Part shown: one piece after another, positions 1 to 64,000 of the stretch
Layout: each line of letters begins with the position of its first letter
How positions within the stretch are numbered: position 1 is the stretch's first letter
NCBI RefSeq assembly: GCF_905475395.1
Contig: NC_058339.1
Location: 54,693,172 to 54,757,171, forward strand
Source of the DNA: Chrysoperla carnea
Taxonomy: Eukaryota; Arthropoda; Insecta; Neuroptera; Chrysopidae
Reading direction: 5' to 3'
Length of the DNA: 64,000 bases
Notes under the pieces: generated by a model
Seen by the model: the letters and a program-made list of their open reading frames with translations, nothing else
Told to the model about the DNA's origin: nothing
Database searches by the model: none
Made by a program: the position numbers and the translations under genes

Positions 1-9
1 TAATAATAA

Positions 10-614
10 GTGAAAACAAACAATTGGCTGAGTTAATTGTTGAAATACCATGTTTAGACAGTGTTGACGCTATCGCTTGTTTTTTGACGTCACGTAAATA
101 ACAAAATATCCACTTTTAAATAGCCACACACACATAACTGATATTCTTATATTAATACATACTATAAAATTTGCATCTAATTAACGCCCTCGTGGGTAAA
201 CAGTGATGTTTACAAAAAAAATGTTTCAAACAAAAGTTCTTTATTTTTTTTATAAGGAACATTTTTTACATTTAAACTTTTGTTCTATCTCTAATGGTTT
301 ACAAGATGGGTCCTACGGACCCAAGACCCAATTGACCTATATTGCTCATTTACGAACTCGACCTCACTTTTTACTCCCTGAGTACGCTATAAAAATTTCA
401 GTTTGATATCTCTTTTCGTTTTTGAGTTATCGTGTTGGCAGACAGACGGACAGACAACCGGAAATGGACTAATTAGGTGATTTTATGAACACCTATACCA
501 AAATTTTGTTCGTAGCATCAATATTTCTAAGCGTTGCAAACTTTGGACTAAACCATTATATATTCTATGGACTAAACTTAATATACTATGTATATTTCAT
601 ATATACATGGTATA
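10..614 (+). repeat. Interspersed repeat family 1, long copy
   Basis: Begins GTGAAAACAAACAATTG and ends near a TATA-rich tail followed by ATGGTATAATAA. The same ordered blocks recur at 6148-6756 and 56515-57085, with fragments at 2626-2775, 8610-8760 and 28875-29020. Diagnostic internal strings are GAGTTATCGTGTT, CAGACAGACGGACAGAC and ACCGGAAATGGACTAATTAG. I see no long ORF and no clear terminal inverted repeat, so the class (SINE-like, or the remnant of a larger element) is open. Short reading frames inside it (for example 485-670) are not treated as genes. Confidence 0.75.
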
Positions 615-1004
615 ATAATCGTTCAGTATTGCCAACTTTCCAAACAAAGCTCTGTCAAATCCTTAAATAATGCTATTTCGATAAATTTTTTTAATTTTCA
701 TATTGAAATCCAACTTTTTGATATAAGTTTTAGAACCTAGAACTTAGGGCTCTACTTAATATAGAATTCTAATTAGTTAGAACATGATTAGAAGAGTATG
801 AACTAGAGATTTAGAACTATGAACTTATTATAGACAAGATCAGTTATATTATTGTTGAACTGTCACTGTCAAAATGACATTTTGAAATTTATGGCATTAA
901 TGGAATAAAATTTAAATTTATTGAAGAATTTAATAATTTTATTACAGTGTTTGGGGTGCCCAGTGTTTTAATTATATTTACTTGAAATATAAATATTTTA
1001 TAAA

Positions 1005-1469
1005 ATGGTGTATCAATATTCACCAGATCCTCCAGATGAAACACCAGAAATAAAACCAGTACCATCATTACAAAATGATCATTTAGGAGGCGATAGTAAT
1101 GATGAAAGTGACGAAGACGATGGTTTTGAATACGATGGATACGAACCAATTCCTGTAGCACCTGACTTGGTGGAAAGTTCTTATGAAAGTGATGACGATA
1201 TTGACAATGCGTCAGCTGTTGCACCTGAAATTTCAAATTTACCAACTGCTCCAAGTATTGATGAGGAAATATTAAAAGAAATTTGGTCAACACCATCAGT
1301 GGCTACAATACCTATGGATGCAGCTAAAGAGGATCAAATTAGAAATGCTATGGCTAATTTTACATTGCCAGCATCATCGATACCCGAATGGGCGGCTGTT
1401 ATTCCTGATGAAGATTTTAAAAAACAATTACAAGATTGGATTAAACAACAGAAAATCCAACAAAATTAA
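1005..1469 (+). CDS. MEA1-like (male-enhanced antigen 1) small acidic protein
   Basis: Single-exon ORF of 154 codons; the ATG sits in a good context (aaaATGg) and the stop is TAA. Residues 29-66 are strongly acidic (runs of D, E and S). GYEPIP at 45-50 resembles the Gly-Tyr-x-Pro-Leu/Ile-Pro block of MEA1 proteins. The C-terminal block at about 109-134 (DQIRNAMANFTLPASSIPEW, then AAVIPDE) resembles the conserved MEA1 C-terminus, an LPxxxxPxWA pattern. The length fits the family (about 150-190 residues). The biochemical role of MEA1 is not established; the mammalian gene is expressed in testis. An AATAAA lies 79 bp after the stop. No introns are visible and the frame is intact, so it could be a functional gene or a retained retrocopy. 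The family assignment comes from remembered motifs, not from a search. Confidence 0.72.
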   Translation: MVYQYSPDPPDETPEIKPVPSLQNDHLGGDSNDESDEDDGFEYDGYEPIPVAPDLVESSYESDDDIDNASAVAPEISNLPTAPSIDEEILKEIWSTPSVATIPMDAAKEDQIRNAMANFTLPASSIPEWAAVIPDEDFKKQLQDWIKQQKIQQN

Positions 1470-1547
1470 TTATAAAAAGTATTTAATTAAAAGTATTTAT
1501 GAATTGTTTAATTTAAATTACAAATTATTTTAATTCTTATTTTTATT

Positions 1548-1553
1548 AATAAA
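1548..1553 (+). terminator. Polyadenylation signal of the MEA1-like gene
   Basis: AATAAA 79 bp downstream of the TAA stop, in an AT-rich 3' region; typical spacing for a short animal 3' UTR. Confidence 0.55.
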
Positions 1554-1999
1554 ATGATGGAACTTTAATATGTAGTTAAAAATTGTGATTAATATATTAA
1601 TATACTTTAAATAAGTTCTAGTAAAATATTTTGGGAACATTTAACAAATTTGTATTAACTTAAAGAACAGATTTTTGTACAAACTTAATGAATAAATTTT
1701 TAACTAGAAAATTAACTCGTATTTCTATTATATAATGTTAAATAAACTTGCTCAAATTTATTTATTTTTGAATTAACTTCTTATTCCTGAAGATTTTGTA
1801 TTCGATACAATTTACCAAATACAGTAAGTTTTAACCAGCAGTTTATCAGAAGTTGAAACCGGCAATTTCTCCAAGTCTCTATCAGCTATCCATAAAATAC
1901 GTCACATGCTTTAAAATTTCTACATTCTGCATATAATTTTGTTAACAATTTGATACAGATATTAACTAATCTAATGTGTTTTATGGCTTTAATATGAAG

Positions 2000-2288
2000 G
2001 GTAAAGAAAAGGAGAACCATCTCTGTATATAAAAATTGTCCATCGAAAAGCAGCAAATAAGAATGGCGCTGCTGTAACAAAAGAGTAAGTTTTAAAAGAA
2101 GTGCTCAAAGTAATAAGAGTAAGATAAAGATCTAAAAAAGTTGTTCGAGAAGGATAGAGAATTTCACATCAAACACCTCCTGCTACACAAGCGCCATACT
2201 GGTCAATTTTGTAACTGTTATTTGCTGTTTTTAGATGGACACTTTTTTACTTTAACTTCTATTTAAGATAGTTCTCCTTTTTTATACC
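2000..2288. repeat. Imperfect inverted repeat, MITE-like
   Basis: The segment 2000-2065 (GGTAAAG, AAGGAGAACCATC, TTGTCCATCGAAAAGCAGCAAATAA) is matched in reverse complement by 2217-2288 (TTATTTGCTGTTTTTAGATGG up to TTCTCCTTTTTTTATACC). About 150 bp of loop lies between the arms. No coding sequence is recognised in the gap from 1560 to 2320. Confidence 0.55.
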
Positions 2289-2321
2289 TGGGGCTAGCTC
2301 TGTTCTGTTTATTATATAGTT

Positions 2322-2342
2322 TTATTTATTTATTTATTTTTT
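2322..2342 (-). terminator. Probable polyadenylation region of JHAMT-like gene A
   Basis: The plus strand reads TTTATTTATTTATTTATTT, giving overlapping AATAAA hexamers on the minus strand 70-90 bases past the stop of gene A (2411). Confidence 0.45.
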
Positions 2343-2410
2343 ATTTTTTAATGTAATTTCGTAGGCACAGTTTCCGGTCTAACTCATCTAAATCTTCTTG
2401 AAGATCATCA

Positions 2411-4043
2411 TTATAATCTTTTTTGAGCATAAACAATAAGTAATTCATACGGAGTATTAACAGTATTATTTTCTAATATTAATCCACATTTCTGACTTTC
2501 GGTCATGTAATCATCGAGATATTCTCTTCGACTTGATTCCGGTATTCGATTAATGAACGGATCTACACCTTCCATAGTTCCTGAAAACAAATTTTATAGA
2601 AAAGTGGTTGAAAATTAGATATAAAACAAGTGAAAACAAACAATTGATTGAGCTAATATAGATAAGACAGACAGATAGATAGGCAACCGGAAATGAACTC
2701 TTTAGGTGATCTTATGAACGCACCTATTCAAATATTTTATTCGTAGCATCAATATTTTTAAGACTTATGTATAAAAACTAGTAAAATTTGTAAACTGGTG
2801 GAGAAAAAAAAAAGTTTAAAGTAAAAAAATATGCCTGTTAAAATCAGTCTTACTTACTTCTCCAAGATATTAAATCTTTATAAAGAAATGTTCGTTTTTC
2901 ACATTTACATATTTTAACGTCAAATCCAATACTTTCTAGAATTTGTTTATGCACTTTTTCAGTATTCAAACATTTTTGATAAGGAGCTATTCGTATGTTA
3001 CAATCTGTCATAAACGATTTCCATTTTTCAAATTTAGAAACGGTTTCAAATAGTGAAAATAATGGATGGCTTGCTAGATATGATACAAGTAAATCACCGT
3101 TCGGTTTTAATACGTCATATATATTCTGAAATGTTTTCCTGCAAATAATTTTGTTTATAATTATTATAAAATTATTTATTATATGCAATTATTTATTCAT
3201 GTTCACGTTTGAATGGATTTAACTTGAAATCAATTTGGGGGATTTTGATGAAACTAAAAACAAATTTTCTTTGTTATTCAAGGAACTTTTTCCAAATCAT
3301 TTTATCAATCAGATAAATTATCTACACAATTATTTCTTTAATGAGTTACGGAAAATTTTGAAATGCGTCTCAAAAGCTTAAAATTGATGAAAATCAAAAT
3401 ATATCGAGACGTAAGGGTTATCATGGTTCGCCACTGTTAAAATTGCATTTTTAAGGTAACGGGTTATGGACAACCATTTTTACCGGATATAGAATCAAAT
3501 GATTTTTGAAGTTTATGCATAAATAAAATTTCAGACTCGTCACAATGAACCTAAATTAATGTATGGAAAGTAATCAATGAAAATTAATACTTTCATACTG
3601 TGGACTATTCTATTTTAATTAAAACTTTAGTTGAAATTTTTATTTCAAGATTTGAATCAAACAGATAAATATTACCTTTGATCTTGAAGCCAGTGCAAAC
3701 AATAGGAAGAAAATACATGATCAAATTTTCCAATAAACTGTTTTGGCAAAGTTTTTACCCCAATATCTAATTGTTGAAATTGTATTTTTGAATGTTGATG
3801 AGAAATTGTAGCATGTTGAATCATTTCTGATGAAAGATCTATAGCAACAATTTTTCCTATCGACTTTGGCATGTTGTTTAATAAAAATTCATGAGTAACT
3901 CCACCATCCCCACATCCGATATCCAAAGATACATCGCCTCCATTTGGTAACCATTCAATGTATTTAAAATAATTATCAATAAGATATTTTGCGTCTCGTA
4001 TTGGTAAAACATTTGAATTTGAGTACAAAATTGGATTATTCAT
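2411..4043 (-). CDS. Juvenile hormone acid methyltransferase-like gene A (3 exons)
   Basis: Predicted exons on the minus strand: 4043-3676, 3138-2858 and 2580-2411 (368, 281 and 170 nt), giving 272 residues with consistent GT-AG sites. It is a class I SAM-dependent methyltransferase. Motif I LDIGCGDGG is at residues 40-48, the acidic residue after strand 2 (AIDLS) is D69, and LDI follows at 92-94. FDHVFSSYCLHW at 107-118 and the exon 2 text NIYDVLKPNGDLL are JHAMT hallmarks. JHAMT transfers methyl from SAM to farnesoic or JH acid carboxylates in the corpora allata. The C-terminus ends TPYELLIVYAQKRL. Unusual: residue 14, Gln in copies B, C and D, is Pro here (CAA to CCA). Intron 2 carries a fragment of repeat family 1. 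The gene is intact, but its substrate and activity are uncertain; a role on other acids is possible. Confidence 0.88.
2626..2775 (+). repeat. Fragment of repeat family 1 inside intron 2 of gene A
   Basis: AGTGAAAACAAACAATTGATTGAG is joined directly to the later CAGACAGATAG/GGCAACCGGAAATG/TCGTAGCATCAATATTT blocks. Most of the middle of the full-length copy (10-614) is missing, indicating an internal deletion. Confidence 0.7.
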
Positions 4044-4317
4044 TGCACAAAAATTAAAATTTTTCGAATTAAAAAAAATTTGAAAAAATTATAATAAAAT
4101 AGTTAATGTCTCATAAAATAATCAATTCAACTTTAATCTCTCAAACAAACTTCTGTTTGTAACAACACTTTAAATTTAAAAAAAAGTCACTTAATTCGAC
4201 GGATACAATTTAAGAAAAAGTAATTAGTTGAAAACAAAATTCCACCTCTCTTAAAAAATTACCGTGTTTAATTTACATATAAAAAACCCAATTAATCAGA
4301 CTTAATTATTCTATACA

Positions 4318-4997
4318 GATATCTATGGCACTCCATTTTACTATTTAATAGGCTAATTTTTATCGAGAAAAAAATTAATTAATTTGTTTTTTCAATCAGA
4401 AATTTTATATTTTATATTTTATGTTTTGTAAAATAAATCTTAGTAAAAGAGAGATTGATATAAGATAAGATGAGAAAAGAGAGATGAGAATTAAAATTAT
4501 GATGATAACATAATAAAAATGTATTATTATTATTATGAAACATAATAATAAATCAGTTAATTTTATTTGAATTAGATTAAAAAAAATGATTTAATTAAAA
4601 TTATGTACATAATAAAAATGATTGAATTAAAATTATGTACATAATGGAAATAGAGAATTAAAATTATGTACATAATAAAAATGATTGAATTAAAATTATG
4701 TACATAATGGAAATAGAGAATTAAAATTATGTACATAATAAAAATTATTGTATTAAAATTATGTACATAATAGAAATTGATATGGCACGCCATTTTACTA
4801 TTTCATATAAAAATGTTATAATTAAAATTATGTACATAATAAAAATGAAAATTATGTACATAATAAAAATGATTGAATTAAAATTATGTACATAATGAAA
4901 ATGATTATTATTATGATGATAACATAATAATAATGTATTATTATTACGATCATTTTTTTTCGGACATTAAATAGTAAAATGGCGTGCCATAGATATC
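4318..4997. mobile_element. Non-autonomous element with about 32-bp terminal inverted repeats enclosing a minisatellite
   Basis: Left end GATATCTATGGCACTCCATT and right end ATGGCGTGCCATAGATATC are inverted copies extending about 32 bp (through TTTTACTATTTAAT). Inside, 4590-4905 is a minisatellite built on AATTAAAATTATGTACATAATRRAAAT, repeated about 9 times with alternating spacers. A further internal copy of the end motif occurs near 4780-4805. The short frame across the minisatellite is not a gene. No transposase is present, and I could not define a target-site duplication. Confidence 0.72.
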
Positions 4998-4999
4998 AA

Positions 5000-5690
5000 T
5001 GTTCTTACATTATAAAATTAAAATTACTACATATGGTAAAAAATGACTCGATACTCTACGTCTATTAATAATTAATACCTTTATAAGAATTTCGGGGGTG
5101 AACAACGACCAGGATCTCGGAATTAAAGGAGGTATCATTATTCATATCCCTCGCACGCCTTAGTCAATACATCAGAATCGATTTGCCCACTCGTCAAGAG
5201 AGTCATATTACTCCAGAAACTGATTTTTATCCTAAATGGTTAAGCAAAACGAGAAAGTCTTTTGTAGGCATTAAAAACTATACAATTTATCAGAGATTTG
5301 ACTGTTCTAGTAACTTGGCATTATATATAAATACTAGGCAGAAGTCTTTCATGCATAATTACATCTAGTAGAAATATTAATTAAATATAAATATCTTAAA
5401 AACACTAAATTGATTTTTAACCGATGAAAAAGCTGGAGGTTCTCGAGTCAACCCAAATATAAGATGACTCGTGACTCGATGGCCATAGTTTAAGAGCGTA
5501 TTCTTTTGATAATTCTTAGTCGAAAAATAGGCATATAATAATAATTGAAAGGGTAGACTCTCAACTTGAACGCAAAATTGTTTCATCAAAATCGGTTCAG
5601 TAGTTTTTTTAAATTATGACTAATACGTGTACCTGACTTTATTTATTACGTACGAAAGTAGACCTAAGCTCTCTAAAAAGTATAAAAAGT
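5000..5690. other. Intergenic DNA, nothing recognised
   Basis: AT-rich sequence between the 4.3-5.0 kb element and the next inverted repeat. I see only short random frames with no family resemblance. Confidence 0.5.
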
Positions 5691-5691
5691 T

Positions 5692-5965
5692 TTTGCAAAA
5701 AAAAAGAACCGATGGAAAATGAAAAATGGACAAAAAAATATATAATAATAATAAACTATCGATTCCAATCAATAACTTCCTTGTGAGCAATTAAGTTTCG
5801 AAGTCGACGCTAACCATATTCTTAGCTAAAAATTGATTCATTGGCGTCGACTTCAAAACGTTAATGTTCACAAGGAAATTGATTGATTGGAGTCGGTTTA
5901 AAATTTTTTTTATACTTTTTTTGCATATTTTTGTCGGTTTTATTTTTTGCAAATTTTTTTTTATT
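5692..5965. repeat. Palindromic MITE-like inverted repeat
   Basis: The left arm around 5761-5812 (CCAATCAATAACTTCCTTGTGAG ... CGAAGTCGACGCT) pairs with 5857-5923 (GCGTCGACTTC ... TTCACAAGGAAATTGATTGATTGG). The outer A-rich arms (AAAAAGTATAAAAAG / TATACTTTTTTTG) continue the pairing. It has no coding potential. Confidence 0.6.
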
Positions 5966-6147
5966 ATACTTACGCAAAACAATTCATAAAATTGTGATAA
6001 TCGTATCTATTAATTATTTTAAAAATTATTTGAACTATTATACTGATTACTAACTACATTAGTACAATGTGCAAATACGTATTTAGTTTTGAAATTTAAC
6101 CTTTTTTATAAAAAAAAAAGTTTTGAAACAATTTTCAAATGTTTAAA

Positions 6148-6756
6148 AAGTGAAAACAAATAATTGATTGAGTTAATTGTTGAAATACTATGTATAGACA
6201 GTGCTGATTACGCAATCGTTTGTTTTTTACGTCATGTAAGTAAAGACAGATAGTTACTCTTAGTTAGCCACAGTTGCGCGTGTATATATAACGCGTTTGT
6301 GGGGTCACACACACATAACTGATATTCTCATATAATAAATACTATATAATGTTATAACCTAATTTGCTTTCTCCTTGGTAAACAGTAATGTTTACGAAAA
6401 AATCGTTTCAAGCAAAAGTTGTTTATTTTTTTATAAGCAACATTTTTTATATTTAAACTTTTGTTCTATCTCAAACAGTTAACAAGACCCCATTGCCCTA
6501 TATATGTTGCTCTTTTACGAACTCAACCTCTCTTTTTACGCTCTGAGAACGCTACAAAAATTTGATATCTCGTTACGTTTTTGAGTTATCGTGTTTATCG
6601 ACAGACAGACGGACAACCGGAAATATACTAATTATTTGATTTTATGCACAACAATACCAAATTTTTGTTCGTTGCATCAATATTTTTAAGCGTTACAAAC
6701 TTGGGACCAAATTTAGTATATCTTGATATATTTCATACATATCTGCATGGTATAAA
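6148..6756 (+). repeat. Interspersed repeat family 1, long copy
   Basis: Collinear with 10-614: AGTGAAAACAAATAATTGATT at the start, TTTTTGAGTTATCGTGTTTATC in the middle, ACCGGAAATATACTAATTA and CATGGTATAAATAG at the end. It ends about 150 bp below the stop of JHAMT-like gene B. Confidence 0.75.
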
Positions 6757-6905
6757 TAGGGGGAGAAAGTGAACTATTCATGTCGAAATAAAAACTTAGG
6801 GAAAAACTTTTTTATAGTACAGCCTTAAGTGAAAATACTTAAACTTTATTATAGTATAGGTACTGTTTCCGGTTTAAAACATCTAAATTTTCCTACAGAT
6901 AAAAA

Positions 6906-8093
6906 TTATATTCTTTTTTTTGCGTAAACAATAAGTAATTCATACGGAGTATTAACAGTATTATTTTCTAATATTAATCCAAATTTTTGACTTTCGGCCA
7001 TGTAATCATCAATATATTCTTTTCGACTTGATTCCGGTATTCGATTAATGAAGGGATTTACACTTTCTATAGTTTCTGAAAACAAATTATCATTGGAAAA
7101 GTTTAAAAAATATTCCTGTTTAAAAAAACAAACTGTACTTACTTCTCCAAGACATTAAATCTTTATAAAGAAATGTTCGCTTTTCACATTTACATATTTT
7201 AACGTCAAATCCAATACTTTCTAGAATTTGTTTATGTACTTCTTCAGTATTCGAACATTTTTGATAGGGAGGTATTCGTATGTTACAATCTGTCATGTAA
7301 GATTTCCATTTTTCAAATTTAGAAACGGTTTCAAATAGTGAATAAAATGGATGATTTGCTAAATATGATACAAGTAAATCACCGTTCGGTTTTAATACGT
7401 CATATATATTCTGAAATGTTTTCCTACAAATTATTTTTGTTTATAATATTATTATAAAATTAAATTAAATATAAAATTATGTTTGAACGGATTTAAATTA
7501 AAACCAATTTGATGGATTTTGATGAAACTTTCTTCACTATTCCAGGAATATCACAGGAATTAGGAATATCATAGCCATAATACATAAATAAGAACAATTT
7601 AACATGTGCGAGCCAAGCATTTGTGCTTAGTCTAAATTTTGATTTCAATATTTAAAGCAAACAGATAGATCGGCAAAAAAGTAATTCACATAAAATCTTT
7701 TAAAACAGAAAAGAAGAAAATTTACCTTTGATCATGAAGCCAGTGTAAACAGTAGGAAGAAAATACATGATCAAATTTTTCAATAAAATGTTTCGGCAAA
7801 GTTTTTACACCAATGTCTAGTTGTTGAAATTGTATTTTTGAATGTTGATGAGAAATTGCAGCATGTTGAATCATTTCTGATGAAAGATCTGTGGCAACAA
7901 TCGTTTCGATTGAGTTTGGCATGTTGTTTAAAAAAAATTCATGTGTAACTCCACCATCCCCACAACCGATATCTAAAGATACATCGCCTCCATTTGGTAA
8001 CCATTTAATGTATTTAAAATAATTATCAGTGAGATATTTTGCATCTCGCCTTTGTAAAATATTTGAATTAGAGTACAAAATTGGATTGTACAT
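6906..8093 (-). CDS. Juvenile hormone acid methyltransferase-like gene B (3 exons)
   Basis: Predicted exons on the minus strand: 8093-7726, 7423-7143 and 7075-6906 (368, 281 and 170 nt), 272 residues, introns GT-AG at the same positions and phases as gene A. SAM motif I LDIGCGDGG lies at 40-48, D69 in ATDLS follows it, and the FDHVFSSYCLHW block is at 107-118. Q14, reported to contribute to catalysis in mosquito JHAMT, is present (ILQRRDAK). The C-terminus ends TPYELLIVYAKKRI. Its role is inferred as SAM-dependent methylation of farnesoic or JH acid, as for the family. The introns are compact (302 and 67 bp). Upstream DNA (8094-8240) resembles the region upstream of copy C (12277-12420), so the duplicated unit includes promoter-proximal sequence. 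Exon 1 is nearly identical to that of copy C. Confidence 0.9.
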
Positions 8094-8274
8094 TGCACAG
8101 AAATTAAAAATTCAAAAAATTATAATAATTTTATTATTGCTAAAAATTAAATTTTCGTGTCATTCAAAGAATACGTTTATGTATACTTTTTTTAATTTTG
8201 GTGCATATATTTAATTTCAAATTCATTAATATTAATATTATATAATATTAATAACAATAATATTTGCATTGAGC

Positions 8275-8990
8275 TGGACAGAGGCGTCGCTAGCCAATGG
8301 ACCAGAAGGGGGACAACCTGAAAGGTACAAGTGCAGCTTCCATGTTTGCTAAAAAAAGAATAAAGAACTTTAGCGCTTTTCTTATACAAGTGATGAAGTG
8401 AAATTTGAAAGCAATACTAGGTAATAATTTTTTGAGGAAGATACATTTATTTACAAATATTTTTTCATCACCTTATGCAAAACATTCTTCAAAATCCGTA
8501 TATTCTAATTACGGTGACGGATGAACCGACTGTTTTTATACTGTAAAATACTCTGAAACTTTTGATTATTAGATTTGTAAATACTTTCACATTAGCTTTT
8601 AAGCATTTGTACGTATCCAAGACCCAATTGATCTTTATTGCTCAGTTATGAACTTATATTCATTTTTTACACGCTATACAAATTTTAGCTTGATATCTCT
8701 TTTCATTTTTGAGTTATCGTGTCCACAGGCAGACAGACGGACAGACCCAATTGACCTATGTTAATCATCTCCGAACTCAAACTCGACACGTTTTATATTC
8801 TGTTGACCAGTTTGATCAATGAAAATGAAAATTTGAGTGTGGAATCGAATTTTGAATTCAGTAGGATGTTACTTTTAGCGAATGAGTGGACTTATTCATC
8901 TACCTGCTCCCCTTTGGGGAATCCCATGGAGTTGGGCACCAAATGTTGTCTATTAATTGAATCTGTGGTGTTATGATTAAAAATCACCCG
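8275..8990 (+). repeat. Interspersed repeat family 2, copy 1
   Basis: Begins GACAGAGGCGTCGCTAGCCAA, which resembles hAT-type termini (CAGnGGCGT). It contains TAATAATTTTTTGAGGAAGAT, a GACGGATGAACCGACTGT block and GAAAATGAAAATTTGAGTGTGGAAT. All three blocks recur in order at 31195-31700. A piece of repeat family 1 (CAGACAGACGGACAGAC, about 8610-8760) is embedded in it. The reading frame at 8758-8976 lies within the repeat and is not called as a gene. Confidence 0.6.
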
Positions 8991-9027
8991 AAAGGGGGTG
9001 TATAGATAAGAGTTTTAGCTCCATAGA

Positions 9028-9298
9028 CAGGCCCGCAGTCACGCACGGGCGTGTTTGATGCCCGTACTTGCGACTTGTTAGCCCGTCCAAGGATAAACTA
9101 ATACTCAAAATGTCCCAATATTTCTTTTTTTCATGAAAATAAGTACTGAAATTAATTCACTATTAAACAAGTGAAATTGGCATTGTACTGAAAAATAATT
9201 TTCAAAAATTACCTAAACTTTGCACTAGTTCAGAAATCTGCTGCCCGTCTTTTGTTACTTTGTGCTTGCACTAATAGTTAGGTCTGGCTACGGGCCTG
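9028..9298. mobile_element. hAT-like non-autonomous element (short)
   Basis: The left end CAGGCCCGCAGTCACG and the right end, whose reverse complement starts CAGGCCCGTAGCCAGACC, form short terminal inverted repeats of the CAGxGxxxxx hAT style. The candidate 8-bp flanks TCCATAGA and CTCGTAGA agree at only 5 of 8 positions. If they are a target-site duplication, it is old. Length 271 bp, no ORF. Confidence 0.5.
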
Positions 9299-9499
9299 CT
9301 CGTAGAATAATATAACTTAACGGGTTTAGTTTGTGTGTTTTGTTGTTAGACGGTAAAGTGAAAAGATATTTTTAGTTTTATTGTGACTTTGAACTTTGTG
9401 AGTTGCGATCAAGAGTCAGTAATAACAGTGGTTGATTAGAAGCTATTGAACAGTAATTTTATAGACAATCTATTTATTGGAATTATTATTTAAATCAGC

Positions 9500-9625
9500 A
9501 TTAGAGATGTGCCGACTATGACTTTGGCCGACTAGCCAACTAGCCGATTAGTCGAATGAAAAAAGGCCGACTATTCGGCCAAGCTGATCAACTTTTCGGG
9601 GGTATTCGGTAATCTCCGTAGCGCT
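9500..9625. mobile_element. GCCGACTAG-rich transposon end fragment
   Basis: AGAGATGTGCCGACTATGAC is followed by several GCCGACTA / CTAGCCGA motifs and GGCCGACTATTCGGCC. This resembles the repeated sub-terminal motif of hAT-family ends seen in many insects. No partner end is identified nearby. Confidence 0.4.
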
Positions 9626-9976
9626 TTTACTGTTTTATTTACTTCACATTGTCGCCTGTTTATTGCTTTGCAATATATTACAATGCTGTTATTGTTCATT
9701 TAAGTTGTTAAGGCGCTACAGAAGAAAAAGTGCTAGTTAAAAATTAGAAAATAATTTATTAACTACCTGGAAGATAGAAGGGAAGATGGGACACAGTTCA
9801 GTATGGAAACAGGATCGTTTTTACATGGGAGTGTAAAGCGTGCGTGTCACCCGGTCCCAAAATTCGGGGTGCGTTTACTTTACCATTCATTAAAGACACA
9901 ATACATTCATTATAGACATAGACACAAGGGGTGCCAGGTAGATTCACGGAGATGAAAAAATCGAGATATTCGAGAT

Positions 9977-10456
9977 ATTTTCGAGATATTAACAGTTTAA
10001 TATTTGGAAAAACTCCAAAAGAGGCCATTTTAAAAGCTGGAAAACGGGACTCAGAATTACATTTTTGAGCTTATCAAAATTCTAAAATAATGTTTGAACA
10101 TCCTTTATGAAGTACTGAAGAGTAATACAGGTTACTTCATTCTAGAGGCTCAATTTTCAATTCTTAAAAAGATGTTTAATTCCCATTATTAACAATAAAT
10201 AAGACAGAGGTACGAAATATTTCTGTATTACACACTGTTATTAATAAGAATTATAACATCTTTTAAGAATTAAAGGTTGAGCCTTTAGAATTGCAGAATC
10301 TGTAATTATTCTTCAGAACTTCATAAAGGATGTTCAAACATTATTTTAGAATTTTTATAAGCTCAAAAATATAATTGTGAGCCCAGTTTTTCAGCTTTTA
10401 AAATGTCATGTTTTGGAGTTTTTCCAAACATTAAACTGTTAATATCTCGAAAATCG
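9977..10456. repeat. Long imperfect palindrome, MITE-like
   Basis: The left arm 9977-10190 (TTTTCGAGATATTAACAG, GGAAAAACTCCAAAA, AATAATGTTTGAACATCCTT) is matched in reverse by 10235-10456 (AAGGATGTTCAAACATTATT, TTTTGGAGTTTTTCC, CTGTTAATATCTCGAAAA). The centre is near 10215. The frame at 9798-10028 is an accident of this repeat. Confidence 0.7.
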
Positions 10457-10825
10457 ACCCATAGAACCTAGAGTAACTTTTACTTGATTCAAAAAAATGT
10501 CATTTAACTGTTTCTATGGAGGGGGGGAGTATGCAAAAAGTAGACCAATGGGGTTTCTGGCGAGATCCAGAATATTAATCTATAGGCTTTTCAGATCAAG
10601 AATCAATTGACAAAATGTGGTACTCATATTTTGCACATTCAACCCCATCCAGAGCCTGCACTTATAAGTAATAATACTGAAACTTTATTAATGACCGCAT
10701 TGGTTATACAAAAAATAGTTATATAATTTGTTTAAATAAATTATTATTCTAGTTTAATTTCATAAGTATAATTACTACCGGTCTAGTACTTTTGAATCTT
10801 CTTTTTCCAGATAAGTAACTATTAG

Positions 10826-11105
10826 CTAACTATACCCTTTTTTTGCATAAACAATAAGTAATTCATACGGAGTATTAACAGTATTATTTTCTAATATTAA
10901 TCCACATTTCTGACTTTCGTTCATGTAATCATCAATATATTCTTTTCGACTTGATTCCGGTATTCGATTAATGAACGGGTTTACACTTTCCATAGTTTCT
11001 GGAAACAAATTATCATTAATTGCAATAATCTCAACTTGGCACGCACTAATTTTTATTGAAAAGAGGTTGGAAATCAGAAAGTTTGATATTGAAAAAACTA
11101 ATGAA

Positions 11106-11137
<32 letters not shown>

Positions 11138-12276
11138 GGGGAAACTTAAAATTAAAAAATATTCCTGTAATAAAAACAAACTTTACTTACTTCTCCAAGA
11201 CATTAAATCTTTATAAAGAAATGTTCGCTTTTCACATTTACATATTTTAACATCAAATCCAATACTTTCTAGAATTTGTTTATGCACTTCTTCAGTATTC
11301 GAACATTTTTGATAGGGAGGTATTCGTATGTTACAATCTGTCATATACGATTTCCATTTTGCAAATTTAGAAACGGTTTCAAATAGTGAATATAATGGAT
11401 GGTTTGCTAAATATGATACAAGTAAATCACCGTTCGGTTTTAATGCGTCATATATATTCTGAAATGTTTTCCTGCAAATAATTTTCGTTTATAATTATTG
11501 AAAAATTATATAGTATCTATCTTATTTATTTAAACTAACTTTAAATTTTTATATACCAGGAATATCGGAAACGGTTCCAACGAATTGTATGAAATTTAGT
11601 ATGCAGGAGGCTTCGATGATAAATCGATCTAGTTAGGTTTCGATTTACCAAATAAATAAATAAATAAAATGACGAGCAAAGCTATCCAGATACTATGAAA
11701 TTATGTTGGAACGAATTTAAATTAAAATCAATTTTGTGGATTTTGATGAAACTTAAAAAAACCTTGTTTATATTATTCCAGGAATACTATTGGAATTAGG
11801 ATATTTGCTAAGTCTAAATTTTGATACCAAAATTTGAAAAAAACAGATTGATCAACAAAAAAAGTAATTTACATAAAATCTTTTAAAACAGAAAAGAAGA
11901 AAATTTACCTTTGATCATGAAGCCAGTGTAAACAGTAGGAAGAAAATACATGATCAAATTTTCCAATAAACTGTTTCGGCAAAGATTTTCCACCAATATC
12001 TAGCTGTTCAAATTGCATTTTTGAATGTTGATGAGAAATCGCAGCATGAAAAATCATTTCTGATGAAAGATCTGTGCCAACAATCGTTTCGATTGAGTTT
12101 GGCATGTTGTTTAAAAAAAATTCATGTGTAACTCCACCATCCCCACAACCGATATCTAAAGATACATCGCCTCCATTTGGTAACCATTTAATGTATTTAA
12201 AATAATTATCAGTGAGATATTTTGCATCTCGTCTTTGTAAAATATTTGAATTAGAGTACAAAATTGGATTGTACAT
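10826..12276 (-). CDS. Juvenile hormone acid methyltransferase-like gene C (3 exons)
   Basis: Predicted exons on the minus strand: 12276-11909, 11471-11191 and 10998-10826 (368, 281 and 173 nt), 273 residues, GT-AG introns in the same positions as A and B. Motif I LDIGCGDGG (40-48), D69 (GTDLS), FDHVFSSYCLHW (107-118) and Q14 are all present. Residues 1-66 equal those of copy B, then eight substitutions fall in residues 67-106, including Q76F, V96G and T98S. The C-terminus is altered to VYAKKGYS followed by TAG, so it ends one residue later than A and B. Intron 2 contains a GA microsatellite. The role is inferred as for the other copies: methylation of farnesoic or JH acid or a related acid. 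Confidence 0.9.
11105..11137 (+). repeat. (GA)n microsatellite in intron 2 of gene C
   Basis: About 33 bases of AGAGAGAG with one interruption (GAAAGA), followed by GGGGG. Absent from the corresponding introns of A, B and D. Confidence 0.9.
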
Positions 12277-12429
12277 TGCACAGAAATTAAAAATCCAAAA
12301 ATTATAATAATTTTATTATGGCGAAAAATTAAATTTTTGCATCGTTTAAAGAATGCGTTTATATATACACTCTTTAATTTGGTGCATATTTAATTTCAAA
12401 TTCATTAATAATATGCTAATTAATACTAA

Positions 12430-14200
12430 AATTTACTTTGAGCTGGGCACTAACTGTCGTTTATTTAGTTTTTTTCTTTTTGTTACTTATATAAAATTAA
12501 CAATTTTGAAGATTGCTCAAAAACTATTCCTCAAACCGTCAAGAGTATTTTTGTTTTTGTCGGGTCTAAATTACCCTGAAAAATGATTTTTATCCGAATC
12601 GGAAGAAAATAAAATTTCCTGATTTTGGAATTTGATAAAACTTGATAAATGTGGTCATTTTGACCCAAAAAGTACAAAATCGGGTACATTTAACGAATTA
12701 GTAAGTAGTTTTTGAGATATCGTCTAAAATTTTGTACAAAAAGCTTTTGTTTCTTTGCGATTTTAGAACTATTAAAAAAATAAACTCATCTAATCGTCTG
12801 ATATGGTGAATTTTTATGTTTTTGTGTCCTTATTTCTATAAATAATCCAAAGACAAGAAATTGTTGTTGATTTTGCTATTAAACGATCTACAAGTTTCAG
12901 AGGTTTTGATTGGAGAAATTGAACTCCTTTACGAACTATCCATAATAATTGTATTATGTATTACAACTTCCTGACTTTTTGAAGGAGGCAATTGTTTTGA
13001 TTGCTCCTTCAAAGTCCGCACTTGTACTAGCCATTAAGAACTATTGATTATAAAGTTGTTTTTTTGCCATTGATAATTACGTAAGGGTCCCGAGGGGGAG
13101 GGAGGGTTAATTAATCTCTACATACCCTTATATTGAGGGGGGGGGGCTAGAACCTATTTTTACGTAATATTTTTTAAATCGAAATTTAATAATAGAAGTT
13201 TCTAAAGTTTCATTTCGGATGCCGAAGGTTTTCTCCATTCTACAGTTGGATAAGTAAAGATATAATGGTAATTTATGTCTGATTCTGATAATAATATAAA
13301 ATTATAATATAAATTGTCTGTAAAGAAATAGAAATATAACGAACGTATAGTAGTCTTTTTCTTAAAATTGAAATTGCCCAGCTTCAAATCTCTTGAAGAT
13401 AATTTATGAATCATCACTTTTATTTGTATGTATTATATTATTAGCCATATGCTAAACAAATCATTAGAAGCATTAATTTTAAGATGCTAATCCATTGACT
13501 TCTAGAACGTGGACCGCTAGTCTTCCGTCCTTAAACTCCAGCTAAAATAAGTATCACATATCTTTTATATAAAAATATATGCATGTTAAATTCTAACTTG
13601 AACTTGTATATATGTATAATTGTCGATAATATCTCCGTTTTCTGTAATAGTGTCCCATTTTTGTACGCAAGGGCTAAAACCTTCAGAATCCAACTCACTC
13701 CTCTTTAGAAATATAGAAACGGACAGCGTATAGAAATCGAAAAATACATCAAGAGTTTTTCTTTAATAAAGTGAGCAATTTTAACGAAAATTTGAAAAAT
13801 CTAAAATCAAAAATTTTTTTTCGGTTTCATAAAAATTCATGCTCATTCAGTAATAAAAAAGAAACACTTTCGCCATGAAAATAAAACGAGAAAAAATAAA
13901 AAACGAAAAAAACAGATTTTCTCATGAAATTAACCTCATTATGTTAAAAAAGTCCCGTACAAAAGTTTTTAAATTTTTTATTATAGAGATCTTTTCAACC
14001 CCGGCGGTTTCAACCCCTAAAATCAACCCCCATTTCACCATTTCCAAGGGTCTCGAATTTAATTGGGTTTTACTGTTATTTATTAATAGTGTCAATCGGT
14101 TGTGAAAAATAAAAGTAAATACATTTTTCTTAAATAATATATATGTATATTTTAAATTAAATAAACTAAACAAAACTTATTAAAAATAAAATAATAATTA
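12430..14200. other. Intergenic DNA between JHAMT-like genes C and D
   Basis: No supported gene. It includes a G-rich stretch at 13090-13150 (two runs of G8-G10 style) next to TTACGTAA-like motifs, which may be a transposon fragment. The frame pair at 13875-14173 overlaps on both strands and resembles nothing known. Confidence 0.5.
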
Positions 14201-14208
14201 CATAAAAA

Positions 14209-15997
14209 TTACATTCTTTTTTGAGCATATACTACAAGCAGCTCATATGGTGTGTTAATTTGTATTTGATTATTATTTTCTGATATTAAATCTCGTTTTA
14301 TAATTTCTTCCAAATATTCATCAATGTATTCATCTCGCTTAGATTCTGGTATACGTTCAATAAAAGGGTTTACTGCTTTAACTGATTCTGGAAAAATAAT
14401 AAAAATATTTTAATTTTGCAAAATTTAATACAAAATTTCGGTGAAATATTTTTTTAACAAATAAAATATTACTTAAATTCGTAGAGAGTTTAAACGCTTT
14501 TAAAGTACGTATTTTTGCAAACAAATTATTATATTAATAGAAATAGATTTATTAAAAGTTTGTACGATTTTTTTTCCATAAGCAACTTGCAATACATATA
14601 AAATAGAATCTTATATAGTATTTTTCTAGCCTATTTTTCGTGCCCATACGAAAAATAGACTCACGGTCTATAAATATACCACTGTGGAAAAAGCAGGCTA
14701 GATAAATAATATTAAGATTTAATTTTGTTCATAATGTAATTTATATATCATATATGTAATAAAATTGCTTATAAATAAAAAGAAAATAAATTACTCACTT
14801 AAGATATTATTTCTCAGCCGGTTTATAAAGTGTTTAAAATGTCGTTCGTATAACAATAAAACGATTTAAAACATTTTTGAAAATATGCTTCGAAAAAATT
14901 TTCCCCATAACATTTTATGCTACTCTTTTATTATAAATATGCAAGACTCTTTTTTTATCGATTAAAATTGTATACCCCGTTCGAATTGACCAATCGAAAT
15001 TTGACTTTTGACGCCTGTATTTAGAAAATTTGTTTTCCCCATTCTTACAAAATTTCAACCTTTAACGTGAAAACTCACGAAGAAAAGCTCTCATAATCAA
15101 CCGAAAACTTAATTTAGTAATTTCATAAGTTTTCTGTTTTGTGACAGCTAAATCGTTACCAATACAGTAGGTAACGGTAAATACAGTTCCAAAAAAAATT
15201 AGAAATCATTTACGGTAAAATTTTTATATTTTGAAAATAATAAGTACATACTTCTCCAAGTTATTAAATCCTCGTAAACAAATGTTCGCGTTTCTCGTTT
15301 ACATAATTCCACTTCAAATCCAATATTTTTTAATATTTGTTTCAATTCTTTCTCAGGATACAAACTCTTTTGAAATGGTGAAATATATTTATCATAATCC
15401 TGCATATATGATTGCCATTTTCCAAGTTTAGAAATTGATTCATATATGGAAAATAATGGATTACTAGCGAGATATGTAACTAACACATCACCTTTTGGTT
15501 TCAATAAATCATAAATATTTTGATAAGCTTGCCTACAAAAAGAAAAAATAATTATTATTAGTATGCAACTGTATATACTTAACTGTAAATTTAATCTATG
15601 AATAAACTTCATATAAAATGAAAATTTACCTTTGATCTTGAATCCAGTGTAAACAATAAAATGAAAATACATGATCAAATTTTCCAGAAAACTGTTTTGG
15701 TAACATTTTTGTGCTAATATCTAATTGTCGAAATTGTAATTTTGTATTTTGATGAGCAATTGTTGCATGTTTAATCATTTCGCATGAAATATCTGTACCA
15801 ATAATCATTCCGTGTGTATTTGGCATATTATTTAATAATAATTCCGAAGTAATTTCACCATCCCCACAGCCAATATCTAAAGATATATCACCACCGTTTG
15901 ATAACCATTTAATATTTTCAAAATAATTATCGATAACATATTTGGCATCAGTTTTTTGTAACGAATTCGACGAAGAGTATAAATTTGCATTATTCAT
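14209..15997 (-). CDS. Juvenile hormone acid methyltransferase-like gene D, divergent copy (3 exons)
   Basis: Predicted exons on the minus strand: 15997-15630, 15532-15252 and 14387-14209 (368, 281 and 179 nt), 275 residues, introns GT-AG at the same phases as A-C. Motif I LDIGCGDGE (40-48), the acid in GTDIS (D69), Q14 (SLQKTDAK) and FSFYCLHWIQDQR match the canonical JHAMT pattern closely. The FYCLHW form is closer to orthologues I remember than FSSYCLHW of A-C. Exon 2 holds NIYDLLKPKGDVL. The C-terminus, NTPYELLVVYAQKRM, has a few extra residues (NNQIQI) before it. Intron 2 is the longest of the set (864 bp). By eye this is the most divergent copy and the best candidate for the ancestral or canonical enzyme. 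Its promoter side (16000 upward) is unlike those of B and C. Confidence 0.9.
14631..14658. repeat. Small hairpin in intron 2 of gene D
   Basis: CTATTTTTCGT, loop GCCCAT, then ACGAAAAATAG: an 11-bp perfect stem. It is flanked by TCTAGCC (14625) and, inverted, GGCTAGA (about 14697), suggesting a roughly 85-bp inverted-repeat remnant. Confidence 0.5.
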
Positions 15998-15999
15998 TG

Positions 16000-17920
16000 T
16001 TGAAATATTTTATTGAAAAAAAAAAAAAAAACAACAATACAAAAAATAAAATTTTTCTCAAAGTTACACACAAAAATTTAAAATAAATAAAAGTTAATTT
16101 TTTTGGTTTGATTTTCGGTAATAAGCCTTTCGTACTCTTCGATAGTTTATGAACGAATAGGATCATCGCAAGTATACCATGGATATTTATATATAAGTTT
16201 AATTTTGGTGGGTACTTGGGGTCACATGAAGAAGTTGTGTGTCCAATAAACAATCTATATACGATTATTTAATGGATTCACTAAAACGTAACAAAATAAA
16301 TTTGTTTTTTTTTTTAACAAAACGATAAATTCGTTTCAGATAATTGACTATGGAGTTTGATTTCTAACTTTTCCGGTTATACGTTTTGTATTAGAGTATA
16401 TGGCGGAAATATTGGCTTTCCAAAGCTCATTTTGCAGTAATTTTAACTATATAGAAAACCAGCTATTAATTAATAATTTTATTAATCACAATCTTTAAAG
16501 TAAAAATATGTTATTAGTTTATAACAAGAAATTAGTTAATTTTGTATTTAAAATTCTATGAATTTTCTTAAATTTCAAGCTGAAATCAAGCTATGTTTTG
16601 AGTCAAAAATAAAAGTATAAGTATTTTAGAATTCATTTTGAATTAAAATTTAAAAAAATTTTACAAATTATGAACTTTTTGAAAAATTTAATAAAGTATA
16701 TATTAAAACAAAGTCATTGTAGTATAAGCTCTCAAAGCAGAAGTGAGCCAAAAAGAAACCTTATTTTCTTGAGTCAGCCTTCGTTTGGCATTCGTAGATT
16801 AATTCTATGCAGAATATCAACTTCCCTTTTTTCGATTGGCAGACACTCGAAAAATGCAGAAAATTTTCAATGTTCTGTTCAAAATCACTTGCAGCTTGTT
16901 TCTCTATATTATATTTAGCCAACGCAGATATATTCTTCAGCTCCCTCCGAGACATTATCTTGAAACTTGTGAGTCCAATAACATTTATAATTTGGCTTTT
17001 TATGCCCAAGCGCTAGGCATGTCAAGTCGAATTTCTAAAAGATTAGTGCAGGATATTTTAATGAATGCCCAATTCTTGCTAAGGTAGAAGATATTTATTG
17101 AAGAAAATTAAATAAATTAATAGTAGTATTAATATTAGAATTTTTGTATATTGAAACTAAGGAAGAATGTAAAAGTGAAAACAATCCTTAAAAATTGAAA
17201 ATATCTTACGGTTTGTCAAATTTTAATAATTTTTCTGGACTGAAAACGGTGTAGAATTGTTAGTTCAAAAAGTATCTTATATACGCTAAAAGTCATCGAA
17301 GTAATTTGCTGCCCTACAAGATGCTAAAGCTCTCAAAAAGCTGTAATGCCAAAATAAAAAATAAACAGGCGCCTATGAATTTAAAAAAATATGTTTTTTT
17401 TAAGTTCACCCATCCTATGACGTTGTTTCCCATTCATTCTATTCTGGACAAAAATAAATACTTATTTATATTTGTTATTGTTAATTAACAATTCTCTGAT
17501 TTTAGAAGATAAAAAATTCAAAAGAATAAATGAACAAAAATAAATTTTTCCAATGACCTTATAGGTTGTATGATATTCATGTAACTGATTTCAATCTAAT
17601 TTTGGTTTTATGAGAAAAATAAATTAGATATTCTAAGTAAAGGTAATTTAATTTAATTACTTTTATTGTACGGTAGTTTCCATAAAGTTCTTCTTCATAA
17701 AACTTGGTTGTTTCCATATTCTCTGAGGGATTACAAAAAATTATAAGAGATTTTCAGTACATCGCGAAAATAGAAACAGTTCCTAAACTAAACCTAAAGC
17801 TGAATCAAATAGTAAATGTACCCAGATATAAAATACTATAACAAAATTCCAAAATGAAAATATAAAAAAATCTATCATCTATCATCAAAAAAATCTATGA
17901 TCATTAAAAAAATAAAATAA
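16000..17920. other. Intergenic DNA, no supported gene
   Basis: Several overlapping frames on both strands occur at 16670-17087, but none shows a recognised domain or splice continuation. It could hold a decayed gene or repeat; I cannot support either. Confidence 0.4.
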
Positions 17921-18402
17921 AATTTTTTAAGCATTCGAGCGTATGTTCAGTTCGGTAGTTTATTAGAATTACATAGTAGGTATTAATTAAATAGATGATC
18001 CGGAATACCAAATGAATTTCGCCAAAAGAAAGCCACTCACGAAGTTTTAAGTATGTATTAATCATTTTACAAAGCATTCTTTCTGTCCCATGGTCTATTC
18101 TACACTAGCGTGAAAAGTCACTATTATAACAACATTTTTTGTAAAATTTAGAGCTTTCTAAGCGCAAAACAATTTCAACGCACATAACAGCTCTTAGTCC
18201 GGGAGATCAAAATATATTTTCTGGGATGGTAAGCATCAAGCTAGTGTTTTGTATGTGCCTTTTTTTGACGAGACACCCAACTTTTTATTTAAAAAATTCA
18301 TTTGGTCTCCCGGACCATCTATTTAATTAATACCTACCTAATGTAATTCGAATAAACTTTCGAAGTGAACATACGCTCGTATGCCCAAAGCTTAAAAAAT
18401 TT
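17921..18402. repeat. Inverted-repeat element with about 110-bp arms
   Basis: The left arm 17921-18032 (AAATTTTTTAAGC, GAGCGTATGTTCA, TAGGTATTAATTAAATAGATG) is repeated in reverse at 18297-18402 (CATCTATTTAATTAATACCTA, TGAACATACGCTC, GCTTAAAAAATTTTA). In addition, 18048-18106 (AAGTATGTATTAATCATTTT, CTTTCTGTCCCATGGTCTA) recurs as a direct repeat at 18420-18470, just outside the right arm. Confidence 0.65.
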
Positions 18403-18479
18403 TATTCCTACGAAATTTCAAGTGTGTATTATTCATTTTACAAAGTACTCTTTCTGTCCCGTGGTCTAGAAGAAACTAT

Positions 18480-19280
18480 AGCTACTAATGAACCAGGATA
18501 GAATTAAATCAGAGCATAGGTAAATGGAAATAATTCAGAAGAACGAATATGCAAAATAAGAAAAGGTGGAAAATATAAACTACCTATAAAGTAGGGCCAA
18601 CCTAACGGTTTATAATTTTTTTAAATTGTTTTCTTGCCCTTTAATCCTTTCGCCGTTGATCTAAGTAATGAATCTATCCAAATGAATCTCACTTTTAAGT
18701 TTTCGTATTATCTCAGTAATTTTGAAAATATAAACATTTTGCTAATAACATGTTTTTACAAATTCCATTGATCTAGAAAAATAAGAAAAAAGCTATTTTT
18801 TCTTATAAGCTTTCAGTTCCAAATAGTCAATTTTTGTCAAAATCTTGCTTTTATAGTATGCAAATTTCAAATTGCGTTTTGGCCCCAACTGACTTTGATG
18901 CGAAAAGAGCAACCCAATCTTTAGATAATTTTATAAATTATAGTAAATATAATTTTGAAAAGTTGGAATTTTTTTATCATACTAATATTTTTTTAACATA
19001 TGCCGCTTATTTCGTTTTCTTTTAAGGTTGAACTAGAATGACCGAAAAAGCGCTACGAACAAGAATAAATAATACCATATTTCATTATTTTAACAAAAAA
19101 ACAATTTCTATAAATGCGAAATGCAAATATCTATACGACAGTGTCATTTTTCACATTTTTGACTTCTATGAGAATTTAAAACAAAAATTTTCTAGAGGGT
19201 GGCAAATCAGAAATTTTTGCCTGAAAATTTCATAAATTCGACACTGTTTTGACATAAACATAAACTTAGCCAAATAAAGC
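18480..19280. other. Intergenic DNA, no supported gene
   Basis: Two short consecutive plus-strand frames (18834-19025 and 19038-19235) have no recognisable domain and poor coding character. Nothing else is seen. Confidence 0.4.
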
Positions 19281-19282
19281 AA

Positions 19283-20087
19283 ACACAAAGCAAGTGCAGG
19301 GGAAGCTTTTCCTAGTACTTTTCTTCAATAGACTCCGTTAAAATTTTAAAAAAAATTGAAGCTACCTAGTTTTAGAAACTTTATTTCTACTTCTTATCAA
19401 CATCTCTTAACTTTTGCAACTCCCGATAACGCTGGTTTGGTACTTGTTTGGCACACCCAGGGTAGGGTATACCGTATACCTACATTCACCTTAATAGTGC
19501 TTAATTATGCAAATGAATAAAACCGTTAATGTCTTTTGAATGTAATGTTGGGAAGCATCGTTGATTGAATGGGCGAAGGCGACAAATTGACAAATGTTTG
19601 GTATGGGTCCGATTTATGATGAACCAAAAATTATAAACTTACACCTTTTTATAAAATGTTTATAATAATTAAACAAACAATTTTCTTGTTTAGAATTATT
19701 AATATGAAACAATTTTTTACTTGATGTAAAAATAAATGTTAATCATTGACAAGGAATAAACAATGATTTGCATATTCTAAAAGTTAGAATCTAATTAAAT
19801 TGGTAAAATTCGGAGAAAATAAAATCATTTGATATGATAGTGCTAGTTGAAAGAAAATTATATTGAAATTTTGAAGTTTTTCAGAAATAAAAAGTATGTT
19901 CTTCTTTTGCAATAGTGTACACATTTTAATGTAGATAGAATAACCTACCAAATTCTTATCTGATGGTGTTGGCGCAGGGGAGTAAATGAAGTTTCTAAAA
20001 CTAAGTAGCTTCAATTTTTTTAAATTGTAACGGATTCTATTGAAGGAGGACATATCAGGAAAGCTTCTCCTGCACTTGCTTTGCCAC
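19283..20087. repeat. Inverted-repeat element with about 110-bp arms
   Basis: The left end 19283-19400 (AAAGCAAGTGCAGGGGAAGC, AATAGACTCCGTTA, AAAAATTGAAGCTACCTAG, AGAAACTTTATTT) matches in reverse the right end 19985-20087 (AATGAAGTTTCT, CTAAGTAGCTTCAATTTTTT, TAACGGATTCTATT, GCTTCTCCTGCACTTGCTTT). The roughly 580-bp core has no recognised coding sequence. It is probably a non-autonomous DNA transposon. Confidence 0.65.
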
Positions 20088-20099
20088 CCTTCACCTCTT

Positions 20100-21440
20100 G
20101 GCCCAAAAGCCCGATAAGATAAGGCAGTAAGCTTTATAGAAGTAGATTTCTTAAAATTTGTTAATTATACAAAAATTTCATTACATACTCAGCCTAGGAC
20201 TGAGTTTCGATAACATGAGAAACATAAAATTTGGAATTTCTTCGTTACTATTAGTAAAATAAAAATATTAACAAAATAGATTAATGTTCAGTCGAATATT
20301 CAATTTAAGCTATATTCGCCCTTTTTTTTCGTATACTGCCATTTGAATTTACATTACCAAGTACTTATTCAAAGGATGCAAAATGCAAATTCAGGCGACA
20401 GTTTTCGGCCACCGAGTAGTCGTTCCAACACTAATATAGATCGTGTGCCTGAGTATTGATGTAGAAATTTTGTGATTTTGTTTGGTAAGAATATTGAACA
20501 AACAAAACACGGCCAAAAATGGGAGGCAGTTAGCATGAGTTGCAAAAAAACATTATTGAAATACATGAAATCTGTCTTCATGGTCTACCATCTTATTGGC
20601 TTTAGTTCTTGTAACTCTGACATTTACAGAAATTTTGTGTCTTTGGGAGGAAACACAAAATCTGAAATTTCTCGGTAATCATGTATTTATTAGTGAAATG
20701 GAAAAAGCTAGCATATATATAAACCAAAACTTGACTGCAATAAATACAATAATTTATTTTATCAGGAAGTTAGACATTGGTTTAAGATTTAAGGCATCAT
20801 GTCCACCCCCAGCTTGTTCAAAATTTTCTTCTAAACTTGCAAAATTTTTACCTGACAAATTGAAATCAAAATTTGAATTTATAAAAAAACCAAAATTATT
20901 TGGATACAATTTTTAAGAAATAATTTTTATGTATTTTTATATCTACAAATATCATCTATACTGGAACTGGCTAAAGCAGAAAGTGGCATGTTAAGAACAC
21001 TTGGTTTTTTAAAATCAACAAATTGAATTTAACCATTATCATCTCAATTAAAAAAAGAAGAAGCTGTTAAGAAAAGTATAATATACTTGTGGTGTATATT
21101 ATTATGGTACTGTTTTGAAGGTGACCTAAGCCGATGCAATTCTTGTTTTGGGGGGTCATTGGAGTACAAATTTTGGACAATTATTTGTATACCCATGTTT
21201 TATATACATATATACAACACTGTAGGTATTTGATATTATCCATTATACGCAGAGGCGTATTTAATGAATTTATTTTATGTTTTTTTTTTTTTTAAAGACA
21301 GTCAAAATTATTATCAAAAAATAAATTCTGATAGCTTAAGCAAGAGCTAATGAAATTAAAATTTTTTATTGACTAGCTTTTCTTTAAATTAACCAAGTAT
21401 GAGTTCAACTCTCACATACAACAGCCCTATTATTTAGATC
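20100..21440. other. Intergenic DNA with one unassigned frame
   Basis: A plus-strand open frame at 20596-20916 (106 codons, hydrophobic start, no splice partner found) is not called as a gene. The rest is AT-rich, with a poly-T run near 21280. Confidence 0.35.
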
Positions 21441-21611
21441 TAATGGTAGGTTCACACGATACCAACTTTACACAGACTTCTATAGAATTTTGTCTGCGCA
21501 AAAAATCAGTGCAAACAAAAGTCGGTATGATGGTAAAGTCTTAACATGAACATTTTTACACAGACTTTCAGTGTAAAAACAATAGTCTGTATCGTGTGGA
21601 CCCACCATAAG
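21441..21611. mobile_element. Short MITE with inverted ends
   Basis: The left end AATGGTAGGTTCACACGATA and the right end CGTGTGGACCCACCATAAG are inverted copies (TGGTRGGTYCACACGATAC). A second inverted pair, TTTACACAGACTT, lies inside. Length about 170 bp, no ORF of its own. Confidence 0.65.
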
Positions 21612-22136
21612 ACGTATAAATATCTTATAACTAAAAATACAGGCATAAAAATTAAAAGTCTAAAGTAGCAAAGACCACTTAGAAAATCACTTATTCTATT
21701 TAATAGTTGTACTCCAATGCCAAGGGGTGATTTGAATTCAGTGGATATATCGAAGTGTAGTTTATACACTTTTTTGTACCTTTGCAACCAACATCTCAGC
21801 ACAGCGCAAATAGGATCACTAAAATTTCGATATCTCGAGAGCTAATAGCAGAAATGTGATCAAATATTCAATCTCGTCACAAGTCTGACGAATAAATTTC
21901 TGGATTTTGCATGTATCTCATATTCGTACAAAAATTTCAAAATATTAACAAATTTTCGTATATTTCAAAAGATATAGATGGCTTTTAGAAATGAATATCA
22001 TTTGACATAGATTTATTAACAAACTTAATAACAGAAGAAATTAATGTAATGGGGCCGATTTTGAAAATCTCCAGTTTTACATATTTTCGCGCTTTTAGGT
22101 CGCAATATCCGAATCAAATCTTTTCAATGTGAGGTC

Positions 22137-22158
22137 TGTGTGTGTGTGTGTGTGTGTG
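22137..22158 (+). repeat. (TG)n microsatellite
   Basis: An uninterrupted TG dinucleotide run of 11 units, followed by TACGTATGTGCGTGTG. Confidence 0.9.
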
Positions 22159-22169
22159 TACGTATGTGC

Positions 22170-25085
22170 GTGTGCTCGTATGTTCGTTCGAGTTCTTTCT
22201 CCTCGATTATTTCGCGAACCAGTTATGACATTAACACGTGAATGGGCTTATTCGACGCATAATAGCGTATTTAAGAACTGAAAGAGTTTTCAGCAGAATT
22301 AGTAGAGGTGTTTTTTAATGGTAATAAAAAACTGGAAAAACCTGAATAAACAGAATCTGAAAAGTGGATAAAACACATCATTTATCTATGGAGATATTGA
22401 TCGTTCCAGCATGAGCTGCAGTGCATGTTCGAAGAATAATTCATGAAGCTAACAAGACCTTTTTTTAATGTTTTTTCCCCCTCTGGGAAATTAGTCGTGT
22501 CAGTGACTATGTACTGCCAATTTATTATTATTATAATCTTTCCAAAAATTTCTCATTCGTTAAAGTTCACAGCTATAATCCTTCAATTTTGAATCAGCCT
22601 GTGTAATGAGTAGAGCGAGAAACACAGCTCACAGGAGGTGATGTGATGGTCAGCGAACAGGTGATTTAAATCTATTTGAAGTTTGATTAGTTCTTTTTTT
22701 TTTGATTACTTTAAAATCCAATTTAAAATTATTTAAGGATATACAAGTACGATACCAAATCGGAAATAGATAATAATAACATCTAACATTTTTGATCCCA
22801 ATGTTAGATAAGTATAATAAAATGGGGGAAAGTGTTCTATAATGATCCCCCTAAGAAAAACTGTAAGTTGTAGCCAAACTATTCGAGATATGTATAACGT
22901 CAAAATATTTTTGGTTTATTTATTCAAGTGTAAATGCATGAAATGTATGAAATTAGCATGCAATATTGGCATGCTAAGTTCTTTTGATTGGTTCAAATTT
23001 TTAGAACTCTTCAATATTTCACGTTTTACTGATAGGTGGGTTTTTTTTACCAAACAGTTCATATAAAATGTTAATAATTGTTCTACTTTAACATTGCATC
23101 AACGATTAGTATGAAAAAAAAATCATTAGTAAAATCATCTAAATCAACACATTCATCTAAATCAATTTTGCTGGATCATTTTTTATAATTAAGCGATTTC
23201 TAGATGGGCATGATTCAAATAATGGGTACAGGAGACAGAGCGCTCATTCGATGCATGATTTTTACCGTCTACTTAGTAAGCTTTCATCGATTTGGCGCAT
23301 TTTTTTCATATTGTGGTAGTTTTGTAGTTGAAAATGGAAGGAAATAATTTTTTAAAATTTTCGAAACCTATTTATTTATTTACAAATGGCCAATATTTTT
23401 CTGGCAAAATACACGCCGAGATAAGACAATTGTATCTTATTAGGTGCATTTACTAAAAAAAGATGAATAAAAAGCTTATTTACCAGTCGAGAAATGGTAA
23501 AGATGAATGAATGAAATGACGCGCTGTCTGCTAGAATAAAAGGCTAAAGTGCAATAATAAACTACTTGCTGTATCATTTGGGTGTAACATTTTTTTTTAT
23601 TAAAGTTTTATTTTTCTAAGTGAAAATTATCGAATTATGTCGATGAGTAAGAGCGCTTTATATAAGGTTAAAGTTTCATCATCCTCATACTTTCAGAATT
23701 TGTTAATATACGTTTTAGTACCTTGCTCGTACATCCTTAATTCTTATGTGATGATGGTCTATTCTTTTTTCTAAGATTTTTTTTTATTAGACATTCCAAA
23801 ATTTAATTTTTTTTGAACATAAAAATCTGTTGTAAGCATTAAAAAAAGTATTGTATTATACTACTATCCATTGCCTACATCACTATAGTCTTTGTTATTG
23901 ATGATATAGTATATGTATCAGCCCGGGCCAGTGATTTTGGACGTAGGGTAGGTTAGTGCATTCTACAACGAACCCCTGTACCCGCCCTAACTGTCTGTGA
24001 TGTGAATATCATCAGAGCCGGTTTTTAATTTATATGTAATAATATTTTTTTTTTAAGTTTTTCGATGCGTTCGCTCGTTGTCTGACTTAAAAGAAGTAAA
24101 AAAATCGAGAAAAAAAATTGTTGGAAGAAAAAAATACATCGAATGCATTTATTATACCTCTTTTTTTTTAAACATGAAATGTATTTATTCAAATTTAAAA
24201 TGGTATACAAATATTAGTTTAGTGACCACTAGTAAAACACTGTTCTAAACATTTGAAAAAATGTTTATAAGAATATTTTTAAGTTTCCTGGTTGGTTTGG
24301 GTAAAAACAACAGATAAAACATATAAATAACTGCTCTGGTATGAAAATAAAAATTTAGCAAACTGTAAAAAGTTGTTAAAAAGGTAAGTGCAGTTTAATT
24401 TCATCAAACTGGTCTCAGATCAATTATTAGAATTATTAGAAACTTAACTGTTTAAAAAACGAATTTAAAAGAATCATTGATTTGCATAAATATATATTTC
24501 CTGGCGCTTCCACCATCAAATTATTAATTTCTATTTCGTAGCGTATTTTCTAATTCTGTTGTGATATTAGGGAGAAAGTACCAGTGCTACAGTCAAAAAG
24601 AAATACGATACATAAGCACTGAAAATCTAAATGTTTATCCTAAATCTGGGGACATTTTAGCATACGCTTTACGTTTTTACCAGACCAAATCGCGGGGTGA
24701 TACAGTATCATAATTTTATAGTACTGAATGGTACTGTAATATTTATTTTTATCACAATTGCACATATTTAAAAATTAACTCAAGATGAAATTGCGCAAGT
24801 AAGCAGCTCACTTTAGTCGTCATTTCCCCAAATTAATTGTTTCTTATTATAAGATGTTTTTTTATTGAAATGAGATTTTTGACTTTTCAAGTTTTATAAC
24901 AAATGAAATACCTATTTACCTACATAATACGGCCAAAAAAGAAGTTGGGCATTAGACACAACCAAAAGATATTTCCGTAAAATTATCTCAATTCACATAC
25001 ACACTTTGAATTCCCCAACTCAATTCGGAGGAACTGTAGAAATGCGCAAAGCCTTAAAAACTCCAAAAAAACATGGTATTTCAAT
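22170..25085. other. Gene-free stretch, nothing recognised
   Basis: Only short frames and AT-rich sequence. No tRNA-like or conserved coding blocks were seen. Confidence 0.45.
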
Positions 25086-25091
25086 ATAAAA

Positions 25092-25410
25092 ACAGGCCAA
25101 GTGCGAGTCGGACTCGCACACAAAGAGTTCCGCACCAAACAATTGCCATTTTTCTTCTATTTTAATATGTAGCTAATAGGATCCGGAATTTTTTTTAATT
25201 TTTTCATCTTGTTTTTCCATTCAATTTCATTCAATTTGCAGCCATTTCGAAATTCACCATCATTGTTGTTACAGCGGAAATAGTAATATAAAACGTCAAC
25301 TGTCTAACTATTGCGGTTTTTGAGATACAGCTCGCAAGTAGACAGGCGAACGAACAGCGGAGAAAGTATAATAGGGTTCCGTTGGGTACCTTACGAGTGC
25401 GGAACTCTTA
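25092..25410 (+). mobile_element. SINE-like interspersed repeat
   Basis: Starts GGCCAAGTGCGAGTCGGACT and runs to GGGTTCCGTTGGGTACC and GTGCGGAACTCTTAAAA. The head resembles a repeat widespread in insect genomes (GGCCAAGTGCGAGTCGGACTCG followed by GGGTTCCGT). AGAGTTCCGCAC near the start and GTGCGGAACTCT at the end are inverted copies. Similar sequence on both sides (CCTCAATTCGGARGARCTGT at 25015 and 25493) suggests insertion into, or between, copies of an older repeat. Confidence 0.6.
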
Positions 25411-25579
25411 AAAGGGACCGGGTGTTTTAGATTGTATACATTCCCAAGACATTTTCTTGACACTATTCATATATAACCCTCAGATTTTTAGCCCTCAATT
25501 CGGAAGAGCTGTGGGATTCACAAAGCCTTAAAAAATCGCAAAAAACAAAAGTATATCGATATAAAAAACGAGGAGGGCG

Positions 25580-27690
25580 GCTTGGAAGTTGACACTCTTA
25601 AAAAGCTTAAGACTAGACTGAACTTACATACATAATAACTTATTTTATTGACATGGCACTTGAAATAATTCCTAATACATATCTTAAAAGTTGACCATAC
25701 CAGCATACCTTCATACACAAAGTTACCTACCGCAATAGTTCAATAACCTAGAAATTCTAGGGTTAAATAATGAAAATTGAAAAAAATTTACATTTAAATT
25801 ATCTAAAAAAATATTCAACTATACTTTAGATGACACAAAATAGGGGATAAAATGTATTGTTTTTAATTTATGATATGTATTTCATCCCCTATACGGCTAT
25901 AACCAATATGTCCGATTGAAAATTGTAGATATTTTTCATATACATACTCTCATCCCGTTCCCTACATGTACGAGGTGCTACGAGAAAGCTGATATTAGAT
26001 AAAAAAGGGTGGCGAGTTGTTTGGTCAGATTTTAAAATAAAATGAATTAATACATTTGTCGGTTGTTTGATAGAAATTCCTATAAATTTTTACAATTATC
26101 TTTTCCAAATTTCTTAAAAGTAAGGAAGAGAATATTGCCTCGTTATCAAAATTTTTGTGAAATAACGTAGAAACCAAAACTTTATACGCCTTCATAGTTA
26201 AGCTTAATTTAACTGAAAATTATACTCGATTTATCGAAAACACACGTTTTTAGTGTGTATTAGTATATAAACATGCAAAGACCTGACTATGGGAGAAATG
26301 CAAGCCGATTTTGGTTTCTCCAGTAACCTGTGAATGCAGAAAATTTTAAAGTATAATTCGTTCTTTTACTGAGAAGTAATTTTTTATTTGTTTTGAATTC
26401 TGAATTTTTATATTTTTTCAATCTCTTTCGGGAGAAGTGGAAAAGTTCAAGTAGATAATGAACACTTTACACATCAGCTCCGACGAATAATGACATGAAA
26501 AATTTTCCATGTGAAAGCCGCTTTTTATTTATTCCGTAGAAAAATTATTTAATTGTGACAGGTTGGAGTATCGGGGGTAAAACATGGTTAAATTTTAAAC
26601 ATTAACAAGCTGGTTGAGTTTCTAAATTATTATGATTTTGGGGCTTAGGTTTTACTTTCTTCTATGAAAATTCTTAAGAAATTCCTCATTCAACCTCGAC
26701 CTTTTTTACTGCCCTTACATGGATGGCATTGAGGTCCTCAAACTAGGTTTAACTATGTAAATATTCTAAGCATATGTAGCTGAAGTTAGTATAATTTTCG
26801 GTTTTCCTAGAATAACAGATCGCAAATAATTGAATAAATAATAAGAGAAAATTCATTGAATCAAAGTTGAAAAAAAATAATAACCGTAGAAATTTCTCAG
26901 ATATTTAAATAAATTATATAATCAATAAATTTTTTATTACATTTAATTGCATAATCAAGAATTAATTATGTATGCCTCTAAAATATTTTTAAGAAAACAC
27001 CTAACACATCTTTACTCTTAATAGCTATTATAGTAATACATTTTAAGTGGTTTAGAAAGTTACCTTTAGCTAAATTTATTTGTTAACTTTCTAATTTTTA
27101 TATTTAGAAGAGAGCTTTATTGTGTCAGGTCAGTCAAGTCCAAGGGCAGCTAGATTTGTTTATATTTTTATTATTATAACTTATGGAGATTTTATATCAT
27201 AATACATAATTCACTAATGTAAATATTAAGTATGCACCTACATAATTTATGGTACAGGATGATTTGTGAATAGATGGTTAGAGCCCAACGAGGATCGTAG
27301 GGCACGCCGAAACAAGACTTTTGGTATAAGGAACATACACTTAAAAACGAAGGAACATGCAGTTTTTCGAAAAATATATCGAACAAGAGTTATTGGTATT
27401 TTTATGATATAAATAATTTGTAATTTAAGATGAAAAATTTTAATTGTCTCTCAAAAATCATACTAACATACTTTTTTTCGAATCTTTTATTCTTAAACAC
27501 ACCAAATCTTTTTTTAAAATCTATTTCACATTCTAGAAAATATGTACCTACGTAGGTATAAATAATCACCCTAGAACACTTTTACAAACTGCTCGTTCTA
27601 AACGATCAGTGTTTCAACATAAAGTTGTAAGTTTTTAATTTTTAAAAACCATTTTCGGGCCGCGTACGACTATAACACCTGGATAATTAT
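25580..27690. other. Gene-free stretch, nothing recognised
   Basis: AT-rich; no frame shows a family resemblance and no clear repeat structure was noticed. Confidence 0.45.
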
Positions 27691-27692
27691 AA

Positions 27693-28309
27693 ACAGTGTC
27701 ATTTTTAACTTGACATTTGAGTGAAACTCGAAAAATAAGTTTAATCGAGGAAAATCCTTCAAACAAAAAATATTAATTTCGAAAGCACACATCATATACG
27801 GATAGTAAGTTTCCGGTTCAATTAAAACCACCCTCTAATTCATAACTGGCAAATATTAGACAAACACTTTAAATTAGAAAGAAATCGGTAGAAAAAATAT
27901 CCTATAAGACCCTTTAAGAAACTGCATATTATAGATTTTTAGGCGTTTCTTCATTCAATTTGAACAAAAATGGTCTTTATAAAAAAAAAAAAACCAGTTT
28001 TATTCGAAAATTTTATCTTAAGAGTGACTAAAGTCCGCAGAAGACGTACGATAAAACAATTTTTGGAGAAAAATTTTTAGTCCTTTTTGCCTAAACTATA
28101 CGGTTTGCGAAAAAAAATTTCGAACAAAAATGTTACTTTTTTAATCAATAACAACTTTCTAATTTAAAGTGTTTATCTACCTGTTATCAGATATGGAGTA
28201 GACTGAGCTTTACTGCCTTACAAACCCAAAATTTTTTGCTTGAAATATTATTATCGATAATACTTATTTTTCGAGTATCAAGCATATGCCAACTTAAAAA
28301 AGACACCCT
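27693..28309. mobile_element. MITE family 3, copy 1
   Basis: Left end near ACAGTGTCATTTTTAACTTG and right end AACTTAAAAAAGACACCCTA are inverted. Next to the ends, CTCGAAAAATAAG (27728) pairs with CTTATTTTTCGAG (28263). An inner pair, CACTTTAAATTAGAAAG and CTTTCTAATTTAAAGTG, forms a second stem. Related copies lie at 34393-34802 and about 55880-56513. Confidence 0.65.
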
Positions 28310-28874
28310 ATATATTTATACATATATTTGTAATATGTGTTGATTTTCGCCGACTTTTTAGGATTTTGCTGTTTATAAAATAAATATCGAATACAAAAAT
28401 GAAATTATGGAAAGAAAATAATATTTTAACCAAAAAATGCCACTAAAACCATCAACTGGGCCTATAAATTTTGTATATACAGATTAGGATTTATCATCCA
28501 AAAAGTTTTTCAACATATGCAATTTTTTTAACATAATATGTTAAATATAGTATGAAAATGATTAAAGTTGCACACATTAAAACAAATATATATAAACTGC
28601 AATGAAAAACCGTGTTGAGGACTTTACTGGCATTTTATGGTTAAAATATTACTTGAACTGCATATTTGATATAAACAACAAAATCTTGAAAAATTAATTT
28701 TGCCAAGTGCTGTGAGAGTATTGATTCCGACAATTTGCAATGCATTGCTGTTCTAAAAAAATTGAAATTTTGAGTCTATCAAAAAATTATTAAAATTTTC
28801 TCTTCTCCTGTCCAGTAGATTCTTGGTACAGAAACTTAAATAATAAAACATTTACAAAATTAGAATAAAGTATG

Positions 28875-29020
28875 ATCTGTCCCAGGTTAGGAATGTTCTA
28901 GTTAAGTAATTTTATGGAGACATCAAAATTTATTTACTACCATCAATATTTCTAAGCATAACGAGTTAAGTATACCCTCGAACTAAATTTAGTTTACTCT
29001 CATATATTATATAAATACAA
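28875..29020 (+). repeat. Decayed 3' fragment of repeat family 1
   Basis: Retains AAGTAATTTTATGGAGACAT, CATCAATATTTCTAAGCAT and a TATATTATATAAATAC tail in the family order. The 5' part is absent. Confidence 0.5.
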
Positions 29021-29285
29021 GATGTAAATATGAAAACTCGAAATTAAAATTTTATTTGTAGATTTACAATAAAAATTAAATCAACAAAAATCAAAATTTT
29101 AAAAAAATGGTTGAATGAACTTTAAGAATTGGAGTGAAATTCATATTAAATTATTCAAATTGTAACCTTCAGCTAACTTTCTTTGGTCTATTAATTATCA
29201 ATAAAATTCAATGACATATTTATATTTATCTAACAATCATTGACCCCAAAAATACGACATGAGTATCTCTACTCACTGTACTTAT

Positions 29286-29531
29286 GTAAATAAACACTGG
29301 ACTATTAAATAAGAAATTTTTTCATCATCAATTAAAAATTAGAAAGAAAATTACAAGCAAGGTATGGGAAATGGGATTGTAAATAACATCTAAAACCATT
29401 TTAAATTTGTAAATAAACACTGGACTATTAAATAAGAAATTTTTTCATCATCAATTAAAAATTAGAAAGAAAATTACAAGCAAGGTATGGGAAATGGGAT
29501 TGTAAATAACATCTAAAACCATTTTAAATTT
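29286..29531 (+). repeat. Perfect 123-bp tandem duplication
   Basis: 29286-29408 and 29409-29531 are identical by eye over all 123 bases (each starts GTAAATAAACACTGGACT and ends CCATTTTAAATTT) and abut exactly. Confidence 0.93.
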
Positions 29532-29539
29532 ACTGTACA

Positions 29540-31190
29540 TCTTTTATTACTGGATTTTATACACAAAATAAATGAAAAATTGATGAAAATTTAAGTTTAA
29601 TTTTGTGCAACAAATGTTGAAATCTTAATTAAAAATACCTAAATTAAAACATTTTTTCTAAATAAATCATAAACGCAAGGATTTAAAAGCAAAAGTTTTT
29701 CAAACCTCTCCGTTATAGACTTTGTTTAAATTAGTAAAAATTTGGTAAATTTTTATTTTAACTCCGCTCCGAGAACTGGAGACAGTATGAAGTCTTGTTG
29801 ATAACTTTAAATATTTAGTGTACATTGCGCTGTTGAATTGAAATTTCGAGTTTATCAAGCCGAAATTTGGTATAGTTTTTTGTTAAAAATGGATCTTTGT
29901 CCAAAAAGTTTTTATTGCTTCAAAAGACTTCGATAACAAGCCAAAAAAGCGTGTGAAATTAATTTTTGGATAACATCAATAACTACGAAAATATGAAGGA
30001 TTTAAATGTACAAATACAAATACATATCAAAAAGTTGTTTTGTAAGAATAAGATGTAAGAAAAAATTATAATATGGCTTACATCTTTTATGTTTATCAAG
30101 CGATTTAAATTTTGATTTCAGATCATGTCATCTATTCTCGCACATTTTAAAATTTTAAGGAAAGATACATTGAAATCGACATCAGGACAAAGGCTTATTC
30201 TATCCATAAATTTAACGAATTAAAATCTTAATTTTCTTAAATCTTAAGCACTTCATTGTATAAGATATCGATGAATATGTATTTAAAAATTACAAGAAGC
30301 CCCCTATTTTTAATATAAAGAATCATATTTTTGCTTGATTACCTTGAAATTTCGATTCAAAGTCCCAAAAAATATAAAAGTTACAAAACATTTTCCAACT
30401 ATAGACACACTATTGTCCTTAGATCTTAGATTTAGTTACATTGAGTAAAATTCACTCCCAATAACTATGAATTTTTTTGAAAATTTTGAATAAATACCTC
30501 ACAGTTTTCCAATGCATGAATAATGAGAAACATGCCATTTAAAAATTATTTTTTGTTACAAAAATAAAAATTTATAAATATACTTGGTATTACATACAAT
30601 GAATACAGTGAAAAGGGCAAATACACAGTTAAAAAATTATTTCAACAAAATAATTAAAGTGAAATTTACCCAGTGTGACAGAAAATCGAAGTGAAATTTA
30701 CCCAGTGTGATTAATGGAGGTTTATTTCAGCTCGAGATATTCTGGCGTTGTTAATTTAAAATTTCGAGTAATGAAATCATATCAAATTCATAATTGCAGG
30801 ATGTAACATTTGCAAGACTTAAATAAAACGATTTAAATACATAAAATTTACTACTAAAACTATACATGTAGCCAGAGTTACACATGATTTGATAATCTCT
30901 AATCAGTCCTATAAATGGGTATTTAGAGTAGGTATAGGATTTGTTTGAGTCAATGAATGTTGAAAAATGTGGATGGCCCAAAATTTAGTTAACAAAAAAA
31001 AACAGATTTTCAAAATTCTCAAAACTGTTTAATATTTTCAAACGAATAAATATTTCAAAAAAAATACTAGGAGTCTCCCAGTCTTGCAGGCACGAATATG
31101 GATTTTCAACGAGCAAAAACGACATAAATACCCTGATTTTCCTCAAGAATTATATCCTTATTTTCCCAAGAACTAGATTCCCTAAACAAA
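29540..31190. other. Gene-free stretch with a small local duplication
   Basis: AGTGAAATTTACCCAGTGTGA occurs twice at about 30659 and 30690. Otherwise nothing is recognised. Confidence 0.45.
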
Positions 31191-31194
31191 TATA

Positions 31195-31700
31195 GCCTGA
31201 TCCAGGCTCGTCGCCAACCAAAGGGCTAGATGGGGTAATCTGGAAGATACAAAATTTGAATTTTAAATATAAAATTTTAAAGGGCCCTGATTGTTAAAAA
31301 ATTCAAAAATAATTTTTTCGATTTTCAAGCAGGTAACTTCACATGAAAGATTTAGAAATTATACATTTTGCTCAATTGATTTTTGATAATTTTTTAGAAT
31401 TTGGTTAAAGCAATCCTAATAATTTTTTGAGGAAGATCATCGTCTTTCAATAGCCGTGTATTCCAATTATGTTGACGGGCGAACCGACTGTTCGTCCTGA
31501 AAGTTATTCGAATCAAAATATAGAAGACAAAAAACGTGAAAATGTTAGAATTTAAAAATTAGACCTATTTTACCATTAATTTACCTGAAAAGTTAGATTA
31601 ATGAAAATGAAAGTTTGAATGTGAAATGAAATTTTGAATTTAGTAGAATTTTACTTTTTTAAAGCATCGAGGGAACTATGAATATGGCCCCACCCCCCGG
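31195..31700 (+). repeat. Interspersed repeat family 2, copy 2
   Basis: Shares CTCGTCGCCAACCAAAGG, TAATAATTTTTTGAGGAAGAT, GACGGGCGAACCGACTGT and GAAAATGAAAGTTTGAATGTG with 8275-8990, in the same order. Confidence 0.55.
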
Positions 31701-34390
31701 TCAAAATATTTTAGGTTTCTGTCAGGTAAATAGATATGAAACTATTTGATCAGTACATCAGACTAGCGAATATAAAGTGTGCACAGTCAAAGACCAGTGA
31801 AGCTATTTTTCAGAACATAATTACCTTTTGAATAGACAAAATATGAGTGGGAACATCAGAATTCCTAAGTTGACGTGTAACAGTTTACTTCTCTTTTTCT
31901 GATTTTTCTATTCACTATATTGCATGCTGCTAAGAATTAATTTCTACGAAATCAATCTTTTTGTATATAAACAGCTTAAAGTAATGTTTGTTAACTAAAT
32001 TCCCAGGCTATTCCTTTGCGTGCAGAATCGAATTTAACACAACGCGCGGAATTCTTAATAGTTTTCACGCAACCTTTCCACCATTTATGTAATAATATTG
32101 CCTATGCTTGTAAATAAATAATAATATTGTTTAAAAATATAGTGAATACAGTACTATTACATAGATATATAAATAACTAATACATGCGCTAAATTCGGTT
32201 CTTCTCGCAACGAATACAAAGTAGCTCGAAAAATCATTACAATTATAGTAAAAATGGAAAAACTACTATATAAAATTGTAATAGATTTAAGAATATAATA
32301 AAGGTAATGTGTATTTTTTTTATAAAAAATCTTATCTTAAAATGTTTAAATATTCCAGTATTTTAACAGCTATTATATTCCTCTATTAACATAGGGAAGT
32401 ATTTCGTTTCGCATTTATCGATTATCGCGCGATACTCGTTCGAATTTAAATTAACTATGAATATCTATTATTTGTAAAGAATCTCTAATAGAAACCAATG
32501 ATTACTAAACGATTTTTAAATAATTGGTGAAGCTTAGATTGTATTTATTATTTCCTGTAAATATTCAAGGACACCAAAGGATCTGAGGACATTTCACATT
32601 AGACTGGAAAAATAGGCAATTGAACTTTTTCTTAGAAAATTAAATGACTGACTATGCAGAACGTCTTTATATTATTTTATGCAGTACCATAAACTATTCA
32701 TATAAATACGTAAAAGTTGATTTAGTAGTTTTCTTAGATTTAGTAGTTTGGGGGCAACATAGTTCTTCAGATTTATTTAATAGCCAATTTAGATCTTAAA
32801 CGGTAAGAGATAGAACAACACTTTAAGTTAGAAAGTTGATCCTATTATTTCTCACCTATAGTTGGTGCTGTTTCTCGCGGATTCTATACCTAACTGAGAA
32901 TACGACAAGTGTGTATTTTTATGGCATACTAAGGAAATAATATTTAAAAAGAGGTCTATTGTTGCGTAAATTACAAACTTATAAATAATCTCTTCCATTT
33001 ATGACTAGAAAAATAAAGGAATATATATATTTGTAAATTTCGTTTGTAGCCGTCAATTAACAAAATTTAGGAGTCGAATAATGGACATGTAAAACGTGTA
33101 CTTTCAAAAATATATAGCTTTTTGTTTCTATTTAAAATTGTTAAAAAGGAATAACAAAAATATAAACATTATTTTAATAATTTCATACCTAAATCGTTGT
33201 TAATTGAATTTTGCAATAAGTTATGTCATTAGTCTATAAAAAATAAAAGTCTTTGTTCGCAAACATAGAGTTTGAACTAATTTATTGATAGATTCCTCTA
33301 GTACAACTTCCATGATATCAGATGGCAGTGTAATAAGAGTTGGGTGAGTTGGGCTAGAGTTGTGAAGAATTCCTCAAGGAAGTGTTACGCTAATGTTATG
33401 CGGTTTTTAATTAGTTGAGTCCACGGTTTTGATTAGCTGAGTATGTTGATCATATGACTTGCGATTGTTCAAATTCGAAGCTAAGATTTTAATACAAAAT
33501 ATTTTCTTTTCTTTTTAATTTCTAAGTATTTTACTCTTCGGGCATTTTATCATTGTCTTAACTCTTATTTGAGGAACTCTCATGTTGGGGCATTTAGGGC
33601 GGCATGACAGAAATATATTGAAAACATTCAACGTAATTAAATTTATTTAATAACTACCAACGTCGAAACCTCATTGAAAATTAGTTTGACTTTAATTTGA
33701 TTTCTACTTCTAGTTACTGGTAAAAACTGGGCTATAAGCACAAATTTTCGTAGCCTCGGAGTACTTTAAAATGGAAATCCTTTTCTACGTATGAATGTTT
33801 CCTGTGTTTCAAAGAATTTTCAATTTGAACCTGTCTAGTTTACGTTTCAGAATGTATGTAATTAAAAAAAATCTAGTACTGTGACCTTTATAATAATGAG
33901 TATCGTATTAGTTGTTTCAAATAACTGGAATAAACAAACAGGCACATACAAATTGTTTCGAAAGAAAACGAGTGTTTGTTTACTATGAAGAGTTCTTTAT
34001 AGAATATGATCCACATAATGACTCCGTGATCAATGATATTGTACGACAGTCAAACCTGGTTAAGTGGAATTCACGGAAACTGATTGCATTTCCACAAGCA
34101 TCTTTTATTATAAGAATGATTTTTTGAATTTACATGCTCTGAAATGGATATTTACATATAAAAAATTAGGATAGAGATTTCAATACCAAATAGCATAAAA
34201 AAATTTTATCACTTCATCAAGTTTGACAATATGTTTGGTAAGAGTGTAAGTTTGTTTGTAGAGTCATGTGGATGTGAGCCATTTTTTTAAAGTCGTTAAA
34301 TGGAATGAAATTCTATTATAATTACAACAAAAACTATTTTTATACACAGAGACACAGCCTCGCTATACAATATCTTTTTTATAAGAATAT
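31700..34390. other. Gene-free stretch, nothing recognised
   Basis: AT-rich intergenic DNA. A short piece at 32795-32850 (AACACTTTAAGTTAGAAAG) resembles the interior of MITE family 3. The frame at 33912-34127 has no recognised relation. Confidence 0.45.
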
Positions 34391-34392
34391 AT

Positions 34393-34802
34393 AGGGTGTT
34401 TTTTTTAACTTGACATATGCTTGAAACAATAAAAATATTTATTCGAGAAAAATGACGAGTCAAAAGACGCACATTAAATTCAATTTAATTGAATCTTTTT
34501 CAGATTCAATTAAAACCTCACTCTCATTCATAACTGGAGATAGAAGAGCACTTTAAAATTGAAAGTTAATATAAAAAGGACAATATTTTTTGAAAACCGA
34601 ATAGTTAAAACAAAAATTGATTGCAAAAATCTATCTTTTTGTATGTCTCTTTATTCAATTTTTGGAAAAAGTATGTGTGACAGAAAAATTAGGGAAAGGC
34701 GAAATTTACGTAAGATATGCGCATATGAATCCCATATTTCTTGTTTGAAAGATTTTTCTCGATAAAACTTATTTTTCGAGTATACGTCAAGTTAAGCACC
34801 CT
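34393..34802. mobile_element. MITE family 3, copy 2 (best-preserved ends)
   Basis: The left end AGGGTGTTTTTTTTAACTTG and the right end, whose reverse complement is AGGGTGCTTAACTTGACGTA, form inverted repeats of about 30 bp; CTTATTTTTCGAG follows inside the right end. Length 410 bp. The short frame 34559-34765 inside is not a gene. Confidence 0.72.
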
Positions 34803-35385
34803 TGTAGACGACTAGATAAAATAAAATCTTTAAAATGGCAAAATATTATTATTATTTTTTTATCCTTTTCAATTATATTGCGTAAGAATTTGATTGAATG
34901 CAACTTAGCCACAATATTAAAAACGAACAATAAAAATAAAATACACAAATCAATAAATACAATGAGAAAACTCTATAACAATATTCTTAAATAATTTATT
35001 TTCTTTGTTTAACTAATACATAATTTGTGAAACAACAATATGATTTGTGACAATAAATAACTTCTCATTGAATTAATGATGTAACATTCAATCATTTTCT
35101 TACGCATGTCATTTATATATAACCAAGATGAAGAATATTTTATAATATGGTTATGAAAAATACAATATGGTTTCAAAATTTACTATAATCTAAAGCTATA
35201 TGGTATCACTTTATGAGACTATAAACACAAATATTAAATATTAAGATTTAGATGTTCATATCTGAAAACAGAAATTTTATGAATGGTAGATGATCATTTA
35301 AATTTTTATGTTTAATATTTGTTGTAGATTACTTTAACAGATATATGATGATGGGTAAGAGGTGGGAAGGCAGGAACATAATATT

Positions 35386-38300
35386 TTAATTGGATCGATG
35401 ACTATTTACATCTCCTTGAGATGATATTTCCGTACTTCCAGGACACCAAACTTTGAGAGCATCTCTGAAAAAAAAAATATATAACCAATCCAGGTTTTAA
35501 ACCAATCAGCTACAAACATGAATTAATTTTTAAAAGACCTTGCAAGACAATATCAATTTTAAGGCTTCTGTGAGGCGTTTCTCTTCGAGTAGAACAACTT
35601 TTAAGTGTGTCATTTGTTCCAAAAATTCTTCGTTTAAGAAATTTAGATAAAAAGTAGATAATAAACAATTCAAATGAGTTGCACACAATAATTTTTGCTA
35701 ATTTGTGATTAGTTCTTTTGAACTATAGTTCTCTCTTTTGAACTATATCCTGCACAAATTGTCCGTTGAGGTGGCAAATTTTAGGATTCATAAATTGATA
35801 TCTAAACCAAAAAAACGATCCTTTGACACAATACTTTAAGCAACAATTACAGGTTGTTTCAATAATTTTCATCGACACTTATTCGATTTGACTTTTTTTA
35901 ATTCTAATAATCCGATCGTCCATATTAAAGAATACAAGACTGAAAACGAACTTGATTAATGACGTACGGATTTTTGTATTATCTCAAGTTTCTATGCTAG
36001 AGAGATCGACAGACTGATCTACATTAAACAAAAAATTATTGCATACAATAATAATTACCTCATACACTTTTCAGGCAATCTTATAGCTTGTAACCAAAGC
36101 CATATTGCCAGAACAATGGACCATGTACGAAGTGGGCCAATTAAAAATGCCATTGTGCCATAGGCTAACCAAAAAAAGTATGCAAATAACATTTGTAGGG
36201 ATAAAACAATAAGAAATGGTATATGTTGAACAAATTTACGAATTTTTGTATTACTTATTTTGCCCGCATAAATGTGTAATCTAAAAAAAAAATATTGTAT
36301 TAGTATAAGAGAGTTGACAAAGTCACGAAAGTTGATTTCAGACTTGCTGGATTTTGGATAGTACTTTTCATATTGAAATTTGATACGAATGAAGTACGTC
36401 TGGAATTTGAGAACGAAAATGGCTGATTTAAAAAAAATTTTAACACAATTTTAAAAAAAAAGTCATCATTCGTGTCCTTAATTATTGCACTCATATTTGA
36501 AAAGTGTTTCAATTAGATTATATAGTGCAAATACATCACTAAAAAACACAAAACTTGTATTCAATTGAAAAGTGTCCAAAAAATTTATTTAAATCATACA
36601 TTTTCAAATTTCGCGCGTGAATGACGGAAACTCTGGACGCAATAGTCGCCATATTGTTTTATCGTCATGACGTCAGTTGGCTGTGTAAGCAAATGCGCCG
36701 ATAATTTGTACGATAATTTAAATTTTTTAGTTTATACAGCCATGTGACGAAATAACATGGCAAATACTATTACTATTTCATCGTTTTTAAAAAACTGAAC
36801 TTTGAACTGAATTTTAAATTTTATTTTGTTATTTTAGGAACCAAAACTAACATTATCCGACTGCTTTTTGTCTAAGTTATCTCTATAATAAATTTTTAGA
36901 TTTTTTCTCATATACAGTAAAATACACTATTAGACGCTAGATATTCATGACGTTGCTAACTAAAACGGTGTGGTGATAACACCACACCAAAATTCTAATG
37001 ATTAAAAAAAATAAACTTTTTCAAATTGTTTTAGAATGGATGTAATTTTAAAATAATTCAGTTTTACAATAAAAAAAATTTGGAAAACGGTTGACCCTGC
37101 AGGTCATCCCTGTAACTTCCCGCTAAGTATTGACTCAACTTTTCATTGTTTAGCGAAAATGTCGGTCCAAATAGGCCTCAAAATCTAAGTTTGGTCAAGC
37201 CCTTTCGAATGGCACCAACCGCGATCAAATCGGACAAGCCGTTCAAAAGTTATGAGAGGTTTACATACATCCACACACACTCATACATACATACAGCTAT
37301 ACAGACACCCTCGCGGAAGTAGTCAGGGAAGCTTCCTGACACCTTAAAACGTCGAGATCTGATGAAAACTCGATTTTGGCAAAACGGGGTGAAAACAATA
37401 ACTTCCCTATTTTCTTAGCGGGAAGTTAAAAAGAAATAAAATTATAATTTGCCAGGCAGTAAATCTATCGGTTTACAAACGTATATCCCCCATTAGTTAA
37501 CGTATTCGCAAGACGTTCTTCATCCATATCTAATTTCAAAAAAAAATATCCAAAATTCAGCCATCTTAAAATTAACTCACGAAACCGTTGCCAGCACTCT
37601 TATCATTTTATTGGCATGTTAATTAGATAGTGATAATATAATTGAATATTGCTTAATCGTATAAAAAATGAATCTATACTAATATTACAAAATGAAAAAT
37701 CCAGTTCAAATATAGCTTAGACAAATATTTTCTAAGAAATTATCTGAAATTTATCGAGAAATCCTTCTTTGTATAGAGTTTTGGACGATATCTCAGAAAT
37801 TATGCATCCAATCATTAAATAGTAAAAATCAGGACTCGGTAAAATGGAAAAATCACAAAAGTTCGTTTAAAATTTAAATAAAATCATTGCCTAAGATCCA
37901 GAAAAATATAAAAATCCATTTTATTGTTAGATAGTTTCAAAGTTTTTTCATACTTCTTAGATTTTCCTGACTTCTTAAATTCTTTTCCTGATAGTTCTTG
38001 GTTAGTGGCAACTCTACATTATACAATATTCAATCATTTTCTCTCCCACGTTAAAAAATAAGCTACATACTTAATATCACAGATATTTGCCAGCAAAAAA
38101 ATCATTGGTAAATGAAATGTAAATAATTGTAGAAAACCATAAGCGTATGTAAATGATCCTGGTAAGAATGCACCATTTATAAAAATTCCCCATGCGAATA
38201 TTACACCTAAATTATCATCAATAATATATCCTACGGACCATGGTCCAACACCAATATACAATGTATATAACATTATCGGATAAAATAATCGATCAACTGT

Positions 38301-41300
38301 TGATAATATCCATAATTTTCTGATTATTGATACGCCAAATCGAGATCTAGGTATAATGATTTTACCCGCTAAAAGTTATAATATAAATGTTTGTTAATTA
38401 ATCTAAATTATGAGTATATATATATTAATTGTAAAAATTTAATAATTACCATGAAATTGATAATTAAAATATTTTAAAACACATAATGGAACGACACAAA
38501 TAACAAGCATTACTCCAAACATACCCTGAAACTGGAATCAAATATAAAATGTAGTCAAAGCATTTGTTTTTAAGTTAAGAAACGGGCAAGTACGCATTTG
38601 CAAGGTCTATAGATACAGTATCGGATAGAACAAGAACATTTACAGAGGACTAGAAACTTTGTAAGTTTATATACAGGGGTGAATTTTATTTGTCTTCATA
38701 TGCGGGGTGTTCCAAAATCATATTTGCAATCATGGATATATCTATAGAAAAGAACTCCGCTTATTGAACAATGTATTCATAGACCTTGAGATTTACGTGG
38801 ATGGGGAAATAAAATCCGTATAATCTCTGAATAACTAATATGATAATTTTTCCCCTCTCACTAAGTTTTAGAATATTTTACAAAATTTAATACGGGATAA
38901 TTAAGTAAACCGCAGAAATGGAAAAATTCTAATTCTCTTAAAAATAGTTACTTACAATTTGGCTAACATTTGCCATTAATACAAATCGTGATAAAATCCC
39001 AAAACTCAGTCTGGTCCCATCCAATGAAAAAGGTTGAACGATTAAATTTTCACGGCCAAATTCATCTTTGGCAAATACCTGCAAAAAATATTTAAATCTT
39101 TATTACCCAAGTAGAGAAGTCAATAGCGATTTACGAACCGATATTTTGTTTAAACCAATTTCATAATTATGCGGATTCCATGGTGCGACGTATAAAGGCC
39201 CTTTTGAATTAGTACACTCTGTCCAATCTTCACTATTGATTTTAAATTTAACTTGAGTAATTTTTGCAGATGAAAATACAAGTATTCTATAACAGTTCAA
39301 GTTGCCAAGAGTTTTTATATGAAGCGTATTTAGATCGAAGGAAATTGTTATATATTATACCTGACATGAGTCGATTCGAGAATAACATTCGAGTCCTCAC
39401 GCAATGGTATTGCATATAATGCATGCTTGGGATTTGTTATTAAAATCACTGGCCACTCTCGATGTTTAACATCAATAAAAGATAATAAACCATGATCCAT
39501 TGCTACCAAACGAAATCTGAAAAGAAAAATCTTAATATTTAAAACATAAAGTCATGTTTACAGGTGAGTAAAAACTACAGAAGATATCGAGATATGATAT
39601 TTGAAGTTGTTTAGCAAAGCAGGTACATAAAAGTTAGTTTAAAATTAAAAAAAATAAAATATTTACACCCTGTTATCTTTCCAATCACCCAATTCCAATT
39701 CAAGAAATCCATCACGCTGTAACGTATACATATTTGGTACAATCCCACCTAATTGATGATAATGTCCGCATAAATACACAAATCCTTTTGTATATCGACC
39801 AAGAAGCGACCGGATTCCACCTTTTGTACGTGCCATAATACATGATGTTGGATAGTGTCCAAACCTACATACAAATACACATCTAACCATTACCAAAATG
39901 GGAAATTAATCTCAATTATAAAAAATAAAGAGTGTATACAATGCTACAAATGAGATTCTAGGTAGAATAGAAAAGTCGCTTGGGGCATTGTATACTATCT
40001 CTTAAATAAAATGAACAAACCAAATTGTATAATTGACACCTTCATATTGTGCTTGATCTATTAAATTAATAACATTATTTAATTCACGCTCTTTTAAAAT
40101 ACCCACAAAGTTAAATGGCCTTCGGGGTCCAGGTTCGATACAAGCATCAATACCAATAAACGAATATTTATCTTTTGCATAATTTAAATTATATTTATAA
40201 GAGCGTGGATATTTTTGGCCTTGAATTGAATAATTTACATAATAGTTTTGTTTCGATTCCAATCCAAAAACATTGAAATTATCTGAAATAAAAAATTTGT
40301 TAATGTAGAAGAGATTTTTTGCATCAGAATTTGTTTAAAAAATACAAAAATCGAATTTATTCAACGATTAGATTAACAATTTTCAAGATAATCGCTCGGA
40401 ATCGCGTGACAAATCCGAAACTAATTAACCAATTGTCAAATGATTCCAATTTTTTTTTTTTTTAGGTCAAAATTACAGTATGAACTTATTTTTAATCGAA
40501 TTTGGACGTAATGAATTTTTCTCGATTTTCTTTTTCTTTAAAATAATTGTAAAATTCGGCCATTAACAACAGCTATAGGGCCATTAACAATGGTACATTT
40601 AATTCACAATGCAAAAAACAAACAAAAGATTTGCCTCAGAATTTGATAAAATTCAGTTTATATAATAGACATCCTGGTGGAAAAAATATTTGGCGAAGGA
40701 ATAAGCCTTAGAGACTATAAAAGTCTTAAGAATTCTAATATTTTTGAATTTCTCAACGTTTTGGGACTGTCTAGTTCAGATTTATCCGTTCTTATTAAGT
40801 CTGAATTAATAATAAGAGTATAAGAATAAAGTATTTTTTCTTCAAATATTTTTTCCACCAGGGTATATAAGGCCTATAGTTTATATTGTAAATATGTCTC
40901 AAAAAATACAAAAATCGGGTTCATTTGTCGATTAAATTAGTAATTTCCTAGATATAATCTGTATTTTTAGATGTTACAATATTTTCACAACTTCCCTCGT
41001 CAGATAAGTTCCCTATTATACAAAATTGGTTTTTGCAATTCGCCCCATAAGAAGTGATTAAATACCGCTTAAAATCAACAAATTTTCAGACTTCAATATA
41101 TCAAAAACGGAAACTCAGTTTATCTACACTGATAATGATAATTTTTAAAGTAGCATTAATAAATTTAAGTAGTTCATAATTATTGCAAATAATTTAAAGT
41201 AAATTAAAATATTAGTTATCAAGTTTTTGACAATAAATCGATAGATAGTTAATCCTAATACTTCAAAAAATAATAAATACCATGATTTCCTCGTATATCT

Positions 41301-41778
41301 AACCAAACAGTAGACTTATTATTAAAACAATTATGTACAGCATTTCGATAAGCAATCCATTCACTTTCATATTGACGAGATCCAATATTGTTACTTTCTT
41401 TGGCATCAGTTAAGTCTCCCGAAGCGATAACTATCGGTGGATTAAATACAGGAACGGTATGTTCACAAAAATCTTTTAAATCACTTATCCTGGTTATATC
41501 ATGAAATATGCTTACATGCAAATCTGATATCTAAAAAAGGTTTTATTTCAGTTATTAAGGAGTAAATTATGGTATTTTTAAGTAACAATTACTTGTAAAA
41601 ACCACATTAAATGATCATCTGTGTGAGACATTTTTAAGTTGGATCTAATATTTGCATTTTTATTGTTATCATTTGTATAATTTATATCAACATTAATAAT
41701 ATTTGCAAAATTTGCAACGAAAATTGAAAACATCAGTACAAAAATTAATAAAATTATTGTAATATTTGTAATACGCAT
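35386..41778 (-). CDS. TMEM62: TMEM62 orthologue: metallophosphoesterase with C-terminal membrane domain (11 exons)
   Basis: Predicted exons on the minus strand: 41778-41593, 41530-41281, 40282-40021, 39864-39667, 39516-39361, 39286-39139, 39078-38956, 38531-38450, 38368-38071, 36280-36059 and 35464-35386. All junctions are GT-AG and the phases agree, giving about 667 residues (human TMEM62 is about 640). A signal-anchor-like helix lies at about 5-27. Calcineurin-type phosphoesterase motifs follow in order: D65-x-H67 (ISDLH), GD at 100-101 (ASGDLTDA), GNHD at 143-146 (completed across the exon 2/3 junction), H236 in FGHYP and GHYH at 266-269. A beta-rich middle region ends with QPFSLDGTRLSFG, a TMEM62 hallmark. 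Several hydrophobic helices follow (about 446-460 and through exons 9-10). The role of TMEM62 is not settled. The extended intron 9 holds a MITE. Confidence 0.9.
37113..37428. mobile_element. MITE with TAACTTCCCGCTAAG termini inside TMEM62 intron 9
   Basis: TAACTTCCCGCTAAG at 37113-37127 is matched exactly in reverse by CTTAGCGGGAAGTTA at 37414-37428. The interior has a CA-rich and CATA-rich run (37262-37310) and no ORF. Elements with a GCGGGAAGTTA end are common in insect genomes. Confidence 0.75.
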
Positions 41779-41799
41779 TTTGTGATTAATTTGTGTTTA

Positions 41800-44080
41800 T
41801 GCCATTATTGTACTTAAAATTTAGTTTTATTTTAATATTTATTATGTATCATCATACTTTAATAATTTAGTACTTAATTAAAAAATACTTAACAAAAATT
41901 TTTTTATCATACGTTCCATTTCGTTGACAGATGTCAAAATTTTTCAGAGATTATCAACTGTAATAATCAAAATATCAATTTTATGGTAAGTTCATTTTTA
42001 TGGATTACAGGTTTCTGTTTCTAAATTTTCTTTGGTGCTCCGAGATGGCGTTATATGTGTTAATATATTTAATACAGCATGTAACAAAGTTTTCAAGCGC
42101 ATTTATTTAATATAAAATATACATATCATGTCGATGGCAGATCTATAATTCCAGCCCAAAAAAACTCAAACTGAACTAACTCTGCCCGCATTAACTCAAT
42201 CCAATGCAATGGGTTGAATTGCATTTAAAAAATGATTCTTTTTTATTTCGGACAGATGTCAATCAAGTAAAAATATATCACATATCTTCTATCTTTGTTA
42301 GAAAGCGCTGTTTGATAAAGGAAAAATACATTAGATTTTCTTAAGTTGACTAGTTTTTTGACAATTGTCCGAAACAAAAGCATATTGGTGAAAAGCCTAT
42401 TGGTAAGTTATTGTGGTAGAAATTACAATGTTGTCATATTTTAAAAACTGTATATACATATTATCGTTAAAACCTCTTTTGTGTTGTCATAAAAAAAAAA
42501 AAAAACTAAAATTCGATAGATTTATAAAATTATAAGAATTAACACCATCTAAACGTGAAACAGAGGACTAGGAAATATTCTCTTTCTGATGGTAATGCAG
42601 AAATCTAGGATCGTATTATTTCAGTAATATGTTGTTTGTGTTGCATAAACAAATTACATTATGGACTAAAATACCAAGTTTCGGACGAAAATACCAAAGA
42701 ATTTGCTTGTAATAATAATAATAATCATCATAACCATGACAATAATAATAATCATAACAAAATTTAAATTAGAAATTTCCAATTGGTTCCAATTCATGAT
42801 ACGGATCGAATTGGAAATTGCATATTGGGTTCTGTTGGATTTAATTGGAATTTCGTTGGAATGAATTGGAAATTTTGAATTGGAATTTGTTGATTTTTTT
42901 ATCAGGGATGCCGTATTATATATGTACTCTCGTATATGTACTCTCGTCGTCTTTTACTGTAAAATTGAACCAAAAAAAAAAACATAAAATTCAAGTCCCT
43001 TTTAGTTTTAGATTGTTTTGAAACTCACTTTACGCGCATTACGGGCATTACAAGAACTTGAAATAATGTAAAATTTTGTTCATTTTTTTAATTATTTGGT
43101 CATTTGTAGCCTTTGCTTATTTATTTTCTCTGTTTGTGAGTATTCTGGAAGCCAATTAATACATTATTAATACACAACGATTAGAGCTTACTTTTATAAT
43201 AATAAGCAAAATTTTAAGGAAAAAATTTTATTTATTTTATCATCAGACCAATTTTTCGCAAAGTAGAATATTTACGGTGAAAATTTACGTTCAAAGTTCC
43301 AAATTATAAAATGTGAATTTTTCTCGAAATTTGGATTTTTTATTCAAGTACTTATATTAAATTTTTACAATTTCTATAAAATATTAAAATTAGTGAGAAA
43401 GTGAGCTACAGACGATAAATTATAATAAATTTTATTCTTTGTAGCTTTGCTAAATTATAAAAACTTTCAGAAAATCTTAAAACTATAAAAATAATTAACG
43501 AGGATCTAACTTGTTAATTCATTACCGTTGCGTCAAATTGAAAAATGGGTTAAAAACCTCGATAGTATGAGTTAAAAATCTTCCAAGACTAACAATAATA
43601 TTTAGAGTTAGGTTCAGAGTAGGTTTTGTTTTGCACACTTTCAAATGTTACTCTGTTCGGTTTGAACTGTTTACAGATTTAAGAAACAAAGTTTATTTGA
43701 AGTTTAAAAAAAATGTAAATTGAAAATGTGCAATTATAAAATATGAGACTTTTTGAAATTACAAAATAATACCTAAATAAAAACTATTTTCTGTCTAATT
43801 TTGAAATTATAAATTTATGCATGCAATATATTCTAAATGTAATCAGGGACGCCTTGATAAATTATTTCAACTATTATTTTTCTGAATGTTGTTTATGAGT
43901 TTTAATTAATTTTCACAAAATTAAAATCAGTCATATTTTCAATGTAAATAAGATGAGGAAGGCTGTGAACATATTATTACTGTACAGTTTGTTTTCGGAT
44001 ATGGATTGAAAAACAAGCATAAGTCATATTAAAGAAGTTCAATTAATTTGTTTTTGAGAAATTTCACCAAAATTCTGGAA
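41800..44080. other. Intergenic region between TMEM62 and the first unknown ORF
   Basis: No gene is supported. It contains an (AAT)n-like microsatellite at 42712-42760 and a run of degenerate AATTGGAAATT motifs at 42765-42895. As the space between divergently transcribed genes it must include both promoters, but I recognise no specific element. Confidence 0.45.
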
Positions 44081-44083
44081 AAA

Positions 44084-46549
44084 ATGGCCAAATTTTTTAC
44101 AAGTGCAAAAATTTTTGTTCGGAATATTGTTCATTTTTTGTTAGACGAGTTATGCACTTCACGTATGTTTCGAATTCCATTTAGACCAAAAGAAATGGAA
44201 ATAATAACTATACAAGAAGAGAAGAAATTATGGACTTTTCCGAAAACATCTGTCAGATTAATGTCATCTTGTCAACATTTTTGTTTGCAAAGTAGACAAT
44301 ATTTGTTTACAAAACCATTAGGATTGACAGCTGTACGTTCATGTAGAAATTTAATATTTCGAAGATATTGTTATCAAAATGTAAATTTGCCAGTGCCAAA
44401 TGTAAAAGAGAAAGAAAAAGTTAAAGGTAACAATGAAAAAGTTACAAAACATAATGAACATTCGAAAGGGAACGATTTTCACGAAATCAAAGAAAATAAA
44501 TCAAATATACGAAATATAATGAATACAACTTCATTAAATGTTGAAGATTTAAGCCATGATGATATTTTGGAGAACAATTTATTTAATTCTACTCAAGATG
44601 TAGAAATCGTAGGATCTGATGATGTTGCAAATTTAAATAGCGATCATGTTAATCGTTTGCCATTAAATTTACAGAACTTAATTAACGAAGTTGAAATTGA
44701 AACTCAAGTCTTTTCCGAGTTACTAAATGACACTCATGCCAGAAAAAATGAAAAAATACCAAAAACAGTGGAAGTCGCACCCTTAAAACCATTTAAGGCA
44801 AAAAATCAAATACCTGATTTAAGTAATATTTCCAAAAATAACTCACATTTAATTGATGTTTCCAACAACACAAAGTCATCGTTGAATGCGAAAAATAAAG
44901 TAACAAAATTAGATGATTTAAAAAAGCTTGTCCAGAGTCAGACAGATCAACCACCAGATGTACCGAAAAATGTCACTTACAACAAAACCTTATTGGATCC
45001 ACCAAATAAAGGTCCATTACCAATACTCTCAATCAAAGAAATACAAAACTTGGCCAAGAAAATGTGTGCTAAGCATGTTATAAAAACTGATCCTAAAATA
45101 TTTCAAAAACCAGTTAGCATTGCAAAGCCCAAAATACCGGAATCAATTGAGACTAAAAGTAAAATATCAATAAATAAACCACATACAGTCGATGCCTTTT
45201 CTCAAATACCTTCGGTTCAACTACCAAAAGTTGATTTAGAACATAATCCAGTTTTGGTTGAACGTAAAAATCGAATGGAAATGATAAAAAGAACATTACA
45301 GAAAGTCAAAACAATTGAAATGGATTCGATAGACGAAATAAAAACAATGTCAAATGCAATGTTAAAAGATCCAAAAGCTCCAACATTATTAACACTTGCA
45401 AGTCGAAATCGATATAATATCGGAGAAGGTGTAGCGCCGCCATTTAAAATACCATTTCGTATAACAAAAGATGCGAACCGAAATATGGGTGCGCGAAATA
45501 TTATAAAAGAACAACCGAAGAAAAATGTTGATGAAAGCGATGTTAAAATTATCCAACAAGGAGTATTAAGTTCGGAAGATATCCGTAAAAAATTTAATCC
45601 ATTATCATCACATTTACAACGACCAGGAACGGTTCCACTATACTCATCAAACTTAAAAAGACAAGTTTCATCTCAAATCAGTAAAATGTCCTCTGAGGAA
45701 GTACACCATAAATCACGTTTACCATTACCGAAAACAATTATACAGCAAACAATCAATTCAAAAAAACCTTCACCATCTATCAAATCAGAATTATTGTCCC
45801 AAACTCCATCCAAAGTAAGTATAAAGGAAAAGAGCTCCATACCAGTACGATCTAGCACCACAAAAAAATCAAAAGTAGAATTAAAACCGAAAGCTGCATA
45901 CGATAACATGACACGTAATATGAATACACCAGCACGAAACAGTTGGTCATATTTATTATCACATGCAAATAAAAAACAAATTTTACAATTAAAACAACCC
46001 AAACGTTTTTGTTCATCAACATCCGGTTACGATTCTGATTTTAGTAACGATACAGAATCAGGTGGAGCATTTGATCAAGATGACATGAATCAATGTAAAG
46101 AAGATGATTATAACATGATTGAAGTTAAAGTAAAAAAAAATTTACCATACTTGCAATCACATCGACCCGATTCATCAATTAATTTAACCGGTTTAGTTGA
46201 TCGTTCTATAGCCCAAGAATTACGTATGCAAGAAATCGAGGATCGAAAAGAACTAAATCACGATGATGTACATGCAACAATGAATCATCATAATGGAAAA
46301 CACGTAAACGAAGTGGTTATTACGACCGGTACATCAAATGCACAAAACGCTGATGATCCAGAATTTGATAGTATCCATGGGATTTATTGTAACCAAGTAT
46401 TATGTCCAACTTCATCCGATATGTTGACAAGATACATGAATTTTAGTTCACAAACTGAATCGGAGGATTTAAAAACGAAAATTAAATGTATGACGTCTGA
46501 AAACAAAGAATTAGTACACAACTCTAATAATAACGACAATAAAAGTTAA
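44084..46549 (+). CDS. Unknown long single-exon protein, first of a paralogous pair
   Basis: Open from 44048, but that codon is TTG. The first ATG is 44084 (aaaATGG, 821 codons); a second candidate, ATG 44261 (762 codons), begins MSSCQHFCLQSRQYLF and lines up with the start of the neighbour at 48189. From 44261 the first 38 residues lack acidic residues and are rich in R, K, S and C (ending FRRYC), which looks like a mitochondrial presequence. The rest is low-complexity, lysine-, serine- and asparagine-rich and mostly disordered-looking. Two islands are shared with the next gene: LPLNLQNLINEVEIETQVFS (coded from 44657) and LSIKEIQNLAKKM (from about 45022). An acidic segment, DSDFSNDTESGG, is near 46035. 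I recognise no domain and propose no function. A spliced 5' exon cannot be excluded. Confidence 0.8.
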   Translation: MAKFFTSAKIFVRNIVHFLLDELCTSRMFRIPFRPKEMEIITIQEEKKLWTFPKTSVRLMSSCQHFCLQSRQYLFTKPLGLTAVRSCRNLIFRRYCYQNVNLPVPNVKEKEKVKGNNEKVTKHNEHSKGNDFHEIKENKSNIRNIMNTTSLNVEDLSHDDILENNLFNSTQDVEIVGSDDVANLNSDHVNRLPLNLQNLINEVEIETQVFSELLNDTHARKNEKIPKTVEVAPLKPFKAKNQIPDLSNISKNNSHLIDVSNNTKSSLNAKNKVTKLDDLKKLVQSQTDQPPDVPKNVTYNKTLLDPPNKGPLPILSIKEIQNLAKKMCAKHVIKTDPKIFQKPVSIAKPKIPESIETKSKISINKPHTVDAFSQIPSVQLPKVDLEHNPVLVERKNRMEMIKRTLQKVKTIEMDSIDEIKTMSNAMLKDPKAPTLLTLASRNRYNIGEGVAPPFKIPFRITKDANRNMGARNIIKEQPKKNVDESDVKIIQQGVLSSEDIRKKFNPLSSHLQRPGTVPLYSSNLKRQVSSQISKMSSEEVHHKSRLPLPKTIIQQTINSKKPSPSIKSELLSQTPSKVSIKEKSSIPVRSSTTKKSKVELKPKAAYDNMTRNMNTPARNSWSYLLSHANKKQILQLKQPKRFCSSTSGYDSDFSNDTESGGAFDQDDMNQCKEDDYNMIEVKVKKNLPYLQSHRPDSSINLTGLVDRSIAQELRMQEIEDRKELNHDDVHATMNHHNGKHVNEVVITTGTSNAQNADDPEFDSIHGIYCNQVLCPTSSDMLTRYMNFSSQTESEDLKTKIKCMTSENKELVHNSNNNDNKS

Positions 46550-47179
46550 GGCCAACAAAAAAAATCGTTAAGGATTTTAAAAAACTAAACAAAATTTGAA
46601 ACTTGTGTACGACTTAATATTGATGATTGATAAATCAATAAGAAAATAATATACTTAGTGTGTGTCTCATGATTGTTGTCTTTTTTTCATTTAATCGATT
46701 TTTTTTCGTTGTGTGAGAATGTTAATCACAAATCGATTTTTCCATACTATTGTTTGGAAGAATTTTTTTCGTCAAATTATTTAGTGACGTTTTTTTTGTT
46801 ATTTTTTTATATTGATTTTCATGATTAATGTAAGCCTAGCACTTATGTAAATATGATGTGTAAAGATAAAAAACTGGATAAAAATTGTTTTTTTTTTTTT
46901 TAATTTCTTTTTCTAGGGCAATGTTTCTCAAAACACTCGAACACTGGAACTGAATTTTTATAGTACATACGTGTATCGAGTCGCATATAAGTACTTAGGG
47001 AGACTAGCCGATTCTTGCTAGTTTGCTCTAGCTAGATCTGCTCTAGCTAGATCTGTAGAGATCTCTTGCTGGGGATATTATGAGGTATAGCTGGAGCATA
47101 AAACGCTCTAACTAAAACTGCAGACAGCTTCTGATAGCTATAATGCTGTGTTTTTTTTTATGCTAGAAAAAAAATGGAT

Positions 47180-47950
47180 ACAAAATTTAGGGCCAAATTA
47201 TATGAAACGTCCGCGTGACTAAAATATCAAAAAATTAATCTTTATTGGCTATGCTATTTTTTCCCAAATAATTATATGATAGAACATCAAACATCGATAT
47301 GCATAAAGATTACTGCTGGCAAATGAATTTAAATATGGGTCCGATTTTGTAGCGAAACCAATCGAATCAATCATTTAGATAAATGTTAGTTCCTCTTAAT
47401 TTGGAGCATAGAATGCTCTATCTACTAGTGCCTATTATTCGATATGCCTTGTTGGGCATATATGTATAAATAAAAAAAAAAATTATGCACGGAAACGAAG
47501 AACAATCAGATCTTGCTCAATTTGTAGTAGATAGTCTATAATCTTAAAAGTTATCACACAAAAATTGAAAAGTCAGGAGTACTTCAGAAAATAAACCAAC
47601 CAAAGTTTGTTTTAAAGACCTATGCAAGAAAAAACCAGTGATGCAAAAAAGTCCAAACTAAGAGGCACTAATATTTATCTAAATGATTGATTCGATTGGC
47701 AGAAACTTATAAAACGAAGGAAAATTGCCCTGTTTCGCTATAACTTCGGACCCTGATTCAAATTCATTTGCCACCAGCAATCTTTATGCATATCGATGTT
47801 TGATGTTCTGTCATAGAATTAATTCAGAAAAATGGCAGAGCCGATATAATCGTGACTGTTTCCAACAATGGAAAATTAATTTTTATATTCGATATTTTAA
47901 CCAACCGGACCTTTGCAAATTTCATATAATTTGGTCTAAAATTTTTTTTG
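47180..47950. repeat. Large imperfect inverted repeat between the two unknown ORFs
   Basis: The left arm 47180-47405 (CCAAATTATATGAAA, ATCGATATGCATAAAGATT, GATTGATTCGATTGG in reverse form) pairs with 47655-47950 (ATTTATCTAAATGATTGATT, AATCTTTATGCATATCGATG, TTTCATATAATTTGG). The loop is about 250 bp. It looks like a non-autonomous element. The frame 47725-47955 lies inside and is not called. The rest of 46550-48188 shows nothing else except CTAGCTAGATCTGCT direct repeats near 47030-47055. Confidence 0.68.
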
Positions 47951-48188
47951 AATGAAAATTTTTTGCTTAAATAAAAAAAAAGTATGCTTAGATCAATAAA
48001 TAATATTGTTTTTTTGTTACGAAAAGAAAATGTTTTATAAATTTTGTAAAATTGAATACTTTTGAATTTTTGACTCCATCCAAGGAGTATGTAACGAATT
48101 AAAATTACAAAAAATAAAGAGTACACAAAAAGCTGATTATCTAATCAAAACAAAAATTTTGTAAATAAAAAATTTCGGAATAAAAGTT

Positions 48189-50093
48189 ATGCATTGTTCA
48201 CGTCATTGTTTAGAAGTCAGCACTTTAAGTGCAAAAAAATTGTTATACTCACATGCAAAATATTTCAAACGATTTTATGGTGATGGTATTAAAGTAACGA
48301 AAGCGAAAAATAAAAATTTAATAAATGATAAACCAACGTTACGTAATAAATTACCATTAAGTATTCAATCGTTAATACAAGAGGCTGAAATCGAAACGAC
48401 CATTGTATCGAATTTAGTGAATTATAATTGTAAGCCACAATTAAATCGTGGTGAGAATAAATTCGATGTTGTTGTCGAACAAATTCGAAATAATGATAAG
48501 AGTTCATTAATTTCGACGGATGTTTACGATGAAGATATTACTGAAAATGAAGATCAAACGACAGTCGTTTCAACACAAAGTAAACAGAAGAAAGGAAGGG
48601 AAGACACAACAATTGAACAGGGGGCCATTGAACAACTATGCCAGGAAGATGTCAACAATGTCCTCGAAAAGTACGACAATTCTAAAGTGATGTGCGAACG
48701 TAGTGATACTCCAAGAGATGGATCTACTACCAACGCTGATAGCATCCTCAAATCAACGAATGTTTCTTTTAACATGCAAAATAATTTAGAAACTAGTCAA
48801 GATTTAGAATCGAGTAATTTTGGCAAAGAAATATATAATATTGAATCTAAAACACAACATCAAGAAGATACTACCGAAAATGACGAAAAATTAATTGAGG
48901 ATATATCACCTCTGAAATTTGAACATTTGTTAAAAAGAGAAAATTTATTAAATAAAAAATTATTAGAAAATATATCACCATTGGAGGATTTATCAGTAAA
49001 TGTGCCTGTAAAAAAGGCAGAAGAATTAAAAACAAATTTTGCTAATCAAAAGAAAGAATTAGAACAAATAGAAAAACATCCACATGAATCATCTTCAACC
49101 ACATCGGAAACAAGTAAGCAAATCTTATATAATCAATCAGTTCTAAGACATAAACCAGAAGATGTTATTAAACCTTTACCGCATCGACAAAATGTAATGA
49201 AATTTTTTGATGACAAGTACAATCGAACTATGGAACCATCACCACCAGTGAAAACAGAATCCTCAATTGGAACTGCTGAAATGTTTTTTACAGAAGTAGT
49301 TAATACTAAAAAATTACCACTTGTTGACGAAGAAGACGATTTGAAAACTGAAGATCCAAAAATTACTGAGAATGAAACAAAAATTGAACCATTTCAAAAA
49401 CTTACCTCAAACCATTTACATGGCCAGTATAAACGGCAGGAACAAAAAAATCATACTAATGAAATCTTACGTCATTTTAAGAATATGATGAATCCAAAGA
49501 AAGTAAGTAAAATAAATATGAAGGAAATTGTTTCGCCAAAACCGGATCATTTAGGTCAAATGGTTGTTGATTGTTTAAATGGTAGTTTTACTGGAAAAAG
49601 TACTATGAAAAAATTATCATTAAAGCAGGTACAAATGTTAGCTGATGAAATGAATCAAATTGCACAACAAAAACGTTTTGAACAACGAAAATTTGTACCA
49701 TTTAAGGTAAATCTACAAGATTTGAATGTAAATCAACCATCATCACCACGTAATGAAATCAATACTTCTATTCCTGAAATGAAAACGTTTGAAATAAATG
49801 CTAACCCTACGTTAAATTCATTTAAAATTGAAGAGAAAACTGTAACATCACCAAATGTTGATGATAATAATACAAACATAAATAATGATACTTGGAGAAA
49901 ATGGTTCCAAAAATCGAAAAACACTAAAGAAAATAATAATAGTGATAGCAAAATTATTGGAAAGATGGTCTCAGGCTTTACATTTCTTACATTTTTATCA
50001 CTATTTTATTTATCAAAGTATAATGTGTTTAATATTAAAAGACGCAGTAATACTAAAAATGTTAATGAAAGATTATTTAATTTGATTAGATAA
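48189..50093 (+). CDS. Unknown single-exon protein with C-terminal membrane segment, second of a paralogous pair
   Basis: 634 codons from ATG 48189 to TAA. The N-terminus (about 1-33, ending KYFKRFYGDG) is basic with one acidic residue, compatible with a mitochondrial presequence and resembling residues after Met 44261 of the upstream ORF (FRRYCYQ). Island 1, LPLSIQSLIQEAEIETTIVS, starts at residue 55; island 2, LSLKQVQMLADEMNQIAQQK, near 476. Both are counterparts of islands in the neighbour. The middle is acidic, E-, N-, T- and K-rich, and probably disordered. A single hydrophobic helix at about 593-609 (VSGFTFLTFLSLFYL) is followed by a basic tail (KRRSNTK), as in tail-anchored proteins. 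The upstream paralogue has no such helix. I do not recognise the family. AATAAA lies at 50249. Both genes run in the same direction, 1.6 kb apart. Confidence 0.8.
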   Translation: MHCSRHCLEVSTLSAKKLLYSHAKYFKRFYGDGIKVTKAKNKNLINDKPTLRNKLPLSIQSLIQEAEIETTIVSNLVNYNCKPQLNRGENKFDVVVEQIRNNDKSSLISTDVYDEDITENEDQTTVVSTQSKQKKGREDTTIEQGAIEQLCQEDVNNVLEKYDNSKVMCERSDTPRDGSTTNADSILKSTNVSFNMQNNLETSQDLESSNFGKEIYNIESKTQHQEDTTENDEKLIEDISPLKFEHLLKRENLLNKKLLENISPLEDLSVNVPVKKAEELKTNFANQKKELEQIEKHPHESSSTTSETSKQILYNQSVLRHKPEDVIKPLPHRQNVMKFFDDKYNRTMEPSPPVKTESSIGTAEMFFTEVVNTKKLPLVDEEDDLKTEDPKITENETKIEPFQKLTSNHLHGQYKRQEQKNHTNEILRHFKNMMNPKKVSKINMKEIVSPKPDHLGQMVVDCLNGSFTGKSTMKKLSLKQVQMLADEMNQIAQQKRFEQRKFVPFKVNLQDLNVNQPSSPRNEINTSIPEMKTFEINANPTLNSFKIEEKTVTSPNVDDNNTNINNDTWRKWFQKSKNTKENNNSDSKIIGKMVSGFTFLTFLSLFYLSKYNVFNIKRRSNTKNVNERLFNLIR

Positions 50094-50248
50094 GTTTTTC
50101 TGGTTTGAGTGTTTTGTGTTCACTGAAAAATGTGAGGTGCTCTTTGTTTTTGTTTAATGTTTGTCTACTCAAATGATTTTTTTGGGTTTTAAAATTAAAT
50201 TTATTAGTCACAAATTCGGTAATTGTTTTAGAATTAATATTTGTAACA

Positions 50249-50254
50249 ATAAAA
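50249..50254 (+). terminator. Candidate polyadenylation signal of the second unknown ORF
   Basis: AATAAA about 155 bp after the stop, in AT-rich sequence, followed by T-rich DNA. Confidence 0.45.
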
Positions 50255-50259
50255 TTGTA

Positions 50260-51200
50260 TTTTTTATTTTGAATATTATTTAGTTTTTTTTAAGTTAGAA
50301 AATTATTTTAGTAATAAACTATTTCTAGTATACTTACCTCATTAGTTATATGGAGCTGACATAATGAGCACGAGCAACGTTATGTAAAAATTCTAACCGT
50401 CTGATGGGGTTGATAAGTTTATAGTTTGTGATAATTGGCCAGATTTTTGTTTCCTCTACACTTGGTTGAGAAATCCAACATTTTCGTGATGCTCGGTTAT
50501 GGGCTGCTGCAAGGGGCTAACAAAAATTTTTTGTGCGACCTAACTCGGTTGTTTCTAGTACCACATGAAGCAATAACCATATGATCAGATTGATTTCGAT
50601 TTTTACCCCTACTAGAAGCCTTTTTTTCAGTAAATAAATTCTAAAGCATTTTGAAGTTTTCAAAAATCTTCTGGAAGACAGAAAAAACGGCTAAAATATC
50701 TTAGAAAGTATCTAAATAATTACCGTTTATAGAGAAACAATGTATTATCTAGACATTACAAACATTAACGAATTTTCAACATTGTCATACCCGTATATTT
50801 ACGTACGTATGTCAAACGATGTTTGCATAAACAGTGAACAATACAAGAACATAAATGTTTTGTGGAATAGGGAAATACTGAAATATAGTTTGTCTACAAA
50901 GTATAACTAAACAAATGAATTTATACAGGATGAACTAAAAAGATTGTATTTGATGGTATAGAATTGGATTGAAAAGTCTTTTTAGAACGGCTAAATTATT
51001 CCATTGTAATCGTTATGTTATCGGCTATTGGGATAATAATTTTGCTATTCGTACTGTGCATGAGTTTTCTTTGTGGCGTTTTCCATTTAGGTAATCGAAT
51101 TTCCTCAGATATTAAAAAATAATACATTTTTCCATTTTTAGTTTTTCAAGTATTTCTATTTCGAAAATTAAGCGTCTAGACAAAAAAAATCACAAGAGTA
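50260..51200. other. Intergenic DNA, nothing recognised
   Basis: AT-rich, no supported gene or clear repeat. Confidence 0.45.
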
Positions 51201-51201
51201 A

Positions 51202-51516
51202 TTTTTTGCTTAAAACTGATCAAAAAATACAAAAATATTTTTTATTTTGAAATAATTCAAAATTTTGTACTTTGCGCATTCCCCACCCCTTGTTTATCTG
51301 TCGATTTTTTTCATTAACGACCTTGACCTTTCCAAATTTTATTCAAGTTGGACTTAAATTGCGACCGATTTGAATAAAATTTGGAAAGGTCAAGTTCGTT
51401 AATGAGAAAAATCGACAGATAGGCAAGAGGTGGGGTACTGCGCAAAGTACAAAATTTTGAATTAATTCAAAATGAAATTTTTTTTTCTATTTTTGATCAG
51501 TTTTAAGCAAAAAAAA
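51202..51516. mobile_element. Palindromic snap-back MITE (about 155-bp arms)
   Basis: From TTTTTTGCTTAAAACTGATC at the left to GATCAGTTTTAAGCAAAAAA at the right, nearly the whole element is self-complementary. Matched inner blocks include CAAAATTTTGTACTTTGCGC, CCCCACC, ATCTGTCGATTTTT, CATTAACGA and CTTTCCAAATTTTATTCAA. The centre is near 51358. No ORF. Confidence 0.8.
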
Positions 51517-51793
51517 GTGCGTTTACTATTAAGGGCATTCAATCACATTTCAGCGAAGTTCGTGTGCTGTCTGATTATTTACTAAGAAGTACCTAAATAA
51601 ATAATAAATATAATTAATTCGTGTAATAACGCATTATTAACATACTTTTGCGATTGCCCAACTTGTGCTACGCACTTTTTGTGAAAATTTCGCATGTGTA
51701 CGTTAATAATGATCTAATCCAACTTATATGAGTATTGTATAAAACTTTATCCACAACTCTGTAATGTGAAAATAAAGAGTAAATATCTGGATG

Positions 51794-52165
51794 ACCGAGC
51801 TTTGCTCGGTTATTCGCCAATAGATGTCAGCAAGAGTCATATTTTTCACTTTAGACTACTCAAACGCCTCCTTTTTGTTATGTTATAATTCATCAGACAT
51901 CTATTGGTGTATAACGTAATTAATGAAATACCTTGCATTGTATTTCATTAATTACGTTATACACCAATAGATGTCTGATGAATTTTTCATGGAAAGACGG
52001 ATAAAACGACATTTCTGATAAATGAAACCTTGCTAGATCGACTTATCGCCCCAAAAAACCCCTACATACTCATTTTCATGAAAATCGTTGGAGCCATTTC
52101 CAAGATCGTTGATATATATATATATATATATATTTATTATATACAAGAATTGCTCGTTTAAATAT
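51794..52165 (+). mobile_element. Retroelement 3'-end-like remnant containing a long hairpin
   Basis: Begins with ACCGAGCTTTGCTCGGT (7-bp stem, 3-nt loop). It continues to TTTTCATGAAAATCGTTGGA and an (AT)n run (52110-52131), then ACAAGAATTGCTCGTTTAAA. This order resembles the 3' tails of insect RTE-like or related non-LTR elements as I remember them. No reverse transcriptase sequence is present. The perfect palindrome 51887-51984 lies inside. Confidence 0.5.
51887..51984. repeat. Perfect 45-bp hairpin
   Basis: The arms 51887-51931 and 51940-51984 are exact reverse complements, separated by the 8-nt loop CTTGCATT. The motif CCAATAGATGTC in the right arm also occurs at about 51817, upstream of the hairpin. 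Confidence 0.95.
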
Positions 52166-52832
52166 ATAAGATTATATAATTTAAAATTTATCATAAGTTG
52201 AGAAAACTAAAACATTAAAAAAGTTACTGTAGTAACTTGTTATTAGTTTATATTTTGACAGTAATATGGTTAATTTGTTAACTAAACTATTTATCACACG
52301 CAAAATGAGTGGAATAAGTAGTTCGTATCTCACGGGCGTAGATAAAATTTTTTACCAAACGATGAATTGTTGACTCGTATTGAAGATGTGAGTCAATGAA
52401 AATAATGTAATATACGGTAATTAACTCGAACTCAACATCCATTTAGTAAAACAATGTCAATAATTTACATGCATTGTTCAACATTGCGATTGCCATTTAG
52501 CTGGTATCATATAACACATAAATTGCCGTAAAATACTCAAATAAAAAAAATTGAATGATATCCCTTACACAAGTTGTATCTACATGTGATTTTATATACT
52601 CGTCGAATTTTTTAAGAACCTAGATTTTAGGTAGATTTGGTCTCCCTGAACATATCCTGATATTTGTTAGGCTCCTGAACTCTCTTAGATGCAAGAGAGA
52701 GGTCCGAAAAGCTACGAACAAAAAATCGAACTTTTTATTTAATGAAATGTGTTGGATATTAAATCAAAGGTTATGGAGATTATACGGTAAAAGAGTATGT
52801 CGTAAAAGCGTTGAAGAGTATATTTTATTACA

Positions 52833-53539
52833 TACAGTGTATCGCATTTAAGATGAAGACACCCTCATATTTTCGTTGTTTATAAAAATATCAATTTGAA
52901 ATTTTGCACAGTCATACAAGGTGATAGATCATATTTTTTAAGATATTTAACATAAATCAGAACTTTGAACTCCGCCTTACTACAAATTGACAAACAGGGC
53001 CGATTTTTAACATTTGGTCTAGCGTCAGAGATGGTTACAAATATCGAAAAAAACTATTATAAACTTTTGCTTAGAATTTTTTTTATACCCTATATAGCGG
53101 TTTTCATGACAAAATTCGCATTTTTGTTTTTGTTAATCTTGTAACTAGTGTGGTATGGAATTTTTAATTTTGTTACCAGTGTGCTATGGAATAAAAAATT
53201 GGACAAATTGATAATTTAATAGTGTTATCTATTCAAATATTTCAATAAACTTGTAATAATTATAAGTGAAAACTAAAATAATGAAAAAATTAAAAATGGG
53301 AATTTTGTCTTACAAATCGGTATATGGGTATAAAAAAATATACTAATCTAATAAAAATATAAAAAATATACTATTTGTCAATTTGTTGTAGGCTGAGTTT
53401 AAAGTTCAGATTGCGTTTAAGTATCTTAAAAAAATGTGTCCCATTGCCCTGTATGACTGTGCAAAATTTCAAATTGAAATATTCTTACATAAATAACGAA
53501 AATATGATGGCATCTTCAACTAAAATGCGACACATTGTA
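52833..53539. mobile_element. mariner-like MITE with TA-flanked ~170-bp inverted repeats
   Basis: The left end TACAGTGTATCGCATTTAAG and the right end, whose reverse complement is TACAATGTGTCGCATTTTAG, start with TA and agree at most positions. The arms then extend inward for about 170 bp (ATTTCAAATTGATATTTT-type blocks, TGCACAGTCATACA, CAATTTGT). TA at each border is the expected Tc1/mariner target duplication. The core (about 360 bp) has no transposase. Confidence 0.75.
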
Positions 53540-55060
53540 TAAATATATTATATGTAAAAATATGAAATAGTGCTCCTGTGACGTCTTCCACAAGAATTAA
53601 CAAGAATTAAAATATTTTTTATCAATTGTAAATTATATTTTATTTGGAATTATTGTTGGAATATATTGTTCAAGACCCATGATTGAATACTAAACACAAT
53701 TAATACATTTAATAAAAATTTCGTATTTCTGCCATCACTTCTCAGAGCATACTTAAATGAAAAATTTGGTTTTTTGTTTGTTGCGTTACGGATCTCCCTC
53801 TCGTACCCCAAGGTGCTCAGAAACCTGACAAATATCAGCAAATGTAAAGGAATGTGAAATGTATTGTGCTGTTAACAATTAATCCGACAATATAAATAAT
53901 CCGTAGTTATAAACAACCCGACGATATATTTATTCAACGGTTCACACAAAACAAATGTAATTTTGGTATAATATAGAATTATCCAGAATTCTAGACAATT
54001 CTAAAAAGAAATAAACAATATCGTTTTATATTACGGAAACAGAGATAGAAAACATATACAAGTAAATATATGCAATAGAACATACATGACAGTTCTAAAA
54101 TTTGCTAGACTGTACGGTAACAATTGATTGTAACTATTTAAACAGGGCACAGTGTGCGATACCGGGGAGATTACAAAACAGACTCTTCAAGTTAACTACA
54201 GTCATGTAGTAAAAAAACTAAAGTATTTGAGTATAGACAGTTCATTTTTTCATTACACAAATTTCAATACGTTAAGCCCGCTACAATATCTTAATAAATG
54301 GTTTTTTTTTTTAGAAATTCGTCCGGCATATAAAATCACTTGTATTTGTGTGTGCTCTCTTTTATTGTTCGGACATTCTTAATAGAAAACCTTTTATAAT
54401 ACTGACATAGAATAGTTTCTGCAATACATATATGTTTATATTGTCTGTATATACACGTTTGTATTTTATGTACACTGTGATTTAGTGAAGTAAACTTTGC
54501 TCAGTTCAATAGCTCCCGCATTCATTATGTAATACATAAGTAGTAAGTAGTTGAACGAGAATAATGGTAATTAGTTTATATGTAAACATAATATATAATA
54601 ATACCGAAAAGTACTTGTGGGTTTTGCAGCTTAAACATAATATTCAAGTTTTGAATAATTTCGATATACATACATATAGTCAGTCTCTTTTGTAAAATAT
54701 ACATATGTATGATGTAAACTCTACGTCACAAAATCTGCACAAGGTGATTATACATATTTTTTAAATCAGTAAAAGTTTTAAGGTTTTGTTGATAGGTATA
54801 TTACATGTATATCACCAAATAGTTATGACATCACATACGTATATTACCAAATATATTTTAGAGAAATAGTATGGAACTGTTTTTACATTGGCCTAGTGCA
54901 GATTTTGTGACGCAGAGTATACATAAACTAAACCAGTTCGAAAATGTTTAAAGGTAGAATTAATACTTCTGTTTAAAAATTCAAACCAAAGTTTATATAT
55001 GTTTAAAGGTAAAAATATTATTTTTGTTGAAAAATTCGGTGTTAAGGTGAAATAACATAC
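53540..55060. other. Intergenic DNA, nothing recognised
   Basis: AT-rich, with TACATATG-like runs at 54660-54860. No gene is supported. Confidence 0.45.
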
Positions 55061-55064
55061 ACAA

Positions 55065-55100
55065 CCACTGTGAATAACATACAAATGTTATTCACAGTGG
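55065..55100. repeat. 16-bp perfect hairpin at the left border of the hAT-like element
   Basis: CCACTGTGAATAACAT, loop ACAA, ATGTTATTCACAGTGG. The right arm contains the left target duplication plus the first six bases of the element. Confidence 0.85.
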
Positions 55101-55462
55101 TGGATTTACCTGGAAGCAAAGGAAGCAATTGCTTGGGGCCCCGCTTGGATAGGGGCCCCAAAAAATGGTAAAATTTTGAAAACACATTCGAAAATTTGAA
55201 AAAAAATAAATAAATAACACATGAAAAAAAGAAAAAATCCATGTCAACTATATCGATCATTCATTGTCCCCAAACGATTTGAAATTAGTTTAAATCTGTA
55301 TTTCCCGCGTATAGTTGGCAAAGTTAACTGTAAAATATATTGATTATGCAAAATTAAATAGTTATTCATTATTTTGAAATATCGGGGGGGGGGTTATTTT
55401 ACAATGAGGGCTCCAAAAACCTGAGGTTGCTTGGGGCTTCGTCAGAGGTAAATCCGGCACTG
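55095..55462. mobile_element. hAT-like non-autonomous element, 368 bp
   Basis: The left end CAGTGGTGGATTTACCT and the right end, whose reverse complement is CAGTGCCGGATTTACCT, are hAT-style terminal inverted repeats. Inside both ends, GCTTGGGGC/GCTTGGGGCTTC blocks lie in opposite sense. The 8-bp flanks GTTATTCA (55087-55094) and GCTATTCA (55463-55470) match at 7 of 8 positions, the length expected for a hAT target duplication. No transposase. Confidence 0.8.
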
Positions 55463-55879
55463 GCTATTCATTTCATCACTTTAAATGTATTTTATGAAAA
55501 AATAAGTGTCACTTGCTATAATTTTCTTTATAGGAAAGTATTTGTCATGCTTTTAACTAATGAATATTAGTTTTTCAAATTAATCTTAAGAAAATTAGCC
55601 TTGTTACATAATAAAGCATACTTTTAAAAAAACTTCAATGTAGGATATTTATATGTTAAAAACTCAAACTTTAACAGCTCAATTCTAAAAACACCGTAGG
55701 AAGGAATTAACAAAATTTACCTGTTTATATAGTTTTAATGAGAATGCACATACATGATTTAAAGATGATGCGAAGAAAACTTGATTTTTTGGGAACGTCG
55801 TTAAGTGCATGGTGGTTATATTTTGGTTTGGTTTATGAAACTGTTTGTTATAAGAATTACAGAGTAGTATGAATATTCC

Positions 55880-56513
55880 AAAAATAAGCTTAATCGACAA
55901 AAATTCTTTAAACAAAAAATGTTGAGTTCAAAGACGCGCTTCTTACATTCTTACGCAGACACAAAATAAGCTTGAAGGCATAAGCCGAAGCTTTTAGTTT
56001 GAACTAAAATATCATTATGATTAGTAACTGATCAGGGTTAGAAGAACACTTTAAAAGAAAATTGTTCGTTCTAAAAAGGTAAAGACAACATTTTTTTTAA
56101 ATCGAAAGTTTAGATAGAAATTGAAAGTAAAAATCTACTCTTTTTCGAGTTTTCTTATTCAATTTTTTTTAAACAACACTAACAATTTGATTTGGAAAAT
56201 TCTTTTCGAAAAGCTCCCAAATTCCGCAATAAGTATCTATTCAAAAAGCTTTTTATTATTAAACATTTAATTTTTGCACATCTAGTTTCCACATAAACTT
56301 ATTTTTTTTTATAAAAAAAAAAACTTCTAATTTAAGGTGTGTATTACCTTTTAGCAGTTATGAAGTAGAGTGAGCTTTTCGTTAAACTTGAAAATTTAGG
56401 ACGAGTTAAATGCCTACTAACGAAGTGCGGCTACGGGTCCAACATCTTTTGTTTCAAGTATTTTCTTCGATAAGAGGTATTTTTCGAGTTTCAAGCAAAT
56501 GTTAAGTTAAAAC
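55880..56513. mobile_element. MITE family 3, copy 3 (degenerate ends)
   Basis: Contains AAAAATAAGCTTAATCGAC and TTCTTTAAACAAAAAATG near its left side, CACTTTAAAAGAAAATTG inside, and TATTTTTCGAGTTTCAAGC followed by TTAAGTTAAAAC at the right. This is the same order as in 27693-28309. The left boundary is approximate. Confidence 0.5.
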
Positions 56514-56514
56514 A

Positions 56515-57085
56515 AATGAAAATAAACAATTGACTGAGTTAATTCTTGAAATACCCTGTATAGACAATGTTGAATATCCGTGCTTGTTTGCATTATTTTA
56601 ATAAATTAGAAAAGTCATCCATCATCACACATATAATGTCCAGCACTGAAAAATACATGATATACTCATATTTTTGTTCTGACCTAATTAGTGCCCTCAT
56701 GGTTAAATAATGATGTTTACAAAAAAATGTTTTAAACAAAAGTTGTTTATTTTTTTTAAAGAAATATTTTGTTCTTTCACTAACGGTTTACAAGATGGGT
56801 CGTACGGATATAAGATCCAATTGAACTATGTTAATCACTTACGAACTTACAGCCACTTTTAACGCTCTGAGCACAATATAAAAATTTCAGCTCGATATAT
56901 CTTTTCGTTTTTGAGTTATCGTGTTACCAGACAGACAAGTGGGCGAACGGACAAACGGAAATGGACTAATTAGTATTTCATGAGCACCTATACCAAAATT
57001 TTGTTCGCATCATCAATACTTCTAAGCGTTACAAAATTGGGACAAAATTTAATATACCTTGATATATATTTCATATATACAGGGT
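56515..57085 (+). repeat. Interspersed repeat family 1, long copy
   Basis: Starts ATGAAAATAAACAATTGACT and ends TATATACAGGGTATAAAAAA. The TTTTTGAGTTATCGTGTTAC, CGGAAATGGACTAATTAG and CATCAATACTTCTAAGCGTT blocks are in the same order as in 10-614. Confidence 0.75.
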
Positions 57086-57357
57086 ATAAAAAACAATTTT
57101 TGTAGTAAAAAAATAAAGTGAGCGACTTAGGTAAAGTAAACAGTAGTAAGCTACGAAGGGCGAACCCAAAATGTATCCAAAGTGTGCGAATTGAATCTGA
57201 AATATGTAGGAAATGAAACCATGTGTAGGAAAAAAATCATGTGTCGGAAATACCATGGTAGAAAGGAAAGAGAAAATCCATTTGAACGTGAAAATAAATT
57301 CTCTTGCCAATCAACAACTGCCAATCTCCTAATTTACACGGAAAATTAAATGGATGA

Positions 57358-57366
57358 GAACAATTG
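57358..57366 (+). repeat. Left 9-bp target-site duplication of the foldback element
   Basis: GAACAATTG, identical to 62040-62048 and immediately outside the first base of the inverted repeat. Confidence 0.85.
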
Positions 57367-57654
57367 AGGTTTGTGAAGATGGCACCCCCATGACCGAATT
57401 TTACGTTCTTTGTGAGCTTAATCGTTTGACCATCGTAGGACCACTTTTGACCACCCTCAATTTTCGTTTGACCACCCTCCGTTCGGAAAATATTCACGAT
57501 TCAAAATTTTATTTCTCGTAGCCTCCACCATAACCAGCATAGGGAAAATAACATGGTAGCACCCCCATGAACGAAATTTAATTTAATTGTGAGCTCAATC
57601 GATTCTAAATCGTAGGACCACTTTTGACCACTCACAATTTTCGTTTGACCACCC

Positions 57655-59230
57655 TTCGTTCGAAAAATATTTAGAAAAAACAATTTTTTTTTTAACGAAA
57701 AACAAAAAAGGCTGGATTCTAATGAATTACTACAAATTCTGGGGTGTTTTTGTGCTCAATCGTTGGAGAATCGTAGGACCACCTGGGAATATTAACAAAA
57801 AACGTTAGACCACCCTCCGTTCGAAAAATATTTAGAAAAAACAAATTTTTTTTTAACGAAAAAACGTTCCCTCCACCATCCAAAGATTGTAATAACGACA
57901 AAAACAAAAAAATCGATTTTCTACTAAAGGAGTGAAAAATTTATAGATTTTTTCATCAAAATCCATTCAAAATCGTAGGACCACTTTTGACCACCCACAA
58001 TTTTCGTTTGACCACCCTCAGTTCGAAAAATATTTACAAAAAACGAATTTTTTTTTAACGAAAAAAAATGAAAAATGAATTTTTATATAAGCAGCAGGAA
58101 TTCTGGGGTGTTTTTGATGTCAATTGTTAGCGAATCGTAGGACCACCCCAAAATATTCACAAAAATCGTTTGACCACCCTTCGTTCGAAAAATATTTAGA
58201 AAAAACAATTTTTTTTTTAACGAAAAACAAAAAAGGCTGGATTCTAATGAATTACTACAAATTCTGGGGTGTTTTTGTGCTCAATCGTTGGAGAATCGTA
58301 GGACCACCTGGGAATATTAACAAAAAACGTTAGACCACCCTCCGTTCGAAAAATATTTAGAAAAAACAAATTTTTTTTTAACGAAAAAACGTTCCCTCCA
58401 CCATCCAAAGATTGTAATAACGACAAAAACAAAAAAATCGATTTTCTACTAAAGGAGTGAAAAATTTATAGATTTTTTCATCCAAATCCATTCAAAATCG
58501 TAGGACCACTTTTGACCACCCACAATTTTCGTTTGACCACCCTCAGTTCGAAAAATATTTACAAAAAAACGAATTTTTTTTTAACGAAAAAAAATGAAAA
58601 ATGAATTTTTATATAAGCAGCAGGAATTCTGGGGTGTTTTTGATGTCAATTGTTAGCGAATCGTAGGACCACCCCAAAATATTCACAGAAATCGTTTGAC
58701 CACCCTTCGTTCGAAAAATATTTAGAAAAAACAATTTTTTTTTTAACGAAAAACAAAAAAGGCTGGATTCTAATGAATTACTACAAATTCTGGGGTGTTT
58801 TTGTGCTCAATCGTTGGAGAATCGTAGGACCACCTGGGAATATTAACAAAAAACGTTAGACCACCCTCCGTTCGAAAAATATTTAGAAAAAACAAATTTT
58901 TTTTTAACGAAAAAACGTTCCCTCCACCATCCAAAGATTGTAATAACGACAAAAACAAAAAAATCGATTTTCTACTAAAGGAGTGAAAAATTTATAGATT
59001 TTTTCATCCAAATCCATTCAAAATCGTAGGACCACTTTTGACCACCCACAATTTTCGTTTGACCACCCTCAGTTCGAAAAATATTTACAAAAAACGAATT
59101 TTTTTTTAACGAAAAAAAATGAAAAATGAATTTTTATATAAGCAGCAGGAATTCTGGGGTGTTTTTGATGTCAATTGTTAGCGAATCGTAGGACCACCCC
59201 AAAATATTCACAAAAATCGTTTGACCACCC
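57655..59230 (+). repeat. Left-arm tandem array (3 units of 525, 526, 525 bp)
   Basis: Units begin at 57655, 58180 and 58706, each at TTCGTTCGAAAAATATTTAG; a fourth start at 59231 is cut off near 59274. Within each unit AATCGTAGGACCAC occurs three times (for example 57768, 57970, 58132), spaced about 202, 162 and 162 bp, each copy followed by a TTGACCACCC-type motif. Units 2 and 3 look nearly identical. Confidence 0.9.
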
Positions 59231-59274
59231 TTCGTTCGAAAAATATTTAGAAAAAATAATTTTTTTTTTAACGA

Positions 59275-60325
59275 ATATCAGTGTTGCACTATTTCTAATA
59301 AATTAGAGAAGTTTAAAAAATCGAACACATTTATTAAGTTCCAGTATTAAAAAATTTAAAAACTTTTAAAGTATTTGCTAGAAAACCGTACACCACTATG
59401 TTAAGTGTACGCACAATAAATTAAAATTTTATTAAGTTTTTTAACATGTGTGCAATAATAGGCCAAAAAATGAAAATTTGTTCAACAAAGAAATTTTTAT
59501 TTAAACATAGACATCAAAACAAAATTTGAAATCAGAAAATGACAAATCTAAAACACATTCTCAAAATCCGCTTTTAAAATAAGATTTAGACATTTATTTA
59601 AAATTTTAAATAAGAACGCTAACTAACAGAATAACATTTCAGAAAAAAAAAAACGTTGTCATGGGCAACAAAGGATCTAATTTGATTCTATTAGTCTTAA
59701 AAACTCATAATCTTAGATTCATTTGGAATAGGCCTATTGGGGATAACACATTAAAAAAAAGTCTACCTCGAAGGTGGTGTGGAAATGACTAACAAACTGG
59801 AACCTTTTAAAATTTTTAAAATGTTTTTAGAGAAATCATTCATAAATTCTTGCGTTTATAAAGCATTTTTGATAATTTAATTGCAAAAGCTTATTTTTTT
59901 CCTGTTAACTTAATGGATTTTATAAAAAGTAATTCTTATAGTCTTTCGTTTATGAAATACATTGGTTGATTTAATTGTAAAAAGTAATAAAAAAAACCAC
60001 CATAAAACCAAATTTTTAATACTAATTATCGCTGTTGCTTAACTTTTATCGTAATATAGATAATAAGTGTAAAAAAGTATAACTAGTTTTTCCAAACATT
60101 ATTTTTTCACTAATTAATGAATCTAAACTGTATTCATTAACATCCCTGCATATGATATAAATAAAATATAAGAATATAAAGTATCAATTTTCACTACCAG
60201 AATTCTTCAAACTAAGAGTGGTCCAATAAAGTTTGTGGTTTGTGGTAACGAATTTTCAGGTTTTTCTACACTGGTCCAACGATGGTCAAACGATTAGACG
60301 ATTATGAATTTAAAATTTATATATC
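59275..60325. other. Central loop of the foldback element
   Basis: AT-rich, without a long ORF. At the right end (60210-60320) a few degenerate arm motifs occur (GTGGTCCAATAAAG, GGTCCAACGATGGTCAAACG), so the right arm probably once extended further. Confidence 0.6.
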
Positions 60326-61751
60326 TTTCGAACTGAGGGTGGTCAAACAAAAATTGTGAGTGGTCAAAAGTGGTCCTACGATTTTGAATGGATTTTGATG
60401 AAAAAATCTATAAATTTTTCACTCCTTTAGTAGAAAATCGATTTTTTTGTTTTTGTCGTTATTACAATCTTTGGATGGTGGAGGGAACGTTTTTTCGTTA
60501 AAAAAAAATTTGTTTTTTCTAAATATTTTTCGAACGGAGGGTGGTCTAACGTTTTTTGTTAATATTCCCAGGTGGTCCTACGATTCTCCAACGATTGAGC
60601 ACAAAAACACCCCAGAATTTGTAGTAATTCATTAGAATCCAGCCTTTTTTGTTTTTCGTTAAAAAAAAAAATTGTTTTTTTCTAAATATTTTTCGAACGA
60701 AGGGTGGTCAAACGATTTCTGTGAATATTTTGGGGTGGTCCTACGATTCGCTAACAATTGACATCAAAAACACCCCAGAATTCCTGCTGCTTATATAAAA
60801 ATTCATTTTTCATTTTTTTTCGTTAAAAAAAAATTCGTTTTTTGTAAATATTTTTCGAACTGAGGGTGGCCAAACGAAAATTGTGGGTGGTCAAAAGTGG
60901 TCCTACGATTTTGAATGGATTTGGATGAAAAAATCTATAAATTTTTCACTCCTTTAGTAGAAAATCGATTTTTTTGTTTTTGTCGTTATTACAATCTTTG
61001 GATGGTGGAGGGAACGTTTTTTCGTTAAAAAAAAATTTGTTTTTTCTAAATATTTTTCGAACGGAGGGTGGTCTAACGTTTTTTGTTAATATTCCCAGGT
61101 GGTCCTACGATTCTCCAACGATTGAGCACAAAAACACCCCAGAATTTGTAGTAATTCATTAGAATCCAGCCTTTTTTGTTTTTCGTTAAAAAAAAAATTG
61201 TTTTTTCTAAATATTTTTCGAACGAAGGGTGGTCAAACGATTTCTGTGAATATTTTGGGGTGGTCCTACGATTCGCTAACAATTGACATCAAAAACACCC
61301 CAGAATTCCTGCTGCTTATATAAAAATTCATTTTTCATTTTTTTTCGTTAAAAAAAAATTCGTTTTTTGTAAATATTTTTCGAACTGAGGGTGGTCAAAC
61401 GAAAATTGTGGGTGGTCAAAAGTGGTCCTACGATTTTGAATGGATTTGGATGAAAAAATCTATAAATTTTTCACTCCTTTAGTAGAAAATCGATTTTTTT
61501 GTTTTTGTCGTTATTACAATCTTTGGATGGTCGAGGGAACGTTTTTTCGTTAAAAAAAAATTTGTTTTTTCTAAATATTTTTCGAACGGAGGGTGGTCTA
61601 ACGTTTTTTGTTAATATTCCCAGGTGGTCCTACGATTCTCCAACGATTGAGCACAAAAACACCCCAGAATTTGTAGTAATTCATTAGAATCCAGCCTTTT
61701 TTGTTTTTCGTTAAAAAAAAAATTGTTTTTTCTAAATATTTTTCGAACGAA
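60325..61751 (-). repeat. Right-arm tandem array (2 full units plus a partial unit)
   Basis: Reverse-orientation units 61227-61751 and 60702-61226 are each 525 bp; a partial unit of about 377 bp lies at 60325-60701. Sequence and spacing mirror the left arm almost base for base. Confidence 0.9.
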
Positions 61752-62039
61752 GGGTGGTCAAACGAAAATTGTGAGTGGTCAAAAGTGGTCCTACGATTTA
61801 GAATCGATTGAGCTCACAATTAAATTAAATTTCGTTCATGGGGGTGCTACCATGTTATTTTCCCTATGCTGGTTATGGTGGAGGCTACGAGAAATAAAAT
61901 TTTGAATCGTGAATATTTTCCGAACGGAGGGTGGTCAAACGAAAATTGAGGGTGGTCAAAAGTGGTCCTACGATGGTCAAACGATTAAGCTCACAAAGAA
62001 CGTAAAATTCGGTCATGGGGGTGCCATCTTCACAAACCT

Positions 62040-62048
62040 GAACAATTG
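62040..62048 (+). repeat. Right 9-bp target-site duplication of the foldback element
   Basis: GAACAATTG, identical to 57358-57366 and directly abutting the end of the inverted repeat. Confidence 0.85.
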
Positions 62049-62049
62049 T

Positions 62050-64000
62050 GTAACATGGATGGTTCAAAAATACCTGCCCCCGTCGAAGTACGGTTCTTCC
62101 ATATTTTATAATTTCCTATATTAACGAAGTTTTTTTAAATCTATAAATAATGTTGTCAGGTAGGTTAAGATTACGCCAACGAGGAGATGTATAAAAAGTA
62201 GCTCCAAGATGGAAAGCGGGAACTTTGTTTAGCACAGCTGGACGAAAGTTGACACTTTCCACCTCGAGGGGAGAAATAGTCTATTACAAATCCAAGAGCA
62301 AAAGTAAAGAATGTCTCACATCTGAGACATTCTTGCTTCCGTGGTGGATATACTACTTTTCTTCCCGATAGAGTCGGAAAGCAGAACCTTCGGAGGTGAG
62401 AAAAAAAATTTGTACAGATGGTGGAAGTGCAAATAATTGCATGTTATATAGTAAGATATGGTATTTTACATGATTTAATTGCGTTTCCACCAAATACATA
62501 CGTAATTCATTTACTTACTGTATGACATACAAAGAAAGATTCGTATAGGAATTTATGAACATGAATTTATGAGAATCGAATACATGAATTTATAAAAATC
62601 GAAATCTAACGATTTTCATAAATTTGACACTCGAGCCACAGTTTAAAGGGGTTGACGATCGAAATGTTTATATTTGTTGAATGATATTTATCTATCTATC
62701 AAAATTACAACGCAGTATGTAATTTATGAATTGTAGAGGTAAATAGAGTGTTGAAATTTTGGAATATATATATTTAGTAGTAAAGTGTTATCTACCATTA
62801 ATATGTCAAATGTTACAACATATCAACATACCGCACACACATAATAATTACATTATTTGAAACCATGTTACACCACATTTTAGCAATTATTATTAACGTT
62901 AATAGCAAATAAAAACGATACTGTTATTAAGGTAGAATACCCGTTAACTCATTTATTTACCGAATGAAATAAAATTTTTAGTGGATATTAAGAATAATCG
63001 TTCCCTCGATAATTGCTAAACTCATAACTTCTGCCCTTCAATTAAAAAAGATATTCGCTATAAGCATTGAAACTTTTTGCATTGCTGATAGTCTGCTCCT
63101 ATAATTTTCCATCACGGTTACTTCGAAAGATAACGATTTAAGAATTTTTTTTTTCTAAATAAATTGGACCTTAACAAACACCGTTCACATTTCTCATAAA
63201 TAATACAAAACTGAAGCGAAATTGAGAAAATTTATTCAGAAGAATGCGAAATTATTTTTTTCTTTTTATTGCATATGAACTTGTATTGGAATAGTTTTTT
63301 TTGAAGTCGGTTTTTTTTATGTTAAAAATTTTTTTATTTTTAGTGAATCTGTACACTAACTAATTTTTCACTTAAAAAATAATCGTGGAAATCGATTGGC
63401 GTGATATTGTGTTTCTCGTTCATTTATCTATTTGAGACTTATATGGTTTTCTCATGGATGCCATTGTCAAAACTGGACCAAAATGAAATGGTACCACTCG
63501 GAAAGCACCATCTTTCAAAATCGGTTCACCCAGTCAAAAATTCTGAGGTAATCTAGAAGTAATCATTGCTGTAATTATATAAATTTCGTAGAAAAAATGA
63601 CAGTTAAGTTAACAGATCAGCCCAATTTAAAAAATAATAATTCAGAGGCAAAATTAAAAATTTCACTAATAATTTACTAATGAAAACGGAAAATTCTCAG
63701 AATGGTAAAGTTAAGAAATTTTCATTGTGTAAGGTAGTGGTGCGCTAACTTATCGTACCGGCGAAACATTGTATATTTTGCGAAATATTTTGAGATGTTT
63801 TTGAATTGAAATAAAAAGTAAAGTTTCATATGGACATATGGTTAAAGAGTTATTTTTTTAGGTAAAGGCGATGGTAAAGCTTAAAACAAAAACAGTATTA
63901 AAATAATTAAATAATTTCTATTGATTTAATGTGAATTTCTTTCACAGAAATAAGAAAAAGTACAAGTAAACTACAGTCGTATACCATATGGCCGGTGTTT
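62050..64000. other. Right-end intergenic DNA, no supported gene
   Basis: A somewhat GC-richer stretch at 62160-62400 includes a 10-bp-stem hairpin (GAATGTCTCA, loop CATC, TGAGACATTC at 62309-62332). The remainder is AT-rich with no recognised element. Confidence 0.45.

Follow-up and report, generated by a model that had tools for sequence, protein, structure and literature searches.

A foldback element of Chrysoperla carnea and a candidate transposase–protease mobiliser encoded in its family

The 64,000-nucleotide stretch of Chrysoperla carnea DNA analysed here (the window) contains a 4,673-bp element (57367–62039) with inverted arms of 1.7–1.9 kb and a non-coding core, which is best read from its sequence as a non-autonomous foldback DNA transposon without a gene of its own. 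The element was probably moved in trans by a candidate Mutator-like transposase fused to a USP-like protease, for which an uninterrupted 1066-aa ORF is present in a longer copy of the same family. The features of the window element are as follows.

57358..57366, + strand: left 9-bp target-site duplication GAACAATTG
57367..59280, + strand: left inverted arm, 1,914 bp, terminal block and two-level tandem array
57367..57873, + strand: 507 bp that match the right end exactly, beginning AGGTTTGTGAAGATGGCACCCCC
59281..60271 (about), no strand: non-coding core, common to all 26 copies read, two of which have only part of it
60321..62039 (about), − strand: right inverted arm, 1,719 bp
61533..62039, − strand: 507 bp that match the left end exactly
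62040..62048, + strand: right 9-bp target-site duplication GAACAATTG

Structure of the window element and its family

The two copies of GAACAATTG adjoin the element's ends with no spare base, as a preliminary description of this DNA had claimed; given the window's composition, the probability that nine bases agree perfectly at fixed ends is 1.7e-5. At least two such 9-mers anywhere in the window were found in 32 of 100 shuffles, so the count alone is not unusual, and the pair is telling because both copies abut exact ends, not because the 9-mer occurs twice. Two mismatch-free occurrences of the 23-bp terminus are present in the window, one at 57367 on the forward strand and one ending at 62039 on the reverse strand, and none in 100 shuffles; the termini are thus exactly complementary, as described earlier. 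The arms are 99.4% identical over 1,720 columns, and their outermost 507 bp, which are identical, include the 288-bp outer blocks already recognised. The arm lengths of 1.7–1.9 kb and the internal tandem units given in the preliminary description also held, the left arm comprising 10–11 monomers with a spacing of 161–202 bp that are grouped into a higher-order unit of 525 bp made of three monomers (161 + 202 + 162). Scanning the window with Rfam and for tRNAs gave no hit.

A genome search for the terminus, as had been proposed, returned 110 occurrences of its 30-bp form and none for the control. Among the 100 of these ends that were listed, 45 facing pairs were located on five chromosomes, and the other copies ended at the same base as the window element (terminus search, up to 4 mismatches in 30). 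Exact 9-bp duplications, all different, flanked 24 of the 26 copies read fully and were absent from two; thus, neither the differing ends nor a general lack of direct repeats elsewhere, both raised beforehand as possible objections, was found. For L012, a copy without a duplication, a search with the left flank and terminus matched only its own end. The 26 do not include copy L022, of which only one end was read. The core was present in all 26 copies, although markedly shorter in L028 and L035, and 21 of them share one phase of the 525-bp unit at the left arm–core junction. The exact 21-base pattern of the terminus was absent from viral contigs.

Arm lengths ranged from 869 to 8,747 bp across the 26 copies. 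Element lengths were periodic at 525 bp (44 pairs, p about 3e-6, uncorrected for the periods scanned), with about half of 525 bp scoring slightly higher in the same scan. The family therefore has the features of the foldback class, namely long inverted arms with tandem repeats around a middle domain and an arm length that varies by repeat units; its duplication size of 9 bp falls in both the 8–10-bp range of foldback elements and the 8–11-bp range of MULEs.

The preliminary description took the perfect duplication and near-identical arms to suggest recent insertion or arm homogenisation. Recent insertion finds partial support at most: since near-identical arms occur family-wide, arm identity gives no date for the window copy. 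Homogenisation fits the data, because the 525 bp beside the outer block differed on average by 0.75% within a copy and by 1.3% between copies. The outer 294 bp differed by 0.3% between copies and the core by 1.6%, a contrast that is biased because copies were chosen by best-matching ends, and a special constraint on the outer 294 bp was dropped as an interpretation. The empty sites with a single GAACAATTG that had been envisaged did not appear: of the 41 matches listed for the joined flanks (260 + 260 bp; 40 of 226 candidates scored, one assembly), not one spanned the junction. The occupied site itself gave the only matches of full identity, one for each half, and the remainder were short repeats in the right flank.

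Coding copies and the predicted protein

A 16.2-kb coding copy at C4:45322806-45338981 has the same ends, arms and core as the window family. Its arms measure 4.3 and 3.3 kb, it is flanked by exact 9-bp duplicates of AATAAAAAA, and it contains the uninterrupted 1066-aa ORF. The core lies on both sides of its coding part in inverted orientation, and the window copy therefore looks like a deletion derivative. The 16.2-kb copy was the only one with an uninterrupted ORF among those listed for the window family, its two close relatives being interrupted; the search for ORF relatives scored 43 of 144 candidates, so all ORF counts are lower bounds.

Intact relatives of the 1066-aa protein (28–33% identity) are encoded in two more families of foldback-like elements. 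One copy of each was read, and both had inverted arms of tandem units and exact 9-bp duplications (AGTATATAG and TGAGTATTA). In the second family, all 17 uninterrupted ORFs of 1082/1083 aa that were listed lay inside a convergent pair of its ends. Its termini agree with those of the window family at 17 of 24 bases, a match equalled in none of 100,000 shuffles, and its element lengths were periodic at 297 bp (24 pairs, p about 5e-6, uncorrected for the periods scanned).

The 1066-aa ORF had no Pfam match up to E 10, and the NCBIfam search gave weak, unrelated rows only. Against the PDB it yielded a single row, a pentatricopeptide protein (E 0.011), which was taken as chance. No confirmed relative of the ORFs was found in viral contigs and none in phage records.

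The C-terminal part matched ubiquitin-specific proteases when a profile of four related proteins was compared with the PDB: USP12 was hit at E 8.2e-7, and most rows up to E 10 (36 of 41) were ubiquitin-specific proteases. All four proteins have invariant Cys and His boxes (TC825xFD, H1024 and W1036) and an invariant CxxC pair (C916xxC919), and the acidic stretch after the W varies (YDD, HDG, YDD and IND). Pfam UCH was reached by the protein of L042 only (29.5 bits, cut-off 23.9), the other three, including the window family's own, being below. We predict this part to be a ubiquitin-specific-protease-like domain. In the open-access literature, as far as it was covered, no USP domain was found in a foldback or Mutator-like transposase; reports of one may exist elsewhere.

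Affinity of the transposase and mode of mobilisation

The preliminary description had called the element Mutator-related. The 9-bp duplications agree with that assignment, and so does a D..D..DxxH..E series, D378, D447, D492xxH495 and E664 being invariant in the four proteins with 68–74 residues between the first and second D and 216–245 between the second D and E (68 and 216 in the window family's protein). The MULE profile PF10551, by contrast, stayed below its cut-off of 27.6 bits, the best score being 15.4 bits in one of the four proteins, with none in the window family's own. A profile of the DDE region matched nothing in the PDB up to E 10, and FLYWCH, a mark of the Phantom subclass, gave no Pfam row up to E 10 in the four proteins. 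Phantom members without FLYWCH appear in a table of PMC6446971. Membership in the MULE superfamily is thus consistent with the data but not proven.

A C/DxxH motif between the second D and E marks MULEs and some other DDE superfamilies, and the protein could accordingly belong to one of the latter (P-like as in Galileo, hAT-like or Merlin-like), its foldback arms having evolved independently. Galileo, in the P superfamily, does have foldback-like arms (PMC3688188). We consider this origin unlikely, given that no transposase profile other than MULE, itself weakly matched, was listed for the four proteins and that their spacings are near those of the 'non_reference' arthropod MULE clade (D1–D2 60–76, D2–E 214; PMC13359780), whose reported values resemble those of the window family's protein.

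Alternatively, an ordinary MULE transposase from another part of the genome might move the foldback copies, the 1066-aa ORF then being cargo. PF10551 exceeds its cut-off at 14 places in the genome, all of them more than 5 kb from any listed ORF place, so another transposase could act, and the lack of a Pfam match in the 1066-aa ORF also suits such a role. Cargo is not expected, however, to be present in three families, and two other families that likewise combine inverted tandem arms with 9-bp duplications contain related ORFs, the uninterrupted ones of the second family lying between its ends in every one of the 17 cases listed, with acidic residues in DDE-like order common to the four proteins; we therefore hold this explanation to be quite improbable. 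An assembly artefact (long inverted repeats being hard to assemble) or a local inverted duplication at this one locus is a very unlikely source of the mirrored arms in view of the precise shared ends, the 45 convergent pairs and the different, exact duplications in 24 of 26 copies.

For the preferred reading, mobilisation in trans by the transposase–protease, we propose the following course. A transposase making a 9-bp staggered cut, a length suggested by the 9-bp duplications, would have inserted the element and doubled GAACAATTG. The 1066-aa protein, as a putative DDE-type (Mutator-like) transposase with a C-terminal USP-like domain, would bind the arm repeat units and move coding and deleted copies alike. 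The deleted copies most likely go back to a single founder, which spread after losing its coding part and one of its two inverted cores, since they have one core in common and mostly the same phase at the arm–core junction. Arm length, observed to be periodic, may shift by whole repeat units through unequal exchange or through slippage in hairpins during repair. More speculatively, the role of the protease may be to prevent the transposase or its partners being removed in a ubiquitin- or SUMO-dependent way.

A broader proposal is put forward tentatively: several foldback families here, at least one of them apparently active until very recently, may share a distinct transposase lineage (a Mutator-like DDE core plus a USP-class deubiquitinase), their arms may consist of two levels of satellite-like repeats that serve as its binding sites, and a fusion enzyme of this type could be the long-missing mobiliser of FB-kind foldback elements.

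Comparison with known systems

FB4/FB-NOF of Drosophila melanogaster resembles the window family by description, with foldback structure, 9–10-bp duplications and non-autonomous copies, and the FB4 mobiliser was described in 2021 as an unknown transposase (PMC8277862). The putative transposase–protease of the 1066-aa ORF is a candidate mobiliser of foldback elements. The question of the foldback mobiliser becomes directly testable in this genome, where an uninterrupted coding copy stands beside some fifty relatives recognised by their ends and a related family that has at least 17 uninterrupted ORFs of near-identical score.

Tm1 of root-knot nematodes and the Phantom/Muta MULEs likewise have composite inverted repeats with tandem subunits, mostly 8–10-bp duplications and a MULE-type transposase (PMC3169594, PMC5225508, PMC6446971). 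Their transposases are about 500 aa long (Tm1 496, Aedes 416–554) with FLYWCH, SWIM or no zinc finger, whereas those here are 1066–1200 aa with a USP-like C-terminal part. Transposases reach 1136 aa in an arthropod MULE survey (PMC13359780), in whose main text the words 'foldback', 'ubiquitin', 'peptidase' and 'NOF' do not occur. Galileo combines foldback-like arms and tandem repeats carrying extra transposase binding sites with a P-type transposase that has a THAP domain (PMC3688188), whereas no THAP was listed by Pfam for the four proteins here.

A deubiquitinase built into a transposon protein, as predicted here, is described for Helitrons with VTD or OTU domains (PMC9741609); these encode a rolling-circle RepHel and other protease classes, in contrast to the DDE-like protein and USP-class domain of the present families. 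With a USP-like domain in an apparent cut-and-paste transposase, the list of protease classes described for transposons would grow by one; such a domain also suggests that transposition is held in check by ubiquitin signalling.

Tetris, a foldback element of Drosophila virilis, consists of an outer domain, a tandem array of units of about 220 bp and an inner domain, with 8–10-bp duplications, and by description shares with the window family long arms with a tandem array and a non-coding middle (PMC4079207). The same account gives no coding copy of Tetris, whereas the window family has a coding relative and two repeat levels in its arms. These arms show how a transposon end can become a satellite-like array; in Tetris, the array size differs between two allelic copies (PMC4079207).

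The window element and its family

The preliminary description had placed an intact-looking, Mutator-related foldback transposon at window 57358–62048. The observation holds, and so, largely, does its interpretation: the coordinates matched exactly, a terminus search confirmed that the termini are exact complements, and GAACAATTG adjoins both the left and the right terminus as the claimed 9-bp duplication (given the composition of the window, nine matching bases at two set positions have a probability of 1.7e-5). The first 507 bp are identical in both arms, and arm-to-arm identity is 99.4% over 1,720 columns. The left arm is a two-level array, organised in the same way as higher-order satellite repeats, in which 10–11 monomers (60–82% alike, 161–202 bp spacing) build 525-bp units of 161 + 202 + 162 bp that are 93–99% alike; the terminal stretch (57382–57514) is itself a diverged monomer. 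There is nothing unusual about the window element by itself: it is a non-autonomous foldback copy.

The 30-bp terminus of its family (family 1) was found with up to three mismatches 54 times forward and 56 times reverse in the 559-Mb genome, where the window lies on C3, versus 0 and 0 for the reversed control. Of the 100 ends listed, 10 were unpaired; the other 90 made up 45 convergent pairs with spacings of 115 bp to 16.5 kb. The two ends facing each other within 115 bp at G000 C3:29545272-29545386 are possibly a small remnant. Twenty-six copies, including the window copy, were read completely; since they were picked by having at least one end among the best 40 of 158 candidate matches, the sample leans to well-kept ends. 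A 27th copy (L022), read at one end only, is excluded. Exact 9-bp duplications flanked 24 of the 26 copies, all 24 different in sequence, and no similar repeat was found at the two ends of the other two (L012 and L013). Exchange between copies would explain these two; a genome search with the left flank of L012, however, turned up no partner. When both strands of these 24 sites are counted, A stands at position 2 (and T at 8) in 65%, and position 5 is A or T in 92%, no more than a hint of a target preference.

All 26 copies have the same AT-rich core, about 985 bp long (shortened to 454 bp in L028, 828 bp in L035 and 931–956 bp in three others), with 96–99% identity in most pairwise rows and no stop-free stretch longer than 70 aa found. 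Because this core is shared and the left arm–core junction lies at the same phase of the 525-bp unit in 21/26 copies, a single founder is the simplest reading. Arm lengths ranged from 869 to 8,747 bp and could be widely asymmetric within a copy (e.g., 870 vs 4,911 bp). Element lengths showed a 525-bp period (44 pairs, Rayleigh p about 3e-6, uncorrected for the periods scanned), with half of it, 262–263 bp, scoring slightly higher. In the 525 bp that follow the outer block, the mean difference was 0.75% between arms of the same copy and 1.3% between shuffled partners (0/10,000 shuffles as low), and the own partner was the closest arm in 15/26 copies, ties included; the arms of one copy therefore share history or are homogenised, if not strictly. 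A 13-kb copy (L020 and L021, G000 C1:111550424-111563494) has an 8.7-kb left arm of about 15–16 higher-order units, a satellite-like expansion within a transposon.

Coding relatives

A coding copy was found between family-1 ends:

C4:45322806-45338981, 16,176-bp pair of family-1 ends with a coding part

Its termini are those of family 1 with one base different in the right terminus, and an exact AATAAAAAA duplication flanks it. Its arms, 4.3 and 3.3 kb long, enclose a 5.7-kb part with an ORF open over 1066 aa and a core on each side in inverted orientation, the left core being split by an 837-bp stretch without a match. What forms the core in the window element is therefore the inner section of a longer inverted repeat; the window element itself has the appearance of a copy from which the coding part and one inner repeat were lost. 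The ORF has two close relatives, both interrupted, at C6:5394925 (95% identity over residues 334–1066, one stop) and, inside another pair 16.5 kb apart, at C1:134549046 (76–95% identity in pieces, several stops).

A genome search for ORF relatives, with 43 of 144 candidates scored, gave at least 17 uninterrupted ORFs of 1082–1083 aa with 32% identity to the 1066-aa ORF and nearly equal scores (family 2); other relatives among the matches listed had 1107–1109 and 1200 aa (32–35% identity in parts). One copy each of families 2 and 3 was read. The family-2 copy (1082-aa ORF) is 9,715 bp long, is flanked by an exact AGTATATAG duplication and has inverted arms built from 297-bp tandem units. A search for its terminus gave 53 occurrences in the genome (control 0), forming 24 convergent pairs; within such pairs lie 17/17 uninterrupted ORFs and two shortened or interrupted ones, and the one of 20 tested ORF places outside belongs to another group. 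Family-2 lengths show a 297-bp period (p about 5e-6, uncorrected for the periods scanned). The family-3 copy (1107-aa ORF) spans 5,421 bp; its inverted ends, each about 450 bp, consist of tandem units of roughly 140 bp, and it is flanked by an exact TGAGTATTA duplication. Between families 1 and 2 the termini share 17/24 bases (0 of 100,000 shuffles as good), between 1 and 3 they share 12 (p 0.008), and between 2 and 3 they share 10 (p 0.027).

The encoded proteins

The 1066-aa protein was aligned with its 1082-, 1107- and 1200-aa relatives (33, 28 and 31% identity). D378, D447, D492, H495 and E664 are invariant, with 68–74 residues between the first two D and 216–245 from the second D to E. 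Several DDE transposase superfamilies, including Mutator, show this D, D, DxxH, E arrangement. Pfam MULE reached 14.9–15.4 bits in one of the four proteins (cut-off 27.6), and no Pfam transposase profile was found in the other three. In the genome, 14 places pass the MULE (PF10551) cut-off, and no such place comes within 5 kb of any of the 41 merged ORF-relative places; the same search gave matches in 3/14 control genomes. The four proteins thus match the profile less closely than the ordinary MULEs of this genome do. Twelve of the 14 MULE places fall inside a 1.5-Mb stretch close to the C1 end (G000 C1:138.2-139.8 Mb).

The assignment of the C-terminal part is firmer than that to DDE/MULE. 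A C-terminal profile of the four proteins matched USP12 (E 8.2e-7), then USP8, USP4, USP14 and USP36, with ubiquitin-specific proteases making up 36/41 rows up to E 10; the whole-protein profile gave USP36 and USP4 as best (E about 0.004). Pfam UCH passes in one protein, L042 (29.5 bits, cut-off 23.9), and is below cut-off in the other three. All four proteins retain the Cys box (TCxFD), the His-box His and a CxxC pair. The C-terminal part is predicted to be a deubiquitinase or a SUMO protease.

Proposed mobility and known systems

The precise ends, the 9-bp duplications, the coding copy with the same ends and the periodic element lengths are observed. They are probably best explained by a non-autonomous foldback copy moved in trans by a Mutator-like transposase fused to a USP-like protease; confidence in this reading is slightly reduced, as the protein of the window family does not by itself reach the MULE or the UCH cut-off. 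That the elements belong to another DDE superfamily, with which the shared residue order would also be compatible, is unlikely; the D2–E spacing resembles the 214 given for an unnamed arthropod MULE clade in section 3.2 of PMC13359780, and the present lineage may therefore already have been sampled. The words foldback, ubiquitin and peptidase are absent from the main text of that source.

Under the Mutator-like reading, the 1066-aa protein or a close relative would cut at the element ends, with the arm monomers as putative binding sites, as reported for the arm repeats of Galileo (in the part consulted of PMC3688188). Deleted copies would be moved in trans, and arm arrays may change through unequal exchange or repair slippage in hairpins. 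More speculatively, the USP-like part might shield the transposase or a partner from removal.

In structure and in the size of its duplication the element matches foldback elements, and its layout is close to that of Tetris, as far as the portion consulted of PMC4079207 describes it. The Tm1 and Muta1 transposases, about 500 aa in the sections consulted (PMC3169594, PMC5225508), differ from the present protein in size and in the C-terminal part. Deubiquitinase domains are described in other transposons (VTD and OTU in Helitrons; PMC9741609, in part), and a USP domain in a foldback or Mutator-like transposase was not found in the open-access papers searched. What stands out here, rather than the window element, is that a coding relative exists, that its protein has a protease-like part fused to it, and that related families are also coding.

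Other features of the window are as follows:

993-1469, + strand, MEA1-like coding stretch
2850-16009, - strand, four similar methyltransferase genes in a cluster (Pfam Methyltransf_12 in two stretches tested)
38034-38375, - strand, TMEM62_C-like coding stretch
44033-46549 and 48165-50093, + strand, long ORFs of 838 and 642 aa (no Pfam match at E 0.001)

By eye, the methyltransferase genes resemble juvenile-hormone acid methyltransferases (JHAMT-like), which would hint at an insect host, with Pfam showing only generic methyltransferase domains.
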